From Pseudomonas putida (lineage in GTDB: Bacteria; Pseudomonadota; Gammaproteobacteria; Pseudomonadales; Pseudomonadaceae), in contig CP124529.1 of the NCBI GenBank assembly GCA_029953615.1, positions 3,782,501 to 3,846,500 on the forward strand: a DNA stretch of 64,000 bases, written 5' to 3'. Below, in pieces: positions 1-64,000 of this stretch. Both the position numbers and the translations under genes were made by a program. Each line of letters begins with the position of its first letter. The first letter of the stretch is position 1. The notes beneath the pieces are model-generated. The model was given only the letters and a program-made list of their open reading frames with translations. It had not been told where the DNA came from and did no database searches.

Positions 1-399
1 TCGGCCGACAACGGCTCGATGTACAACACCCCGGCCACCTACTCCTGGTACCTCTCGGGCCTGGTGTTCGAGTGGTTGAAAGAGCAGGGTGGCGTCGATG
101 CCATGGAGCAACGCAACCGCGCCAAGAAAGACCGCCTGTACGGTTTCATCGACAGCAGCGAGTTCTACACCAACCCGATCAGCCACAACGCCCGTTCGTG
201 GATGAACGTGCCGTTCCGCCTGGCTGACGAGCGCCTGGACAAGGCCTTCCTCGCCGGTGCCGATGCCCGTGGCCTGCTCAACCTCAAGGGCCACCGTTCG
301 GTAGGCGGCATGCGCGCCTCCATCTACAACGCCCTGGGCCTTGAAGCAGTCGAAGCCCTGGTGGCCTACATGGCCGAATTCGAGAAGGAGCACGGCTGA
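1..399 (+). CDS. serC: Phosphoserine aminotransferase, 3' end (partial)
   Basis: This is the C-terminal 132 residues of the PLP enzyme that converts 3-phosphohydroxypyruvate to phosphoserine in serine synthesis, and acts in pyridoxine synthesis. The reading frame is open from base 1, so the gene begins outside the window. The SMYNTP segment, the WLKEQGG helix and the C-terminal [12 protein letters not shown] stretch are typical of SerC. The stop overlaps the pheA start (TGATG), so the two genes are translationally coupled. The serC-pheA neighbourhood is standard in Pseudomonas. Confidence 0.95.
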
Positions 400-1493
400 T
401 GTCCGAGCACGAGCTGAAGGCGCTGCGCGTTCGCATCGACAGCCTCGACGAGAAGATCCTCGAGCTGATCAGCGAGCGCGCCCGTTGCGCCCAGGAAGTG
501 GCCAAGGTCAAGACCGCCTCGCTGGCGGAAGGCGAAAAGCCGGTGTTCTACCGCCCCGAGCGTGAAGCTGCCGTGCTCAAGCGTGTGATGGAACGCAACA
601 AGGGCCCGCTGGACAACGAAGAGATGGCGCGGTTGTTCCGCGAAATCATGTCGTCGTGCCTGGCCCTGGAAGAGCCGCTGAAAATCGCCTACCTCGGCCC
701 TGAAGGTACCTTCACCCAGGCGGCGGCCATGAAGCACTTCGGCCATGCGGTGATCAGTCGGCCGATGGCGGCCATCGACGAAGTGTTCCGCGAAGTGGCG
801 GCTGGTGCCGTCAACTTCGGCGTGGTGCCGGTGGAAAACTCAACCGAAGGCGCGGTCAGCCATACCCTGGACAGCTTCCTTGAGCACGACATGGTGATTT
901 GCGGCGAGGTCGAGCTGCGTATCCACCACCATCTGCTGGTGGGCGAGAACACCAAGACCGACAGCATCACCCGCATCTATTCCCACGCCCAGTCGCTGGC
1001 CCAGTGCCGCAAGTGGCTGGACGCGCACTACCCGAACGTGGAGCGCGTGGCCGTGTCGAGCAATGCCGAGGCGGCCAAGCGGGTCAAGGGCGAGTGGAAC
1101 TCGGCGGCGATCGCCGGCGACATGGCGGCCAACCTGTACGGTCTGACCCGCCTGGCCGAGAAGATCGAAGACCGCCCGGACAACTCCACGCGCTTCCTGA
1201 TGATCGGCAACCAGGAAGTGCCGCCGACCGGCGACGACAAGACCTCGATCATCGTTTCGATGAGCAACAAACCGGGTGCCTTGCACGAACTGCTGGTACC
1301 GTTCCACCAGAACGGCATCGACCTGACCCGCATCGAGACCCGCCCGTCGCGCAGCGGCAAGTGGACCTACGTGTTCTTCATCGACTTTGTCGGCCACCAC
1401 CGCGACCCGCTTATCAAGGCGGTGCTCGAGCAGATCAGCCAGGAGGCTGTGGCGCTGAAGGTGCTGGGGTCGTATCCGAAGGCGGTGCTTTGA
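399..1493 (+). CDS. pheA: Bifunctional chorismate mutase / prephenate dehydratase (P-protein)
   Basis: A 364-residue P-protein that turns chorismate into prephenate and then phenylpyruvate, committing carbon to phenylalanine. Three domains are visible: an AroQ-type chorismate mutase at about 1-90 (LRVRIDSLDEKILELISER), a prephenate dehydratase at about 95-275 ending in the catalytic STRFLMIG segment, and a C-terminal ACT domain at about 285-360 (KPGALHELL, then IETRPSR at the usual ESRP position) for feedback control by phenylalanine. Length is normal. The ATG overlaps the serC stop. In P. aeruginosa hisC2 follows; here a REP pair follows and the next gene is tyrA-aroA. Confidence 0.97.
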   Translation: MSEHELKALRVRIDSLDEKILELISERARCAQEVAKVKTASLAEGEKPVFYRPEREAAVLKRVMERNKGPLDNEEMARLFREIMSSCLALEEPLKIAYLGPEGTFTQAAAMKHFGHAVISRPMAAIDEVFREVAAGAVNFGVVPVENSTEGAVSHTLDSFLEHDMVICGEVELRIHHHLLVGENTKTDSITRIYSHAQSLAQCRKWLDAHYPNVERVAVSSNAEAAKRVKGEWNSAAIAGDMAANLYGLTRLAEKIEDRPDNSTRFLMIGNQEVPPTGDDKTSIIVSMSNKPGALHELLVPFHQNGIDLTRIETRPSRSGKWTYVFFIDFVGHHRDPLIKAVLEQISQEAVALKVLGSYPKAVL

Positions 1494-1504
1494 TTCAAGG
1501 CCTT

Positions 1505-1612
1505 TGGGGCTGCTTTGCAGCCCTTCGCGGGCACGCCCGCTCCCACAGTGACAGCGTGATGTCGAACTCTGTGGGAGCGGGCGTGCCCGCGAAGGGCCGC
1601 ACAGCGGCCCCA
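1505..1612. repeat. REP pair (inverted), type A
   Basis: Two inverted copies of a REP unit with core CGCGGGCacGCCCGCTCCCACAG flank a short spacer between pheA and tyrA-aroA. The outer arms (GGGGCTGC / GCGGCCCC) extend the dyad. The same unit recurs near 54.4, 55.7, 59.3 and 63.2 kb. Confidence 0.85.
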
Positions 1613-1657
1613 ATGGGCCTCGCAGGCTGTCTAGATTTCTGAACAGGGTTCGCACCA

Positions 1658-3898
1658 GTGGTAAAAGCAGTAACAACCAAACCCGCGCCAATCATCAACC
1701 GCCTGGTCGTAGTCGGCCTCGGCCTGATCGGTGGCTCGTTCGCCAAGGGCCTGCGTGAAAGCGGCCTGTGCCGCGAAGTGGTCGGTGTCGACCTGGACGC
1801 CCCCTCGCGCAAGCAGGCCGTGGCCCTGGGCGTGGTCGATCGCTGCGAAGAAGATCTTGCCGCCGCCTGTGTCGGTGCCGATGTCATCCAGTTGGCCGTG
1901 CCGATCCTGGCCATGGAAAAAGTGCTGGCCCGCCTGGCCGGGCTCGACCTCGGTACTGCCATCATTACCGACGTCGGCAGTGCCAAGGGCAACGTCGTCC
2001 GTGAGGCGCGAGCCGTCTTCGGTGCCTGCCTGCCGCGCTTCGTCCCCGGCCACCCCATCGCCGGCTCCGAGCAGAGCGGGGTAGAGGCCTCCAACGCTAC
2101 CCTGTTCCGCCGGCACAAGGTCATTCTCACCCCGCTGGCCGAAACCGACCCGGCCGCCCTGGCCTTGGTCGACCGCCTGTGGCGGGCACTGGACGCCGAT
2201 GTGGAACACATGTCGGTCGAACGCCACGACGAAGTGCTTGCCGCCACCAGCCACCTGCCGCACCTGCTGGCGTTCGGCCTGGTCGACTCGCTGGCCAAGC
2301 GCAATGAAAACCTCGAGATCTTCCGGTACGCTGCGGGAGGCTTCCGCGATTTCACGAGAATCGCTGGCAGCGACCCGACCATGTGGCACGACATTTTTCT
2401 CGCCAACCGCGACGCTGTCCTGCGCACGCTTGATACATATCGCAGCGATCTCGACGCCTTGCGCGACGCGATCGCAGAAGGGGACGGGCACCAGCTGCTG
2501 GGTGTATTCACCCGCGCACGCGTTGCCCGCGAGCATTTCAGTAAAATCCTGGCCCGCCGGGCCTATGTGGACGCTATGAACGCCAACGATCTGATTTTCC
2601 TGGCCCAACCCGGTGGCCGCCTGTCCGGGCGAATCCGCGTACCGGGCGACAAGTCGATTTCCCACCGCTCGATCATGCTCGGCTCGCTGGCCGAAGGCAT
2701 CACCGAGGTCGAAGGCTTCCTCGAAGGTGAGGACGCACTGGCGACCTTGCAGGCATTCCGTGACATGGGGGTGGTCATCGAAGGCCCCAACCACGGCCGC
2801 GTGACCATTCACGGCGTTGGCCTGCACGGCCTCAAGCCGCCGCCCGGGCCGCTGTACGTGGGTAACTCGGGTACCTCGATGCGCCTGCTGTCGGGCCTGC
2901 TGGCCGGCCAGCCGTTCGACGTGACCATGACCGGCGACGCTTCGCTGTCCAAGCGCCCGATGAACCGTGTGGCCAACCCGCTGCGCGAAATGGGTGCCGT
3001 GGTCGAGACCGGCCCTGAAGGCCGCCCGCCGTTGACCATCCGCGGTGGCCACAAGCTCAAGGCGCTGACCTACACGCTGCCGATGGCCAGTGCCCAGGTC
3101 AAATCCTGCCTGCTGCTGGCCGGTCTGTACGCCGAAGGCAAGACCACCGTCACCGAGCCTGCACCCACCCGTGACCACACCGAGCGCATGCTGCGCGGCT
3201 TCGGCTACAGTGTCGAGAGCAATGGCCCAGTAGCCTCGCTGCAGTCCGGCGGCAAGCTCACTGCCACCCGTATCGAAGTGCCGGCCGACATCTCCTCGGC
3301 GGCGTTCTTCCTGGTGGCGGCGTCCATTGCCGAAGGCTCCGAGCTGGTGCTGGAACACGTTGGCATCAACCCGACCCGCACCGGCGTAATCGACATCCTG
3401 CGCCTGATGGGCGGCGACATCACCCTGGAAAACCAGCGGGAAGTCGGCGGCGAGCCGGTGGCCGACCTGCGTGTGCGCGGTGCCAGGCTGAAGGGTATCG
3501 ACATTCCTGAAGAGCTGGTGCCACTGGCCATCGACGAGTTCCCGGTACTGTTCGTTGCCGCTGCCTGCGCCGAAGGGCGTACCGTGCTGCGTGGTGCCGA
3601 AGAGCTGCGGGTGAAGGAATCCGACCGCATCCAGGTCATGGCCGACGGCCTGATCACCCTGGGCATCAAGTGCGAGCCGACCCCGGACGGCATCATCATC
3701 GACGGCGGCCAGCTCGGCGGCGGCGAAGTGCACGGCCACGGTGACCACCGTATCGCCATGGCCTTCAGTGTTGCCTCGCTGCGTGCCAGCGCGCCGATCC
3801 GCATCCACGACTGCGCCAACGTCGCCACCTCGTTCCCCAACTTCCTGGCGCTGTGCGCCGAAGTGGGCATCCGCGTGGCGGAAGAGGGCAAGTCGTGA
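1658..3898 (+). CDS. tyrA-aroA: Prephenate dehydrogenase / EPSP synthase fusion (TyrA-AroA)
   Basis: A 746-residue natural fusion. Residues about 8-300 are a prephenate (arogenate) dehydrogenase with the NAD site [15 protein letters not shown], making the tyrosine precursor. From about 316 to the end is 5-enolpyruvylshikimate-3-phosphate synthase, the sixth shikimate step: [39 protein letters not shown] and KESDR are all present. The RDHTE, GDKS, SAQVK and NPTR set fits class II EPSP synthases; glyphosate behaviour cannot be read from this. The start is GTG at 1658 with only a weak ribosome site. The same fusion is known in Pseudomonas. The stop overlaps the cmk start. Confidence 0.95.
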
Positions 3899-4581
3899 GT
3901 GCCCTGGCGCCGGTCATCACCATCGACGGGCCAAGCGGTTCGGGCAAGGGCACGGTCGCCGGGCTGCTGGCTCGCGAGCTGGGCTGGAGGTTGCTGGACT
4001 CCGGCGCGCTGTACCGCTTGCTGGCGTTCAACGCCAGCAACCACGGCGTCGACCTGACCAACGAAGAGCTGCTGACCAAGCTTGCCGCCCATCTGGATGT
4101 GCAGTTTGTCGCCGCCGAGCCCGGTAAGCTGCAACAGATCATCCTCGAGGGTGAGGACGTCAGCAATGTCATCCGCACCGAAACCGTCGGTGCCGGTGCC
4201 TCGATGGTTGCTTCGCTGCCGGCGGTGCGGGATGCGCTGCTGGTGCGCCAGCGCGAATTCCGCGAGGCGCCGGGCCTGATCGCCGACGGCCGCGACATGG
4301 GCACAGTGGTGTTCCCGGATGCGCCGTTGAAAATCTTCCTCACCGCCAGCGCGGAGGAGCGGGCACGTCGCCGCTACCTGCAGTTGAAGGGCAAGGGTGA
4401 AGATGTTAGTCTGTCGAGTCTGCTGGATGAGATTCGTGCGCGCGATGAGCGCGACACCCAACGTGCAGTGGCCCCGCTGAAGCCAGCGGACGATGCCATT
4501 CAGTTGGACTCTACCGAGTTGTCCATCGAGCAGGTGTTGCAACGTATCAGGAGCGAGATCGCGCTGCGCGACCTTCTCTGA
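3895..4581 (+). CDS. cmk: Cytidylate kinase
   Basis: A 228-residue (d)CMP kinase that phosphorylates CMP and dCMP with ATP. The P-loop GPSGSGKGT lies near the N-terminus, [12 protein letters not shown] is the conserved phosphoryl-transfer region, and RRRYLQLK lies in the lid. I chose the GTG at 3895 because it forms a GTGA overlap with the preceding stop and places the P-loop at the usual distance; the open frame extends further upstream (3853) but that part reads as shadow sequence. cmk followed by rpsA is widely conserved. Confidence 0.95.
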
Positions 4582-4646
4582 TAGCCAGGAGAGCAGGCAG
4601 GGGCACCAGTCAACGTCCTGCCGGCTTTCCTTTACTTAAAACAAAC

Positions 4647-4687
4647 CCACATTGTCTGGAATGTGGCGATGGGCGTCTGTTTCGCCC
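4647..4687 (+). promoter_or_regulatory. rpsA leader hairpins (candidate S1 autoregulatory region)
   Basis: Two small hairpins precede rpsA. One pairs CCACATT (4647-4653) with AATGTGG (4660-4666), leaving GTCTGG in the loop; the other pairs GGGCG (4671-4675) with CGCCC (4683-4687). In E. coli the rpsA leader folds into hairpins with GGA in loops that S1 recognises for autogenous control. The similarity of layout is seen; the function is inferred. Confidence 0.4.
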
Positions 4688-4705
4688 GAATCTACAGGAA
4701 TTAAA

Positions 4706-6382
4706 ATGAGCGAAAGCTTTGCAGAACTCTTTGAAGAAAGCCTGAAAACCCTCAATCTTCAGCCGGGTGCCATCATCACCGGTATCGTTGTCGACATCGA
4801 CGGCGACTGGGTTACCGTACACGCTGGCCTGAAGTCCGAGGGCGTCATCCCGCTCGAGCAGTTCTACAACGAAGCTGGCGAGCTGACCATCAAGGTCGGT
4901 GACGAAGTTCACGTTGCGCTGGACGCGGTCGAAGACGGCTTTGGCGAAACCAAGCTGTCCCGTGAAAAAGCCAAGCGCGCCGAGTGCTGGATTGTTCTGG
5001 AAGCAGCTTTCGCCGCCGAAGAAGTGGTCAAGGGCGTTATCAACGGTAAGGTTAAGGGCGGCTTCACTGTCGACGTTAACGGCATCCGTGCGTTCCTGCC
5101 GGGCTCCCTGGTTGATGTCCGCCCTGTGCGCGACACCACCCACCTGGAAGGCAAAGAGCTGGAGTTCAAGGTCATCAAGCTGGACCAGAAGCGCAACAAC
5201 GTTGTCGTTTCCCGTCGCAGCGTGCTGGAAGCCGAGAACAGCGCCGAGCGCGAAGCCCTGCTGGAAACCCTGCAGGAAGGCCAACAGGTCAAGGGTATCG
5301 TCAAGAACCTCACCGACTACGGCGCCTTCGTGGACCTGGGCGGTATCGACGGCCTGCTGCACATCACCGACATGGCCTGGAAGCGCATCAAGCACCCATC
5401 GGAAATCGTTAACGTTGGCGACGAAGTCGACGTACGCGTTCTGAAGTTCGACCGCGAGCGCAACCGCGTTTCGCTGGGTCTGAAGCAGATGGGCGAAGAT
5501 CCGTGGGTAGCTATCACTGCCCGTTACCCAGAAGGTACTCGCGTACAGGCTCGCGTTACCAACCTGACCGACTACGGCTGCTTCGCTGAGCTGGAAGAAG
5601 GCGTTGAAGGTCTGGTACACGTTTCCGAAATGGACTGGACCAACAAGAACATCCACCCGTCGAAAGTCGTTCAGGTTGGCGACGAAGTGGAAGTCATGGT
5701 TCTGGACATCGACGAAGAGCGTCGTCGTATCTCCCTGGGCATCAAGCAGTGCAAGTCCAACCCATGGGAAGACTTCTCCGGCCAGTTCAACAAGGGTGAC
5801 AAGATCACCGGTACCATCAAGTCGATCACCGACTTCGGTATCTTCATCGGCCTGGACGGCGGCATCGACGGCCTGGTTCACCTGTCCGACATCTCCTGGA
5901 ACGAAACCGGCGAAGAAGCCGTACGTCGTTTCAAGAAGGGCGACGAGCTGGAAACCGTCATCCTGTCGGTCGACCCAGAGCGCGAGCGCATCTCCCTGGG
6001 CATCAAGCAGCTGGAAGACGATCCGTTCTCCAACTTCGTTGCTGTCAATGACAAGGGCGCTATCGTCAAGGGCATCGTGAAAGAAGTTGACGCCAAAGGC
6101 GCCATCGTCACCCTGGCCGACGACATCGAAGCTACTCTGAAAGCTTCCGAAATCAGCCGTGACCGCGTTGAAGACGCGCGTAACGTCCTGAAGGAAGGCG
6201 AAGAGATCGAAGCCAAGATCATCAGTGTTGACCGCAAGTCCCGCGTTATCAGCCTGTCCATCAAGTCGAAGGACGATGCTGAAGAGCGCGAAGCCATCCA
6301 GAGCCTGAAAAACGCTCCGGAAGCGGCTGCCGATACCACCATGGCTGCGCTGCTGCGCGAAGCAATGGCCAAGCAGAACTGA
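4706..6382 (+). CDS. rpsA: 30S ribosomal protein S1
   Basis: A 558-residue ribosomal protein that binds mRNA near the ribosome binding site and is needed to start translation on most mRNAs. Six S1 (OB-fold) repeats run from about residue 20 to 530, visible as recurring motifs such as [18 protein letters not shown] and KNLTDYGAF followed by [13 protein letters not shown] strands and RISLGIKQ. I chose the ATG at 4706 ([12 protein letters not shown]), preceded by ACAGGAA; an upstream in-frame ATG at 4652 would run through the leader hairpins. It is followed by a strong terminator. Confidence 0.98.
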
Positions 6383-6398
6383 GTTCTGTTTGATCGGT

Positions 6399-6429
6399 AA
6401 AAAAGGCGACCCTTGGGTCGCCTTTTTTT
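6399..6429 (+). terminator. Rho-independent terminator after rpsA
   Basis: A perfect stem AAGGCGACCC / GGGTCGCCTT with a TT loop is flanked by A and T runs (TTTTTTT on the plus strand), 17 bases after the rpsA stop. Confidence 0.93.
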
Positions 6430-6461
6430 ATGCCGGAAATGGACCATACCGGGGGAGGGGG

Positions 6462-7530
6462 ATGATGTTGGTGTTTGGCGACGTAATGACAGGTCGCGGG
6501 CGTGATAACAATTTCCTGATTATCAGGTTGCTGGCGGCAACCGCTGTGGTGGTTGGGCATTCCTTTGCATTGTCCTACCTGGAGTGCCTGGGGTGTACCG
6601 ACCCGGCGCTGCTGCTGGGTATGCCGGTGCCGGTACACAGCTTGGGCGTTGAAGTGTTCTTCATGGTTAGCGGGTTTTTGATCGCTGCCAGTGGTGAGAG
6701 GAATAGTGCTCGGGATTTCTACCTGGCGCGTGCACTGAGGATCTTGCCGGGTTTGCTGGTGTGCCTGTTGCTCATGGCCTTTGTGCTGGGGCCTGTGGTT
6801 ACCTCGTTGCCGCTGGCCGAGTATTTCGCGAAAGGCCAGGTTTACAAGTACGTTTATAGCCCGCTGCTGATATTCAAGGATGCCCAGTTCGTGCTGCCTG
6901 GGGTGAACTTTACCCCGCGCTTCCATGGGGTTTCGGTCAATGGCAGTTTGTGGACCATTCCGCTGGAAATGCGCATGTACCTGGTGCTGGGGGTGTTGGT
7001 GCTTGGTGGCCAAGGTTTGTCGCAGGCCAATGGCAGGGCTGACACTGGCGGCGCTGGTGATTGCGCTGGGGCTGCATACCCTGCATCCGGCTTATGGGGA
7101 GTACCCGTTCAAGTTGGTGGTATGTTTCCTGGCGGGTTCGGCGTTCTATTCGTGTCGGGCGGTTATTCCGCATGGGTGGTGGCTGCTGCTTGCCTGTGCC
7201 GGGCTGTTCTTGCTGAGCAAGGGGGGGCGCTTTGAGGTGTTCACCTTTGCCATCCTGACCCTTTACGGCACGTTGTACTTTGCTTACTGCCCGCAGGTGA
7301 AACTGCCTCCGTTTGTGCAGGATTACTCGTACGGTATCTACCTGTATGCATTTCCGCTCCAGCAAGTGTTGGCTGCCGCGATGCCATGGGCCGGGCCTTA
7401 CTGGCTGATGTTGGCTGCCGTGCCGGCGTCCTGGTTGGCGGGGTATGTCTCGTGGCAGTTGGTAGAGAAGCCTGCCTTGGCGATGCGCAAGCGCTTTTCC
7501 CAGGCGAGTACCCAGCAGCAGTTGGCCTGA
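6462..7530 (+). pseudogene. Acyltransferase 3 (OafA/YrhL type) split by a frameshift
   Basis: An integral-membrane acyltransferase of the family that O-acetylates polysaccharides and lipids. The first part (from ATG 6462, behind a GGGGGAGGGGG ribosome site) has NNFLIIRLLAATAVVVGHS, with the family histidine, and VFFMVSGFLIA. It loses frame at about 7030-7042, and the rest (LTLAALVIALG to WQLVEKPALAMRKRF) continues in the next frame up to 7530. Removing one G from the GGG run near 7038 would give about 355 residues, a normal length. It sits next to the O-antigen locus and may modify O-antigen, but it is outside the main operon. Either a real mutation or a sequencing insertion. Confidence 0.8.
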
Positions 7531-7609
7531 GCCCAGGGGAGGGTAGTGGATGGCAAGGGCTTCGCCCGTGTTCGCGGGCAAGCCCTAATGCCTGTCAGTT
7601 AAGCTATTT

Positions 7610-7719
7610 GGGGCCGCCTTGCGGCCCATCGCCGGCAAGCCAGCTCCCACAGGTACAGCGCAACTCTTGAGCCCTGCGCTGTACCTGTGGGAGCTGGCTT
7701 GCCGGCGATGAGGCCGGGC
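7610..7719. repeat. REP pair (inverted), type B
   Basis: Inverted copies of a second REP type, core ATCGCCGGCAAGCCAGCTCC followed by CACAGGTACAGCG, with GGGGCCGC and GGCCGGG outer arms. A lone degenerate unit (TTCGCGGGCAAGCCC) lies just before, near 7571. Together they fill most of the 335-base gap before ihfB; the remainder (7720-7866) is the AT-rich upstream region of ihfB. Confidence 0.82.
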
Positions 7720-7866
7720 CTGCCAATCTCGCCAGCTAGACCATTCCTGCAAAACTTCAATCTTGAATTTTTTTATTAAGTCAAGAACCACCCTGTTCAA
7801 ATCCCTCCCAGCGTGCTACAAACTGGTTAAGCAATGATCTAGCTGCTTGATAACGAAGGGAAAAAT

Positions 7867-8166
7867 ATGACGAAGTCGGAGCTGATCGAACGTATTGTCA
7901 CCCATCAGGGGCTGCTCTCGTCCAAGGACGTGGAGCTGGCCATCAAGACCATGCTTGAGCAGATGTCACAATGCCTTGCCACTGGCGATCGTATCGAGAT
8001 CCGCGGTTTTGGCAGCTTCTCGCTGCACTATCGCGCCCCTCGCGTAGGTCGTAACCCGAAGACCGGCCAGTCGGTCAGCCTCGAAGGCAAGTTCGTGCCG
8101 CACTTCAAGCCCGGCAAAGAACTGCGCGACCGGGTCAATGAAGAAGAGCATGAGGCCCACACCTGA
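7867..8166 (+). CDS. ihfB: Integration host factor beta subunit
   Basis: A 99-residue HU/IHF-family DNA-bending protein that works as a heterodimer with IhfA in transcription, recombination and replication. [10 protein letters not shown] at the N-terminus, [13 protein letters not shown] and the DNA-binding beta-arm tip RNPKTG are all present, and length is normal. A GAAGGGA ribosome site precedes the ATG. In P. aeruginosa ihfB (himD) marks the left border of the B-band O-antigen locus; it does so here as well. Confidence 0.97.
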
Positions 8167-8185
8167 TTCCACAAGGAGCAATCTG

Positions 8186-8449
8186 ATGCGTAACCTCAAG
8201 CGCGCCCTGGCGGCGGTGTTCGTGCTGCTGTTGGCGGCTGTGGTGCTGTTCTTCGTGCTGGAGAACCAGCAAACCGTCTCGTTGGTCCTGTTCGGTTGGG
8301 CAGCCCCGGCCATGCCGGTCGCGGTGCTGGTCCTGGCCGCGCTGGTCATTGGCCTGGCAGTCGGCCCGCTGCTGGGCGCCTACGGCGTGCAGCGGAGCAA
8401 GCGCAAGATCAGGGCTTCTGCCCGTCAGGCAGCACTGAGCGATAACTAA
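8186..8449 (+). CDS. LapA-domain inner-membrane protein (DUF1049)
   Basis: An 87-residue protein with two hydrophobic segments (about 5-26 and 41-66) joined by the ENQQTVSLVLFGW loop typical of the lipopolysaccharide assembly protein A domain. The family has been linked to LPS transport and its quality control. I chose ATG 8186, with AAGGAG 8 bases upstream, rather than the in-frame ATG at 8138 that overlaps ihfB. It follows ihfB by 20 bases and is probably co-transcribed. This is not the large Pseudomonas adhesin that is also called LapA. Confidence 0.82.
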   Translation: MRNLKRALAAVFVLLLAAVVLFFVLENQQTVSLVLFGWAAPAMPVAVLVLAALVIGLAVGPLLGAYGVQRSKRKIRASARQAALSDN

Positions 8450-8551
8450 GGACATTTCCTACACCTGCTTGGGAAAGTTTCACCTATGCCTGTGCCGGCC
8501 GTCATGGAGTAATAACGCACTTCATTTTCGGCCCAGGCGAGTGTGCGCAGC

Positions 8552-9976
8552 ATGGATTTTCCCGTCCTTTCCCATCACGGTGGTACCCGCGGCGTCACCG
8601 GCTCCTGCCATCAACTGCACCTCGGCCCGTCCAGCAGCCTGCTGATCGACTGCGGCCTGGAGCAGGGCGCCGAGGCGGCGCCAGGCGCAGCGTCGGCGCC
8701 ACTGGGCTTCGACGTGCAGGGCATTCAGGCCCTGGTCATCACCCATGTGCATCTCGACCACGTTGGTCGCATCCCGGCGCTGCTGGCGGCAGGCTATCGT
8801 GGCCCCATCCTGTGCAGCGAGCCGTCTGCCCGGCTGCTGCCACTGGTGCTGGAAGACGCTTACAAGCTGAGCATCAGTAGCCAGCCCGCCCATGTGGCGA
8901 GGTACCTCAAATTCATCCGCGACCTGATCGTGCCCCTGCCTTTCGAGCAATGGCACACCCTGGTCGAGCACCCCGGTCTCAACTGTCGCGTTCGCCTGCA
9001 GCGCGCCGGCCATCTGCTGGGTTCGGCCTATGTCGAATGCGACGTGCAGTACGAACAAGCCAACACCCGCTACGTGTTCTCCGGTGACCTCGGTGCTTGT
9101 GGCAACCCCTTGCTGCGCCCCGTGCAGCCTCCGGAACGGGCCGATGTCCTCGTGTTGGAAAGCACCTACGGCGACCGTCTACACCCGCCTGCCGGCGACC
9201 GCCAGCAGCGGCTGGAAGCGGCCATCGACCGCGCCCTGGCCGACCAGGGCACGCTGCTCATTCCAGCCTTCAGTCTCGGCCGCACCCAGGAGTTGCTGTA
9301 TGAGCTCGAAGGCATTCTCCACCGCAAGGCCTTGCTGAACAAAGCCGGCCCGGCCCTCGCTGGCGACCCGCTCGACTGGTCGCAGTTGCCTATCATCCTC
9401 GACTCGCCCCTGGCCCAGCGCATCACCAGCGTGTACCGGGAACTGCACCATTACTGGAATGCCGAAGCCAGGGCGCGCCTTGCCGAGGGGCGTGACCCAC
9501 TGGGTTTCAGCCAGTTGATCAGCGTGGACACCCATGCCCGTCACCAGCAGGTGGTCAATTACCTGAAAAGCACCGGGCGGCCGGCGATCGTGATTGCCGG
9601 TAACGGTATGTGCTCGGGTGGGCGCATCGTCAATTACCTGAAGGCCATGCTGGAGGACCCGCGGCATGAGGTGATGTTTGTAGGTTATCAGGCCAAGGGC
9701 ACGCCGGGTGCGGTGATACAGGCCAGTGAAGGGGCGGAAGGGTTTGTGCAGATTGACCTGGATGGATGTATGTATGAGGTGCGCGCAAAAGTCGTAACCT
9801 TGCCGGGTTACTCTGGCCATGCGGACCAGGAGGGGTTGGTGAGCTTCGCGCTGGGTGGTGCAAAAGCCGCCAGGGCGATTGTGCTGGTGCACGGAGAGTC
9901 CCGGGCGAAAGCATCGTTGGCCCAAGCGCTACGCAAGCGCGGCGGTAAGGACGTCGACGTCACGGTTGCCCTGTAG
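8552..9976 (+). CDS. Beta-CASP metallo-beta-lactamase-fold hydrolase (RNA-processing type)
   Basis: A 474-residue metallo-hydrolase of the beta-CASP group, whose members are mostly nucleases acting on RNA. The Zn-binding THVHLDHVGR motif is at about 70, FSGDLGACGN and STYGDR follow, and the C-terminal part shows GNGMCSGGR, SGHADQEGL and LVHGE, which are the beta-CASP and RNA-specificity motifs. There is no clear ribosome site; I chose the ATG at 8552, but GTG 8543 is possible. It lies alone between lapA and wzz. The substrate cannot be told from sequence. Confidence 0.85.
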   Translation: MDFPVLSHHGGTRGVTGSCHQLHLGPSSSLLIDCGLEQGAEAAPGAASAPLGFDVQGIQALVITHVHLDHVGRIPALLAAGYRGPILCSEPSARLLPLVLEDAYKLSISSQPAHVARYLKFIRDLIVPLPFEQWHTLVEHPGLNCRVRLQRAGHLLGSAYVECDVQYEQANTRYVFSGDLGACGNPLLRPVQPPERADVLVLESTYGDRLHPPAGDRQQRLEAAIDRALADQGTLLIPAFSLGRTQELLYELEGILHRKALLNKAGPALAGDPLDWSQLPIILDSPLAQRITSVYRELHHYWNAEARARLAEGRDPLGFSQLISVDTHARHQQVVNYLKSTGRPAIVIAGNGMCSGGRIVNYLKAMLEDPRHEVMFVGYQAKGTPGAVIQASEGAEGFVQIDLDGCMYEVRAKVVTLPGYSGHADQEGLVSFALGGAKAARAIVLVHGESRAKASLAQALRKRGGKDVDVTVAL

Positions 9977-10021
9977 CGGACCGCAGGCCGTCGGCTAGCC
10001 GGGCTGCTGTGGAACTTTGTT

Positions 10022-10032
10022 GGCGGTACCTT
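10022..10032 (+). promoter_or_regulatory. Possible ops-like element in the leader of the O-antigen operon
   Basis: GGCGGTACCTT resembles the ops element (GGCGGTAG...) that recruits RfaH in leaders of long LPS operons, and it lies about 190 bases before wzz. It differs at the eighth base, where ops has G. The rest of 9977-10212 holds no gene. Confidence 0.25.
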
Positions 10033-10212
10033 CCTCTTAGATTGGATAAGTGCTAAAGCTGTAGGCACGTTTCGTGCGGTCTACGGCGGATGGGCAAAAT
10101 GCCGCTACGCTAAGGTTCAGCTGGTCTCTACGTCGGATCAGCTGCAGACAAGGCTTGGCCTCGCTGGCATAGGGCTCATGCAAATGGTCGGATCTAAGGA
10201 AAACAAGAGCAA

Positions 10213-11274
10213 ATGCGAAATGAACGTAGCCCCGGAGTCGAAAATGACGAAGTTGATGTTCTCGAACTTTGGCATGTATTGTGGAGTCGCAAACTGCTCA
10301 TCCTCTCCTGCATTGTTTTAGTTACTGCAGCTGCGCTTGTTTATATCTCGCTCAAGACCCCGATGTACGAAGCCAAGTCTTTTATCCTGCCGCCGACCAA
10401 AAATGATATTGCCCAATTGAACTATGGTCGCACCGAAGGCAGTGGCCTCGAAGTGTTCACATCCAAGGATGTTTACGCGATTTACCTGCGCGCCCTGCAG
10501 TCTGAGTCTCTGCGGCGCCAGTTCTTTCGCACGGTCTATTTGCCTAATTTGCCAGAGGCCGCTCGCCAAGGCTCTCAAGATGCACTTTATGACCAATTTG
10601 GCAAGGTATTGACTGTTGGTCCGGTGGCGGGGGATAGTGCCGAGCGCTTTTTAATCAGGGCGCTGAGCGACGACCCCAAGATGAGTGTGAAGTGGGTAAC
10701 GCGCTTTTCGGAAATGGCCAGTGACACTGCTAAAAAGGCACTGGTCGAAGACGCTGATACTGAAGTCAAGGTGCTGGTCAAGAACCTGGAGCAGCAGATC
10801 CGCAGCGCACGGGAGGCGGCGCACAAGCAGCGTGAAGATCAAATCGCCCGCCTGGAAGAGGCGCTGAAAGTTGCCAAGGCAGTGAAGCTGAGCAAGCCCC
10901 CCATCATTGCCAGTGGCATGAATGCTGAAGTGTCCGGCGATATGCGGGGGGCATTGACCTACATGCGGGGCAGCCAGGCCCTTGAGGCAGAGCTTGCAAA
11001 CCTTCGCGGTCGGGAATCCGACGACCCCTTCGTCGCTGATTTGCGGGAGGTTCAGGAGAAGCTCGACTTCTACCGCAACCTGCAGCTGAACCCGGCGGTG
11101 ATCGAGGTATTTCAGCAGGATGGTGCCATCGAGGTGCCTGATAGCCCGGTCCGGCTTCGCAAATTGCTCATTGTCGCAGGGGGCGTGTTCGCGGGGTTGA
11201 TTCTCGGCGTACTCCTGGCCGCACTTACCCATTTGGTTTCTGCTGAAAGGGAGCGCCGTGTGGGGCGCGCCTGA
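10213..11274 (+). CDS. wzz: O-antigen chain-length determinant
   Basis: A 353-residue polysaccharide co-polymerase that sets the modal length of O-antigen made by Wzy. It shows the family layout: a short cytoplasmic N-terminus (DEVDVLELWHVLWSRK), a membrane helix at about 33-49, a large periplasmic domain with a charged coiled coil (EQQIRSAREAAHKQREDQIARLEEA, given here in part only for orientation: EQQIRSAREAAH), and a C-terminal helix at about 318-340 preceded by a proline-containing segment (VPDSPVRLRK). First gene of the plus-strand operon, as in P. aeruginosa. Confidence 0.93.
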   Translation: MRNERSPGVENDEVDVLELWHVLWSRKLLILSCIVLVTAAALVYISLKTPMYEAKSFILPPTKNDIAQLNYGRTEGSGLEVFTSKDVYAIYLRALQSESLRRQFFRTVYLPNLPEAARQGSQDALYDQFGKVLTVGPVAGDSAERFLIRALSDDPKMSVKWVTRFSEMASDTAKKALVEDADTEVKVLVKNLEQQIRSAREAAHKQREDQIARLEEALKVAKAVKLSKPPIIASGMNAEVSGDMRGALTYMRGSQALEAELANLRGRESDDPFVADLREVQEKLDFYRNLQLNPAVIEVFQQDGAIEVPDSPVRLRKLLIVAGGVFAGLILGVLLAALTHLVSAERERRVGRA

Positions 11275-11349
11275 GCTACCACTCCCCGAGCCTGCATGCT
11301 GCGGAAGAGTCGAATCGATAGTGATGAATTTTAACAAGAGGCTGGTTGC

Positions 11350-12324
11350 GTGAAGCTCATAGAAACAAATATCTCGGACGTAGTCGTTTTTGAACCAACC
11401 GTCTTCGAGGACGACAGGGGCTGGTTCTATGAGTCTTATAGCGAGCCTAAATTCCATGCTCTGCTCAGTGCGCAAGGTATTACCCTTCCACCTTCTTTTG
11501 TTCAGGAAAACTGCTCTTTATCCAAAAAGGGTGTCATGCGCGGCTTGCACTATCAACTTTATCCGTTTGCCCAGGGCAAGTTGGTAAGTGTGGTTCAGGG
11601 TGCGGTGTTCGATGTGGCGGTGGATATCCGCAAAGGCTCCCCTACCTTTGGGCAGTGGGTAGGCAGGGAGCTATCGGCGGCTAACCGCAAGATGATGTGG
11701 GTGCCGGAAGGCTTCGCCCACGGTTTCATCGCGCTGGAAGAAGATACGGTGTTCCAGTACCGCACCACCGATGTCTATTCCAAAGAGCATGAACGCAGCA
11801 TTGCCTGGGATGACCCGGACCTGGCCATCGAGTGGCCACAGGTCGAGGGGCTGCTGATCAGTGACAAGGATGCGGTAGCGCCAAGCCTTGCCGAAGCTGA
11901 TCTGCCACCCTTGATTCTGAAAGGGCAGGCGGAGGACCTTGTCCTTCCTATCATCGGTGATGATCGCGGAAGCCTGATCAGCATTGAAAAGGCACTGAAC
12001 ATCCCGTTCGCCATCCGCCGTGTCTACTACATTTTCGGTACCAAGGCCGGCGTCAGCCGCGGTTTCCATGCTCACCGGGATCTCCAGCAACTGATCATCT
12101 GCCTGGCCGGCAGTTGCCGCATGACCCTGGATGACGGCACCGGTCGGGTTGACCATGTGCTTGACGCACCACAGAAAGCCCTGCTGATCAAGAATATGGT
12201 CTGGCGTGAAATGCATGATTTCAGCGAGGACTGTGTACTCATGGTCATCGCCAGTGAAACCTACGATGAACGCGATTACATTCGCAGTTATGATGACTTC
12301 AAGAGGCTGATCGCCCATGCCTAG
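11350..12324 (+). CDS. RmlC-FdtA fusion: dTDP-4-keto-6-deoxyglucose 3,5-epimerase / 3,4-ketoisomerase
   Basis: A 324-residue fusion of two cupin enzymes. Residues 1 to about 183 are RmlC-like (3,5-epimerase of the L-rhamnose pathway): [15 protein letters not shown] with the catalytic His at 67, QGKLV at 75-79, [18 protein letters not shown] and the YRTTDVY region at 137-143. Residues about 187-324 are FdtA/WxcM-C-like (3,4-ketoisomerase): [29 protein letters not shown] with the HAH pair at 240-242, SCRMTLDDG. Both domains look active and both use dTDP-4-keto-6-deoxy-D-glucose. Start is GTG 11350 behind AAGAGG. The next two genes complete an Fdt/Qdt pathway; no other rmlC is in the window. Galacto versus gluco outcome cannot be decided here. 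Confidence 0.88.
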
Positions 12325-12784
12325 TATTCATGCCCTGGCCGATGTACAAACCGATGCCATCGGTGAGAAAACCAGGATCTGGCAATATGCGGTCATCCTC
12401 AAAGGTGCGCGAATTGGCAGTAACTGCAACATTTGCGCCCACACCCTGATCGAGGGAGGGGTTGTAGTCGGGGACAACGTCACCGTGAAAAGCGGTGTGT
12501 ATCTCTGGGAAGGGCTGGTGATCGAGGACAATGTCTTCATTGGCCCCAATGCTACATTCACCAACGACAGGGTACCGCGCTCCAAATGCTACCCCGAAGC
12601 TTACGAAGTCACTGTGCTGAAGGAAGGCTGCAGCATCGGTGCGAATGCGACATTGCTCCCGGGCGTGACGATTGGCCGACATGCCATGGTAGGTGCCGGT
12701 GCTGTCGTGACCAAGGATGTACCTGATTACTGCGTGGTAGTGGGTAATCCGGCAAAAATAATAAGGGAGCTAGAGCATGGTTGA
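12317..12784 (+). CDS. dTDP-3-amino-3,6-dideoxyhexose N-acetyltransferase (FdtC/QdtC type)
   Basis: A 155-residue left-handed beta-helix acetyltransferase with many hexapeptide repeats ([67 protein letters not shown]). The KSGVYLWEG and TFTNDR stretches fit the WlbB/WbpD/QdtC subgroup that N-acetylates amino sugars on nucleotides with acetyl-CoA. It overlaps both neighbours by 8 bases. Lying between the ketoisomerase and the aminotransferase, it probably makes dTDP-Fuc3NAc or dTDP-Qui3NAc. Confidence 0.85.
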
Positions 12785-13889
12785 TTTTCTGAATCTGAAG
12801 GCCGTCAATAAACAGTATCGCGAAGAACTGTTGCAGGCGTGCGCCGATGTGATCGACTCCGGCTGGTACATCGGCGGTAGCGCTCTGGCCCGCTTTGAAA
12901 GCAACTTTGCCGCTTATTGCGGTACCGCTCATTGCGTTGGCGTGGCAAACGGCCTGGATGCGCTGACCTTGACCTTGACCGCCTGGAAGCAACTGGGGCG
13001 AGTGAAGCAGGGTGATGAAGTCATCGTTCCAGCCAATACCTACATTGCGAGCATCCTGGCAATTACCGCCAGCGGACTGGAGCCGGTGCTCGTCGAGCCG
13101 GACCCTGCAACGTTCAATATCGATATCTCCCTCATTCGCCAGGCGATCACCGACAAGACCCGGGTCATCCTGCCCGTGCACTTGTATGGGCAGATTGCAG
13201 ACATGAAGGCGATCAACGAGATTGCCACCGAATATGATTTGCTGGTGCTCGAAGACTCGGCCCAGGCCCATGGCGCCTCTATCGATGGCAAGCGGGCAGG
13301 CAACTGGGGGAATGCTTCGGGCTTCAGTTTCTATCCAGGCAAGAACCTGGGCGCGCTCGGCGATGCCGGGGCAATCACCACCTCGGACGCCGAGTTGGCG
13401 GAAGTGCTGCGGGCCCTCAGAAACTATGGTTCCCATGAGAAATACAAGAACTTGTACGTTGGTGTGAACAGCCGCCTGGACGAGATCCAGGCGGCAATGC
13501 TGGACGTGAAGCTCAAGTATCTCGATGACGAAATCAGCCGGCGCCGGCATATCACCACGTGCTACCGCGCAGGCATTCACAATACTCATATCGCCCTGCC
13601 GCAGAATAGCGCTGCCGAGCAGCATGTGTGGCATCTGTATGTGGTACGGACGGCCCACAGAAACGAACTGCAGCAACACCTTCGCGAGCGGGGTGTACAG
13701 ACGCTGGTTCACTACCCGATCCCGCCTCACAAGCAACAGGCCTACCGCCAGTACAACGGTTTGAGCCTGCCGCTGACTGAGAAGATTCATGATGAGGTGC
13801 TCAGCCTGCCTGTGGACCCAACCATGAGCGACACGGACATCCAGACGGTCATCGATGCCTGCAACAGTTTTACTGTGTCCGGGCAATAA
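12777..13889 (+). CDS. dTDP-3-keto-6-deoxyhexose 3-aminotransferase (FdtB/QdtB type, DegT family)
   Basis: A 370-residue PLP-dependent sugar aminotransferase of the DegT/DnrJ/EryC1 family. [20 protein letters not shown] at the N-terminus, the EDSAQAHGA segment with the PLP-binding Asp, and [18 protein letters not shown] with the PLP lysine are clear, followed by [12 protein letters not shown]. Length is normal. With its neighbours it should aminate the 3-keto sugar made by the FdtA domain using glutamate. It overlaps the acetyltransferase by 8 bases. Confidence 0.9.
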
Positions 13890-13892
13890 TTC

Positions 13893-15164
13893 ATGACGTT
13901 GATCAAGACCAGTCTGCTGAATGCTATTGCTGTTGTTGTAAAGATGGCGACATTGCTGGGGCTCAACAAGGTGCTGGCCCTTTATGTAGGGCCATCGGGT
14001 TACGCGGCGATCGGGCAGTTGCAGAACGCCGTGACCATGTTCACCACACTGGCCAGCGGCGCTGTCAGCACAGGGGTAACCAAGTACACGGCGGAGTTTG
14101 CTGATCGTCCAGATGAGCAATACAGGATCTGGCGAACTGCCGGGACGTTGTCACTGCTGGTTTCGTGTGTGCTGGCCGTGCTGATCGTGGTCCTGCGAGC
14201 ACCATTGGCCAGCTGGTTTTTCAATGATGAAACACTTGCGCCGGTATTGGTGTGGTTTGCCTCTACCCTGGTGTTTTTTGCTTTCAACTCGTTGCTGCTG
14301 GGCATTCTGAACGGCAAGAAGGATGTTCGGCGCTATGTGCTTGCCAACATTCTCGGCAGCCTGATATCGCTGGTGGTGACTTGTGCCTTGACCATCACGC
14401 TGGGTTTGTACGGTGCGCTGGTTTCGCTGGCTGTGTACCAGTCGTTGAGCTTCGTGGCGACCCTGGTCATCTGCATGCGCACGCAGTGGTTCAGCCTTAC
14501 CGGTTTTATCGGCGCGCTGGACAGGCAGTCCCTGTCCCGGCTTGCAAAGTTTGCCCTCATGGCCGTGGTGACGGCGTGCTCGCTGCCCGTATGTCATGTG
14601 TTCATCCGGGACTACCTGGGAACGGAGTTCGGCTGGGATCATGCAGGTTACTGGGAGGCCATGTGGCGTTTGAGCACGGCCTATCTCATGTTGATCACCA
14701 CGACACTTGCGGTCTATTACCTGCCCAGGCTCTCGGAGCTTTCCGATGCAGGTGAATTGCGTCGGGAAATCCTCCAAGGGTACAAGCTCATCCTGCCCCT
14801 GACTGTTGCTGCCGGCCTGGTTATCTACCTGCTCAGGGACTTCATCATCCATGTGCTGTTCTCGGAGTCATTTCTGCCCATGCGTGAACTGTTCGCATGG
14901 CAGATGGTCGGAGACAGCCTGAAAGTAGTCAGTTGGCTGATGGCCTACCTGATGCTCGGTAAGGCGCTTACCCGCTTGTATCTGGTCACCGAGATTCTCT
15001 CGACACTTTCGCTGTATGCACTGACTGTGTATTTCACCCAGCTGTGGGGGTATGAAAAAGTTACCCTTGCTTACGCGGCAAACTACCTGTTGTACGGAAT
15101 CGTCATGTATTTCTCGGTATTCCGTCGTTTGCACATTATTGTTGGCGATACGGCGCGGAGCTGA
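13893..15164 (+). CDS. wzx: O-antigen flippase (WzxE-like)
   Basis: A 423-residue polytopic membrane protein with about 12 hydrophobic segments, of the polysaccharide-transporter part of the MOP superfamily. It should flip undecaprenyl-PP-linked O-units across the inner membrane. The N-terminal LNAIAVVVKMATLLGLNKVLALYVGPSG stretch (conserved core LNKVLALYVGPSG), LQNAVTMFTTLASGAVSTG and NGKKDVRRYV resemble WzxE of enterobacterial common antigen more than other Wzx types. A flippase for units with an Fdt-type sugar fits the genes just before it. Confidence 0.85.
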   Translation: MTLIKTSLLNAIAVVVKMATLLGLNKVLALYVGPSGYAAIGQLQNAVTMFTTLASGAVSTGVTKYTAEFADRPDEQYRIWRTAGTLSLLVSCVLAVLIVVLRAPLASWFFNDETLAPVLVWFASTLVFFAFNSLLLGILNGKKDVRRYVLANILGSLISLVVTCALTITLGLYGALVSLAVYQSLSFVATLVICMRTQWFSLTGFIGALDRQSLSRLAKFALMAVVTACSLPVCHVFIRDYLGTEFGWDHAGYWEAMWRLSTAYLMLITTTLAVYYLPRLSELSDAGELRREILQGYKLILPLTVAAGLVIYLLRDFIIHVLFSESFLPMRELFAWQMVGDSLKVVSWLMAYLMLGKALTRLYLVTEILSTLSLYALTVYFTQLWGYEKVTLAYAANYLLYGIVMYFSVFRRLHIIVGDTARS

Positions 15165-15170
15165 GTAAAG

Positions 15171-16604
15171 ATGAAGGACGTCATCGAACAGTTACATGGA
15201 CGCATCCTTGGCGCTGAAGCTGCGCAGGCATTGGTGCAGGCACAGGTTTATGGGGCATTGCTCTGGGCGGTGGACCTGGGTATCTACGACGCCGCTGCCC
15301 TGGAGCGCCAGCTGGTGGCTCGCTGCGCCAACCAGGTCACGCTGCCGGCTGCCTGCGGGGTATCGCGCGGCTGCCTGCATGTGGTCAGCGAACCTTATAT
15401 GCAAGGAGGGCACACCCGGTTGATGGAGCGCCTGGCGCACATGCACGAGGGGCCTGTCGACCTGCTGGTCGCGCGCAGCGCCAAGCCCCAGGTGCTCGAA
15501 CGCCTGGCAGGCTATTTCGCCCATATCGAGGTGGCGCGCGGCGATGACCCGTGCGCCCGCCTGCAGTCCATCGTCGACACCCTGTCGCAGTACGACAAGG
15601 TGGTGCTGCACATTCATCCGGACGACATCATCACCACCGTAGCCTGTGGCCTGCTGAAGCAGCAGCGTGGTGCCGCGCTGACGGTGTACTTCGTCAATCA
15701 CGCCGACCACGTGTTCAGCTTTGGCGCGTCGGTGGCCGATGTGTATTTCGAGATCAGCGCCTACGGGCACCACCTGGACAAGAAAAAGCACCTCACCTGC
15801 CAGAAGAGCTTCCTGGCTATCCCGATCGAGACCAGCGGCGCCAAAGTGACGGATGCCGTGCCCACTCACCAGCGCATCAAGGTGTTCAGCGCTGCCTCGG
15901 CGGCCAAGTACAAGCCCCACGGCGGCCTGGACATGCGCCCGTCGATCACGGCGATTCTCCAGCGCTTCCCCAATGCCGAGTGCTGGATCATCGGTGCCAA
16001 TCCCCTGACCAACACCTGGTGGTGGACAGTGAAGTTGCGCTACCCCAGGCGTTTCTTCATCCGCCGCCATCTGCCGTACAAAGCCTACCTGGCCTTTGCG
16101 GAAAAAGCCGACTTCTACCTGGACAGCTACCCGATACCCGGTGGCACGGCGTTCGCCGAGCAGTTGCTCAAAGGCCGGCGTTGCGTGGGCCTGGTGGCGC
16201 CGATCCAGGGCTACTCACCCGCGGACAGCCTGAAGGTGGCCAGCGTGGACCAGCTGCTGGCCAGCATTGCCCAGCCCCGGCCCAGTGCCCCGGTGGTGGA
16301 GGCGGTGCAGCGGGTCAACTCGGTGGAGGCGGTGAAAGCGCGCTACCTCGCTTGCATCGAGCGCGGCGAACTCAGCGAGAACGAACTGGCAGCCATGCTG
16401 CCGTGGACGGGCAACCTCGATTTCATGAAACCGACAGGTAAGGTCACTAGCATGATCCCTGCGGATGTCTTCGATGCCCTGTGCCGCATAGACACGAAGC
16501 TGGCGTTGCGAACGCTGCTTGCGTATGCCTGGGTGCCGAGAATCAAGCTCTTGATCAAGGTCACCCTGTTCCGGCTGGCTAGGCTGACCAGAGCGCGAGG
16601 GTGA
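15171..16604 (+). CDS. Putative glycosyltransferase (family not assigned)
   Basis: A 477-residue soluble protein lying between wzx and wzy. I do not recognise a named family. The middle holds alternating hydrophobic strands, and 330-380 has YLDSYPIPGGTAFAEQLLKGRRCVGL, whose PGGTAFAEQLL part resembles the donor-binding region of GT-B glycosyltransferases. FSAASAAKYKPHGGL (about 240) could be the start of the second Rossmann domain. The 50-residue tail is basic and may touch the membrane. Overlap with wzy (GTGA) supports a role in O-unit assembly. Confidence 0.55.
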   Translation: MKDVIEQLHGRILGAEAAQALVQAQVYGALLWAVDLGIYDAAALERQLVARCANQVTLPAACGVSRGCLHVVSEPYMQGGHTRLMERLAHMHEGPVDLLVARSAKPQVLERLAGYFAHIEVARGDDPCARLQSIVDTLSQYDKVVLHIHPDDIITTVACGLLKQQRGAALTVYFVNHADHVFSFGASVADVYFEISAYGHHLDKKKHLTCQKSFLAIPIETSGAKVTDAVPTHQRIKVFSAASAAKYKPHGGLDMRPSITAILQRFPNAECWIIGANPLTNTWWWTVKLRYPRRFFIRRHLPYKAYLAFAEKADFYLDSYPIPGGTAFAEQLLKGRRCVGLVAPIQGYSPADSLKVASVDQLLASIAQPRPSAPVVEAVQRVNSVEAVKARYLACIERGELSENELAAMLPWTGNLDFMKPTGKVTSMIPADVFDALCRIDTKLALRTLLAYAWVPRIKLLIKVTLFRLARLTRARG

Positions 16605-17873
16605 GTGTGATCAGGATCTTTATCGGCGTGCTGTTCTGCCTGCTGTTCTTCAGCGACTTCGTCGTGTTGACGCTGGGGCTGGGCAGTGTGTTTGCCGGTT
16701 GGCGAGAAATGCTCAGCCTGCTGATGATCATGTGGCTGCTGCTGCGGGCGCTGGCCAGCGTTACGGCGCGTGGCAGGCTCAACCTCGAAGTCGGGCGGTG
16801 GTTGCTGGTCGTGCTGTTCTTTGCCTTCCTGTACCTGCTGTTCGGCGACCTGAGCGCGTCGTCGGCGCGCATGTTCCGCGCACTGGCCGTGCCGGTGTTC
16901 ATTGGCATGGCGGTGGCCATCTGGGCCCAGGCGGTGTCGACCGAGAAGAAGCTGCGCCATGTGTACTGGTCAGTGCTGGCAATGAGCGTACTCACTGGCG
17001 TGTATGCGTTGTATCAGTACCTGACCATCGCTTCGGCCGAGCAGTTCTGGTATTGGCCGCTGCTTACCGCCAAAGGCTATGAACTGCAACCCTACAACTC
17101 GATGCGTGACGGGCTGCCGCGGGTGTCCGGTTTCTTTACCGGCACGCTGGAGTTTTCTGCAGTCATCCTCAATACCGCCGCCATGACCCTGGCCGTGTTG
17201 CTCAGCGGGCGCAATTGGTCCTTGATCCGGCGCCTGCTGCTGAGTGCCGCCTTCCTGTTGTTGTGCGGGCTGATCGCGATCGGTTCGGTGCGCACGGCCA
17301 TGATCGGCCTGGTGTGCATCTGCTCGATGCTGGTGGCGGCCCGGATGCTGCGCACGGCCTGGCTGATCTCGCTGTTGGGCTACGTGCAGTTCATTGGCTT
17401 GACCGTGGCGATTTTCGCCTACCTGTCGATGGGCTATACCCAGGATTTGTCGGCACTGGACCGCGAGCGCCAGTGGCTGCACATGTATGAGGTGCTGAGC
17501 GCGGCATCCCATGGGCTATGGCTTTGGCGCGGTTGGCCCGGGCCAGCCACACTGGTTCGATTCGTTCTGGCTCAACCTGCTGGCCACCTGCGGTTTGGTC
17601 GGCCTGCTGATCATGGCCGGGTTGATCCTTTGGTACCACAAGCTGGTGACGATCATCGTCCGGGACAGGGCCCATGCCAGCGCCTGGAAAAACGGCCTGG
17701 GCAACTTCGTGATTGCCAGCTACCCGTTCTTCCTGAGTTCGTTCTTTTTCCAGTCCTATACGAACAGTGTTGTCCTTTACATATTCGCGATCGTGGTGAT
17801 GGTGATCATTGGTGAAAACAGAAGAACAAAAGTTGCGCCTGGCAGTCCTGATCGTTCTGTATCGGAAAACTAG
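16601..17873 (+). pseudogene. wzy: O-antigen polymerase (Wzy) split by a frameshift
   Basis: A polytopic membrane protein with about 10-11 hydrophobic segments. The first frame (GTG 16601 to about 17500) gives GVLFCLLFFSDFVVL, the long periplasmic loop (LPRVSGFFTGTLEFSAVILN) and IGSVRTAMIGL. From about 17502 the frame changes and HPMGYGFGAVGPGQPHWFDSFWLNLL follows, the hallmark GYGFG...DSFWL region of the O-antigen ligase/polymerase family. Removing one base in GCGCGG near 17502 would give about 423 residues. It lies in the right place for Wzy, and none else is seen. If the break is real, the strain would make at most single-unit O-antigen from this operon. Confidence 0.8.
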
Positions 17874-18681
17874 CCAGGACTCGATTGCCCTGCAGTCGTT
17901 GCTCGCGCAGCAGGCGCTGCTGAATGACGAGGGTATCGACCTGCAACTGTACGTCTGGAACAACTCCCCCGGCGTGGCGCAGCCGTGCCCGGGCGTGCGC
18001 TGGTACGAGGCGGACAATCAGCGGCTTTCGGTGGTTTACAACCAGGTTGCCGAACAGGCGTTTGCCGCCGGGGTCGACCTGTTCATGATTTCGGACGACG
18101 ACACCAACTACTCGAACATCCGCCTGTCCAGCTGCCTGGCGCAGATCGGCCAGGTACGCCGGGCGCCGGGGGGCGACCAGGTGGGCGTATTCATGCCCCG
18201 GCTGGTCAGTCATGGGCAACTGGTCAGCCCCGGCAAGCGCTGGCTGTTCATGGGCCGCCTCACGCCTGACGTGGCCGCCGGGCTGGTGGACTCGAAAAAC
18301 CTGCTGGGCATCAACAGCGGCCTGATCTTCACTCGTGAGTGCTTCCAGCGCATGACGCCGTTCTATGACGAGCGGCTGCGTTTCTATGCCACCGATACCG
18401 ACTTTTTCATCCGCTACGAGGGGTATTTCCCCAAGGCCTGCGTGCTGGATGTGGAGATTGCCCACGACCTGTCCGAGCACAGCGCCGATACCCCCGAGCG
18501 TGCCTTGTTCCGCTTCGAGGAAATGATCCACGGGCTGCGTATCAGCTTCCGTTCCCATGGTCTGCTGGAGCGTGGCCTGCTTGACCTGTATCTGGTCTAT
18601 GCAGCCATTCGCAAAGCGCTGGCTTACCGCCGTCCGGCCTTCATCAAGGCCTTGTTTACCCAGGTGAGGGCCGTGAAATGA
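17812..18681 (+). CDS. GT2-type glycosyltransferase
   Basis: About 289 residues. LRLAVLIVLYRKT at the N-terminus, an acidic DDDTNY motif near 100 and GLIFTRECFQRMTPFYDERLRFYATDTDFFIRY resemble GT-A fold family 2 enzymes, with DDDT as the likely metal-nucleotide site and the second Asp cluster as acceptor region. It should add a sugar to the O-unit on the cytoplasmic face. I chose GTG 17812; TTG 17809 is also possible. It overlaps the end of wzy by 62 bases and the next gene by 4. Confidence 0.72.
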   Translation: MKTEEQKLRLAVLIVLYRKTSQDSIALQSLLAQQALLNDEGIDLQLYVWNNSPGVAQPCPGVRWYEADNQRLSVVYNQVAEQAFAAGVDLFMISDDDTNYSNIRLSSCLAQIGQVRRAPGGDQVGVFMPRLVSHGQLVSPGKRWLFMGRLTPDVAAGLVDSKNLLGINSGLIFTRECFQRMTPFYDERLRFYATDTDFFIRYEGYFPKACVLDVEIAHDLSEHSADTPERALFRFEEMIHGLRISFRSHGLLERGLLDLYLVYAAIRKALAYRRPAFIKALFTQVRAVK

Positions 18682-19385
18682 TGCATGCCTTGCTCGAAAA
18701 GCTGGTGTTGCTAGCTAAAAAGCGCCCATTGGTGGTCGACCGGCGCATCTCGTCGGGTTATCTGCTGGGGCTGTTCGTGACCAAGCTGCTGATGGCCTGC
18801 CGCGGCGTGATTCGCCTACGCCGGCGGCGCCTGGCATTCATCGGCTCGGGGGTAACCCTGAAGGAAGTGGGCAAGATCGAGTATGGCCCGGGGCTGGTCA
18901 TTGACCAGGGCTGCTTCGTCGATGCCTTGTCCAATGACGGCATCCGTTTTGGCACCGCGGTGTCGCTGAACAAGCACATCATCATCGAATGTACCGGCAG
19001 CCTGGCCAACATCGGCAAGGGCCTGGTGGTTGGCGACAACGTCGGCCTGGGTGCCGGCTGCTTCCTGGGGTGCGCCGGCGGCATCGAGATTGGCAGCGAC
19101 ACCATCATCGGCAATTTCGTCAGCTTCCATTCGGAAAACCACAACTTCGAAGACCCGTTGCAGCCCATCCGCCTGCAGGGCGTGACCCGCCAGGGCATCA
19201 AGGTGGGCCGCAACTGCTGGATCGGCGCCAAGGTGACCGTGCTTGATGGCGCGGTGATCGAAGACGGCTGCGTGTTCGCCGCAGGGGCGGTGGTGGCCGC
19301 GGGGGTGTACCGCAAGAATTCGATTTATGGCGGCGTGCCGGCCAGGTACATCAAGGCGCGCGTAGCGGAAGAAGGGGTGGCATGA
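18678..19385 (+). CDS. Hexapeptide-repeat acyltransferase
   Basis: A 235-residue left-handed beta-helix acyltransferase (WcaF/NodL-like). After a hydrophobic, basic first 60 residues, hexapeptide turns run from about 75 to 225 (KGLVVGDNVGLGAGC, GIEIGSDTIIGNFVSFHSENHNF with the likely catalytic His, IKVGRNCWIGAKVTVLDGAVIEDGCVFAAGAVV). Likely O- or N-acetylation of an O-antigen sugar. It is tightly overlapped by both glycosyltransferase neighbours. Confidence 0.82.
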   Translation: MMHALLEKLVLLAKKRPLVVDRRISSGYLLGLFVTKLLMACRGVIRLRRRRLAFIGSGVTLKEVGKIEYGPGLVIDQGCFVDALSNDGIRFGTAVSLNKHIIIECTGSLANIGKGLVVGDNVGLGAGCFLGCAGGIEIGSDTIIGNFVSFHSENHNFEDPLQPIRLQGVTRQGIKVGRNCWIGAKVTVLDGAVIEDGCVFAAGAVVAAGVYRKNSIYGGVPARYIKARVAEEGVA

Positions 19386-20473
19386 GAACGTTGCATTTTG
19401 TCCATCTGCTGAATGACTACAGCGGTAGCCCCCGGGTATTGAACCAGACCATCACCGCGCTGCAGCAAAGTGGCGCCGATTGCACCCTGCATGTGGGCAG
19501 CAGCGGCCACGGCGTGCTAGACGAACTGCAGGTACGCACCTGCAAGTTTGCCTACAAGCGCTTCGATAACCGCTGGTTGACCTTGCTGGCGTATGCCGGG
19601 TCGCAGGTGGCGCTGTTCTTCAGCCTGTTGCGTCAGGTGCGGCCGGGGTCGGTCGTGCTGGTGAACACCATGCTGCCCTTCGGTGCCGCCCTGGCCGCCC
19701 GCTTGCGCGGTGCCAAGGTGGTTTACCACGTGCACGAAACCTCCATCCGGCCTGCGTTGCTAAAGGCGTTTCTGCGTCGGGTGATTGCAGGTTGTGCCAG
19801 CAAGGTGGTCTACGTGTCGAAGTACCTGCAGGTACAAGAGGGGGTGGCCGGCGTGCCGGCGGTAACCGTGTACAACGGCCTGGCCGAGGGCTTCCAGCAG
19901 CAGGCGATGGCCACGCCATACCAGCACCTGCACGACGGCCGCTTCAATGTGCTGATGCTGGCGTCGTTGAAGGGCTACAAGGGGGTGGACGAATTCGTTG
20001 CCCTGGCCACGGCACTGGCCGCGGACCCTGTGCTGAAATTTACCTTGGTGCTCAATGCCAGCCCGCAGGAAGTGGACGCCTACTTCGCCGGCAAGGCGCT
20101 GCCGCAAAACCTGATGCTCAGCCCGGCCAGTGCCGAGGTGGCGAAGTTCTACCGCAATGCCAGCCTGGTGCTGAACCTGTCCCATGTGGATGGCTGGGTC
20201 GAAACCTTTGGCCTGACCATTCTCGAGGCGATGGCTTTCGGCATCCCGACCATCGTGCCCCCGGTAGGCGGCCCGGTCGAACTGGTCAGCGACGGGGTAG
20301 AGGGCTATCAGATCGATTCGAAGAACCATGAACAACTGGCGCGCACCGTTTCGCGCCTGTCGCAGGACTCACAGGCGTGCCAGGAGTTGTCCGAGCGCGC
20401 ACGCAGGAAAGCGAGTGAGTTTTCCACTGCCAACTTCCAGAAAAATATCGTGATGGTGTTTGATGACCTATAA
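19382..20473 (+). CDS. GT4 glycosyltransferase
   Basis: A 363-residue GT-B fold enzyme. N-terminal LHFVHLLNDYSGSPRVLNQT, then VYNGLAEGF at the domain junction and ETFGLTILEAMAFGIPTIVPPVGGPVELV, the family's E-x7-E donor-nucleotide motif, at about 280-303. It should be a retaining transferase acting on the lipid-linked O-unit. The start (ATG 19382) overlaps the previous stop by 4 bases and the end overlaps the next gene by 11. Confidence 0.88.
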   Translation: MRTLHFVHLLNDYSGSPRVLNQTITALQQSGADCTLHVGSSGHGVLDELQVRTCKFAYKRFDNRWLTLLAYAGSQVALFFSLLRQVRPGSVVLVNTMLPFGAALAARLRGAKVVYHVHETSIRPALLKAFLRRVIAGCASKVVYVSKYLQVQEGVAGVPAVTVYNGLAEGFQQQAMATPYQHLHDGRFNVLMLASLKGYKGVDEFVALATALAADPVLKFTLVLNASPQEVDAYFAGKALPQNLMLSPASAEVAKFYRNASLVLNLSHVDGWVETFGLTILEAMAFGIPTIVPPVGGPVELVSDGVEGYQIDSKNHEQLARTVSRLSQDSQACQELSERARRKASEFSTANFQKNIVMVFDDL

Positions 20474-21572
20474 GATTGCAGTGATCGGTACGGTAGGTTT
20501 ACCCGCTCAATACGGTGGTTGGGAAACACTGACCGAACAATTGGTGCGCAACCTGCCGGGTGACTGCGAACTCACCGTTTATTGCAGTGCGCCCCATTAC
20601 CCTCAGCGGCCGAAGTTTTTCGAGCGTGCCCGCCTGGTCTACCTGAACCTGAAGGCCAATGGCGTGCAGAGCATCCCGTACGATGTGCTGAGCATGCTGC
20701 ACGCCTACCGCAAGCATGACTTGATGCTGATTCTGGGGGTTTCCGGATGCATAGCCCTGCCATTCATGCGCCTGCTGACCCGCAAGCCGATCGTGGTGAA
20801 CATCGACGGCTATGAATGGAAGCGCGCCAAGTGGTCCAACTTCGCCCGCTGGTTCCTGAAGCTGTCCGAAGCGGTGGCCGTGCGTTTTGCCCATGCGGTC
20901 ATAACCGACAACAAAGTGCTGCAGGAATACGTGACCGCCGAATACAACAAGCCCAGCGAACTGATTGCCTATGGTGGCGATCAGGCCCGGGCCGGTGAGC
21001 CTGGCCAGCAAGCCCGCCAGGCATACCCGTTCCTGGGTGCGCCCTATGCCTTTACGGTGTGCCGCATCGAGCCGGAGAACAACATCCATGTCATTCTCGA
21101 AGCCTTCGCCGGCTCTGGCATGCCGCTGGCGATCATCGGCAACTGGAACCACAGCGAATATGGCGTGCAACTGCGCAAGCAATACGAAGGGGTAAGCAAC
21201 ATTCACCTGCTGGACCCGATCTACGACGTGGAGCAACTGAGCCCGCTGCGCAGCAATGCCACGGTGTACCTGCATGGCCACAGTGCCGGCGGTACCAACC
21301 CGTCGCTGGTCGAAGCCATGTGGCTGGGCCTGCCGGTGGTAGCCTTCGACGTGTCGTTCAACCGCGCCACCACCGAAGACCAGGCGCTGTACTTTGCCGA
21401 CAGTACCTCGCTGCGCAACCACGCCCAGGCACTGTTTGCCGATGAAGGGGCCCGTGCGCAACTGTCTGCGCGCCTGCACGAAATTGCCAATCGCCGTTAC
21501 CGCTGGTCGGTGGTGGCAGACCAGTACCGCAGCGTGTTCACCCGCCTGCTGGGTCGGGCGGGGAGAGGCTGA
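20463..21572 (+). CDS. GT4 glycosyltransferase with DUF1972 N-domain (rhamnosyltransferase-like)
   Basis: A 369-residue GT-B enzyme. The N-terminal IAVIGTVGLPAQYGGWETLTEQLV is the DUF1972 signature found in rhamnosyltransferases and related enzymes. The second domain carries CRIEPENNIHVILEAF and HSAGGTNPSLVEAMWLGLPVVAFD as the donor site. L-rhamnose is a plausible donor because rmlBDA is in the same operon; this is inference. I chose ATG 20463 over TTG 20460. Confidence 0.85.
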   Translation: MTYKIAVIGTVGLPAQYGGWETLTEQLVRNLPGDCELTVYCSAPHYPQRPKFFERARLVYLNLKANGVQSIPYDVLSMLHAYRKHDLMLILGVSGCIALPFMRLLTRKPIVVNIDGYEWKRAKWSNFARWFLKLSEAVAVRFAHAVITDNKVLQEYVTAEYNKPSELIAYGGDQARAGEPGQQARQAYPFLGAPYAFTVCRIEPENNIHVILEAFAGSGMPLAIIGNWNHSEYGVQLRKQYEGVSNIHLLDPIYDVEQLSPLRSNATVYLHGHSAGGTNPSLVEAMWLGLPVVAFDVSFNRATTEDQALYFADSTSLRNHAQALFADEGARAQLSARLHEIANRRYRWSVVADQYRSVFTRLLGRAGRG

Positions 21573-22561
21573 TGGCCGGGCAAGGCAACGTGCAACGGCC
21601 GGGTATCCTGGTTACTGGCGGTAGCGGTTTTGTCGGCAAGGTGTTGCTGCAGCGGCTTGCTGCTGACACTCGCTGGGCACCGCGCGCACTGGTGCGGCAA
21701 CTGCCCAGCCAGCGGCTGGCGGGCGTCGATTACCGGCCCTTCAGCGAGCTGGCGGCGGTTGAGGTGGCGTCCGGGTATTTCGAGCAGGTCGACACCGTGA
21801 TCCACCTGGCCTCACGCGTGCATGTAATGCAGGAAACCGCAGCCGACCCGCTGGCCGAGTTCCGCCGGGTAAACGTGGACGGCACCCTGAGCCTGGCCCG
21901 GGCTGCCGCCCAGGCCGGCGTGCGGCGCTTCATTTTTGCAAGCTCGGTGAAGGTGAACGGCGAAACCACCGACGGCCGTCGGCCTTTTACCGCCGACGAG
22001 GCCCCCGCGCCTTCGGACCCCTACGGCATCTCCAAGCGCGAAGCCGAAGACGGCCTGCGCCAACTGGCGGCTGAAACCGGGCTGGAAGTGGTGATCGTGC
22101 GCCCGGTGCTGGTGTATGGCCCGGGTGTGAAAGCCAACTTCCGCAGCATGATGAACTGGCTGAGCAAAGGCGTGCCGCTGCCGTTTGGCGCCATCCACAA
22201 CAAACGCAGCCTGGTGGCGCTGGACAACCTGGTGGACCTGCTGGTGACGTGCATCGACCACCCGGCCGCCGCCAACCAGACCTTTCTGGCCAGCGATGGC
22301 TACGACCTGTCCACCACCGAACTGCTGCAACGGCTGGGCCGGGCGCTGGGCAAGCCAGCCAGGTTGCTGCCTGTGCCCGCGGCCTGGTTGAAGGGCGCGG
22401 CCATCTTGGCAGGCAAGGGCGGGCTGGCCCAGCGCCTGTGCGGCTCACTGCAGGTAGACATTGGCAAAACCCGTGAACTGCTGGGCTGGCAGCCGCCGCT
22501 GGATGTTGACCAGGCACTGCAGGCCACGGCACTCAACTTTTTGAAAGAGCAAGACAAATGA
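21572..22561 (+). CDS. UDP-4-keto-6-deoxy-N-acetylhexosamine 4-reductase (WbpV/WbpK-like)
   Basis: A 329-residue extended SDR: NAD(P) site VTGGSGFVGK, IHLASRVHVM, the catalytic Ser in FASSVKVNGE and YGISKREAE as the Y-x3-K pair. In P. aeruginosa the equivalent genes reduce the WbpM product to UDP-QuiNAc (WbpV) or UDP-FucNAc (WbpK), the sugar then loaded by WbpL; here wbpL and wbpM follow directly. Which epimer is made cannot be decided from sequence. Start overlaps the previous stop (TGATG). Confidence 0.85.
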   Translation: MAGQGNVQRPGILVTGGSGFVGKVLLQRLAADTRWAPRALVRQLPSQRLAGVDYRPFSELAAVEVASGYFEQVDTVIHLASRVHVMQETAADPLAEFRRVNVDGTLSLARAAAQAGVRRFIFASSVKVNGETTDGRRPFTADEAPAPSDPYGISKREAEDGLRQLAAETGLEVVIVRPVLVYGPGVKANFRSMMNWLSKGVPLPFGAIHNKRSLVALDNLVDLLVTCIDHPAAANQTFLASDGYDLSTTELLQRLGRALGKPARLLPVPAAWLKGAAILAGKGGLAQRLCGSLQVDIGKTRELLGWQPPLDVDQALQATALNFLKEQDK

Positions 22562-23571
22562 CCGCATGGTGGCTTATTCCCCTGGTCGCGGGGGCATCCC
22601 TGCTTTTGACTGCAGCGCTGCGGCGCTACGCCCTGAACAAGCAGATCATCGACGTGCCCAACGCGCGCAGTTCGCACACAGTGCCTACTCCACGGGGCGG
22701 CGGAGTGGCCATTGTGCTGAGCTTTCTGGGCTGCCTGCCGCTGCTGGGCCTGACCGGTGCGGTACCGTTATCGGCGCTGCTCGCCATCGGCGGGGCAGGG
22801 GCACTGATCGCGGTAATCGGCTTCATGGACGACCACGGCCACATCGCCGCCCGCTGGCGCCTGCTCGGGCACTTCACCGCAGCCGCCTGGATGCTGTACT
22901 GGCTGGGCGGCCTGGCGCCGCTGCAGGTGTTCGGTTTTACCCTGGACCTGCAGTGGTTCGGCTACATAGTGGCCGCTTTCTACAGCGTGTGGATGCTCAA
23001 CCTGTATAACTTCATGGACGGCATCGACGGCATCGCCAGCGTCGAAGCGGTGACCGCCTGCCTGGGCATGGTGCTGCTTTCGGCCTTGGCCGGGGCGCCG
23101 CAACTGATGGCGCTGCCACTGTTGCTGGCCGCTGCCACGTTTGGCTTCCTCTGTTGGAACTTCCCGCCGGCCAGGATCTTCATGGGTGATGCCGGCAGCG
23201 GCTTTCTTGGCATTGTGCTGGCGGGCCTGTCGCTGCAGGCGGCCTGGGCCGCGCCACAGCTGTTCTGGTGCTGGTTGATTCTGCTGGGCGTGTTCGTGGT
23301 CGACGCCACTTTCACCCTGATCCGTCGCCTGTTGCGCGGTGACAAGGTGTACGAAGCGCACCGCAGCCACGCCTACCAGTTCGCCTCGCGGCACTACGGC
23401 AAGCACCTGCCGGTGACCCTGGCGGTGGGCGCGCTCAACCTGTTCTGGCTACTGCCGATAGCCCTGTGCGTGCTGTTGCTGGGCCTGGACGGCGTGTGGG
23501 GTGTGATCATCGCCTACCTGCCGTTGGCATTTCTGGCCGTGCGCTGGCGCGCCGGCGAACTCGAACACTAG
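22558..23571 (+). CDS. wbpL: O-antigen initiating glycosyl-1-phosphate transferase (WbpL)
   Basis: A 337-residue polytopic membrane enzyme of the WecA/MraY family that transfers a sugar-1-phosphate to undecaprenyl phosphate to start the O-unit. About 10-11 hydrophobic segments and all loop motifs are present: TPRGGG, GFMDDHGH with the Asp pair, LYNFMDGIDG, FMGDAGSGFLG and EAHRSHAYQ. In P. aeruginosa WbpL starts both A-band and B-band synthesis. It overlaps the reductase by 4 bases. Confidence 0.95.
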   Translation: MTAWWLIPLVAGASLLLTAALRRYALNKQIIDVPNARSSHTVPTPRGGGVAIVLSFLGCLPLLGLTGAVPLSALLAIGGAGALIAVIGFMDDHGHIAARWRLLGHFTAAAWMLYWLGGLAPLQVFGFTLDLQWFGYIVAAFYSVWMLNLYNFMDGIDGIASVEAVTACLGMVLLSALAGAPQLMALPLLLAAATFGFLCWNFPPARIFMGDAGSGFLGIVLAGLSLQAAWAAPQLFWCWLILLGVFVVDATFTLIRRLLRGDKVYEAHRSHAYQFASRHYGKHLPVTLAVGALNLFWLLPIALCVLLLGLDGVWGVIIAYLPLAFLAVRWRAGELEH

Positions 23572-23629
23572 CTAGAGTGATAGAAAGAAGACGCTAGACA
23601 TGTCACTTTGTAAAGCTCTCAGAGGTTCT

Positions 23630-25627
23630 ATGGATAAGCTGCGCTCAAGACTGCTTGGACTACCTCGACGCCACAAGCGGGCGATCCAGGTAGCGACTGA
23701 TGTCATTCTGGTCTGGTTTGCGCTGTGGCTGGCGTTTGTCGTGCGCCTGGGTATCGATGACCTGGCCAATCCTGTCCGTGATCACACCTGGCTGTTCATC
23801 ACAGCACCGATCATCTCGATCCCGCTGTTCATCCGCTTTGGCCTGTACCGGGCGGTGATGCGCTATTTCGGTAATGACGCACTGATCGCCATCATCAAGG
23901 CTGTGACCCTGTCTGCGCTGATCCTTGGCTTCATAATCTACTGGGCCAGTAACCACCAGAACGTGGTGCCGCGCTCGATCACTTTCAACTACTGGTGGCT
24001 GAGCCTGATCATGGTCGGCGGCCTGCGCCTGGCCATGCGCCAGTACTTCCTCGGTGACTGGTTTGCCACTGCAGTGCAGCACGTGCCCTTTGCCAACCGT
24101 GACGATGGCCTGCCACGGGTGGCCATCTATGGTGCCGGCTCGGCCGGTAACCAGCTGGTGGCGGCCCTGCGCATGGGCAAGGCCATGCGCCCGGTCGCCT
24201 TCATCGACGACGATGCCAGCATCACCGACCGGGTGATTGCCGGCCTGCAGGTGTACCAGCCGGAACAGCTGCAACGCATGATCGACGACACTGGCGCCGA
24301 AGAAATCCTGCTGGCGTTGCCCTCGGTCAGCCGCAGCCGCCGCCGCGAAATCCTCAACTTGCTGGAAGGCTACCCGCTGCACGTGCGCAGTGTGCCTGGC
24401 TTCATGGACCTGGCCAGCGGCCGGGTCAAGGTGGACGACATCCAGGAAGTGGACATTGCCGACCTGCTGGGCCGCGACGCGGTACCTGCGCAAGGCGACC
24501 TGCTGCAACACTGCATCATCGACCAGACGGTGATGGTGACCGGTGCCGGCGGCTCGATTGGTTCCGAACTGTGCCGCCAGATCCTCGGGCAGGCGCCGCG
24601 CACCCTGCTGTTGTTCGAACACAGTGAATTCAACCTGTACACCATTGCCGGCGAACTGGAACAGCGCATCATTCGCGAAGGCCTGGCCGTGCAGTTGATC
24701 CCCATCCTGGGCTCGGTACGCGACCAGGCCAAGATGCTCGATGTGATGCGCGCCTGGCAGGTGGATACCGTGTACCACGCCGCAGCCTACAAGCACGTGC
24801 CCATTGTCGAGCACAACATTGCCGAAGGCCTGTCGAATAACGTGTTCGGCACCCTGTACACCGCCCAGGCGGCGCTGCAGGCCGGCGTTGCCAACTTCGT
24901 GCTGATTTCCACCGACAAGGCCGTGCGCCCGACCAATGTGATGGGCAGTACCAAGCGCCTGGCCGAAATGGTGCTGCAGGCCCTTAGCCGCGAAGTGGCG
25001 CCGGTACTGATGGGGGACGCCAGCAACGTCTCGCAGGTAAACAAGACCCGCTTCACCATGGTGCGCTTCGGCAACGTGCTGGGCTCGTCGGGCTCGGTCA
25101 TTCCGCTATTCCACAAGCAGATCAAGGCCGGTGGGCCGCTGACCGTGACCCACCCGAAAATCACCCGCTACTTCATGACCATCCCCGAGGCCGCACAGCT
25201 GGTGATCCAGGCTGGCTCGATGGGGCAGGGCGGTGATGTGTTCGTGCTGGACATGGGCGAACCCGTGAAGATTGTGGAGCTGGCGGAAAAGATGATTCAC
25301 CTGTCCGGCTTCAGCATCCGCTCCGAGCGCAACCCGCTGGGCGACATCGCCATCAATTTCACCGGCCTGCGCCCGGGCGAGAAGTTGTACGAAGAGCTGC
25401 TGATCGGCGACAACGTGATTGCCACCCGCCACCCCATGATCATGAGCGCCCATGAGGACTACCTGCCCTGGGATGTGCTTAAGCAGCGCCTTGACGCCCT
25501 GCGCGTGGCGACTGCAGAGGATGACTTTGCCACCGTACGCCAACTGCTGCGTGACACCGTCAGCGGCTACGTACCAGGTGGGGAAATTGTGGATTGGCTG
25601 TACCAGCGCCGGCGCATGGAGCCCTGA
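23630..25627 (+). CDS. wbpM: UDP-N-acetylglucosamine 4,6-dehydratase (WbpM)
   Basis: A 665-residue inner-membrane dehydratase of the FlaA1/CapD/WbpM group. Four hydrophobic segments in the first 140 residues, a CoA-binding-like Rossmann segment (IYGAGSAGNQL) and then the catalytic SDR domain from about 295: VTGAGGSIGSEL, YHAAAYKHVPIVE, ISTDKAVRPTNVMGSTKR. The catalytic tyrosine is replaced by Met in NVMGSTK, as in WbpM. I chose ATG 23630 (MDKLRSRLLGLPRR) with AGAGG 5 bases before it, because it matches the P. aeruginosa WbpM N-terminus and length; ATG 23600 is also in frame. Confidence 0.95.
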   Translation: MDKLRSRLLGLPRRHKRAIQVATDVILVWFALWLAFVVRLGIDDLANPVRDHTWLFITAPIISIPLFIRFGLYRAVMRYFGNDALIAIIKAVTLSALILGFIIYWASNHQNVVPRSITFNYWWLSLIMVGGLRLAMRQYFLGDWFATAVQHVPFANRDDGLPRVAIYGAGSAGNQLVAALRMGKAMRPVAFIDDDASITDRVIAGLQVYQPEQLQRMIDDTGAEEILLALPSVSRSRRREILNLLEGYPLHVRSVPGFMDLASGRVKVDDIQEVDIADLLGRDAVPAQGDLLQHCIIDQTVMVTGAGGSIGSELCRQILGQAPRTLLLFEHSEFNLYTIAGELEQRIIREGLAVQLIPILGSVRDQAKMLDVMRAWQVDTVYHAAAYKHVPIVEHNIAEGLSNNVFGTLYTAQAALQAGVANFVLISTDKAVRPTNVMGSTKRLAEMVLQALSREVAPVLMGDASNVSQVNKTRFTMVRFGNVLGSSGSVIPLFHKQIKAGGPLTVTHPKITRYFMTIPEAAQLVIQAGSMGQGGDVFVLDMGEPVKIVELAEKMIHLSGFSIRSERNPLGDIAINFTGLRPGEKLYEELLIGDNVIATRHPMIMSAHEDYLPWDVLKQRLDALRVATAEDDFATVRQLLRDTVSGYVPGGEIVDWLYQRRRMEP

Positions 25628-25726
25628 ACGCTGCACCGACAAGAACAGGCGTTGCCGGCGGCGCAACGCCCACATGAACTTCAAGCGTTATAGAGTTTGA
25701 ACGCGGGAATTGGGAAGAACTGAACG

Positions 25727-26797
25727 ATGACTATTCTGGTAACTGGTGGTGCGGGTTTCATTGGCGCGAACTTCGTCCTGGACTGGCTGGCCGGCAATGA
25801 CGAACCCGTGGTCAACCTCGACAAACTCACCTACGCAGGCAACCTGCAAACCCTGAGCAGCCTGCAGGACGACAAGCGCCATATCTTCGTGCACGGCGAT
25901 ATCGGCGATTCCGAACTGGTTGCCCGCCTGCTCGAGCAGCACCAGCCGCGTGCCATCGTCAACTTTGCTGCCGAGTCCCATGTGGACCGCTCGATCCACG
26001 GCCCGGAAGATTTCATCGAAACCAACATCGTCGGCACCTTCCGCCTGCTGGAAGCCGTGCGCGCCTACTGGGGCGGCCTGGACGCACAGGCGCGCCAGGC
26101 GTTCCGCTTCCTGCATGTGTCCACCGACGAAGTGTACGGCTCGCTGGCAGCCGACGAACCGGCCTTCACCGAAACCCACCAGTACCAGCCCAACAGCCCG
26201 TACTCGGCCAGCAAGGCCGCCAGCGACCATCTGGTGCGCTCGTATCACCATACCTACGGCCTGCCGGTGCTGACCACCAACTGCTCGAACAACTACGGCC
26301 CGTACCACTTTCCGGAAAAACTCATCCCGCTGATGATCGTCAACGCCCTGGCCGGCAAGCCGCTGCCGGTGTACGGCGACGGCCAGCAGATCCGTGACTG
26401 GCTGTATGTAAAGGATCACTGCAGCGCTATCCGCCGCGTGCTGGAAGCCGGTAAAACCGGCGAGGTTTACAACGTGGGCGGCTGGAACGAAAAGCCCAAC
26501 CTGGAGATCGTCAACCGCGTGTGTGCCTTGCTGGACGAACTGCGCCCCCGCGCCGACGGCAAGCCCTACGCCGAACAGATCACCTACGTGACCGACCGCC
26601 CCGGCCATGACCGCCGCTACGCCATCGACGCCCGCAAGCTCGAGCGCGAACTGGGCTGGAAGCCTGCCGAAACCTTCGAAACCGGCATTCGCAAGACCGT
26701 GGCCTGGTACCTCGACAACCAGGAATGGGTGCAGAACGTACAGTCTGGCAGCTACCGCGACTGGGTCGAAAAAAATTACGCAGGGCGCTCGGCATGA
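25727..26797 (+). CDS. rmlB: dTDP-glucose 4,6-dehydratase
   Basis: A 356-residue extended SDR that makes dTDP-4-keto-6-deoxy-D-glucose. [45 protein letters not shown] (catalytic Y-x3-K) and [17 protein letters not shown] are all present. A short 99-base gap separates it from wbpM; it overlaps rmlD by 4 bases. Its product feeds both halves of the RmlC-FdtA fusion encoded 14 kb upstream. Confidence 0.96.
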
Positions 26798-27690
26798 AGA
26801 TTCTGCTACTGGGCAAGGACGGCCAGGTAGGCTGGGAATTGCAACGCAGCCTGGCCCCGCTGGGCCAGGTGCTGGCGCTCAATGCCCGCAGCCGGGCACA
26901 CTGCGGTGACCTGGCCAACCTGCCGGGCCTGGCCGAAACCGTGCGTGCCTATGCCCCTGATGTCATCGTCAACGCCGCCGCCTACACCGCCGTGGACAAG
27001 GCGGAAAGCGAGCGCGAGCAAGCCTTCAAGGTAAACGCCGACGCCGTTGGCGTGCTGGCCCGTGCTGCTGCCGATTGCGGCGCACTGCTGGTGCATTATT
27101 CCACCGACTACGTGTTCCCGGGGCAGGGCACCCAGGCCTGGCGCGAAGACGACGCCGTTGGCCCGCTGAATGCCTATGGCGAAAGCAAGCTGGCTGGCGA
27201 ACAGGCCATCCAGGCTGCCGGTTGCCGGCACCTGATCTTCCGCACCTGCTGGGTATATGCCGCACGCGGCAACAACTTCGCCAAAACCATGCTGCGCCTG
27301 GCTGCGGAACGCGAAAGCCTGGGTGTGATCGACGACCAGCACGGCGCCCCGACCGGTGCCGAACTGATCGCCGATATCACCGCCCACGCCATCACCGCCA
27401 CCCACCACGACCCGACCCTGGCCGGCCTGTACCACCTGGCGGCAGCCGGCGAAACCACCTGGTGCGGCTACGCCCGTTATGTGCTGGAGCAGGCAGAAGC
27501 CCTGGGTGTGCCCTTGAAAGCCCATGCCGAACAGGTCAACCCGTTGACCACCGATGCCTACCCGACCCCGGCCAAGCGGCCGGCCAATTCGCGTCTGGAC
27601 ACCCATAAACTGCAGAAAGCCTTTGCCCTGACCCTGCCAGACTGGCGCCTGGGTGTGGCTCGCATGCTTACGGAAATACACGAGAAATGA
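26794..27690 (+). CDS. rmlD: dTDP-4-dehydrorhamnose reductase
   Basis: A 298-residue SDR catalysing the last step of dTDP-L-rhamnose synthesis. [13 protein letters not shown] is the nucleotide site, [22 protein letters not shown] and YGESKLAGE the active site, and [17 protein letters not shown] follows. I chose ATG 26794 because it forms the ATGA overlap with rmlB; the open frame runs back to 26725 but that part is shadow. It overlaps rmlA by 4 bases. Confidence 0.96.
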
Positions 27691-28577
27691 CCACTATGAA
27701 GCGTAAAGGCATCATTCTGGCGGGCGGGTCGGGTACCCGCCTGCATCCGGCCACCTTGGCAATTTCCAAGCAACTGCTGCCGGTGTACGACAAACCGATG
27801 ATCTATTACCCGCTGACCACCCTGATGCTGGCGGGTATCCAGGACATTCTGATCATCTCCACCCCGCAAGACACCCCGCGCTTCGAGCAATTGCTGGGTG
27901 ACGGCCACCAGTGGGGCATCAACATCAGCTACGCCGTGCAGGCCTCGCCAGACGGCCTGGCACAGGCATTCCTGATTGGTGAAGACTTCATTGGCAACGA
28001 TCTGTCGGCGCTGGTGCTGGGCGACAACATCTATTACGGCCACGACTTCCAGCAATTGCTGCGCAATGCCATGGACCGCGGCGAAGGTGCCAGCGTGTTC
28101 GCCTACCACGTGCACGACCCCGAGCGTTATGGCGTGGTGGAGTTCGATGACCAGGGCAAGGCGATCAGCCTGGAAGAAAAACCGGCCAAGCCGAAGTCCA
28201 GCTATGCCGTGACCGGGTTGTATTTCTATGACAAGGACGTGGTCGAGATTGCCAAAGGCATCAAGCCGTCGGCACGGGGCGAGTTGGAGATCACCGACTT
28301 GAACCGGGTGTACTTGGAGCAGAACCGCTTGTCGGTGGAGATCATGGGGCGCGGGTATGCCTGGCTGGATACCGGGACGCATGATTCGTTGCTGGAGGCT
28401 AGCGGGTATATTGCGACCATTGAACGCCGGCAGGGGTTGAAGGTGGCTTGCCCCGAAGAGGTGGCGTACCGGCAGGGGTGGATTGGGGCGGAGCAGCTGC
28501 TGAAGCTGGCTGAGCCGTTGGCCAAGAATGGGTATGGGCAGTATTTGAAGCGTTTGGTGGGGGATAGGGTTTATTGA
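27687..28577 (+). CDS. rmlA: Glucose-1-phosphate thymidylyltransferase
   Basis: A 296-residue nucleotidyltransferase that makes dTDP-glucose, the first step of the pathway. [13 protein letters not shown] is the nucleotide-binding motif, [17 protein letters not shown] the sugar-phosphate region, GDNIYYG the metal site and [10 protein letters not shown] follows. ATG 27687 overlaps the rmlD stop; ATG 27696 (MKRKGIIL) is the other candidate. Last gene of the plus-strand operon. No rmlC follows, unlike the usual rmlBDAC order. Confidence 0.96.
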
Positions 28578-28601
28578 GTCTTATGCAGACGCCCTGAGTA
28601 G

Positions 28602-28672
28602 GGATGCACTCCGTTAAATCTCTGCAAGTTAGTGATTGATGGAACGCTTAATATGCAACGGAGTGTGCATCC
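28602..28672. repeat. Interrupted inverted repeat
   Basis: GGATGCACTCCGTT (28602-28615) and AACGGAGTGTGCATCC (28657-28672) are inverted copies, identical except for two extra bases in the second, with a 41-base spacer. It could be a long hairpin or a leftover of a mobile-element end. Confidence 0.6.
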
Positions 28673-28722
28673 TCACCGTGCCAGGCCTTCGTAGCCTTGC
28701 AGTTGGAACGTCAATGGTAATT

Positions 28723-28753
28723 GCCTTTTGCATGGCCCAGCCATGCAAAAGGC
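28723..28753. repeat. Perfect 13-bp hairpin
   Basis: GCCTTTTGCATGG (28723-28735), loop CCCAG, CCATGCAAAAGGC (28741-28753). No T run follows on either side, so it is not a classic terminator. Confidence 0.65.
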
Positions 28754-28999
28754 TACGTGTCGTTAATTCTGGCTGTCTAGGCTGGGGTTCAGAGTTGTGA
28801 CTGGAAGCCTTAACTATTGGGGTGTTGCGTGGTGGCAGTAAGAATTTTGCGGCGATTTTGGTCGCAAAAATTGTTACGAAAGAAGCGGGCAACAAACGCA
28901 TTGCCCCTTGTAGGTCGCGGTTGCGGTGCTGCTCAACTGAAAATCCCAAGGACAGAATTCTTGGCAAATTGCCTAGGGACATTGCCTGTGTGAAGACTT

Positions 29000-29040
29000 A
29001 AGCCGATCAAAATGCTGTGATATGATCGGCTTGATTTTGG
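29000..29040. terminator. Terminator-like hairpin between convergent genes
   Basis: AAGCCGATCA (29000-29009) pairs with TGATCGGCTT (29023-29032), followed on the plus strand by GATTTTGG. It lies directly after the DUF6270 stop on the minus strand and downstream of rmlA on the plus strand, so it may serve both. Confidence 0.5.
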
Positions 29041-30114
29041 CTATTGCTCAGGATCTTCTAGAACTTTTGCGATGCATTGAGAGGAGATTTTTTCTTCTTT
29101 GGGGTCTTGATAAAAAGCCACAATGGATATTTCTCCAGAGGTTTCGGGAATCGGGAATCTTGCGGACTGTGTAGCTTCATACCAGCGAGCAGCATGACGA
29201 TCGCCGTCAATGAGCAGATAAAAAGCAAAATTGCCACTTTCGTGTATTTTTCCATCCAATACAAGTGAGCAATGAGCGAAGACCTCACTCTGGGTTTTGT
29301 AGGCGGCAACAGTGATTTTTGCACCTTTTGAAACTAGCGGCAAAGTAATTGGCAACGATTCTACGTAGTTGTCGGAGGTCACTACAGTGTTCAGTAAAGC
29401 TAAAGCTTCTTTGTAGTAACGCTCGCTATAATGGAAGGGAGATATACCCCAGCGATGTTTTTCGTCTGCTGTCATAATATCGGGCGAAAATTGCAGGAAC
29501 TGATGCTTTTCGAGCCTTTTCTCAAGCTCATTGTACATCCAGTCTAGTTCCTGGTTGGCTTTTTCGGTGGCAGCGAAAGAAACCGGGAACTGTGCATCAG
29601 TCGGGTGTTCAAAGTGGCTTGCCCAATAGACCTTATTAATGATGACAGCATCTAGCTTGCCATGTGACTCCAGCAGGTCCAGGAGTTTTTGCATTCCTTG
29701 AAGCCATAACTCACGGCGTTTCTTGGATCCGTGCTTGATCAATTCGTAACCATCGACGCAACTGTCCGCAAGCAAACCGCTCTCGGTGAGCTCGCTAGAA
29801 TTCGTGATGATATGGCCAGACGGTAGGACGACTAGGTCGAATCTTTCATCGATCAAATCTATTAGTATTACATCGGCATCGTTTAGTTTTTCCGTCTCGG
29901 TGAGCAATTGCTTGGAAAAATCATACGCGACCATGCGCCGTCTAAAGGCTGAAGGTATGCGATTGAGCGCTTCTTCATTCTGGTAAGGCGGGCTACACAG
30001 CGAGGCCATTGACGAGCGTGCGAAGTAATCCGATAACTTAAAGGTCCGGCTTTCCTCTAGGTTGAATATATCTCTAGATACACAGCTACCGTAAATCATT
30101 AAGTTCTTGGTCAC
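29041..30114 (-). CDS. DUF6270 protein with C-terminal beta-sandwich module
   Basis: A 357-residue protein that I place in DUF6270, a family of unknown function found in polysaccharide loci. The N-terminal MIYGSCVSRDIF, VILIDLIDERFD near 85, INKVYWASHF near 160 and WGISPFHYSERYY near 220 suggest an SGNH-hydrolase-like fold with Ser and His active residues; this is inference. Residues about 265-350 form a separate module with NFAFYLLIDGDRHAARWYEATQS (pattern FAFYLL...WYE), matched in the N-terminus of the next minus-strand gene. Its codons are AT-richer than the flanking operons, suggesting transfer. Possible acyltransferase or esterase of the glycan. Confidence 0.6.
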   Translation of the reverse strand: MTKNLMIYGSCVSRDIFNLEESRTFKLSDYFARSSMASLCSPPYQNEEALNRIPSAFRRRMVAYDFSKQLLTETEKLNDADVILIDLIDERFDLVVLPSGHIITNSSELTESGLLADSCVDGYELIKHGSKKRRELWLQGMQKLLDLLESHGKLDAVIINKVYWASHFEHPTDAQFPVSFAATEKANQELDWMYNELEKRLEKHQFLQFSPDIMTADEKHRWGISPFHYSERYYKEALALLNTVVTSDNYVESLPITLPLVSKGAKITVAAYKTQSEVFAHCSLVLDGKIHESGNFAFYLLIDGDRHAARWYEATQSARFPIPETSGEISIVAFYQDPKEEKISSQCIAKVLEDPEQ

Positions 30115-30795
30115 AGTTTACTTCAGCCTTCTATATTTGTGATTTACATAAGTGGGAATGGAACCCGCTCCGTCAGGCCGCTCCTTGGATCCAGACCGCT
30201 AGGCGCCCAGGCTACAGACGGAGCCTCGGTTGCCAGCGCAACTGGAAAAATCATTATCCATAGACGGGTTCAGGATTGCAACGTGCAGCATTCTTGGCTC
30301 CCTCGCCCAGCCATTGTCATGAACAAGCGCGAAATGGATCCAAATAATTGTTCAAATCAGGAACTTTTCTCGCTTGCAGATGTATAGCGCACAGGGAGTG
30401 CTAGGACGATGCCTGCAGGAGAGCGATGGCTACTGCAAGTGCACCAAGACCCACTTGTAGACTAGGCTGACGTTGAGGTTACAAGGAGGCCTATCCGGAA
30501 AAAGAAGCGCTAGGTTCCGAACGCTCTAATTGACCTAGGTTTTGGAGGACTTGAGGAAGGCACGTGCCGAGAGCACACCAAGAATCCGCTTGATGGGGCG
30601 GAATGGTGTTACACCTTGAATAGACGGAGACCATGGTATTCGATGGACGGGCAAGAAGGTGTGTTGGGACGGAAAGGTTATAGCAAGTGCTGGCTTCTGT
30701 AATATATCGAAGAGTGGAAGCAGGTTCTAGGGTGTGGCGCTGTAAACAGGCTGGTCGTTAGAGCGCGCCTCAAGTTAAATGAGGCGCATACTAGA
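30115..30795. other. Gap of 681 bases without an intact gene
   Basis: Only short open frames are present (for example 30139-30387 plus, ending in stop codons with no known motif) and none has a ribosome site with a convincing product. I could not recognise a transposase remnant. A hairpin at 30765-30787 sits at the right end, just past the asparagine-synthase-like gene. The gap may be a decayed gene or an insertion scar within the AT-rich islet. Confidence 0.5.
30765..30787 (-). terminator. Candidate terminator of the asparagine-synthase-like gene
   Basis: GCGCCTCA / TGAGGCGC with a 7-base loop begins 8 bases past the stop of the minus-strand gene. The following tract on the minus strand (GCTCTAACG) is not T-rich, so termination would be weak. 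Confidence 0.4.
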
Positions 30796-32965
30796 CTATT
30801 CGATGATGCGAATTTGATGGGCCAGAGAAATTATCTTGGTGTACAGATTTTGGAAGTGAGTTCCACTGCTCTGCCCTTTGAAGTTGTTTTTTGCAAAGTA
30901 GAAAACGGGAACGGCAAATTTATCTATAAGGTCTTCATTGCTTTGACAGATGATTTTGAGTGCCTCGACAATATAGTCGAGTCTTGAGTCAAGTATGGTT
31001 GAGAATTGACGTCTGTATAGATCGTAGTTATCGCAGCGAACGGTTCGAAGATCGCGTTTCCGTTGTTGTGTGTTTTCCCAGTCTTCTCTGCCTGTATTGA
31101 TTTCCAATTTAATATGGCTGAGGTAGGGAGGGGTATTTTCCAACTTGCCGGATAGTTTGTGTTTTGCCTCATTGTCCATGTCGCTTTCGTAGGGGTACTG
31201 GGCGAGGAACGGATTGAGAGCATTCATAAGGTCAAGTTGCAGTTTTACGCTTTTGTGATTTGAAAAACAACGTTTCTTTAATTCGAATGCTGACTTTGAT
31301 TGTAATATCGCAAATTCCGGACCAGAAATATCAGCCCTCAGGCTGTCGCTGCAGTGAAGGCCGTTGCGGTAGTAGAGATAATGTAGGTCGAATTTTTCTA
31401 GTGCACTGAAGCCAGGCAGTAATTTCAGTTCATCTGAAAATACTTTCTTGTTTGATTCGTGGATTTCAGAGTTGGCACCAAAAAGAGAGAGGTAGCCGAA
31501 TTTTTCGAAATAGCGGTCTGCAAAGCTATTTACATGCGCTGTATCCAGTTCGCTATTAAAGTGGAGGCGTGCGAAGTATGGGCGCGCCACAATTTCTCCG
31601 CCGAAACCGGTGATTCGTATGGTGCCAGGTCTTTCTGTTTTCAGGTTTGAGTAATTGAATGAGTAGTATGTGCCTAAGTAGTAGCTCGAGATATTTTCGT
31701 ATAGGGTTTTTGGTGGGGGCATGTAGATGGTTTCGATTGTTTCATCGTATTTATAGCCGTACTTGGAGTTTATAGCTAGTGCTACATTTAATTCATCGGG
31801 CGCGCCACGAGTATCTTGGCTGTTTATAACTATTCTATCTCGATGTTCAGGTAGGTTCGTAACAGCACTGAATACCAGTCTGGAATCCATGCCGCCTGAC
31901 ACGTCTACAATTATCTTCTCAAATTTTGGGTTTTGTGCGACTAAATCTAAATTTAGAATTATCTCCTTCCTGGCCCTTTCGAGAAGCGCGAGGTACTCTT
32001 CAATTAGAGACATCTCTTCCATCATACAGTGTTGAGGCAATGGACTTGTCGGTAACATGCATCCCTTCATTGTCGAAATAGATGTATTTGTCGATGGGTA
32101 GGCATATGACATCTTTCACGTCCATATGGCGTGAAAAGTTCTGGTAGAAAGGTTGAAGGCCAATAAAATTTAGTTTGGATAGTGCGATGTCATAATCTAT
32201 TTGAAGTTTGATTTTTGCTGCTTTCAAGGCTTTTAAAAGTAGGTGGTAGCTATTGCTTAATAATGTATTGTTCCCTTGCTTGTAGTAATAAATCTTTGAG
32301 AAGCCGAAATAGTCAGTATGTATCGAGACGCGCTCTCCACGCTGACTGATCATGGTGAAGTTGCCTACCGAGCTATTAAAGTCTTCCGCCGCTAGGTCAT
32401 CGCTTATATCGGCCTCACCAAATATGAATCGTGACTTGCTGATTGCAGTCCCGGAAAACAGCATGATGCTGTTGGAGTTGAGAGGTTCTGCGAACTGATA
32501 TAGCTTCAAGGAGCCGTTTGCTAGTTCGAGATTCTGGGTCTTCTTGAGATTTGGGTCTATCTCTGTGGAAAGAATGGGAGGGCTCGGGTGCATCGAGTCA
32601 GTGTAATGTATAAGAAAGCTCGAGAATGGCTCTGTCAATGTATATAGATTAGGCTCATTTATTTCGAGGGATGTTTCTTCGCTCCAGCGTGCTCTCAATT
32701 CTGATGAGCATGAAGGGGTATAAAAAAATATGCTGCCTGAGCGTTTGAGGGTGTTAGTGTCGTCACGCTTTAGGTGCGCCTGTATATAATAACTTCCAGG
32801 TTCCTCAAGAGTCTTTGAGAAGCTAGGCTCGCTTGTCCAGCCGCTTCGATGAACAGTAACTCCGTCTCTCATTAGATAAAAGTAGAATTGATCATCAGGT
32901 TGTTTGGCTGTCTGAATCGTGCAGTAAATCGTAGAATCTATAATTTTTGCTTCAAGTGCGAACAA
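30796..32965 (-). pseudogene. Asparagine-synthase-like ATP-pyrophosphatase protein split by a frameshift
   Basis: Two overlapping frames make one protein of about 722 residues. The first (32965 to 32000) begins with a beta-sandwich module (DQFYFYLMRDGVTVHRSGW), then a region like the N-terminal domain of asparagine synthase (YFGFSKIYYYKQGNNTLLSNSYHLLLKAL). The second carries MSLIEEYLALLERARKE and the PP-loop VDVSGGMDSRLVF, which binds ATP to adenylate a carboxylate. Frame is lost near 32020; dropping one G of GG there restores LYDEEMSLIEEYL. There is no N-terminal Cys, so glutamine hydrolysis is not expected. Start is TTG 32965. AT-rich. It could amidate or ligate a sugar carboxylate such as ManNAcA; unproven. 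Confidence 0.65.
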
Positions 32966-33397
32966 TCGGAGGACTCCCGTGCTGGTTTAAGTATTTTCAG
33001 TTATTGATGATAGGAGCGAAGTCTAACGCTGCGTGATGAATGGTGGCGTTATGATATAGTGCGATATGTTGTACTTAAAAGTACATCTATTGTCAATGGT
33101 CTGGATAATTGATAAGCGCAGCAAGCACTGGCTTTTGCACGCTTAATGGTTTTGGGTGGAGGAGGATGAGGGGTAGGCAGCGAATCCGAAATGAGGAATC
33201 GCTTCTTGAGACGGACTTGGAGTTCTTCGGGAGAGAAGTAAAGCGCTGAGCATAGTGCTTAGATACTGTGATCGGCGTAATGCGGGTTGTAGTAGGTGGA
33301 CTTACTTCTTAGGGTATTTTAGAATATTCCCATTATTTGGTGAATAATGGGAATATCAGGTCAAGTTATAAATGGTATGTTATTGCTGGCTAAGAAA
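32966..33397. other. Gap of 432 bases: upstream region of the islet gene, with an AT-rich hairpin
   Basis: No gene is visible. A perfect 14-bp hairpin ATATTCCCATTATT / AATAATGGGAATAT with loop TGGTG (33324-33356) lies 42 bases past the stop of the small lipoprotein gene and may end the long minus-strand operon. The AT-rich stretch 32990-33110 is a likely promoter area for the asparagine-synthase-like gene. Confidence 0.5.
33324..33356 (-). terminator. Candidate terminator at the end of the minus-strand operon
   Basis: Perfect 14-bp AT-rich stem with loop TGGTG downstream of the lipoprotein gene at 33398. On the minus strand it is followed by CTAAAATACCC, not a clear T run. Confidence 0.4.
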
Positions 33398-33778
33398 CTA
33401 TAGTTGCTTCTCTTGCCAATAGATGCTGACCAAGGATGGGTTTTTGTCGTTGATCAATACCCCGATGGTAGGCGAATTCTTTTTGAGATAGTGAACCTTC
33501 AGTGAGGAAGCAGAATTTGGCTGCTCAGAGGCTACGTAGCCCAACGCACGGAAGCGCTCATCCACTTTAGCCTTGGCAGCATCTTGAGCCAGATTGTATT
33601 GTACATCGATACTTTTAAAGGTGCCGTTCTCAATAGGCTTGCTGGTGTTCTTGGTGATGCTGCCCTCAAGGGTCAGTTTCTCGCCCGTAGGGAGTTGAAT
33701 ATCAACGCCTTTTTCCTCATTGCAGCCGCCCAAAGCGAGCAGGCAGGACAAAACGGCAACGCAGGTGATTTTTTTCAT
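33398..33778 (-). CDS. Small lipoprotein, paralogue of the 38089-38502 product
   Basis: A 126-residue predicted lipoprotein. MKKITCVAVLSCLLALGGC is a signal peptide with lipobox LGGC (Cys 19), so the mature protein is lipid-anchored, probably in the outer membrane. The mature part has no named domain. Its C-terminus (LKVHYLKKNSPTIGVLI ... SIYWQEK) matches that of the lipoprotein at 38089-38502. Last gene of the minus-strand operon, 72 bases after a GT4 gene. Confidence 0.7.
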   Translation of the reverse strand: MKKITCVAVLSCLLALGGCNEEKGVDIQLPTGEKLTLEGSITKNTSKPIENGTFKSIDVQYNLAQDAAKAKVDERFRALGYVASEQPNSASSLKVHYLKKNSPTIGVLINDKNPSLVSIYWQEKQL

Positions 33779-33850
33779 TTTGAACTGTAAACCTAGGGTT
33801 GTTAGTGTGGAGACGTAATTTCAAATTTTACCAAGCTTGGCAGCGGGTTG

Positions 33851-35068
33851 CTATTCCGTTTGCTTGAACTCCGCATGCTTGGGTGAGGTTTTGAGCAAGT
33901 CGAAGGCCATCCTCCTTTTGATAGCTTTTCTTGAATACTTTTGTATAAAATCATTTCGAGCAGTCTGGCGAAATTCCAGGCTTCTGAAGGATCTTATTGC
34001 GTCCTCGATATCGCATGGATTGAAAACGGCTGCATTCTGAATTCGGTTGCTGGCAAAACGGCCTGGGTAGCCCGATAGGCCGGCTAGTATCGGTTTTTCA
34101 GTGGCTGCGTACTCGAACAGCTTTGATGGCAGCACGCGACGGAAAGCCTTCATGTCATTCAGGTGCAAAAACAGAACATCAGCTTCACGATAGAGATTAA
34201 GTAGGGCATCACGCTTCATTGGCGGAGTCAGGTAAACGTTGCTCACCTTTTCGCTTTCAAGCGCTTTTTTAAGCCGGTCAGCAGCACCGCCAGATCCAAT
34301 GATGTGGAAATCCACTTCCTTTTCCAGGCGTTTGGCCAGTTGCGGCACAATTAGATGTAAACCTTGGCCTGCACCTATGTTCCCTGCATATACAATTTTT
34401 AGTTTGCGTGGTAGTGCTGGGAGGCTTTGCACTGCAACTGTTGCCGGGAGTGGTGTCAGGAACAGCTCATCGATTCCGTTCGTATAGAAGGTAAAGGCTT
34501 TTTCCGGATAGCGTTTTTTAAAATATGAGGTGAACCCTGGTGAAATAAGATTCACTTTGGTGGCTTGCCGGATGGTGGTAGCCTCTACCGATGAAAAGAT
34601 TGCAGAGGTTATTCTTCCAAGTGCAGGAGGGAGCACCCCTTGCAAGGTGTCGACAAAAATGTCCCTGATGTCCAGGTATAGCTTGGTCCCAGTTCTTTTG
34701 GAGATATAGGCCCCTAGCGAAGCGGTCATCAGGCGTGACGAGGTGGCAAAGATCAAATCGTATTGCTTGTTTCTGGCTGCCTTGCACACTTGCATGGCAA
34801 AACTGCCGAAAGAAAAAGCCTGGTCAACAAAACCACTTTTGTGTGAAGGCACGGCAAGACGCCGTACAGTGAGATTGGAAAACCGCTCATAGCTGGGCGC
34901 GGTAGCCTTGAAGGTATGATACCGATTGGGCTGGGTGGTGATGACATCGATTTCCACGTGGTCGCTGACATTATCCAGAAGCGCGTTTACCAGGGCTTCC
35001 GCACGGAAAGACCCTGCCGACAGGTCCGGTGGATAGTAAAAGCTCAAAAAGAGAATGCGAGTTTTCAC
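33851..35068 (-). CDS. GT4 glycosyltransferase (WbuB-like)
   Basis: A 405-residue GT-B enzyme. ILFLSFYYPPDLSAGSFRAEAL at the N-terminus, YLDIRDIFVDTL near 130, FYTNGIDELFL at the domain junction, KIVYAGNIGAGQGL and the PSKLFEYAATEKPILAGLSG donor motif at about 325 are typical of WbuB/WbjE-like transferases, many of which transfer amino-deoxyhexoses. GTG start. It follows the next upstream gene by 6 bases. Confidence 0.85.
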   Translation of the reverse strand: MKTRILFLSFYYPPDLSAGSFRAEALVNALLDNVSDHVEIDVITTQPNRYHTFKATAPSYERFSNLTVRRLAVPSHKSGFVDQAFSFGSFAMQVCKAARNKQYDLIFATSSRLMTASLGAYISKRTGTKLYLDIRDIFVDTLQGVLPPALGRITSAIFSSVEATTIRQATKVNLISPGFTSYFKKRYPEKAFTFYTNGIDELFLTPLPATVAVQSLPALPRKLKIVYAGNIGAGQGLHLIVPQLAKRLEKEVDFHIIGSGGAADRLKKALESEKVSNVYLTPPMKRDALLNLYREADVLFLHLNDMKAFRRVLPSKLFEYAATEKPILAGLSGYPGRFASNRIQNAAVFNPCDIEDAIRSFRSLEFRQTARNDFIQKYSRKAIKRRMAFDLLKTSPKHAEFKQTE

Positions 35069-35074
35069 GGTCGG

Positions 35075-36310
35075 TTACCTGGCTTGAGCCGGGGCAAACA
35101 ACACCCGTTCATATAGATCGACTAGGCTCTTTTCCTGTGTTTCCCAGTTCAGATTCCGTGCGGTAATTCTCGCATTGCGGGCAAAGCGTTCGCGAAGCTC
35201 GTGATCGCCAAGCAACTTCACAAGCGTGTTGCTTAACGCCTGCTCGTCATTTTCTGGCACCAGCAAGCCGATTTCGTTGGCTCTGACAATTTTGCGGATC
35301 TCTGGAAAATCCGTGGCCACCACCGGCAACCCGGCGATCACATACTCGAAGAGTTTGTTTGAATCCGTCGTGTAATGATTGAGGCATGTGTTCTCGATTG
35401 GCTGTACACCAATGTCGGCGGATGCTGTATAGGCCGGTAATTCTGCCAATGCCACTGTCGGAATGAAGTGGACTTTATGTTGAATATTCAATTCATGTGC
35501 CAACGCCATGAGTGGCTGAGCCAGCCGGCCCCCGCCTATCAGCACGAAGAAGCAATCAGGCACATGCTGTGCGCAGCGGATCAGCTTTTCCAGGCCGCGC
35601 CCTTGTTGCAAGCCGCCCTGGTACACCACGATCGGCCATGGTTCAAGCAGCCCCAGTTCATCCCTGATCTTGTTGGAACGCGGACTCTCGACAAGTCTCG
35701 GGCGGTTTTGCAGTACCAGTGGCCGCTGCACGCCATAGGCTCTGGCGAAGTATTTGGCGCGTGCGTCGGTGGTGGTGATGGTGCCATTGGCACACGGCAT
35801 CAGCCGTTTTTCGACGAACCCCACCACTTTTCTCAAGCTCTTGTAACCTTCGCGGCTGGTACTGATTTCATGTGCGTCATATACCAGCTTGGCTTGCGAC
35901 AGCTTTGCAGCCAGCCAGGCAGTCGGCAGGGTATTTACATCATGTGAATGAACCACCGGAGCACGGTACTCAAGCATCTTGAGTAGCAGGGCAAAGTGGG
36001 TCCAGCCGCGCGCGATGGCTCTGAATATCAGCATCTTAAGGCTGGGTTTGATCGAGGCGGGTTTGGCTGCCTCGACAGTGGCCTTGGCGGTAACCGGTAT
36101 ATTTTTCTTTCGCAGTTTCCACAGGGGGGACCGGGCTACGCGCACGACTTCAATGCCGTCCTGCAGTACAGTGTGCTCCTGGGTAACGCCTGGCGTATGT
36201 AGCGCAAACACCCTCACCTTGTAGCCAGCACGTTGCAGCGTTTGCGCTTCCTTCATTACGCGCGCATCATTCAGGAACTCATTCCAGACGATCATCGAGA
36301 CTTTTGTCAT
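35075..36310 (-). CDS. GT4 glycosyltransferase
   Basis: A 411-residue GT-B enzyme. MIVWNEFLNDARVMKEAQTL at the N-terminus, VVHSHDVNTLPTAW and LVYDAHEIS near 120-150, QGGLQQGRGLEKLI starting the second domain, and DSNKLFEYVIAGLPVVATDFPE as donor site. It overlaps the upstream membrane-protein gene by 4 bases. Sugar specificity is unknown; UDP-ManNAcA made by the operon's WecBC is a candidate donor. Confidence 0.87.
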   Translation of the reverse strand: MTKVSMIVWNEFLNDARVMKEAQTLQRAGYKVRVFALHTPGVTQEHTVLQDGIEVVRVARSPLWKLRKKNIPVTAKATVEAAKPASIKPSLKMLIFRAIARGWTHFALLLKMLEYRAPVVHSHDVNTLPTAWLAAKLSQAKLVYDAHEISTSREGYKSLRKVVGFVEKRLMPCANGTITTTDARAKYFARAYGVQRPLVLQNRPRLVESPRSNKIRDELGLLEPWPIVVYQGGLQQGRGLEKLIRCAQHVPDCFFVLIGGGRLAQPLMALAHELNIQHKVHFIPTVALAELPAYTASADIGVQPIENTCLNHYTTDSNKLFEYVIAGLPVVATDFPEIRKIVRANEIGLLVPENDEQALSNTLVKLLGDHELRERFARNARITARNLNWETQEKSLVDLYERVLFAPAQAR

Positions 36311-38046
36311 TGCGTCACCACCTCTGCAGCTGCAGGTGTATCAAAAATCTCAATGCAATTAACGATGTCGGGTGTCAATGCAAGGGCCGCCGAATAGTCT
36401 TTTCGCACGATATGTCTTTCCAGCATGTACATCAGTGCGGCCAACCACACTTTATGAGGGTCGATCGACGCCAGCACCTGGCGTTGATCTGCGCTGCGCA
36501 GTGTTTCAAACAGTGCGTCCTTCTGGGCAACTGGCCAGCTGCAGCCAATTGCTTCGATTCGCCAATTGCTCCAGTGGCTGAGCACAAAGCCGGAACCAGG
36601 CGAAGCCAGAAGCGTGTTGTTGGTGATATCCAGCGGTACGATCTGGCGGGGAAGCGTGGCGAGATAGCCGTTAATGGCAGACAAGTTGTCGATGATATTA
36701 TCGACGTTACTCGTGTCATCCTCGTTGATGCAGGCCAGGCGCAACGCGTTGATTGTGGTTTCATCGAGGCGCTGCTCAAGGTACAGGCGTGTACGCGTAA
36801 ACTGCGTGATCAGCTCTGCAGAGGGTTCGAGCAGCAGCAGTTTTCGTGCGATCGCAAGAATGCCTTCGCCAATCTTCCGACCGCCGATCAGCTTTTCAGC
36901 GCCGTCAAACTTGTAGACATGGCAGTCAATATCGTTCACCCGATAGTGACCAACGAATGGCAGGTCTGGAAGACCATGTTGCGTAGACAGCAGCGTGCGC
37001 TCCTGCAAGGCGGAAGATGAAATGTTGCTTCCAAATACTTTGACCAGCAATGTACCGGTGTCGTCCTGCTGTTCCAGTTGCAGGGTGAACGCATAAATAT
37101 CGGCAAAGCCGACCTGGTGCCAATGCATCTTGTAGCCGTCGGCTGCTTCCAGGCCTAGCTTATCTAGCAGTGCCTTGACCCACTTTTCCCTGTTCTCGGC
37201 ATCCAGAATGTATTCCAGGCCGTTACTCTGTGGTCGAAGCTCGATAAGAGGCTGGGATTGATAGAACAATGCGTTGACTTGTCGATGCTGAATACGCAGG
37301 CCGATCACGTCCAGGATCATGCTGGACAGCCTCTGCAGCCCTTGGCGCATAATCAGCACGGCAATCACTGCATTGAAAATCTTGCTGTGCTGGTAATACA
37401 GGAAGTCGGTAACCAGGAAGAAAAAGCTCAGGAGAAAGCCAGTTGCGGCCAGGGCGTTGAGAATCGGGCCGTAATGATGATGAAAGCTCTCGCGGACTCT
37501 TCTGATGTGGTTGTAGGCCAGGACGCTAACGCTGCTGGCAATGACCAGGTAAACAAGAATCGCCAGCAGCAAGCTTGGGTACACATACAATAATGCGAGC
37601 GCGCTCAGGCTGAAGAAAGCTGCGCCGGCCATGGCACGATTGAAGCGCGAGTAAGCGTTGGTGGCAATCTTGTCCTGGTTCTCGAACAGGTTCAGCTTCG
37701 AAGTGCGTGCCAGAAGCTTTTGCGTGCCGTTGCGACAAAGCAGCGCGCTGGCCAGTTCTGATAACAGGTAGGCGACGTAGCAAAGCGCTGCCGCTGCGGT
37801 CAGTGAATATATCAGATGATCTTTTTCAAGCGTATGCAAAATGGACGGGAAATAGGCAGGTATTTTTTCCGAGCCCAGCAGAATGATGACTTTGAGTGGC
37901 AGGAAAAACGCCAAGAGAAGAAATATCTGGCTCGCTAAAGTGCTGATTTGGACCAAAAGCGTAATAATGGGTACAACCCGGACGAATTTTACGCCCAGGG
38001 AAATGCACCAACCGGTAGTCGCTTTGATCTGCTGTTGAAGTTTCAT
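36307..38046 (-). CDS. Membrane protein with a possible kinase-like C-terminal domain
   Basis: About 579 residues (587 if ATG 38070 is used). The N-terminal half has five or six hydrophobic segments between about 15 and 245. The C-terminal 330 residues look soluble. In them TGTLLVKVFGS could be a kinase-like beta-3 lysine and VPLDITNNTLLASPGSGFVLSHWSNW loosely resembles the catalytic-loop and metal-site region of aminoglycoside-phosphotransferase-like kinases, but the usual HGD is missing. I do not recognise the family. Flanked by a lipoprotein and glycosyltransferases, it may modify or export the glycan. Sugar or lipid kinase, pseudokinase or scaffold are all possible. Confidence 0.5.
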   Translation of the reverse strand: MKLQQQIKATTGWCISLGVKFVRVVPIITLLVQISTLASQIFLLLAFFLPLKVIILLGSEKIPAYFPSILHTLEKDHLIYSLTAAAALCYVAYLLSELASALLCRNGTQKLLARTSKLNLFENQDKIATNAYSRFNRAMAGAAFFSLSALALLYVYPSLLLAILVYLVIASSVSVLAYNHIRRVRESFHHHYGPILNALAATGFLLSFFFLVTDFLYYQHSKIFNAVIAVLIMRQGLQRLSSMILDVIGLRIQHRQVNALFYQSQPLIELRPQSNGLEYILDAENREKWVKALLDKLGLEAADGYKMHWHQVGFADIYAFTLQLEQQDDTGTLLVKVFGSNISSSALQERTLLSTQHGLPDLPFVGHYRVNDIDCHVYKFDGAEKLIGGRKIGEGILAIARKLLLLEPSAELITQFTRTRLYLEQRLDETTINALRLACINEDDTSNVDNIIDNLSAINGYLATLPRQIVPLDITNNTLLASPGSGFVLSHWSNWRIEAIGCSWPVAQKDALFETLRSADQRQVLASIDPHKVWLAALMYMLERHIVRKDYSAALALTPDIVNCIEIFDTPAAAEVVTQ

Positions 38047-38088
38047 ATCAAACCGCAAGCGTATGTGCAAATTTCGTGCTTGTTTCCA

Positions 38089-38502
38089 TCACTTTTCCTG
38101 CCAATAAATACTGGCGAGAGTTTCGTAACCGTCGTCATTGTTATGTGTGGTAAAAATTGCGCCAATCGGAGGTACAGACTTTTTGTAATACTGTACCTTG
38201 AACTGATTGGAGTCATTGACGATGATCTTGCGGGTGTAGCCATTGGCTTTCAGTACCGCGTACACGTCATTTTCGGCAATTTTATCCACGCCGGAGTAAA
38301 CGAATTCATGCATGCTCAGGAACCCCGCATTGTTGGGTTTCCTGTGCGATTTCTGATGCGTCCCTCTGAGTAGCACGTAAGTGGAGTCACTCAGATGCAG
38401 GGCATTGGCAGGCTTTACATCTGTAATTACATCGGCTGCAGGTGGCTGTTCGCAACCGGTCAGTATTGCCAGCAGCACGATAATGAAAACGTATGGCTTC
38501 AT
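38089..38502 (-). CDS. Small lipoprotein, paralogue of the 33398-33778 product
   Basis: A 137-residue predicted lipoprotein: MKPYVFIIVLLAILTGC is a short signal peptide ending in the LTGC lipobox (Cys 17). The mature chain ends in FKVQYYKKSVPPIGAIF ... LASIYWQEK, clearly related to the operon's other lipoprotein. No named domain. It sits 12 bases after the rhamnosyltransferase-DUF6270 gene. A periplasmic or outer-membrane role in glycan export or display is inferred only from context. Confidence 0.68.
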   Translation of the reverse strand: MKPYVFIIVLLAILTGCEQPPAADVITDVKPANALHLSDSTYVLLRGTHQKSHRKPNNAGFLSMHEFVYSGVDKIAENDVYAVLKANGYTRKIIVNDSNQFKVQYYKKSVPPIGAIFTTHNNDDGYETLASIYWQEK

Positions 38503-38514
38503 GGTGTGGTCACT

Positions 38515-40318
38515 TCAATTGATGATCCGTGCCAGCAACTGCCTGGCAACGGTGCTGTAGTAGGTGCCATGGTAGTAGTAGGGGCAGAATGCCCACTTGT
38601 GCTCGTTTTTCGATACGTATTGCACCATCTTCGCTAAGGCTTGTTTGGCAATGGTTCTGTAATACGAACTGTCATAGTGATAGGGGCAATAGGCCCAACG
38701 CGGGGTGCCACCGGCTATCAGCCCGGCATCCTTGCCACCAATTCTTTCTACCGGGACTATCGAGTCTTCCAGGCTGTCCAGCATCGGGTCGATGATTGCG
38801 TTGTTCAGATCGATCAGGCCCTGGAATGTGCTGCCAGCGAAACTGGCAACGACTTCTTTGCTCTTGTACTGGCTCGCCCAGTTGGCCTGATGCACAAAGA
38901 TGTTCGGGCACAGGCTGGCCACGCGATCCAGGAACATGGGCAGGGCCCAGGCGCGCAGCTGCTTTGCCTGTTCACTCCAAGGGGCCTGCACGGTGTATTC
39001 GATACCGCATTTAGCCAGCGTCTTGAGCATCAACGGGCTGGCCGTCACGATCGAAGTGCCAAATGTGGCAATACCAATGCTCTCGTCAAAGAAATCCACA
39101 ATGACGATGTCGGGGCGAGATTGTTCGAGTTGTTGCCAATGCTCTTTCGAAGCATCCCACTCAACGCGCTTGGCCTCTGCGCCTTCTGCTTCAACGCTGA
39201 ACCGTGCATCGAGACATGGCGGCGCCATGTACGAAATCACCGACGATTGAGACATGTAGAAACACACCTCAAAGCGCTCCAGCGTCTTTTTCTGGAACTT
39301 GAACAGATTATGGGAAGCGCTTGAGCCAAGAATTGCGACGCGTATTTTGCCAGACCCCGTTTTGACGGGGTTCGGCCGCGATGCGTTTTTTTCAAGCCTG
39401 GCCTTCTGTGACAAGAGGCTGTTCACCACCTCTGTATCGGGGCCGTCAATGTTCTTTTGCTCAGTCTTGAGCTGTTGGCGTACGTTGTTGAGTTTCTCTA
39501 GGTACTTGTGAGGCATGCCCAGCGGCGATTGCCTGAGTAGTTGACTCAGGTAGTCGAGCCGTGGTTGTTGCAGGCCAAACCGTGCAAACAGGGCTGGGTC
39601 GAAACCTTTGACGCTTTCGGGGGCGCCAAGTATGCGCGCCCGAGCGCCAAAGAAATAGGAATCGCTAAGTGGATGCTTGGTATAGAGGTACAGCGGCTCT
39701 CCACGTGTGAGGTGAATGTGCTCGGCAGAGATCTGCTGCTGCTCCAGGGTGGTGACGACAAGATGATGCGCATACTGGGTAATAGCATGTGTCTTGGGGC
39801 CACTGGTTTTGTCGACCATCGTCAGCGCCAGAGCCAGCGTGTCGTAATCCACTGGGCGATAGCATTGGTCCGAAGGCAGAAATTCCAGGCCATTCTTCAG
39901 CGAGATCAATAACACCTCCGAGATATTGTGCTCGGAGGTGGCCTCGGACTGAATCAGGTCGATGACGCTTTCATGGATACAGTCATCGTCGTCAATGCGT
40001 GACCGTGACCAATGTCGCCGCATTGACCCCCTTGAGCAGAAGCATGACTTCGCGGCTGACCATGCTGTAGTCGCTGACCTGAAGCGTGCGAGCATTCAGG
40101 TCGGTGTCGCGCAGCAACTGCTCAAGGCGCGTGCGGTGCAGGACCGGTAATGCTTCATCAATGAAGATGATCCACTCGAAGCCTTGATTACTTTGGTTAG
40201 CCAAGGATGGGAGAACGGTGTTGGCAAAGATCTCCAGCCTGTAGGACAGCCACAGTTCATCCTTGATGCCGATACCAAAATTGGTGAAAACAAAGTGCTT
40301 CAAAGCGGACGTCAACAT
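38515..40318 (-). pseudogene. Rhamnosyltransferase-like / DUF6270 fusion split by a frameshift
   Basis: Two frames give one protein of about 600 residues. The first (40318 to about 39995) has LKHFVFTNFGIGIKDELW, ANTVLPSLANQSNQGFEWIIFIDEALP, typical of the putative rhamnosyltransferase family PF11316. Frame is lost near 40000-40012; the other frame continues with RIDDDDCIHESVID, the family's acidic metal site. From about residue 340 a DUF6270-like domain follows (VAILGSSASHNLF, IVIVDFFDES, HQANWASQYKSKE, RWAYCPYHYDSSYY). The last 60 residues contain this final motif twice. One extra base explains the break. The protein probably adds rhamnose and modifies the glycan. Confidence 0.68.
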
Positions 40319-40322
40319 ATCT

Positions 40323-43300
40323 TCAATGGTTCTGAATCACGGCGATTTCCCGCTCCGCCATCTTGTTGCTGGCGCTTTGCCCGCGAACTCGATTGGCCGC
40401 AGCCCTGGATTTTTCTACGAAGGTATTGCCATTGAGGTACATATCTTCGATCGCCTTGGCCAATTGCTCGTAGTTTTCTGGTTCGACCACGTAGCCGGAG
40501 GTGTTGTCGACAAACTCGGGAACAGCGGCTACAGCTGTGGTGACCGGCACCAGACCTGACGACATGGCTTCGTCGCGGGATACTCCTTGGGTGTCCATGC
40601 GGCTCGGGCAAAGGAAGATGCCGTAGTTCTTGTGCGTATCGGCAATTTCCGTGTGGTTGAGGAAGCCCTGCTGGATTTTGACGTTGCCGAACTTGCGCAG
40701 CGGTTCCAGGGTTTCCTCAAACAGTGGGCCGTCGCCGATCAGGCAGAACTCCATGTCGTTGAACCAGGATTTGCCCGCCAGGCTCTGGATCGCTTTTACG
40801 GTCAGGTCGTTGGCATAGGTCTTCGAAGTATACGGACGAATGGACAGCACTTTCTTGCGTTGCTCGACCGACTTCTCGTGGTGATCGAACAACTCGGTGT
40901 TGATCGGGTTATGAATGATTTCGAACTGACCTTCCGGTAGGCGGAATCCAAGGTCTTCCATCACTTCTTCCGCGAAGTAGCGCGATACGAACACCAGTTT
41001 CAGGTTCGGGTGCATCGGTTGCAGCAGTTCGCGCCAGAACGTCATGCGTTTTTCGCTGGCGAGCTTGCCCAGGCGAAGTTGCTCATCAGAGGTGAAGTTG
41101 AACTCACGACGCCACCAAGGCTGGATATCTGCGCCATGTACCCAGACAGTGATGCGCGTGCTATTCAAGAACGGACGTAGTGCGTTCCACATCTGCTCGT
41201 CAAGAAAGTGCACGAGGATCGACTTGTAGCGATTTTTCTCGAGCATCTTTGTCAAGGTTGAAGTGCAGCCGGTAACCACGTCGACGTTCTGGAACTCGTG
41301 GTAGCTGACCGTTTCGTTCGGTCGCAGCCGGAATACGTCTACGTTGACCCCGCGCTCCTGATAGGCCGTGACCCGAGTGTGCACGAACTTGTTGCGGTAT
41401 AGGTCGGAGTAGGTCGGGTAGTGGTTGGTCAGTAGCAGGTGCTCACCGCGGCCCATCATTTCAGATGGCTGCAGGTTGCGGTGCCCCAAGACCAGCGCCT
41501 TCAGTTCGGTACTGCCTGCAGCATAGGCGCGCAGACCGAAGCGAATGTAGACGGCTTCCGGTGGAATGTCGGCAGTCTGGTTGCGATTGGCATACTGCAT
41601 CACATGGCTGATACGCTGCTTGTCGGCATCCAGGAACAGCACGACCAGCTGCAGGTTCAGGCCAGGGGTGCAGTCAACGAACAGCTTAAGACGGCCATCG
41701 TCGCAGCCCAACTCATCCACACGGACTTCCTGCTGGGCATAGATGTATTCATGCTTGCCATCGGCCAGCTTGGAGTGCACGCGCCAGGTATCGCCGTCGA
41801 CGGCCAGGTCAACGAACTTGTTGCGGATGACGCCAAACATATCGGCCAAACCGCGCCCGGTGATCTCCGGTGCGTCGTGGCTGATCTGCAGCGGGGCAAT
41901 GGACTCCGCGCGTGCTTGCAACTGGTCGATGGTCATGCCGAGGTTCAGCTCGAGGTCGTCGACCTTGGCGCTAATGTTTTCATGTTGTGCAGCGCCGTTC
42001 TCGCAATAGTTGAACGGGTCGATGGCCAGGCCTTGGGCATGGGTGTACTGCAGTGACGGCAGGTTCTTAAGCCAATTGCGCAGCGGCTGTCCGGCAACGA
42101 TTTCGGTAGCAACCAGCGAGCGACGAGCGCTCAGGGTCTGGGTCGGCCGATAGGCCTGTTCGTTCCACTGCAGTTCCGCATTGTGGCCCTTGCAGGTGAA
42201 GTGGGCCGCTTTACCTACTACCTGGGCGCGGCTGTAGCGAGTGGCCAGCGCCAGGTCGAGCAGATAGTTCGGGCCATAATAGTCGCCAGGCACAAAGGCC
42301 GCGACCCATGGTGTATTGCCAACCAGCTCGCCCAACGAGGTCTTTTTCAGCTGCGCTGGCTTGAGCACCAGGATGCGTGGATCATCGCTGACGATACTGC
42401 TCTGGTAGGCATCGCTGATGATGACCATACGCACTTGGCTATAGGTCTGGCGGTTCAGGTGGGCGCGCAACGTGTCGAACTGTTCGCGGTCCTGGGCTTC
42501 ACCGATCACTACGATTTCCGGGAGGCGCTGCGCCCTCGGGGTACCGGTGACCTTGCTCATCACGTATTCCAGGCGCTGGGTGTAGGTGTGCTCCTGCATC
42601 ACTTTGCGCAGGGCCGCCAGCCGCAGCTTGTCACTGTTCAGTGGGTCTTCGGCCAACAATTGCAGTCGGCGCAGCATTTCCTCGCCGTTGTCGGTGGTAA
42701 CTACCAGATCGCCGAACAGCAGGCGTACGCCGCGCGAGAAGTTGCTCACGGTCAGGGTGTTGCAGCCAAGCAATTCGAAGACGCGACGGGCAAACATCGA
42801 TTGCGATTGCTTGATCGAGTTCAGGTTGATCGCATAGCGGTAGCCCTTGTAGGCCGTGTCGATCTTCTCGAAGGGCAGGGTACCGACGATATAGGGCTGG
42901 TATTCCTCGGGGAACTGGTAGTTTGCATCATTCTTGCCGAAATTGCGGTCGAAGATTTCCAGCGGACGGAATTTCGGCAGCTCGCAGACGAAGTTGCCCA
43001 GGTCGCGAGTACGTTCGGGGTAACGAACATAGTAAGCGCCGGCAAAGCAGAAGGCGTCCTTGCGTTCGTACAGCTCGACCGGGTTGTGCAGGGCAGGCTG
43101 GCAGGCGAACGGCAGCAGGTAGACGCGGTCGTGACCGAGTGCTCCTTTGTAGCGGTGAATACAGTCGATATCGGTGGTGAATACGTGGTCGAAGTGCTTG
43201 GCGGTAGTCAGGAAGGTCTCGAAGTGAACCGGGTCTTCCTTGTTCCAGAATACGGTCGGAACCTTGTTCTGACGGCACCAGGCCAGAATGTCCTGCAGTT

Positions 43301-46248
43301 CCTGGCCGTTGTGGCCCACTTTGCTGCCCCATAGATCATCCTTGCCGCGCCATGCAGACTCGATGAACAGCAATTCCGGGCCAAAGCCTTCGATTTCCGC
43401 TTTCCAGTTGGTTGGGGTGAGCGGCATCAGGTCACATTCAAAACGATAGGAGCCGAAGGTGAACTCATCCATCACGCACGCCACTTTCAGGCGGCTGACA
43501 GGCTGGTCCGCCTGACGCAGCAGGGTGGTGCGGCTCTGCTCGCTGGTCGGCAGGGCTGCCGGTAGCTTCAGGTAGTTTTCATCTTGCACAGGTGCCGGCG
43601 GCAGCAGCGCCTTGCGCGGTTCGCTGGCCAGCAACTTCTGCTCGTTCTGCTGGCGTTGCTGGCTGGCTTTGCGGTAAAGGCGCAGCAGGCGTACTGGCAG
43701 CTTGACCAGGCCGCCCAGCGAGGTGGCGCTGTTCTTGATCTGGTAGCCAAGCTGATAGGTCATGCTCGCACGGGTTTTGACCAGGCGCTGCTCTGCCAGG
43801 TGGCGCTGGGTATTGGCGCGCTCGAGGTTTTCATTGAGCTCGTCGATCTTGCGCTGCTGAGCGGCACTGCGCTCAAGCAACTGACTTAGGCTGGCCTTCA
43901 ACTGTGGGATCTGTTCGCCGGTCAGGGCGCGGTACTTCATGTTTGCCGCACCCAGGCCTGCCTTGGACGAGTTGAGCTCGGTTTCAAGTTGCTGGCGTAA
44001 ACCGTTGCCATTCCTTATTGGTGGCAGCGAGGCTGGCTTCAGCAGCGTGACGGCTGGCGCTTTCAAGCATCAGTTGCTCTTCCAGCATGTTTTTAGCCTG
44101 GTTGAGCGACGCAATGGTCTCTGTCAGGGCCTTCCGCGCTTCTTCAGATTCAGTATTGGCAGAGGTCAGCTTTTGTAGCTGGCCTTCCAGCTGGGTTCGC
44201 TGTTCAACCAAGGCATTGATGGAGCTCGCCTGGGCGGCATGCTCACGCTGGCTTTGTGCCTGAACGTCATTCATCAATTGCAGCTGAACTTCCAATTCAG
44301 CCTGCCGACTTTGCAGCACTGCGACCGTGTCAGCTTGAGCTGCATTGGCCAGCTGGCTTTGCAGCTGCAGTTCGCTCATGGCTTGCCGCTGCTTGGTCAG
44401 CTCAGCCTCCAGTTCAGCTTGACGTGCCTTCAACAGGGCAATGGTCTCTGCCTGAGCAGCGTCGGCCCGTTGGGTTTGGGCCTGCAATTCGTTCATATAC
44501 TCCAACTCGCTTTCAAGTTCGGCTTCCAGTTCCGCTTGGCGCATGCGCAGCGTAGTAATCGTGTTGTCTTTCTCAGCAATATCCTGCTTGCTTTGGGATT
44601 GCAGACGGGTCGTTGCCTCAATCTGGTCTTGCAGCTCGACACCCATCGCAGCCAGCTGCTCATGCAATCCTGCGATGGTTTCCATATGGGCTGCGTTGGC
44701 TTGGTCAGCCTGTGCCTGAAGCTCGCTGGTTGCCTGCAAGTGTTGATCGAGGTCGGATTCCACTGCCGTTTTCTGTGCCTGCAACTCTGCGATATTCTGC
44801 AGATAGGTTGCCTCTGCGCGTTGAGCCTGAGCTTGATAGTCGCTCATTGCCTGCACCTGGCTTGCCAGTTCGGCCTGCAATGCCGCCTGTTGTGCACGTA
44901 ACGCGGTGATCGCGTCGATATGCTCTGCATTGTTCTGTCGTGCATCGAGCAGCAGGTCGGCCGCTTGTTGCAGCTGGCTTTCCTGTTCGGCCTTCAATGC
45001 TGCTTGATAGGCACGCAGGTCGGTGATCGTCGCGACGTGGCTATCGTTGGTTTGCCGTACCTGGGATAGCTGCTTCGTAACCGCCTTGAGCTGCTCGTCC
45101 TGAGTCTGTTGCTTTTCTGCCGAACCACGCAGCTCCTCAATCGCCTCTGTCAATTGCTTTTGCGTTTTCGCGTGCTGATTCTGCAAGTCATCGAATTGCT
45201 GTTGCGTGCCAACCAAGTCTTCTGCGCGAGCCTTTTCAACCGCAGCTAACTGCTGTTCCAGTTGGCCATACTGCTCAGTCGCAACACGATACTTCTTGTT
45301 GGCTTCTACCAACCGCTGCATCGTCTCTTCAAACTCCTGGGCATGCTGTGCCTTGGCTTCGAGGAGCTCCCGGTTGGTTTTTTGCAGCGTTACGATATCT
45401 GCTTCGCGCGTTTGCAACTGCCTGGAAAGCGCTTCAACTTTTTGCGCTTCTGGCCTGAGCAGCGTGATTTGCTCAGTAGCAGTGCGGTATTTCTTGTTCG
45501 CCTCTTCCAGGCGCTTGTTCATCGCAGCGATATTCTCACGCAAGCTGCGTTCGACCGATTCGAACGCCCTTTCCAGCTCGCGAACCCGTTCAATGGCCAG
45601 CGAGTCGATAGCACCCGGCTTGTGCGTTTCGTTCTTCACGGCAACGATGCCCAGCCATTTGCCGAGCATCTTCACGTCGATGATCTGCAAGTACTCGGCC
45701 AGCAGCCGGAACGGTTCCATCAGGTAGAACGTGTGCTTGTGGTCAATGAAGTCATTGACCCCGAACGGTACGGTAATCACCAGTCGGCCACCCTGCTTTA
45801 GCAGGTCGTGGGCCTTTTCGACGAACAGCTCCGGGCGTACCAGGTGCTCGAGCACTTCGCTGATGACAACGGTGTCCGGTTCAGCCTCGAGCGTGTCCAG
45901 CGCGAGGAAGTCTGAATTGATATACGTGACGTTCTGCTGGATGTGGGCCGGTTCGGTAGACAGGTAGCCCTTGGCCTCTTCGATGGCCTGCGGGCTGGTG
46001 TCCACGCCGGTGACCAGGCAGCCTTCACGTGCCAGCAGCAGGGGCACGATACCCTGCGAGCAGCCAACATCCAGGATCCGGCGCCCTTTGACCTGGGCGC
46101 AGATCCAGTGGATGCGGGACTGCGTTTCCCGCATGAACTGATCCCCCAGCTTGCCGTAATAGGCTTCCATCACGCGGTCATGAATATCGGCCAAAGGTGA
46201 AGGCAGCTCTGTGTTCACGGTAGGTTTCTCAAGCGTGGGGTTGTTCAT
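40323..46248 (-). pseudogene. Giant methyltransferase / coiled-coil / multi-glycosyltransferase protein split by a frameshift
   Basis: Two frames overlap by 83 bases and join into about 1974 residues. Part one (46248 to 43984) has a SAM methyltransferase at about 25-215 (ILDVGCSQGIVPLLLAREG, ISEVLEHLVRPE) and then about 530 residues of coiled coil. Part two continues the coiled coil (RQQLETELNSSK), then a CgeB-like transferase with ARRVFELLGCNTLTVSNFSRG, a GT2-like region (IVVIGEAQDREQFDTL), a beta-sandwich stretch and a GT4 domain (VWVHGADIQPWW, IIHNPINTELF, SRDEAMSSGLVPV). One extra T near 44007 explains the break: without it EWQRLRQQLE reads through. It lies in the wecB-wecC operon. Confidence 0.78.
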
Positions 46249-46261
46249 GCGGTGGGGTCCA

Positions 46262-47524
46262 TCAAGCCTGGGTAACGCCTGCGGCGTCGATCACGAATGC
46301 TGCTTCACGCACATTGAATGTGCCGCGGAATTCGCGGTGCTTCACCAGCAGTACGTGGATGTCGGCGCTATCCTGCGCGTAGTCGAATTCCACGTGCTCG
46401 TGGCGCGCCAGGCGCTGCGGCAGGGCTTCGATGTTCGGTTCCACCAGTTGCAGGGTGGCTTCCAGCTCGTTGCCCAGGCGCTCGGCGATGCTCAGGGCCG
46501 GGCTTTCGCGCAGGTCGTCGATGTCGGCCTTGAAGGCCAGGCCGTAGCAGGCGATCTTCACTTGCTGGGCCGACTTGCCCGGGTTCTTGATCAGGAAGTT
46601 GGCCAAGGCCATCTTGACCTTGTCGATCACCCACTCAGGCTTGCTGTCGTTGACCACGCGGGCGGTGCGGATCAGGCGCGCCTGCTCTGGGGTCTGGCTG
46701 ACGATGAACCATGGGTCGACGGCGATGCAGTGGCCGCCCACGCCTGGGCCAGGCTGCAGGATGTTGACGCGCGGGTGGTGGTTGGCCAGGCGAATCAGCT
46801 CCCACACATCGATGTCCAGCTTGTCGCAAATGATCGACAGTTCGTTGGCGAAGGCGATGTTCACGTCACGGAAGCTGTTTTCGGTCAGCTTGCACATTTC
46901 CGCGGTGCGAGCGTTGGTGACGATGCACTCGCCTTCAACGAAGGTGCGGTACAGGCGTACGGCCGCTTCGGAGCACTTGCTGGTCATGCCGCCGATGATG
47001 CGGTCGTTTTCCACCAGCTCGCGCAGGACGTGGCCTGGCAGTACGCGCTCAGGGCAGTGGGCAACGCGGATGTCGGAGTCTTCACCGTGGGTTTGCGGGA
47101 AGCTCAGGTCCGGGCGGGCCTGGGCCAGCCAGAAGGCCATCTGCTCGGTGGCACCGACCGGGGAGGTGGACTCTAGGATGACCAGGTCACCCTTTTTCAG
47201 CACGGGCGCGATGGCCTTGCTGGCGGACTCGATGTAGCTCAGGTCCGGCTGGTGGTCATCCATGAACGGGGTTGGTACGGCGATCAGGAAGGCGTCGGCA
47301 GCTTCCGGAACGGTGGAGGCACGCAGGAAGCCTTCGGTTACCGCAGCGTGTACCACCATGTCCAGCTCAGGCTCGACAATGTGGATTTCGCCACGGTTGA
47401 TGGTGTCGACAGCGTGCTGGTTTACATCGATACCGATCACGTGCTTTTTGCGGGCGGCGAAAACGGCGGCGGTTGGCAGGCCGATATAGCCCAGGCCTAC
47501 GACGGAAATTTTATTGAAGCTCAT
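46262..47524 (-). CDS. wecC: UDP-N-acetyl-D-mannosamine dehydrogenase
   Basis: A 420-residue UDP-sugar 6-dehydrogenase that oxidises UDP-ManNAc to UDP-ManNAcA with two [19 protein letters not shown] is the NAD site, [12 protein letters not shown] and [23 protein letters not shown] follow, the catalytic Cys lies in [13 protein letters not shown] at about 255-268, and [17 protein letters not shown] is the C-terminal signature. Length is normal. It overlaps wecB by 4 bases. Confidence 0.95.
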
Positions 47525-48663
47525 GCTGCGTCCTTGGAGTTAGAGAAGGCGGAGAGTGCGTCGAGGATTCGCGCGCACGCTTTTCCATCGCCGTAGGGGT
47601 TGTGGGCAAAGCTCATCTCGCGATAGGTCGTTTCGTCGGTGAGCAGTTTCGCCAGGTGTTCGGTGATCGATTCCACATCGGTACCCACCAGCTTGACGGT
47701 ACCGGCGGCCACGGCTTCCGGGCGCTCGGTGGTGTCACGCATGACCAGTACCGGTTTGCCCAGGGCAGGGGCTTCTTCCTGGATGCCGCCGGAGTCGGTC
47801 AGGATCAGGTAGGAACGGGTCATCAGGTAGACGAACGGCAGGTAGTCCAGCGGCTCGATCAGGTGAATGTTGTTGACGTCGGCCAGCAGGCGGTTGACCG
47901 GTTCGCGCACATTCGGGTTGAGGTGCACCGGGTACACGATATCCACGTCAGGAAATTGGCGCGCGGTTTGTACCAGCGCCTGGCAGATGCGCTCGAAGCC
48001 GCCACCAAAGTTTTCCCGGCGGTGGCCGGTGACCAGCACCATGCGGCGCTCGGGGTTCAGGAAGCTGAACCGGGTTTCGAACTGGCTTTTCAGCGCGGGG
48101 CTTTCCAGCTTGCGGACCACTTCCAGCAGCGCGTCGATCACAGTGTTGCCAGTGGTGTAGATGGTCGCGGCGTCGGTGCCTTCGCGCAGCAGGTTGTCCT
48201 GCGAAGTAGAGGTCGGCGCGAAGTGCAGGGCGGCCAATGCGCCGGTCAGGCGGCGGTTGCCTTCTTCAGGCCATGGCGAATACAGGTTGCCAGTACGCAG
48301 GCCGGCCTCCACGTGGGCAATCGGAATCTGCTGGTAGTACGCCGCCAGGCTGGTAGCCAGGGTTGTCGCGGTGTCCCCGTGCACCAGCACCACGTCGGGC
48401 TTGAACTCGGCCAGCACAGGCTTCAGACCCTGCAGGATGGCCGTGGTTACGTCGGTCAGGTCCTGGCCGGGCTTCATGATGTTCAAGTCGTAGTCGGGCG
48501 TGATCTCGAACAGCTCCAGTACCTGGTCGAGCATCTGGCGGTGCTGGCCAGTTACGCAAACGCGCGACTCGAAACGGTCGTCCTGGGCAAGGTTGAGGGC
48601 CAGGGGGGCCATTTTGATGGCCTCTGGGCGGGTGCCAAATACAGTGAGGGTCTTGAGGGGCAC
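47521..48663 (-). CDS. wecB: UDP-N-acetylglucosamine 2-epimerase (non-hydrolysing)
   Basis: A 380-residue enzyme converting UDP-GlcNAc to UDP-ManNAc. [43 protein letters not shown] and [12 protein letters not shown] are all family motifs. First gene of the minus-strand operon. With WecC it supplies UDP-ManNAcA, a sugar of enterobacterial common antigen and of several Pseudomonas O-antigens. Confidence 0.96.
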
Positions 48664-48724
48664 GGCGACGGTCTTCTTTGGGTGAGTGAAGGCGGTTGAA
48701 TCAGGTGCTACGGGTGCGAAACGC

Positions 48725-48801
48725 GGGGGTCATGCAAATCGGCCGGGGGGGTTGGCCTGAGAAACGCTACGCACGAAAAAGCGAGCGGGGGGGGGCGGGG
48801 G
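48725..48801 (+). promoter_or_regulatory. G-run cluster upstream of wecB (potential G-quadruplex)
   Basis: G runs at 48725-48729, 48745-48751, 48787-48795 and 48797-48801 lie 62-138 bases before the wecB start on the opposite strand. Four runs of this length can form a G-quadruplex, and the G9 tract could vary in length by slippage. Confidence 0.4.
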
Positions 48802-48995
48802 TGAAGAAAAATTCATGTTGGCTCGGATCCTTCAAGCGTAGCGGTTGTCCAATGAACGCAAATTTATCACTTCGTCATCAATATGACATCCCGTCTGGCA
48901 CGTTTTTTTCCCCTGAACGTGGGAATTCGGCTATATCTATCGACTGATTGGATCCTATTTTCGGAAGTTGCATCAGAAAAAACGATTGTTTGATG

Positions 48996-49018
48996 TTATT
49001 CAGGCATCATGCCAATAA
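48996..49018. promoter_or_regulatory. Dyad-symmetric candidate operator
   Basis: TTATTcaGGCATcATGCCAATAA has two matched arm pairs (TTATT/AATAA, GGCAT/ATGCC) in AT-rich DNA between wecB and comEA. The regulator is unknown. Confidence 0.3.
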
Positions 49019-49350
49019 CGTAAATTTGACTGATGCATACGACGAAAGGATGGGGGCCTTGTCCGGCAAGGCTTGTGGGAAAAACAACAGCGATTGGTCT
49101 GAATGAAACCTAGGTTAAACGGGAATTTACCTAGCGGCGATTTGCTATCGCCTTTGTTTCATGAAGTTAACCTGAAACATGGCGTAACGCCATCATTTTT
49201 GGGTAGGCGAAGTTGCTTTTTTTTATGTCGGATTCGGTAACGATTAACTGGGCCAAGTGCCTGTTTGCAAAATGGCAGAGCCGCTAGGGTTGATTGCGCA
49301 GCCGAAGGAAAACGGCTGCTGGTAAATGACCAACCCAAGGAGTGTTCACC

Positions 49351-49686
49351 ATGCGTAACAACGTTCTGTCGTACCTGCTGCTGCCGCTGTTCGCCAGCCT
49401 GTCCTTTTCCCTTAGCGCGGCCCCGGCCAACGTCACGGCGCTGCCCGAGCCGGTACCGGTGGTAAGCCAGCAGCAGGCCCAGCAGCCGCAGCGGCTGGAC
49501 CTTAATACGGCTGATGCGCTGACTTTGCAGAAGGAGTTGAACGGCATAGGGAAGGCCAAGGCCGAGGCCATCGTGGCCTACCGGGAGGCCAATGGGCCGT
49601 TTGCTTCGGTGGATGAGTTGCTGGAGATCAAGGGCATTGGCAATGCGTTGCTGGAGCGTAACCGGGACAAGGTGATGGTGGAGTAA
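49351..49686 (+). CDS. ComEA-type helix-hairpin-helix DNA-binding protein
   Basis: A 111-residue secreted protein: a signal peptide of about 26 residues (LLLPLFASLSFSLSAAPA), a proline/glutamine-rich linker, and a C-terminal double helix-hairpin-helix domain (LDLNTADALTLQKELNGIG, DELLEIKGIGNALLERN) as in ComEA, which binds incoming DNA in the periplasm. I chose ATG 49351 with AAGGAG 8 bases before it. Such a gene also lies near the O-antigen locus in P. aeruginosa. Confidence 0.88.
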   Translation: MRNNVLSYLLLPLFASLSFSLSAAPANVTALPEPVPVVSQQQAQQPQRLDLNTADALTLQKELNGIGKAKAEAIVAYREANGPFASVDELLEIKGIGNALLERNRDKVMVE

Positions 49687-49732
49687 GTAGGGGGAGGGTG
49701 AGCCTGGCGGTTTGGGGTTGCCTTCTGAAACC

Positions 49733-49857
49733 AGGGCTGCTTTGCAGCCCATCGCGATACAAGACCGCTCCTGCAGGGGATACGCGGATACAGGCCGACA
49801 TGGGATTTCTATCGGTATGCAATCCTTTGTAGGCGCGGCCTTGTGTCGCTAAAGGTG
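49733..49857. repeat. Degenerate REP-like units
   Basis: GGGCTGCTTTGCAGCCCATCGC with CGCTCCTGCAGGGG, and CCTTTGTAGGCGCGGCCTTG nearby, resemble decayed REP units of a third type. A similar stretch is at 52300-52415. Confidence 0.5.
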
Positions 49858-49970
49858 GCGCAAAGTGCGCCCAATAAATATCAAATAAAACAGTAAGTTA
49901 ATTCTTTGCTTTGCCTGCCGTCAAAATACTGCTCTGAATAAATGGCCAATAAGCCCTTTGCTTTGACCTT

Positions 49971-50138
49971 TCAGCGGTCTTGCGCGTCCTTGGCATCCGC
50001 TTCGGCATTGCGCTCATGGACCTTGCGTAGCTGTTCTTCGGTCAGTGGCAGTTTTTTTGCCGTATCGCGCAGCAGCATCAGCCCGCCAACGATCGAGCCG
50101 AGGGCTATGATGAGGATCAGCCAGGCATACCAGGGCAT
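49971..50138 (-). CDS. DUF2897 small membrane protein
   Basis: A 55-residue protein with one hydrophobic helix (MPWYAWLILIIALGSIVGGL) and a charged tail rich in Lys, Glu and Asp (LTEEQLRKVHERNAEAD). I chose ATG 50138 with AAGGAGAACGACA before it; the longer frame to 50210 is not supported. Function unknown; the family is common in Pseudomonas. Confidence 0.75.
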   Translation of the reverse strand: MPWYAWLILIIALGSIVGGLMLLRDTAKKLPLTEEQLRKVHERNAEADAKDAQDR

Positions 50139-50319
50139 TGTCGTTCTCCTTTGCTGGTGATGGGCAGCGCTTGTACGAATATTGAGCAATTGCCCGTTCC
50201 GTTGGTTCAATTATAGGGGCCAGCCACTGCCGGGCCAATTCCGTGACCCGCGGGCCCCAAAGCCTGCGCCACTTCGTTTACAATGCGCGCCGTTTTCGAC
50301 TTGCCAAGAGACCCTGCCC

Positions 50320-51021
50320 ATGTCCGCCTGCCAGACGCCCCTGATCGTCGCCCTGGATTTCCCTACCCGTGAGGCCGCCCTGAAGCTGGCTGACCAGCTT
50401 GACCCTGCGCTGTGCCGGGTCAAGGTTGGCAAGGAGCTGTTCACCAGCAGCGCTTCGGGCATTGTCGAAACCCTGTGCGACAAGGGCTTCGAAGTGTTCC
50501 TGGACCTCAAGTTCCACGACATCCCCAACACTACCGCCATGGCGGTGAAGGCTGCGGCCGAGATGGGGGTGTGGATGGTCAACGTGCATTGCTCCGGTGG
50601 CCTGCGCATGATGGCGGCTTGCCGTGAAGAGCTGGCCAAGCGCAGCGGCGCGCAGCCGCTGCTGATTGGCGTGACCGTGCTGACCAGCATGGAGCGTGAA
50701 GACCTGGCCGGCATCGGCCTGGATGTCGACCCGCAAGAGCAGGTGCTGCGCCTGGCGGCGCTGGCCCAGAAGGCCGGCATGGACGGCCTGGTGTGCTCGG
50801 CGCTGGAGGCCCCGGCGCTGAAGGCGGCGCATCCGTCGCTGCAACTCGTGACCCCGGGTATTCGCCCGGCGGGCAGTGCGCAGGACGACCAGCGCCGTAT
50901 CCTCACCCCGCGCCAGGCACTGGATGCGGGTTCGGATTACCTGGTAATCGGCCGCCCGATCAGCCAGGCCGCCGACCCGGCACAGGCGCTGGCTGCGGTG
51001 GTGGCGGAGATTCGCGGGTAA
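50320..51021 (+). CDS. pyrF: Orotidine-5'-phosphate decarboxylase
   Basis: A 233-residue TIM-barrel enzyme for the last step of UMP synthesis. [19 protein letters not shown], the catalytic [18 protein letters not shown] and [16 protein letters not shown] are present. I chose ATG 50320, which gives normal length; the frame extends upstream to 50182 without family similarity. Confidence 0.97.
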
Positions 51022-51038
51022 GTAGCCGTATCATTGAA

Positions 51039-51072
51039 AAGGGCCAGTACGAAAGTGCTGGCCTTTTTTGTT
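51039..51072. terminator. Terminator between convergent pyrF and an acyltransferase gene
   Basis: AAAAGGGCCAGTAC - GAAA - GTGCTGGCCTTTTTTG: GC-rich stem (one G-T pair), GNRA-type tetraloop, A run before and T run after, so it can work on both strands. Confidence 0.9.
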
Positions 51073-51147
51073 TCCGGCTGCCTGGCACAGAAGAACACAA
51101 CCTTTGGAGCGAGTGCGATACCTGGGGAGCAGGTGTGGCTTCGACGG

Positions 51148-52173
51148 TCAGATCACGACGCGCACGGGCTTGATCAGCCTGATCAGGTAGATCGGTATCA
51201 GCGTCAACACGAATACCGCCACCGCCAGCAGCGGTATCAGCCACGCCAGTGAATGCCCTTCGATCAGCGGGCCATAGACGATGCTGGCCCTGTTCATGAT
51301 GAACACGTGCAAGCAGTAAAGCCCCAGCGTGCAGGCAGACAGCTCGGCTAGCAGCTTGCTATGCCATACCAGCTGGCCACCCAGTGCAATAAGCAGGCGG
51401 AAGGCGCAGATGGCGGCCAGCACCACCAGCGGCGACATGTAGGAATAGAAGACCTGGCTGGGCACGCCTTGCAGCACCGACAGGGCGTGGGTGGCGGCGG
51501 CGGTCAGGGCACCGCTGACGAAGAACCCGCCAAGGTTTACCCAGGCGTTGCCAGGGCCATGCAGCCGAATGTGTTCGAATACATAAGCCCCCAGGAATGC
51601 GTAACCCGCAAACCCCATGAACGAAAACAATTCATAGGTAACGGTCAGGTTGGCCAGCGCTGGAGCGAACTGCGCGAAGGTGGGGAGCAGGCAACTGACC
51701 GCTAGCCACAGGCCCAGGAAAACCCGCTTTTCCTGTGGGCCGGAATGCTGGTAGACCTTGGCCATGAACGGCATGAACAAGTAGATGCCGATGATCGCGT
51801 ACAAGTACCAGAGGTGGTAGTAGACGGGGCCTTGGAGCATGGCCAGTGCGGCTTGCCACACACTGCCATGCCCGACGCCCATTTCAGCCCGCCACAGTGC
51901 GTAGAACACAGACCAGAACAGCAGCGGCGGCAGTATGCGCACGAAACGCTTCTGATAGAACCTGACGGCACCTTCCGAGCGGTTCAATAGCAGGGCGCCG
52001 GACAGCATCAGGAAAAGCGGTACGCAAGACCGGACCAGCGAGTTGTAGATATTGGAGGACATCCAGTTGTCATCCAGTTGGGTTGCCCCGGCCGAAGCGA
52101 TGTGAAGAACTACCACCATGAAGCAGGCGACGATCCTGCAAAAGTCCAGCCCGGTATTCAAGCGTTGCTGCAT
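51148..52173 (-). CDS. Acyltransferase 3 family protein (WecH/YiaH-like)
   Basis: A 341-residue membrane protein with about 10 hydrophobic segments. N-terminal LDFCRIVACFMVVVLHIAS carries the family's conserved R and H, VPLFLMLSGALLLNR and FVRILPPLLFWSVFY follow, and YHLWYLYAIIGIYLFMPF is near the middle. These features fit the WecH/YiaH branch that O-acetylates surface glycans such as enterobacterial common antigen. Position after pyrF outside the O-antigen operons leaves the target open. Confidence 0.78.
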   Translation of the reverse strand: MQQRLNTGLDFCRIVACFMVVVLHIASAGATQLDDNWMSSNIYNSLVRSCVPLFLMLSGALLLNRSEGAVRFYQKRFVRILPPLLFWSVFYALWRAEMGVGHGSVWQAALAMLQGPVYYHLWYLYAIIGIYLFMPFMAKVYQHSGPQEKRVFLGLWLAVSCLLPTFAQFAPALANLTVTYELFSFMGFAGYAFLGAYVFEHIRLHGPGNAWVNLGGFFVSGALTAAATHALSVLQGVPSQVFYSYMSPLVVLAAICAFRLLIALGGQLVWHSKLLAELSACTLGLYCLHVFIMNRASIVYGPLIEGHSLAWLIPLLAVAVFVLTLIPIYLIRLIKPVRVVI

Positions 52174-52299
52174 CGGTTGCCCACCTTTTCGCTGCCTTGC
52201 GCAATGGGTGCTTGTGGATGCCTGAATTTAAGTCTGGCGAGGGAAACTGCAAGCGGCGAATGTGCCACAACACGGGTTTATGGCGAGATCTCAAGGCAT

Positions 52300-52415
52300 A
52301 CCCCGTCCTGTAGACGCGGCCTTGTGTCGTGATAGGGCCGCAACGCAGCCCCAGGGTTTCAGCGTTGATGCAGATATTGCCGGGGCCGCTGTGCGGCCCA
52401 ATCGCCGGCAAGCCA
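52300..52415. repeat. Degenerate REP-like units
   Basis: CCTGTAGACGCGGCCTTGTGTCG resembles the unit at 49.8 kb, and GGGGCCGCTGTGCGGCCCAATCGCC with GGCAAGCCAG is half of a type B REP. Confidence 0.5.
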
Positions 52416-52433
52416 GTGTTGGCTACCTCAATC

Positions 52434-53435
52434 TCACACCTTCAACACCAACTTGCCAAAATTCTCACCACTGAACAGCTTCAGCAATGTCTCGGGGAAG
52501 GTCTCCAGCCCTTCCACCACATCCTCCTTGCTCTTCACCTGCCCGCTGGCCAGCCACCCGGCAATCTCCAGCGCGGCCTTGCCATAGTCCTTGGCGTAAT
52601 CCATCACCACAAAGCCTTCCATGCGCGCGCGGTTCACCAGCAGCGACAAGTAATTGGCCGGGCCTTTCACCGCTTCCTTGTTGTTGTACTGGCTGATTGC
52701 GCCGCAAATCACGATGCGAGCCTTGAAGTTGATGCGGGTCAGCACGGCGTCGAGGATGTCGCCGCCGACGTTGTCGAAGTATACGTCCACGCCTTTGGGG
52801 CACTCGCGCTTCAGGCCGGCCAGCACGTCTTCGGCCTTGTAGTCGATCACCCCGTCAAAGCCCAGTTCGTCCTTCAGGTACTGGCACTTCTCGGCGCCGC
52901 CGGCAATGCCGATCACGCGGCAGCCTTTGATCTTGGCAATTTGCCCGACAATGCTGCCCACCGCGCCGGCCGCGCCGGAAATGACCACGGTTTCACCAGC
53001 CTTGGGCTGGCCTACCTCCAGCAGGGCGAAGTAGGCGGTCATGCCGGTCATGCCCAGCGCCGACAGGTAGCGCGGCAGCGGCGCCAGGTTGGGATCGATC
53101 TTGTGCAGGCCCTGGGGTTCGCCAGTGAAATAGTCCTGCACACCCAGCGCACCGCTAACGTGGTCACCTGGTTTGAAACCCGGGTGGTTGGAGGCAACCA
53201 CTTCGCCAACACCCAGTGCGCGCATCACCTGGCCCAGGGCCACGGGCGGGATGTAGGACTTGCCTTCGTTCATCCAGCCGCGCATGGCCGGGTCCAGCGA
53301 CAGGTACAGGTTGCGTACCAGTACCTGGCCTTCGCCGGGTTGTTCGGCGGGCACGGTCTCGAAGCTGAAGTCGTCACGGCGCACGGCGCCGACCGGGCGT
53401 TTGGCGAGCAGGAAGCGGCGGTTGGTATGGGTCAT
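52434..53435 (-). CDS. NADPH-dependent medium-chain reductase (CurA / leukotriene B4 12-hydroxydehydrogenase type)
   Basis: A 333-residue zinc-free MDR oxidoreductase that reduces alpha,beta-unsaturated carbonyls. NLYLSLDPAMRGWM near 50, ALGMTGMTAYFALLEVG, VISGAAGAVGSIVGQIAKIKGCRVIGIAGG as NADPH site, and VDVYFDNVGGDILDAVL are typical. I chose ATG 53435 with AAGGA before it; the frame continues upstream to 53516 without similarity. Stands alone next to a divergent SDR gene. Confidence 0.9.
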   Translation of the reverse strand: MTHTNRRFLLAKRPVGAVRRDDFSFETVPAEQPGEGQVLVRNLYLSLDPAMRGWMNEGKSYIPPVALGQVMRALGVGEVVASNHPGFKPGDHVSGALGVQDYFTGEPQGLHKIDPNLAPLPRYLSALGMTGMTAYFALLEVGQPKAGETVVISGAAGAVGSIVGQIAKIKGCRVIGIAGGAEKCQYLKDELGFDGVIDYKAEDVLAGLKRECPKGVDVYFDNVGGDILDAVLTRINFKARIVICGAISQYNNKEAVKGPANYLSLLVNRARMEGFVVMDYAKDYGKAALEIAGWLASGQVKSKEDVVEGLETFPETLLKLFSGENFGKLVLKV

Positions 53436-53610
53436 GGCGAGTCCTTGTGAGCAGTGGAGGGGGGAGGCATTAAATCTACCTTGTTGATGTAGGCAGGTCC
53501 TTAACATCACTGACAAGCATGGTAGCCCAACCGGTGGGGTGATGATGCTGCCCGGCCGGGTGATGGCTGACTATGCTCTGAACCCCACCAAGCACGCTTC
53601 GGAGCACGCT

Positions 53611-54372
53611 ATGAGCATGACCTTTTCCGGCCAGGTAGCCCTGGTCACCGGCGGTGCCGCCGGCATCGGCCGGGCAACCGCCCTGGCTTTCGCCCAGGAG
53701 GGCCTGAAGGTGGTGGTGGCCGACCTCGACCCGGCCGGTGGCGAGGCTACTGTGGCGTCGATTCACGCTGCGGGTGGCGAGGCGCTGTTCATTGCCTGTG
53801 ACGTTACCCGCGAGGCCGAGGTGCGCCAACTGCACGAGCGCCTGATCGCCGCCTATGGCCAGTTGGACTATGCCTATAACAATGCCGGTATCGAGATCGA
53901 GCAGGGCCGCCTGGCCGAGGGTAGCGAGGCGGAATTCGATGCCATCATGGGCGTCAACGTGAAGGGTGTGTGGCTGTGCATGAAGTACCAGCTGCCGTTG
54001 CTGCTGGCCCAGGGCGGAGGGGCGATCGTCAATACCGCTTCGGTGGCGGGCCTGGGCGCGGCGCCGAAGATGAGCATCTACAGTGCTTCCAAGCACGCGG
54101 TGATCGGGCTGACCAAGTCGGCGGCCATCGAGTACGCCAAGAAAGGCATTCGGGTTAATGCGGTGTGCCCGGCGGTGATCGACACCGACATGTTCCGCCG
54201 CGCCTATGAGGCCGACCCGCGCAAGGCGGAGTTTGCCGCTGCCATGCACCCGGTGGGGCGCATTGGCAAGGTCGAGGAAATTGCCAGCGCCGTGCTGTAC
54301 CTGTGCAGCGACGGTGCGGCGTTTACTACCGGGCATTGCCTGACGGTGGATGGTGGGGCTACGGCGATCTGA
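53611..54372 (+). CDS. Short-chain dehydrogenase/reductase
   Basis: A 253-residue classical SDR. VTGGAAGIGRATAL is the cofactor site, the aspartate after strand 2 (VVADLDPAGG) suggests NAD, NNAGIE is the structural motif, and the catalytic set is NTASVAG with YSASKHAVIG. ICPA-like VCPAVIDTDMF follows. The substrate cannot be told. I chose ATG 53611 (MSMTFSGQ) with GGAG 9 bases before it; 53617 is possible. Confidence 0.88.
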   Translation: MSMTFSGQVALVTGGAAGIGRATALAFAQEGLKVVVADLDPAGGEATVASIHAAGGEALFIACDVTREAEVRQLHERLIAAYGQLDYAYNNAGIEIEQGRLAEGSEAEFDAIMGVNVKGVWLCMKYQLPLLLAQGGGAIVNTASVAGLGAAPKMSIYSASKHAVIGLTKSAAIEYAKKGIRVNAVCPAVIDTDMFRRAYEADPRKAEFAAAMHPVGRIGKVEEIASAVLYLCSDGAAFTTGHCLTVDGGATAI

Positions 54373-54380
54373 GCCGAAAC

Positions 54381-54485
54381 CGCGTCGGCTTCTTCGCGGG
54401 CATGCCCGCTCCCACAGGTGCCCCGCTGGCCTCAGGGCTGGTGATATCCCTGTGGGAGCGGGCAAGCCCGCGAAGAGGCCCTGGC
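54381..54485. repeat. REP pair (inverted), type A
   Basis: TTCGCGGGCATGCCCGCTCC / GGAGCGGGCAAGCCCGCGAA flank a 40-base spacer directly after the SDR stop. The stop codon of the MFS gene on the minus strand falls within this repeat. Confidence 0.85.
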
Positions 54486-55608
54486 AGACCACCACAATGC
54501 CAGCCCTACAACCACACATCCCACCATCAACACCCCACCAAACACCAGCAACGCCAACCGCGACCCCAGCCGGTCACTCAGCAATCCGGTGAAGATCACC
54601 GGCAGGCTGAACCCCAGGTACGCCAGCAGGAAGAACCCGGCACTGGCCCGTGTCTTTTCGCTTCCAGCCAGCTGGTTCACCGCCGCCAGCCCGCCCAGGT
54701 AGATAAACCCGTAGCACGCGCTGCTGGCCGCCACCGTCCCCAGCAACACTGCGCCCAGCCGGCCGCTGTCTGCTCCCCAGGCCAGCACGGCATAGCTGCA
54801 CGGCAATATCACCAGCCCCAGCAAGGTGGCCCTACGGCTGCTGAGGCGCCGGGCCATGGGCTGGAACAACAACCCGCAGCTGATCACGCAAAAGGTCGAG
54901 AACCCCGACCAGGCGCTGAGCCCATGCTGGCGCAGGATGCCGGGCAGCAGGGCGATCACCAGCCCCACGCAGGCCCACGCCAGCAAAATGGCCAAGCCAT
55001 AGGCTACGCTGCCACGCGGGTAGCAGGGCAGGCGCAGCATGGGGTTGCGTTGTGCCGGGCGGGTGTCGGGCAGGCGCCACACCAGCAACATGGCCAGCAC
55101 CGCCAGCAGCAATTGCAGGTGGAAGCTGCCTGGGGTCAGGCTGGGGCCGCTGAGCAGAAACAGGCTGGTCAGCGCCGCGCCCAGGCCAAAGCCCAGCGAG
55201 GTACTGGCGGTAACCCAGTTGGCGGCGCGGGCATTGTCCGTGCCACCCATCAGCTCACCCATGTAGGCGGTGGCCGTGGCCGAGGCCAGGCCGGTGCCCA
55301 GGCCGAGGAACAGGCGCGCCAGGCCGAGGGTTTGCAGGCTGGGGGCCAGCAGCATCAGCACGGTGGCGACCATCGACAAGGCCAGTGCGGCAAGCACCAG
55401 TGGCCGGCGCCCGACACGGTCGGCCAGCCCGCCCTGGGCCAGCAGCACGGGTAGCACGCCGAGCACATAGCCGGAGAAGGCCACTGCGGTGGCGGCGGCG
55501 CCGTTGGCCGGAAAGGTCGGCGTAGGTGATGTACAGCGGGGCCTGCAGGTTGACGGCCAGGGTGATCAGGCAGAGGGCGAAGGCCAGGCGGGCCGGGGCA
55601 GTGGGCAT
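54432..55608 (-). pseudogene. MFS transporter split by a frameshift
   Basis: A 12-helix major facilitator of about 391 residues. The first 34 residues (MPTAPARLAFALCLITLAVN to ITYADLS) are in one frame; from about 55508 the other frame continues ANGAAATAVAFSGYVLGVL, then GLADRVGRRPLVLAALALS, the loop 2-3 signature of the family, up to ALWWSARASS. The joint is at TCCGGCCAAC: one extra G. The last dozen residues are encoded by a REP unit. The substrate is unknown. The MocR-type regulator gene is divergent from it and may control it. Confidence 0.8.
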
Positions 55609-55635
55609 GGTAGGGGTCCTGGTTTTCTGGTGGCT

Positions 55636-55727
55636 GTTCCGGCCTCTTCGCGGGCACGCCCGCTCCCACAGGGATCGCGCAGAACGCAGTACCTGTGGGA
55701 GCGGGCATGCCCGCGAAAAGGCCGGGC
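55636..55727. repeat. REP pair (inverted), type A
   Basis: GGCCTCTTCGCGGGCACGCC and GGGCATGCCCGCGAAAAGGC arms with CTCCCACAGGG / ACCTGTGGGAG inside, in the gap between the divergent MFS and MocR genes. Confidence 0.85.
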
Positions 55728-55822
55728 CTGCCTACTCTGATGCCGGCCCATTCCCCTCACCAGACACACCTACAACCCTTTTATGCTTAACTGTTTGCTC
55801 AAAACCAGCGAACACTTGCCCC

Positions 55823-57220
55823 ATGCATCTGCCCCTAGACCGCTCCAGCCCCACCCCCTTGGTGCAGCAACTCACCGACCACCTGCAAACCTGGATCGAC
55901 CAACAACGCCTGCGCCCCGGCGCGCGCCTGCCGTCGATCCGGGCCTTGGCACGCAGCCAGGCGGTCAGTGCGTCGTGTGTGATCGAGGCGTACGACCGCC
56001 TGGTCGCCTGCGGCTGGCTGGAGGCCCGCCACGGCACCGGTTTTTTCGTCGCCGAGCGCAAACCCGGCCTGGCCGTGGAAGACGCCCAACCCTGGGGCGA
56101 GGCCGGCGACGGCAGCTGGCGGCAGTTCCGCGAAGGCCATGACGAATTGCTCAAGCTGGGCTGTGGTTGGTTGCCCAGCAGTTGGCGCGCCGCCACCGAA
56201 CTGGCCCAGGCAGTACGCCAGGTCAGCCGCGGCAACCCGCAGGACCTGTTCGACTATTGCCCGCCACTGGGCCTGGCCAGCCTGCGCCAACAGCTGCACA
56301 AACGCCTGGCGCAACTGGGCATCGCCGCCGGCCCCGAACGCATCCTCACCACCCACGGCGCCAGCCACGGCCTCGACCTGCTGGTGCGCACCCTGCTGCG
56401 CCCGGGCGACACGGTGCTGGTGGAAAACCCCGGCTACTACAACCTGTTCAACCTGCTGCGCCAGCACCAGGTGCACATGCTGCCGGTACCGCGTACCGCC
56501 GACGGCCCGGACCTGCCCGCCCTCGAAGCCCTGCTGGCCGCGCACAAGCCGCGCTGCCTGTTCATCAACAGCCTGTACCACAACCCCACCGGCACCAGCC
56601 TGACGCCCAAGGTGGCCTACCGCCTGCTGGAGCTGGCCCGCGAGCATGACCTGCGCATTATCGAGGACGATATCTACGCCGACTTCCAGGAGGGCTCGGC
56701 CACCCGCCTGGCTACTCTCGACAGTGAGCAACGGGTGATCTACATGGCCAGCTTCTCGAAAACCCTCAGCAGCTCGCTGCGGGTCGGCTACCTGGTCGCC
56801 GAGCCGGCGTTGCTGGCGCGCCTGGCCGAGTTGAAGATGGTCAGCGGCATCGGCACCTCGCGCTTTGCCGAGCAGGTGGTGGGGCAGATGCTGGCCAACG
56901 GTAGTTACCGCAAGAGCGTGCAGCGCCTGCGCGTGCGCTTGGGGCAGCACATGGCCCGGCTGCTCGGCCAGCTGGAACAGGCGGGCTGGCAGGTGTTCTG
57001 CGAGCCCTACGGCGGCATGTTCGTCTGGGCCCGCGTGCCAGGCCGGGATTTCGCCAGCCTGGAGCGCCTGGCGCTGGAACACGATGTGCTGCTCACCCCC
57101 GGCAGCGCCTTCGATTACCAGGGTGCGACCAACGACTGGCTGCGCATCAATGTCGCTTATGGGCAGGACGCTCGCGCCCAGGCCTTCCTTCAGCACGCAG
57201 GGCGACCTCTGCCAAGCTGA
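55823..57220 (+). CDS. MocR-family regulator (GntR helix-turn-helix fused to class I aminotransferase)
   Basis: A 465-residue MocR/PdxR-type transcription factor. Residues about 8-76 form the GntR winged helix (PLVQQLTDHLQTWID, LPSIRALARSQAVS, GWLEARHGTGFFV). From about 110 a fold type I aminotransferase domain follows with HGASHGLD, YHNPTGTSLTP, EDDIYADFQ and the PLP lysine in ASFSKTLSSSLRVGYL. Such proteins use PLP or an amino-sugar ligand as effector. I chose ATG 55823; the longer frame to 55526 runs through REP sequence. Probable target: the divergent MFS gene. Confidence 0.9.
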   Translation: MHLPLDRSSPTPLVQQLTDHLQTWIDQQRLRPGARLPSIRALARSQAVSASCVIEAYDRLVACGWLEARHGTGFFVAERKPGLAVEDAQPWGEAGDGSWRQFREGHDELLKLGCGWLPSSWRAATELAQAVRQVSRGNPQDLFDYCPPLGLASLRQQLHKRLAQLGIAAGPERILTTHGASHGLDLLVRTLLRPGDTVLVENPGYYNLFNLLRQHQVHMLPVPRTADGPDLPALEALLAAHKPRCLFINSLYHNPTGTSLTPKVAYRLLELAREHDLRIIEDDIYADFQEGSATRLATLDSEQRVIYMASFSKTLSSSLRVGYLVAEPALLARLAELKMVSGIGTSRFAEQVVGQMLANGSYRKSVQRLRVRLGQHMARLLGQLEQAGWQVFCEPYGGMFVWARVPGRDFASLERLALEHDVLLTPGSAFDYQGATNDWLRINVAYGQDARAQAFLQHAGRPLPS

Positions 57221-57336
57221 TAGCGACACGCTCATAGCTATTTGACACTATTCTGACGTCAGGCCCTTGTTCATCGGCTGGCATCGTTGCCACCCTTGGC
57301 CTTCGGTATAACCTCGCACGCAGAAGGGGAATCGGC

Positions 57337-59277
57337 ATGGGCGCGAGCAAGCACGGTGTGCTGGCCAACCTGGGCATGGCCCGCAAACTCGGCCTGGGCT
57401 TCGCCCTGGTGTTGGTGCTGACCTTGGCGGTGGCGGCCATCGGCATTGCCGCGCTGCACAGTGTTGGCCAACGCTTCGACAGCCTGCGCCAGCTGGCCCA
57501 GTTCAATACCGACCTGCTGCGCTTGCGCCAGCACGAGCAGGCCTTTGCCCTGCGCTCCGACCTGCAGCAGGCCGAGGCCTTGCGCAGCGGCCTGCAGGGC
57601 CTGGCCGAACGTGCCCGTGGCCTGCCGTCGCTGGCGGCGGCGGAAACCGACCTGGCGGCCTATGGCAAGGCATTCGAAGCCTTTGTCGAGGCGGTGCAGG
57701 CCAAGGAGCTGGCGCTGGATATGGCCAGCTGGTCGGTGTCCAGCGTGGCCAACAACCTCGACGTGCTGCAGGCCGGCCTTGCCGATGACGGCGTGTATAC
57801 CCTCAAGCAGTCCCAGGGCCAGCAGGGCGGCGCGTTCCTTGAGCAGGCCGCGCAGGTGGCGCAGGTATCGCGGCTGATGCTGCAGGCCATGGACGAAGCG
57901 CGAGTACGCCTGGAAAAAAGCCGCAAGGGCGAAGAGGGCGTCAGCCAGGAACGTATTGCCCAGACTGTCGAGGCCGCCAGCCTGGTCAGCCAGTTGCAGG
58001 GCGCCGTCAGCGATGCCGGTTACCAGAGTGTGCTGGGCGAAGTGGCCGGGCACATTGGCAGCTTCTCGGAAAAACTCAACGAATACACCGACCAGCTGGC
58101 CCGCGAGCAGGGCTTGAAGGCGCAGCTGCAGGCCAGTGCCGAGCAAGTCACCAGTCGGGTTGACCAGGCCTACCTGGGGCAGGAACAGGCCCTGCAGGGC
58201 GAACTGCAACGCAATGCCGTGGCCATCGGCCTGGCCACGGCATTGGCGCTGCTGGTGGGTGTGCTGGCGGCCTGGCTGATCACCCGCGCCGTAGTCGGGC
58301 CGCTCAAGCATGTGATCGCCCGCGCCCAGCGCATTGCCGCTGGCGAGCTGGGCTTTGACGCCCAGGCGCCGCGCCGTGACGAGGTAGGGCAACTGATGCA
58401 GGCCATGCAGCAGATGGCGGAGGGCCTGTCGGGCATTGTCAGCGGTTTGCAGCAGGGTATCGAGCAGCTGGCCGGCAGTGCGCAGGCGCTGTCGGCGGTG
58501 ACCGAGCAGACCAACCGCGAGGTGGGCAGCCAGAAGGAAGAGACCGAGCAGGTGGCCACGGCCATGCAGCAGATGACCGCCACGGTGCACGATGTGGCGC
58601 GCAATGCCGAAGAGGCGGCGCAGGCGGCCCAGGCTGCGGATGAGAAGGTGGATTCCGGGCAGCAGGTGGTGCGCCAGAGCATGCAGCGCATCGAGCAGCT
58701 GGCGGCGGCGGCGGAGACGGCCAGCGCCGGTATCGACAGCCTCAGTGCCGAGATCCACACCATTGGCGACGTGCTGGAAGTGATCAAGAGCGTGGCCGAG
58801 CAGACCAACCTGCTGGCGCTGAATGCCGCTATCGAAGCGGCTCGGGCGGGTGAGCAAGGGCGTGGCTTTGCCGTGGTCGCTGATGAGGTGCGTGCCCTGG
58901 CGCGGCGCACCCGGCAGTCTACCGAGCAGATCGAGACCTTGGTCGCCAGCCTGCGCGGTAATGCCCAGCAGTCGGTGGCGCAGATTCGCGGCAGCACCGA
59001 GCTGGTGCGCCTTGCGGTAGCCGATGCGCTGCACACCGAAAGCGCGCTGGGCAGCATTGCGGCGGCGGTGTCATTGATCCAGCAGATGAACCAGCAGATT
59101 GCCGCGGCGGCCGAGCAGCAGAGCTCGGTGGCGGAAGAGATCAGCCGCAGCGTCACGCAGATCCGCGGCAGTGCCGATCAGGCGGCGTTGGCGATGCAGG
59201 ATAATGCCCGGTCGAGTATTGAGCTGGCGCAGTTGGGCACCGACCTGAAGGGGATGGTGGGGCATTTCAGGTTGTGA
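57337..59277 (+). CDS. Methyl-accepting chemotaxis protein with large helical sensor domain
   Basis: A 646-residue chemoreceptor. TM1 at about 18-38, a 250-residue periplasmic all-helical domain (39 to about 288) whose size and composition fit the HBM type known from P. putida McpS, TM2 at about 290-312, HAMP to about 365, and a cytoplasmic signalling domain with the hairpin tip [20 protein letters not shown]. The ligand is not predictable; organic acids are common for HBM sensors. It stands alone. Confidence 0.9.
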
Positions 59278-59306
59278 GCCAGCCCCGGGGCGTTGTGCTG
59301 CATGTA

Positions 59307-59402
59307 ACGGCCTCTTCGCGGGCACGCCCGCTCCCACAGGGATACCACAATGCTGAATATTGTGTGTTCCCTGTGGGAGCGGGCGTGCCCGCGAACAGGC
59401 CG
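59307..59402. repeat. REP pair (inverted), type A
   Basis: GGCCTCTTCGCGGGCACGCC and GGGCGTGCCCGCGAACAGGCC arms around CACAATGCTGAATATTGTG, itself a small dyad. It lies between convergent MCP and benE-type genes and probably acts as part of a transcription boundary. Confidence 0.85.
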
Positions 59403-59421
59403 ATACAGGCAACAAATACCT

Positions 59422-60612
59422 TCAGGCCCTGCGCGGGTTGAGGATCATCAAGGCCAGCACCCCCGCCACAATCCCCCAGAACGCCGAGCCGATCGAAAAC
59501 AGGGTCAGCCCCGAAGCGGTAACCATGAAGGTAATCACCGCCGCCTCCCGCTCACGCGCTTCGCTCATGGCCACGGTCAGCCCGTTCATGATCGAGCCGA
59601 ACAGCGCCAGCGCCGCAATCGACAGCACCAGTTCCTTCGGCAGGGCCGCAAACAGCGCCGCCAAAGTCGCGCCGAACACCCCGGCAATGCCATAGAAAAT
59701 CCCGCACCACACCGCCGCGGTGTAACGCTTGGCGGGGTCTTCATGGGCGTGCGGCCCGGTGCAGATCGCTGCGCTGATCGCCGCCAGGTTGACCCCGTGC
59801 GAGCCAAACGGCGCCAGCAGCAGCGAGGCAAAACCGGTGGCCGAGATCAGCGGCGAAGCCGGCACCTGGTAGCCGTCCGCTCGCAGCACGGCCACACCCG
59901 GCATGTTCTGCGAGGTCATCGCCACCACGAACAGCGGAATGCCGATGCTGATGGTCGCCCCCAGCGAGAAGCTTGGTGTGGTCCACACCGGCGTGGCCGC
60001 TTCCAGGCGAAAGCCGCTGAAGTCCAGCAGGCCCAGGGCGCCAGACAGCGCCGTGCCCACCAGCAGGGCGGCCAGTACGCAGTAACGCGGCGACAGGCGC
60101 TTGACCAGCAGGTAGCTGAAGAACATGCCCAGTACCAGTAAGGTGCGGTGCTGGGCGGCAACGAAGATTTCGCTGCCGATCTTGAACAGAATGCCCGCCA
60201 GCAGCGCCGAGGCCAGCGAAGCCGGGATGCGCCTGACCAGGCGCTCGAAGCTGCCGGTCAGGCCACAGACCAGCACCAGCAAGGCACAGGTGATGTAGGC
60301 GCCGATCGCTTCGCCATAGCTGACCCCGCCCAGGCTGGTGATCAGCAAGGCGGCGCCGGGGGTGGACCAGGCCACGGTGATCGGTGTGCGGTAACGCAGC
60401 GACAGGCCGATGCTGCAAACCGCCATGCCGATCGACAGTGCCCAGATCCATGATGAAATCTGCGCGCTGGTCAGCCCGGCGGCCTGCCCGGCCTGGAACA
60501 TCAGTACCAGCGAGCTGGTATAGCCGGTGAGCATGGCGATAAAGCCGGCGACAACCGCCGAGGGGGAGCTGTCTGCCAGGGGCCGCAGGCGTGCCGAAGT
60601 GGCATCGGTCAT
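59422..60612 (-). CDS. BenE-family benzoate/H+ symporter
   Basis: A 396-residue membrane transporter with 11-12 hydrophobic segments. VVAGFIAMLTGYTSSLVLMFQAGQAAG (key part GFIAMLTGYTSSLVL), PITVAWSTPGAALL, AQHRTLLVLG, MTSQNMPGVAVLRADGY and GSHGVNLAAISAAICTGP are all typical of BenE. No catabolic ben genes lie beside it, so the substrate may be another aromatic acid or unknown. ATG 60612 with AAGGA 9 bases before it. Confidence 0.88.
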   Translation of the reverse strand: MTDATSARLRPLADSSPSAVVAGFIAMLTGYTSSLVLMFQAGQAAGLTSAQISSWIWALSIGMAVCSIGLSLRYRTPITVAWSTPGAALLITSLGGVSYGEAIGAYITCALLVLVCGLTGSFERLVRRIPASLASALLAGILFKIGSEIFVAAQHRTLLVLGMFFSYLLVKRLSPRYCVLAALLVGTALSGALGLLDFSGFRLEAATPVWTTPSFSLGATISIGIPLFVVAMTSQNMPGVAVLRADGYQVPASPLISATGFASLLLAPFGSHGVNLAAISAAICTGPHAHEDPAKRYTAAVWCGIFYGIAGVFGATLAALFAALPKELVLSIAALALFGSIMNGLTVAMSEAREREAAVITFMVTASGLTLFSIGSAFWGIVAGVLALMILNPRRA

Positions 60613-60757
60613 GAACAAAATCCTTGTAAAGGTGTAAGCAGTTTTTTCAGACTACAGCGAGCAAGGTTGATCCTTGCCATACAGCGGCCATTGCTTTTAG
60701 CCGTACAGTCGCCAACTATTGGGCGCAAATGCAGAACTGCTTGGGAGTGGAAGGGCG

Positions 60758-61360
60758 ATGTACAAGGTCTATGGCGACTACCAGTCGGGCAACTGTTACA
60801 AGGTAAAGCTGATGTTGAGCCTGCTGGGCCGGCCATATGAATGGCACCCGGTGGACATACTCAAGGGCGAGACTGAAACGCCCGAGTTCCTGGCGATGAA
60901 CCCCAACGGCAAGGTCCCGGTGCTGGGGCTGGAGGACGGCAGCTACCTGTGGGAATCCAATGCCATTCTCAACTTCCTGGCCGATGGCAGCGAGTTCCTG
61001 CCCACCGAGCCACGCCTGCGCACCCAGGTGCTGCAGTGGCAGTTCTTCGAGCAGTACAGCCATGAGCCGTACATTGCCGTGGCGCGTTTCATCCAGTTCT
61101 ACCTGGGGTTGCCGGACGAGCGCGTGGAGGAGTACCGCAAGCTGCACAAGGGTGGTTACAAGGCACTGAGGGTGATGGAGCGGCAGTTGCAGATGACACC
61201 TTACCTGGTCGGCGAGCAGTATTCGATTGCCGATGTGGCGTTGTATGCCTATACCCACGTGGCGCATCAGGGTGGGTTCGACCTGGCCGATTACCCGGCG
61301 GTGCGGGCCTGGCTGGAGCGCGTCAGCAGCCACCCGCGGCATGTGCCAATGGTGGGTTGA
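60758..61360 (+). CDS. Glutathione S-transferase
   Basis: A 200-residue GST: thioredoxin-like N-domain (MYKVYGDYQSGNCYKVKLML, NPNGKVPVLGLEDG, WESNAILNFLAD) and an all-helical C-domain from about 85 (LVGEQYSIADVALYAYTHV). The serine of SGNCYK would be the thiol-activating residue. I chose ATG 60758; the frame upstream has no similarity. Role in detoxification or metabolism unknown. Confidence 0.92.
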   Translation: MYKVYGDYQSGNCYKVKLMLSLLGRPYEWHPVDILKGETETPEFLAMNPNGKVPVLGLEDGSYLWESNAILNFLADGSEFLPTEPRLRTQVLQWQFFEQYSHEPYIAVARFIQFYLGLPDERVEEYRKLHKGGYKALRVMERQLQMTPYLVGEQYSIADVALYAYTHVAHQGGFDLADYPAVRAWLERVSSHPRHVPMVG

Positions 61361-61371
61361 TCTTTAGCCTG

Positions 61372-61473
61372 TACCGGCCCTATCGCCGGCAAGCCAGCTC
61401 CCACAGGCTCACCACAGGGCTGAATATTGTGGGGTCCCTGTGGGAGCTGGCTTGCCGGCGATAGGGCCGGTAC
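61372..61473. repeat. REP pair (inverted), type B
   Basis: GGCCCTATCGCCGGCAAGCC and GGCTTGCCGGCGATAGGGCC arms around a spacer that again contains TGAATATTGTGG, as at 59.3 kb, between convergent GST genes. Confidence 0.87.
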
Positions 61474-61490
61474 AGGAAACCTGCAAACTG

Positions 61491-61862
61491 TCAGGCCGAA
61501 GCGAACCGCTCATCCAGGTAGGCAATGATCGCCTTGGACTCATACATCCAGGTCACCTTGCCCGCTTCTTCAATGCGCAGGCACGGCACTTTCACCCGGC
61601 CGCCACCTTCCTGCAGGGCCTGGCGGTGCAGCGGGTCGTTCTTGGCATCGCGCAGCGCCACCGGCACGTTCAAACGGTGCAGGGTGCGGCGGGTCTTGAC
61701 GCAGAACGGGCAGGCGTGGAACTGGTACAGCGCCAGGCCCTTGGCCGCTTGCTCGACGCGAGCCTGGGCGGCGGCGTCGCGCTTGCGCTTCGCCGGGCGG
61801 CTGATCCAGTCGCCGAACACGATGAGCTGGCCGAGGCCAACCCGCAGGGCTTTGACGATCAT
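61491..61862 (-). CDS. Glutathione S-transferase N-domain / glutaredoxin-like protein
   Basis: A 123-residue protein with an N-terminal basic segment (about 45 residues) followed by a thioredoxin fold: YQFHACPFCVKTRRTLHRL with the CPFC redox motif, GGGRVKVPCLRIE with cis-Pro, ESKAIIAYLDERF. It lacks the helical GST domain. Likely a membrane-associated glutaredoxin. ATG 61862 with CAGGAG before it. Confidence 0.83.
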   Translation of the reverse strand: MIVKALRVGLGQLIVFGDWISRPAKRKRDAAAQARVEQAAKGLALYQFHACPFCVKTRRTLHRLNVPVALRDAKNDPLHRQALQEGGGRVKVPCLRIEEAGKVTWMYESKAIIAYLDERFASA

Positions 61863-61921
61863 GGGCAACTCCTGAAATGCAAAAGCCGACCCGGCAGGGT
61901 CGGCTCGGGGTCAGCAGCCAA

Positions 61922-62467
61922 TCACTTGATCAGGCTGAGGAACTCGCTGCGGGTGGCGGCGTTTTCGCGGAACTCACCCAGCATCACCGAGGTGATCATG
62001 GTCGAGTTCTGCTTTTCGACACCGCGCATCATCATGCACATGTGCTTGGCTTCGATGACAACGGCAACGCCGGCGGCACCGGTTACCTGCTGCACGGCCT
62101 CGGCAACCTGGCGGCTGAGGTTTTCCTGGATCTGCAGGCGGCGGGCGTACATGTCGACGATGCGCGCCACCTTCGACAGGCCCAGTACCTTGCCCTTGGG
62201 CAGGTAAGCCACGTGCGCCTTGCCGATGAACGGCAGCATGTGGTGTTCGCACATCGAATACAGCTCGATGTCCCGGACCAGCACCATTTCGCTGTTATCA
62301 GAGCTGAACAGCGCATTGTTGGTGACTTCTTCCAGTGTTTGCTCATAACCGCGGCAAAGGTACTTCATCGCCTTTGCAGCCCGCTTGGGCGTGTCGAGCA
62401 GGCCCTCACGGGAGACGTCCTCGCCAATCTGGCTGAGGATCTCGGTGTAGTTCTGTTCCAGGGACAT
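61922..62467 (-). CDS. folE: GTP cyclohydrolase I
   Basis: A 181-residue type IA enzyme making dihydroneopterin triphosphate from GTP, the first step of folate synthesis. [20 protein letters not shown] carries the zinc Cys and the His pair; [22 protein letters not shown] and KHMCMMMRG (second zinc Cys) follow. I chose ATG 62467 ([10 protein letters not shown]). Pseudomonas often has two folE paralogues; only one is seen here. Confidence 0.95.
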
Positions 62468-62537
62468 GGATCTACCTGTGGGAAAAAATCGCAAAAACGA
62501 AGGGTACGGCGGTGAGGGCGGCGCTGCAAGCGCGGCG

Positions 62538-63098
62538 TTACTCGTCGCGGCCTTCGAGCATGGTTCGCTTGAGCATCACATATACCGCGCCGGTGCCGCC
62601 GTGGCGGGCGTTGCACGAGGCAAAACCGAGCACCTGCGGGTGCTGGCGCAGCCAGGTGTTGACGTGGCTCTTGATCATCGGGCGCTTGCCGTCCAGGCGC
62701 GCGGCCTTGCCGTGGGTAACCCGCACGCAGCGCACTTCCAGTCTGGTGGCTTCGGCGATGAAGTCCCACAGGGTTTCGCGGGCTTTTTCCACGGTCATGC
62801 CGTGCAGGTCCAGGCTGCCCTCGAACGGGATCTGCCCCAGCTTCAGCTTGCGCAGCTGGCCTTCCTGCACGCCATCACGGCGCCACAGCAGCTCGTCTTC
62901 GGCGCCAACGTCGATGACGAACTGGTCGGACATGCCGTCGATCACCAGCGCCTTGTCACTGCGCACGGTCGCCGCCTGGCGCAGGCCGGCCAGCTTCTGG
63001 CGGTCGGCCTTGGGCTTGCCGACTTCGGCGCGGTCGTGACTGATCGGTTTGACACCGCGCACTTCGGCCTTGAACAGGGAAAAATCGTCGTCTTGCAT
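62538..63098 (-). CDS. Smr-domain protein (SmrA/SmrB-like)
   Basis: A 186-residue protein with an N-terminal charged region and a C-terminal Smr domain at about 98-180: [36 protein letters not shown] and [12 protein letters not shown]. Smr domains are often RNA endonucleases; SmrB acts on collided ribosomes in E. coli. I chose ATG 63098 with GGAGG before it. Likely nuclease, target unknown. Confidence 0.88.
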
Positions 63099-63156
63099 GA
63101 TGCCTCCACGTGGGCGGCGTAGTTTACGCGACTGTGGGGCGGTATGCAGCCTGTGC

Positions 63157-63257
63157 GGGCTCTTTCGCGGGCACGCCCGCTCCCACAGGGATATCACAGG
63201 GACTGAGGGCTGCGCGGTACCTGTGGGAGCGGGCATGCCCGCGAAGAGGCCGCTACA
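63157..63257. repeat. REP pair (inverted), type A
   Basis: CTCTTTCGCGGGCACGCCCG and CGGGCATGCCCGCGAAGAGG arms around a 40-base spacer, between the Smr gene and the next minus-strand gene. Confidence 0.85.
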
Positions 63258-63272
63258 GGCAACACAGCCCTG

Positions 63273-63593
63273 TCAATCATGCTTCTTCATCAGGTGCGGC
63301 GACAGGTTCAGCTCGCGCCCGCGGCGCAGGCGAATGCGGCTGCGCCGCCAGAAGCGCACGCCCAGCCACAGCAGCAGCAAGCCGGCTACGGTGAGGATAC
63401 CGGCTAGCGGTTTGTTGGCATTGAGTTCCGCCAGGGCAGGGTAATTGCCCAGCAGGCCGGCGACGCCGGCCATCGCCAGCAGTACGCCCAAGGTGGCCAG
63501 CAGGGCCGACAGGCCGGCCGCCAGGCGGGCGCCCCAGTTACGCGGTTGGCGCGGGCGCAGGCGCTTGGCGTCGAAACTGCCTTTGAGCTTCAT
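63273..63593 (-). CDS. Small membrane protein of unknown function
   Basis: A 106-residue protein with a basic N-terminus (MKLKGSFDAKRLRPRQPRNW), two hydrophobic helices at about 22-48 and 61-80, and a strongly basic C-terminal stretch (FWRRSRIRLRRGRELNL). I do not recognise a family. The reading frame is the only sensible one here and has good third-position GC. Confidence 0.6.
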   Translation of the reverse strand: MKLKGSFDAKRLRPRQPRNWGARLAAGLSALLATLGVLLAMAGVAGLLGNYPALAELNANKPLAGILTVAGLLLLWLGVRFWRRSRIRLRRGRELNLSPHLMKKHD

Positions 63594-63677
63594 TCCGCTT
63601 TCCTCTGTGGATATCCGGAATTCGACCAGGGGCCGCCCATCGGGTTCCGCCCGGCTGCCGGGCGGTTACCTGGCCGC

Positions 63678-64000
63678 TCAGATCAGGCTGGCGGTGGGCG
63701 CCACGCAAGCGAAGTTGTCGGCCATCACGGCCATTTCACACTGGTGGATCTGCGCGGCCGGGATCACCCCATCCTTGAATGCCAGGTCGCGGGTCGCCGA
63801 AGCGTCTTCCACCAGGGTGCAGCGGTAACCATAGTCCTTGGCGCGGCGTACCGTGGTGCTGACGCTGGAGTGGCTCATGAAACCGCAGACGATCAGGTCC
63901 AGGTGGCCCAGTTCCTGGAGTGTCTCGTGCAGTTTGGTGTTCTTGAACGCGTTGGGCATGCGTTTTTCGATGACGATTTCGCCTTCCAGCGGCTCCAGCC
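63678..64000 (-). CDS. Isochorismatase-like hydrolase, 3' end of gene (partial)
   Basis: The last 107 residues of a protein of the isochorismatase/cysteine-hydrolase superfamily; the start lies beyond the window. IEKRMPNAFKNTKLHETL, VCGFMSHSSVSTTVRRAKDYGYRCTLVEDASATRDL match the C-terminal half of the fold. The nucleophile position, usually Cys in the T-x-x-C-V motif, reads Ser (SHSSV), as far as I can align it, so it may not be a cysteine hydrolase. Substrate unknown. Confidence 0.75.
   Translation of the reverse strand, partial: LEPLEGEIVIEKRMPNAFKNTKLHETLQELGHLDLIVCGFMSHSSVSTTVRRAKDYGYRCTLVEDASATRDLAFKDGVIPAAQIHQCEMAVMADNFACVAPTASLI

Follow-up and report, generated by a model that had tools for sequence, protein, structure and literature searches.

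An RmlC-FdtA fusion in a Pseudomonas putida O-antigen locus: a putative branch-point enzyme of dTDP-sugar synthesis

The locus described here raises the question of why two enzymes that are predicted to compete for one nucleotide sugar, dTDP-4-keto-6-deoxyglucose, should be encoded by a single open reading frame, and of whether both are active. The frame lies in the window, by which we mean the whole stretch of 64,000 nucleotides that was analysed (Pseudomonas putida contig CP124529.1, positions 3,782,501 to 3,846,500). To our knowledge, the enzyme fusions known from the dTDP-sugar pathway join consecutive steps; the fusion of RmlC with FdtA, which was seen repeatedly in Pseudomonas and Legionella, links two exits of a branch point.

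The fusion gene and its locus

An earlier note on this DNA had placed a two-domain polypeptide, RmlC followed by FdtA, at 11350-12324 of the window. This was borne out, as the open reading frame has exactly these coordinates (Table 1) and Pfam analysis placed PF00908 on residues 5-182 (E 1.7e-71) and PF05523 on residues 199-320 (E 9.4e-47; 158.5 bits against a gathering cut-off of 23). With 238.8 bits against a cut-off of 155.75, the RmlC half also matched the curated TIGR01221 equivalog of NCBIfam. Pfam found no domain beyond these two on the chain, which encoded neither a hexapeptide acetyltransferase domain nor an RmlD domain. Alignment of an AF2 model of the fusion (pLDDT 92.7, pTM 0.74) with Foldseek's top chains, using VIA-align, showed that the fold is kept in both halves, RmlC-like at the N-terminus and FdtA-like at the C-terminus. 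Judged by its domains, residues and fold, the frame is an RmlC-type 3,5-epimerase fused to an FdtA-type 3,4-ketoisomerase.

The active-site motifs claimed in the earlier note, His67 and the HAH at 240-242, were found at those positions, and the window protein also contained four RmlC residues that it had not mentioned, Arg64, Lys77, Tyr137 and Asp174. We take His67 to be the catalytic base and, from the alignment and RmlC residue numbering, Tyr137 to be the acid. Tyr143 was ruled out as the catalytic tyrosine as there is a Trp at that site in P. aeruginosa RmlC. An excerpt of PMC9095892 gives the catalytic pair of RmlC as a His base and a Tyr acid (H64/Y134 in its numbering). In the FdtA half, His240 and His242 form the HxH pair that corresponds to His49/His51 of A. 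thermoaerophilus FdtA, residues which are marked by the mutants 2pae (H49N) and 2pak (H51N).

The N-terminal half was similar to P. aeruginosa RmlC 2ixi (TIGR01221, PF00908) in profile, residues and fold, with 56% identity; however, the solved RmlC chains that were matched contain the epimerase domain only (most have 176-225 residues), whereas the window chain adds the FdtA half. The C-terminal half shared the HxH motif and the fold of FdtA/QdtA (PF05523; 2pa7, 4o9e) and was 59% identical to 2pa7. WxcM/FdtD (4mzu) likewise has an FdtA-type domain fused C-terminally to another dTDP-sugar enzyme, but its partner is an acetyltransferase of the same branch; in the window the domain is joined to the competing RmlC, with the acetyltransferase encoded by a gene of its own. 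Arg206 of the window FdtA half agrees with FdtA. Residue 286 is Arg in the window protein and His in 2pa7. Among 131 aligned fusion rows (24 locus ORFs, 106 database proteins and the window protein, which recurs as one of the locus ORFs), 120 had Arg and 11 had His at this site. Arg206 and residue 286 correspond to the sites changed in QdtA Y17R/R97H, and Arg plus His there is presumably the signature of a galacto product. Because the window protein has Arg286 and 2pa7 has His, its FdtA half may yield either the gluco or the galacto form, and both the Fuc3NAc and the Qui3NAc types are candidates for the 3-amino sugar.

Information per site was 1.18 bits in the linker region (183-200), compared to 3.14 for residues 1-182 and 3.19 for residues 201-320. 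Unlike FdtA 2pa7, the window FdtA half has no ATG or GTG start of its own in the linker, which contains a single TTG only, and translation of a separate FdtA from an internal start was rejected on this ground. An ATG or GTG was present in the linker of 16 of the 24 locus ORFs, with a Shine-Dalgarno-like sequence ahead of the start in just 2.

Table 1 Features of the fusion and its locus (window coordinates)
Feature	Position	Strand	Evidence and remarks
Wzz chain-length regulator	10213..11274	+	PF02706
Shine-Dalgarno-like AAGAGG	11336..11341	+	8 nt 5' of fusion GTG start; sequence reading
RmlC-FdtA fusion	11350..12324	+	324 aa, GTG start; ORF, PF00908 and PF05523, AF2 model
RmlC half	11350..11898	+	residues 1-183; Arg64, His67, Lys77, Tyr137, Asp174
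Linker	11899..11943	+	residues 184-198; poorly conserved
FdtA half	11944..12321	+	residues 199-324; Arg206, Arg237, His240, His242
FdtC-type hexapeptide N-acetyltransferase	12317..12784	+	PF00132; best PDB match WxcM-like 4mzu, 215.9 bits
FdtB/QdtB-type aminotransferase	12777..13889	+	PF01041; 5u1z 453.8 bits, QdtB 3frk 365.1 bits
Wzx-type flippase	13893..15164	+	PF13440; WzxE model 278.3 bits, below cut-off 325
DUF1972 glycosyltransferase	20460..21572	+	PF09314; nearest model rhamnosyltransferase Cps2T, NF046071 181.8 bits, far below cut-off 500
rmlB	25727..26797	+	only one above cut-off in genome
rmlD	26794..27690	+	only one above cut-off in genome; start codon by reading
rmlA	27687..28577	+	only one above cut-off in genome

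From its gene content, the region is an O-antigen locus in which the fusion sits with FdtC-, FdtB-, RmlA-, RmlB- and RmlD-type genes. The order is wzz, fusion, FdtC-type gene, FdtB-type gene and wzx, with overlaps of 8 bp between the fusion and fdtC and 8 bp between fdtC and fdtB. Further along the locus are PF00953 and PF02719 genes, which were read as wbpL and wbpM types. No rmlC follows rmlA in the rmlB-rmlD-rmlA group of the window. A second, separate canonical rmlC was found 1.16 Mb away in the same genome (2632709-2633218), between neighbours that were interpreted as genes for a sensor kinase and for agmatine deiminase; rhamnose in this genome therefore need not depend on the fusion.

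Several other frames of the window were noted. A 477-aa protein of the O-antigen locus (15171-16604) had no Pfam or NCBIfam match. A putative O-antigen polymerase-like membrane protein (16601-17873) seems to be continued in another frame (17511-17873), a possible frameshift, and neither piece had a Pfam match. An Acyltransferase_3-type gene (6390-7530) seemingly lies across two frames (6390-7235 and 6925-7530), of which the second gave no Pfam match; a sequencing error or a frameshift may be the cause. Two overlapping ORFs without a Pfam match on the minus strand (30796-32112 and 32000-32965) look like parts of one asparagine-synthetase-like gene.

Distribution and origin of the fusion

The earlier note had proposed a protein-database search for the two-domain architecture, and this revealed it to be widespread: at least 8000 homologues were scored, and among the best 120 of these, numbers 1 to 106 had both domains, which makes at least 106 clusters. 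Named sources of these fusions included Pseudomonas, Legionella and Zooshikella. Among the matches listed, the function-bearing names were dTDP-4-dehydrorhamnose (or dTDP-6-deoxy-D-glucose) 3,5-epimerase, and one entry was a 'hypothetical protein'. As the names seen refer to RmlC only, the FdtA function, and a 3-amino sugar in the O-antigen, are overlooked. The supposition of the earlier note that an RmlC-FdtA fusion was undescribed thus stood in one respect only: no description was found in the open-licence PMC literature, which was the scope of the search, but the architecture is common in databases, entered as dTDP-4-dehydrorhamnose 3,5-epimerase. In an excerpt of PMC10327509 the RmlC and FdtA domains are given on separate proteins. 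According to an excerpt of PMC6556577, Prymnesium parvum and other microalgae encode an RmlC/RmlD fusion; this also has RmlC in a fused chain, but it is eukaryotic and joins consecutive steps of one pathway rather than the exits of a branch point.

The full fusion was found in 11 of 398 genomes of the window's genus, and three relatives in this genus encoded the same open frame with 92-98% protein identity. Twenty loci with long-frame FdtA matches in the genus (L034-L053) were considered as further fusions and rejected, since they had no in-frame RmlC half, and are probably WxcM-type. Using the FdtA half to query named genomes, the best 80 of 288 loci comprised 16 fused loci, 5 abutting rmlC-fdtA pairs and 59 others (57 unfused fdtA and 2 WxcM-type); these proportions describe the best 80 and are no census, with at most 10 kb read on each side of a locus. 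Merging the genus and named sets gave 24 distinct fusion genomes, three being common to both sets at the same coordinates. Additionally, 690 of 72,556 plasmid records matched, all at below 60% identity, and in one record a match spanned 80% or more of the query. An FdtC-type gene was seen on the flanks (up to 10 kb) of just 5 of the 16 fused loci (L112-L161), so the other fused loci may acylate the amino sugar differently.

Twelve distinct rmlC-fdtA tandem pairs were found, with inferred start codons. The two genes overlapped as ATGA in eight pairs, GTGA in one and TAATG in two (one of which was read by eye from the bases), and one pair was arranged otherwise. The tandem pairs sit in the same kind of operon as the fusion and were present in at least 8 of the 398 genus genomes. 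The Salmonella Dakar O28 O-antigen cluster, as given in an excerpt of PMC2905691, has an rmlC (3884-4435) that overlaps fdtA (4428-4829), and its polymer contains rhamnose; these are two overlapping genes, unlike the fusion of the window. Since overlapping rmlC-fdtA genes exist, a fusion is a plausible next step, and such a gene pair, still extant, is the likely ancestor of the fusion.

In an RmlC tree, the separate rmlC of the window genome was outside a branch (SH-aLRT 98) that united most fused rows (44 of 46) and tandem rows (9 of 12) with 18 of the 45 single ones. The RmlC tree required 10 label changes (at least 4 forced by strong branches) and the FdtA tree 5 (at least 2 forced); both trees were quick and built without bootstrap from few columns. 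The FdtA tree did not include 18 WxcM-type rows, and among the 'single' rows from the database some could be truncated at contig ends. A single origin of the fusion is not supported by these trees, in which the pattern tentatively suggests more than one gain or loss of the fusion.

Sole-RmlC genomes and the state of the RmlC half

The fusion was the only intact RmlC (PF00908) in 8 of the 24 fusion genomes, namely G174, G315, P. capeferrum (G401) and five Legionella, a 'sole' status that comes mostly from draft assemblies. As five of the eight are Legionella, they are not independent. Another intact rmlC was present in the other 16 of 24. All five RmlC residues were kept in 8/8 sole-RmlC genomes, and rmlD was above the cut-off in all eight as well as in 17/17 fusion genomes tested. 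Each of the 10 genomes searched had a single rmlB match with an E value of 1e-80 or below; eight of them were fusion genomes, six of these being sole-RmlC genomes. The other PF00908 match of P. capeferrum was a 41-bit fragment with an in-frame stop. This fragment (L229:1831-2079) is what is left of a separate rmlC, as would fit with the fusion having replaced it.

The core operon was rmlB-rmlA-rmlD, without rmlC, in both sole-fusion genomes read (G174 and G401). It was rmlB-rmlA-rmlD in all three sole-tandem genomes read (G414, G296 and G390) and rmlB-rmlA-rmlC-rmlD in both genomes read that have a separate rmlC (G250 and G186). Among the best 80 of 288 loci, on flanks of up to 10 kb, another rmlC was absent from 7/7 fused loci with rmlD nearby and present in 9/9 unfused fdtA loci with rmlD. 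One unfused locus, L166, had rmlC near fdtA without rmlD on the stretch read. In the same 80 loci, rmlD was found in 7/16 fused versus 9/59 unfused loci (Fisher p 0.033), a weak difference that ignores relatedness; the argument is instead built on whether a separate rmlC is there. The order in L150 and L153 was rmlB-rmlD-rmlA-fusion. It is difficult to account for the sole-RmlC genomes, together with the rmlC-less operons, if the precursor of rhamnose is not made there by the RmlC half, and the sole-RmlC genomes argue that this half is a working rhamnose enzyme. Rhamnose operons that seem to have no rmlC can be complete, given a fusion elsewhere.

Both halves of the window fusion are under purifying selection. 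The dN/dS against four near relatives was 0.026-0.041 for the RmlC half and 0.008-0.034 for the FdtA half, and was 0.04 or below in both halves against the three genus relatives that share the frame; against P. capeferrum it was 0.135 and 0.094 respectively, with dS near saturation. In the window fusion the two halves are under roughly equal constraint, despite the separate rmlC.

Across the 131 fusion rows, the RmlC set R64/H67/K77/Y137/D174 was complete in 121; nine rows differed at one or more sites and one was truncated at the start. Eight FdtA sites, including both His of the HxH motif, were invariant in 131/131, so that change was one-way, the RmlC sites sometimes being lost and the FdtA sites never. 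One of the nine differing rows (P0105) is only 270 aa long and its difference may be an end effect. G033 carried H67R, K77N and Y137C in its RmlC half and G250 carried Y137C; the FdtA half was intact in both, and each genome had at least one separate rmlC. Compared with the window protein, G033 had 41% identity in its RmlC half and 61% in its FdtA half, whereas across the rows the two halves differed by a median of less than 1%. In G033 the fusion follows rmlB and rmlD with a gap of a size fitting rmlA, and its place beside rmlD is no argument for activity because its RmlC half has decayed. The changes in nine rows and the truncation of one indicate that some relatives can do without the RmlC half. 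Such decay is as expected if catalysis by the RmlC half is maintained only in genomes that need it, or if this half has turned into a scaffold. Loss of RmlC residues with an intact FdtA half, seen in L063 (G250), L064 (G033), P0096 and P0098, marks a possible pseudoenzyme half. As tandem, fused and half-decayed forms coexist, the evolutionary steps can be compared directly.

Proposed function and alternatives

Both halves of the fusion probably work, a prediction from its recurrence and from the sole-RmlC genomes. We consider it likely, with good confidence, that the fusion is a bifunctional branch-point enzyme, born by the merger of rmlC and fdtA, whose halves compete for dTDP-4-keto-6-deoxyglucose and whose gain is equal co-expression. 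The N-terminal RmlC half would 3,5-epimerise this sugar towards dTDP-L-rhamnose, which RmlD would complete. The C-terminal FdtA half would isomerise the same sugar to a 3-keto sugar, from which FdtB-type amination and FdtC-type acetylation would give a dTDP-3-acetamido-3,6-dideoxyhexose. Both halves would be fed from the pool made by a single RmlA and RmlB. The fusion may have arisen when overlapping rmlC-fdtA genes of polysaccharide operons merged, and its benefit would most likely be the co-expression of both branch enzymes in equal amounts: because the halves share one substrate, there is no intermediate between them to channel, and equal dosage is the simplest benefit. The fusion is thus a natural system for the effect of fusing enzymes on flux when there is nothing to channel.

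More tentatively, the fused branch point could hold the competing enzymes at 1:1 in an architecture that itself sets the split between rhamnose and the 3-amino sugar, with the RmlC half of one lineage acting as a non-catalytic scaffold or regulator of FdtA. Under the suggestion of the earlier note, control of the ratio or channelling, the fusion would fix the flux of L-rhamnose against that of the 3-amino sugar, and RmlB might dock on the chain; this appears rather unlikely. It would account for the recurrence of fusions and overlapping pairs, and the single rmlB match in each of the 10 genomes searched means that the branches share one pool; however, no intermediate passes from half to half, and the variable linker, with an Asp174-to-Arg206 spacing of 32-37 residues in 104 of 107 rows, favours a tether over a fixed tunnel. 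Another intact rmlC is also kept in 16/24 fusion genomes, and the second rmlC of the window genome means that the nucleotide-sugar ratio there is not set by the fusion alone.

This separate rmlC also allows a view of the RmlC half as a passenger in the window genome, redundant or structural, with FdtA at work and the separate gene supplying rhamnose. The relatives G033 and G250 speak for it, as they have altered RmlC catalytic residues and retain FdtA and a separate rmlC. We judge this improbable for the window, since its protein has all five RmlC residues under a constraint about equal to that of the FdtA half, and eight other genomes have no intact RmlC besides the fusion. A bifunctional enzyme with competing halves fits the window better than serial action, in which RmlC would form the L-form 4-keto sugar and FdtA would isomerise it towards an L-configured 3-amino-3,6-dideoxyhexose. 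Known fusions do link consecutive enzymes, such as the Prymnesium RmlC/D of the excerpted PMC6556577, but the presence of rmlD in 17/17 fusion genomes tested, the 59% identity of the FdtA half to 2pa7, an FdtA that acts on the D-sugar, and the absence of rmlC near 49/59 unfused fdtA loci (best 80 of 288, flanks of up to 10 kb) make serial action very improbable. The chance that the frame is an artefact, two genes joined through a sequencing or assembly error, is negligible: a single-base error could join tandem relatives that lie one frame apart, but independent sequences have the same architecture, and its presence in 24 genomes and at least 106 protein clusters refutes this explanation.
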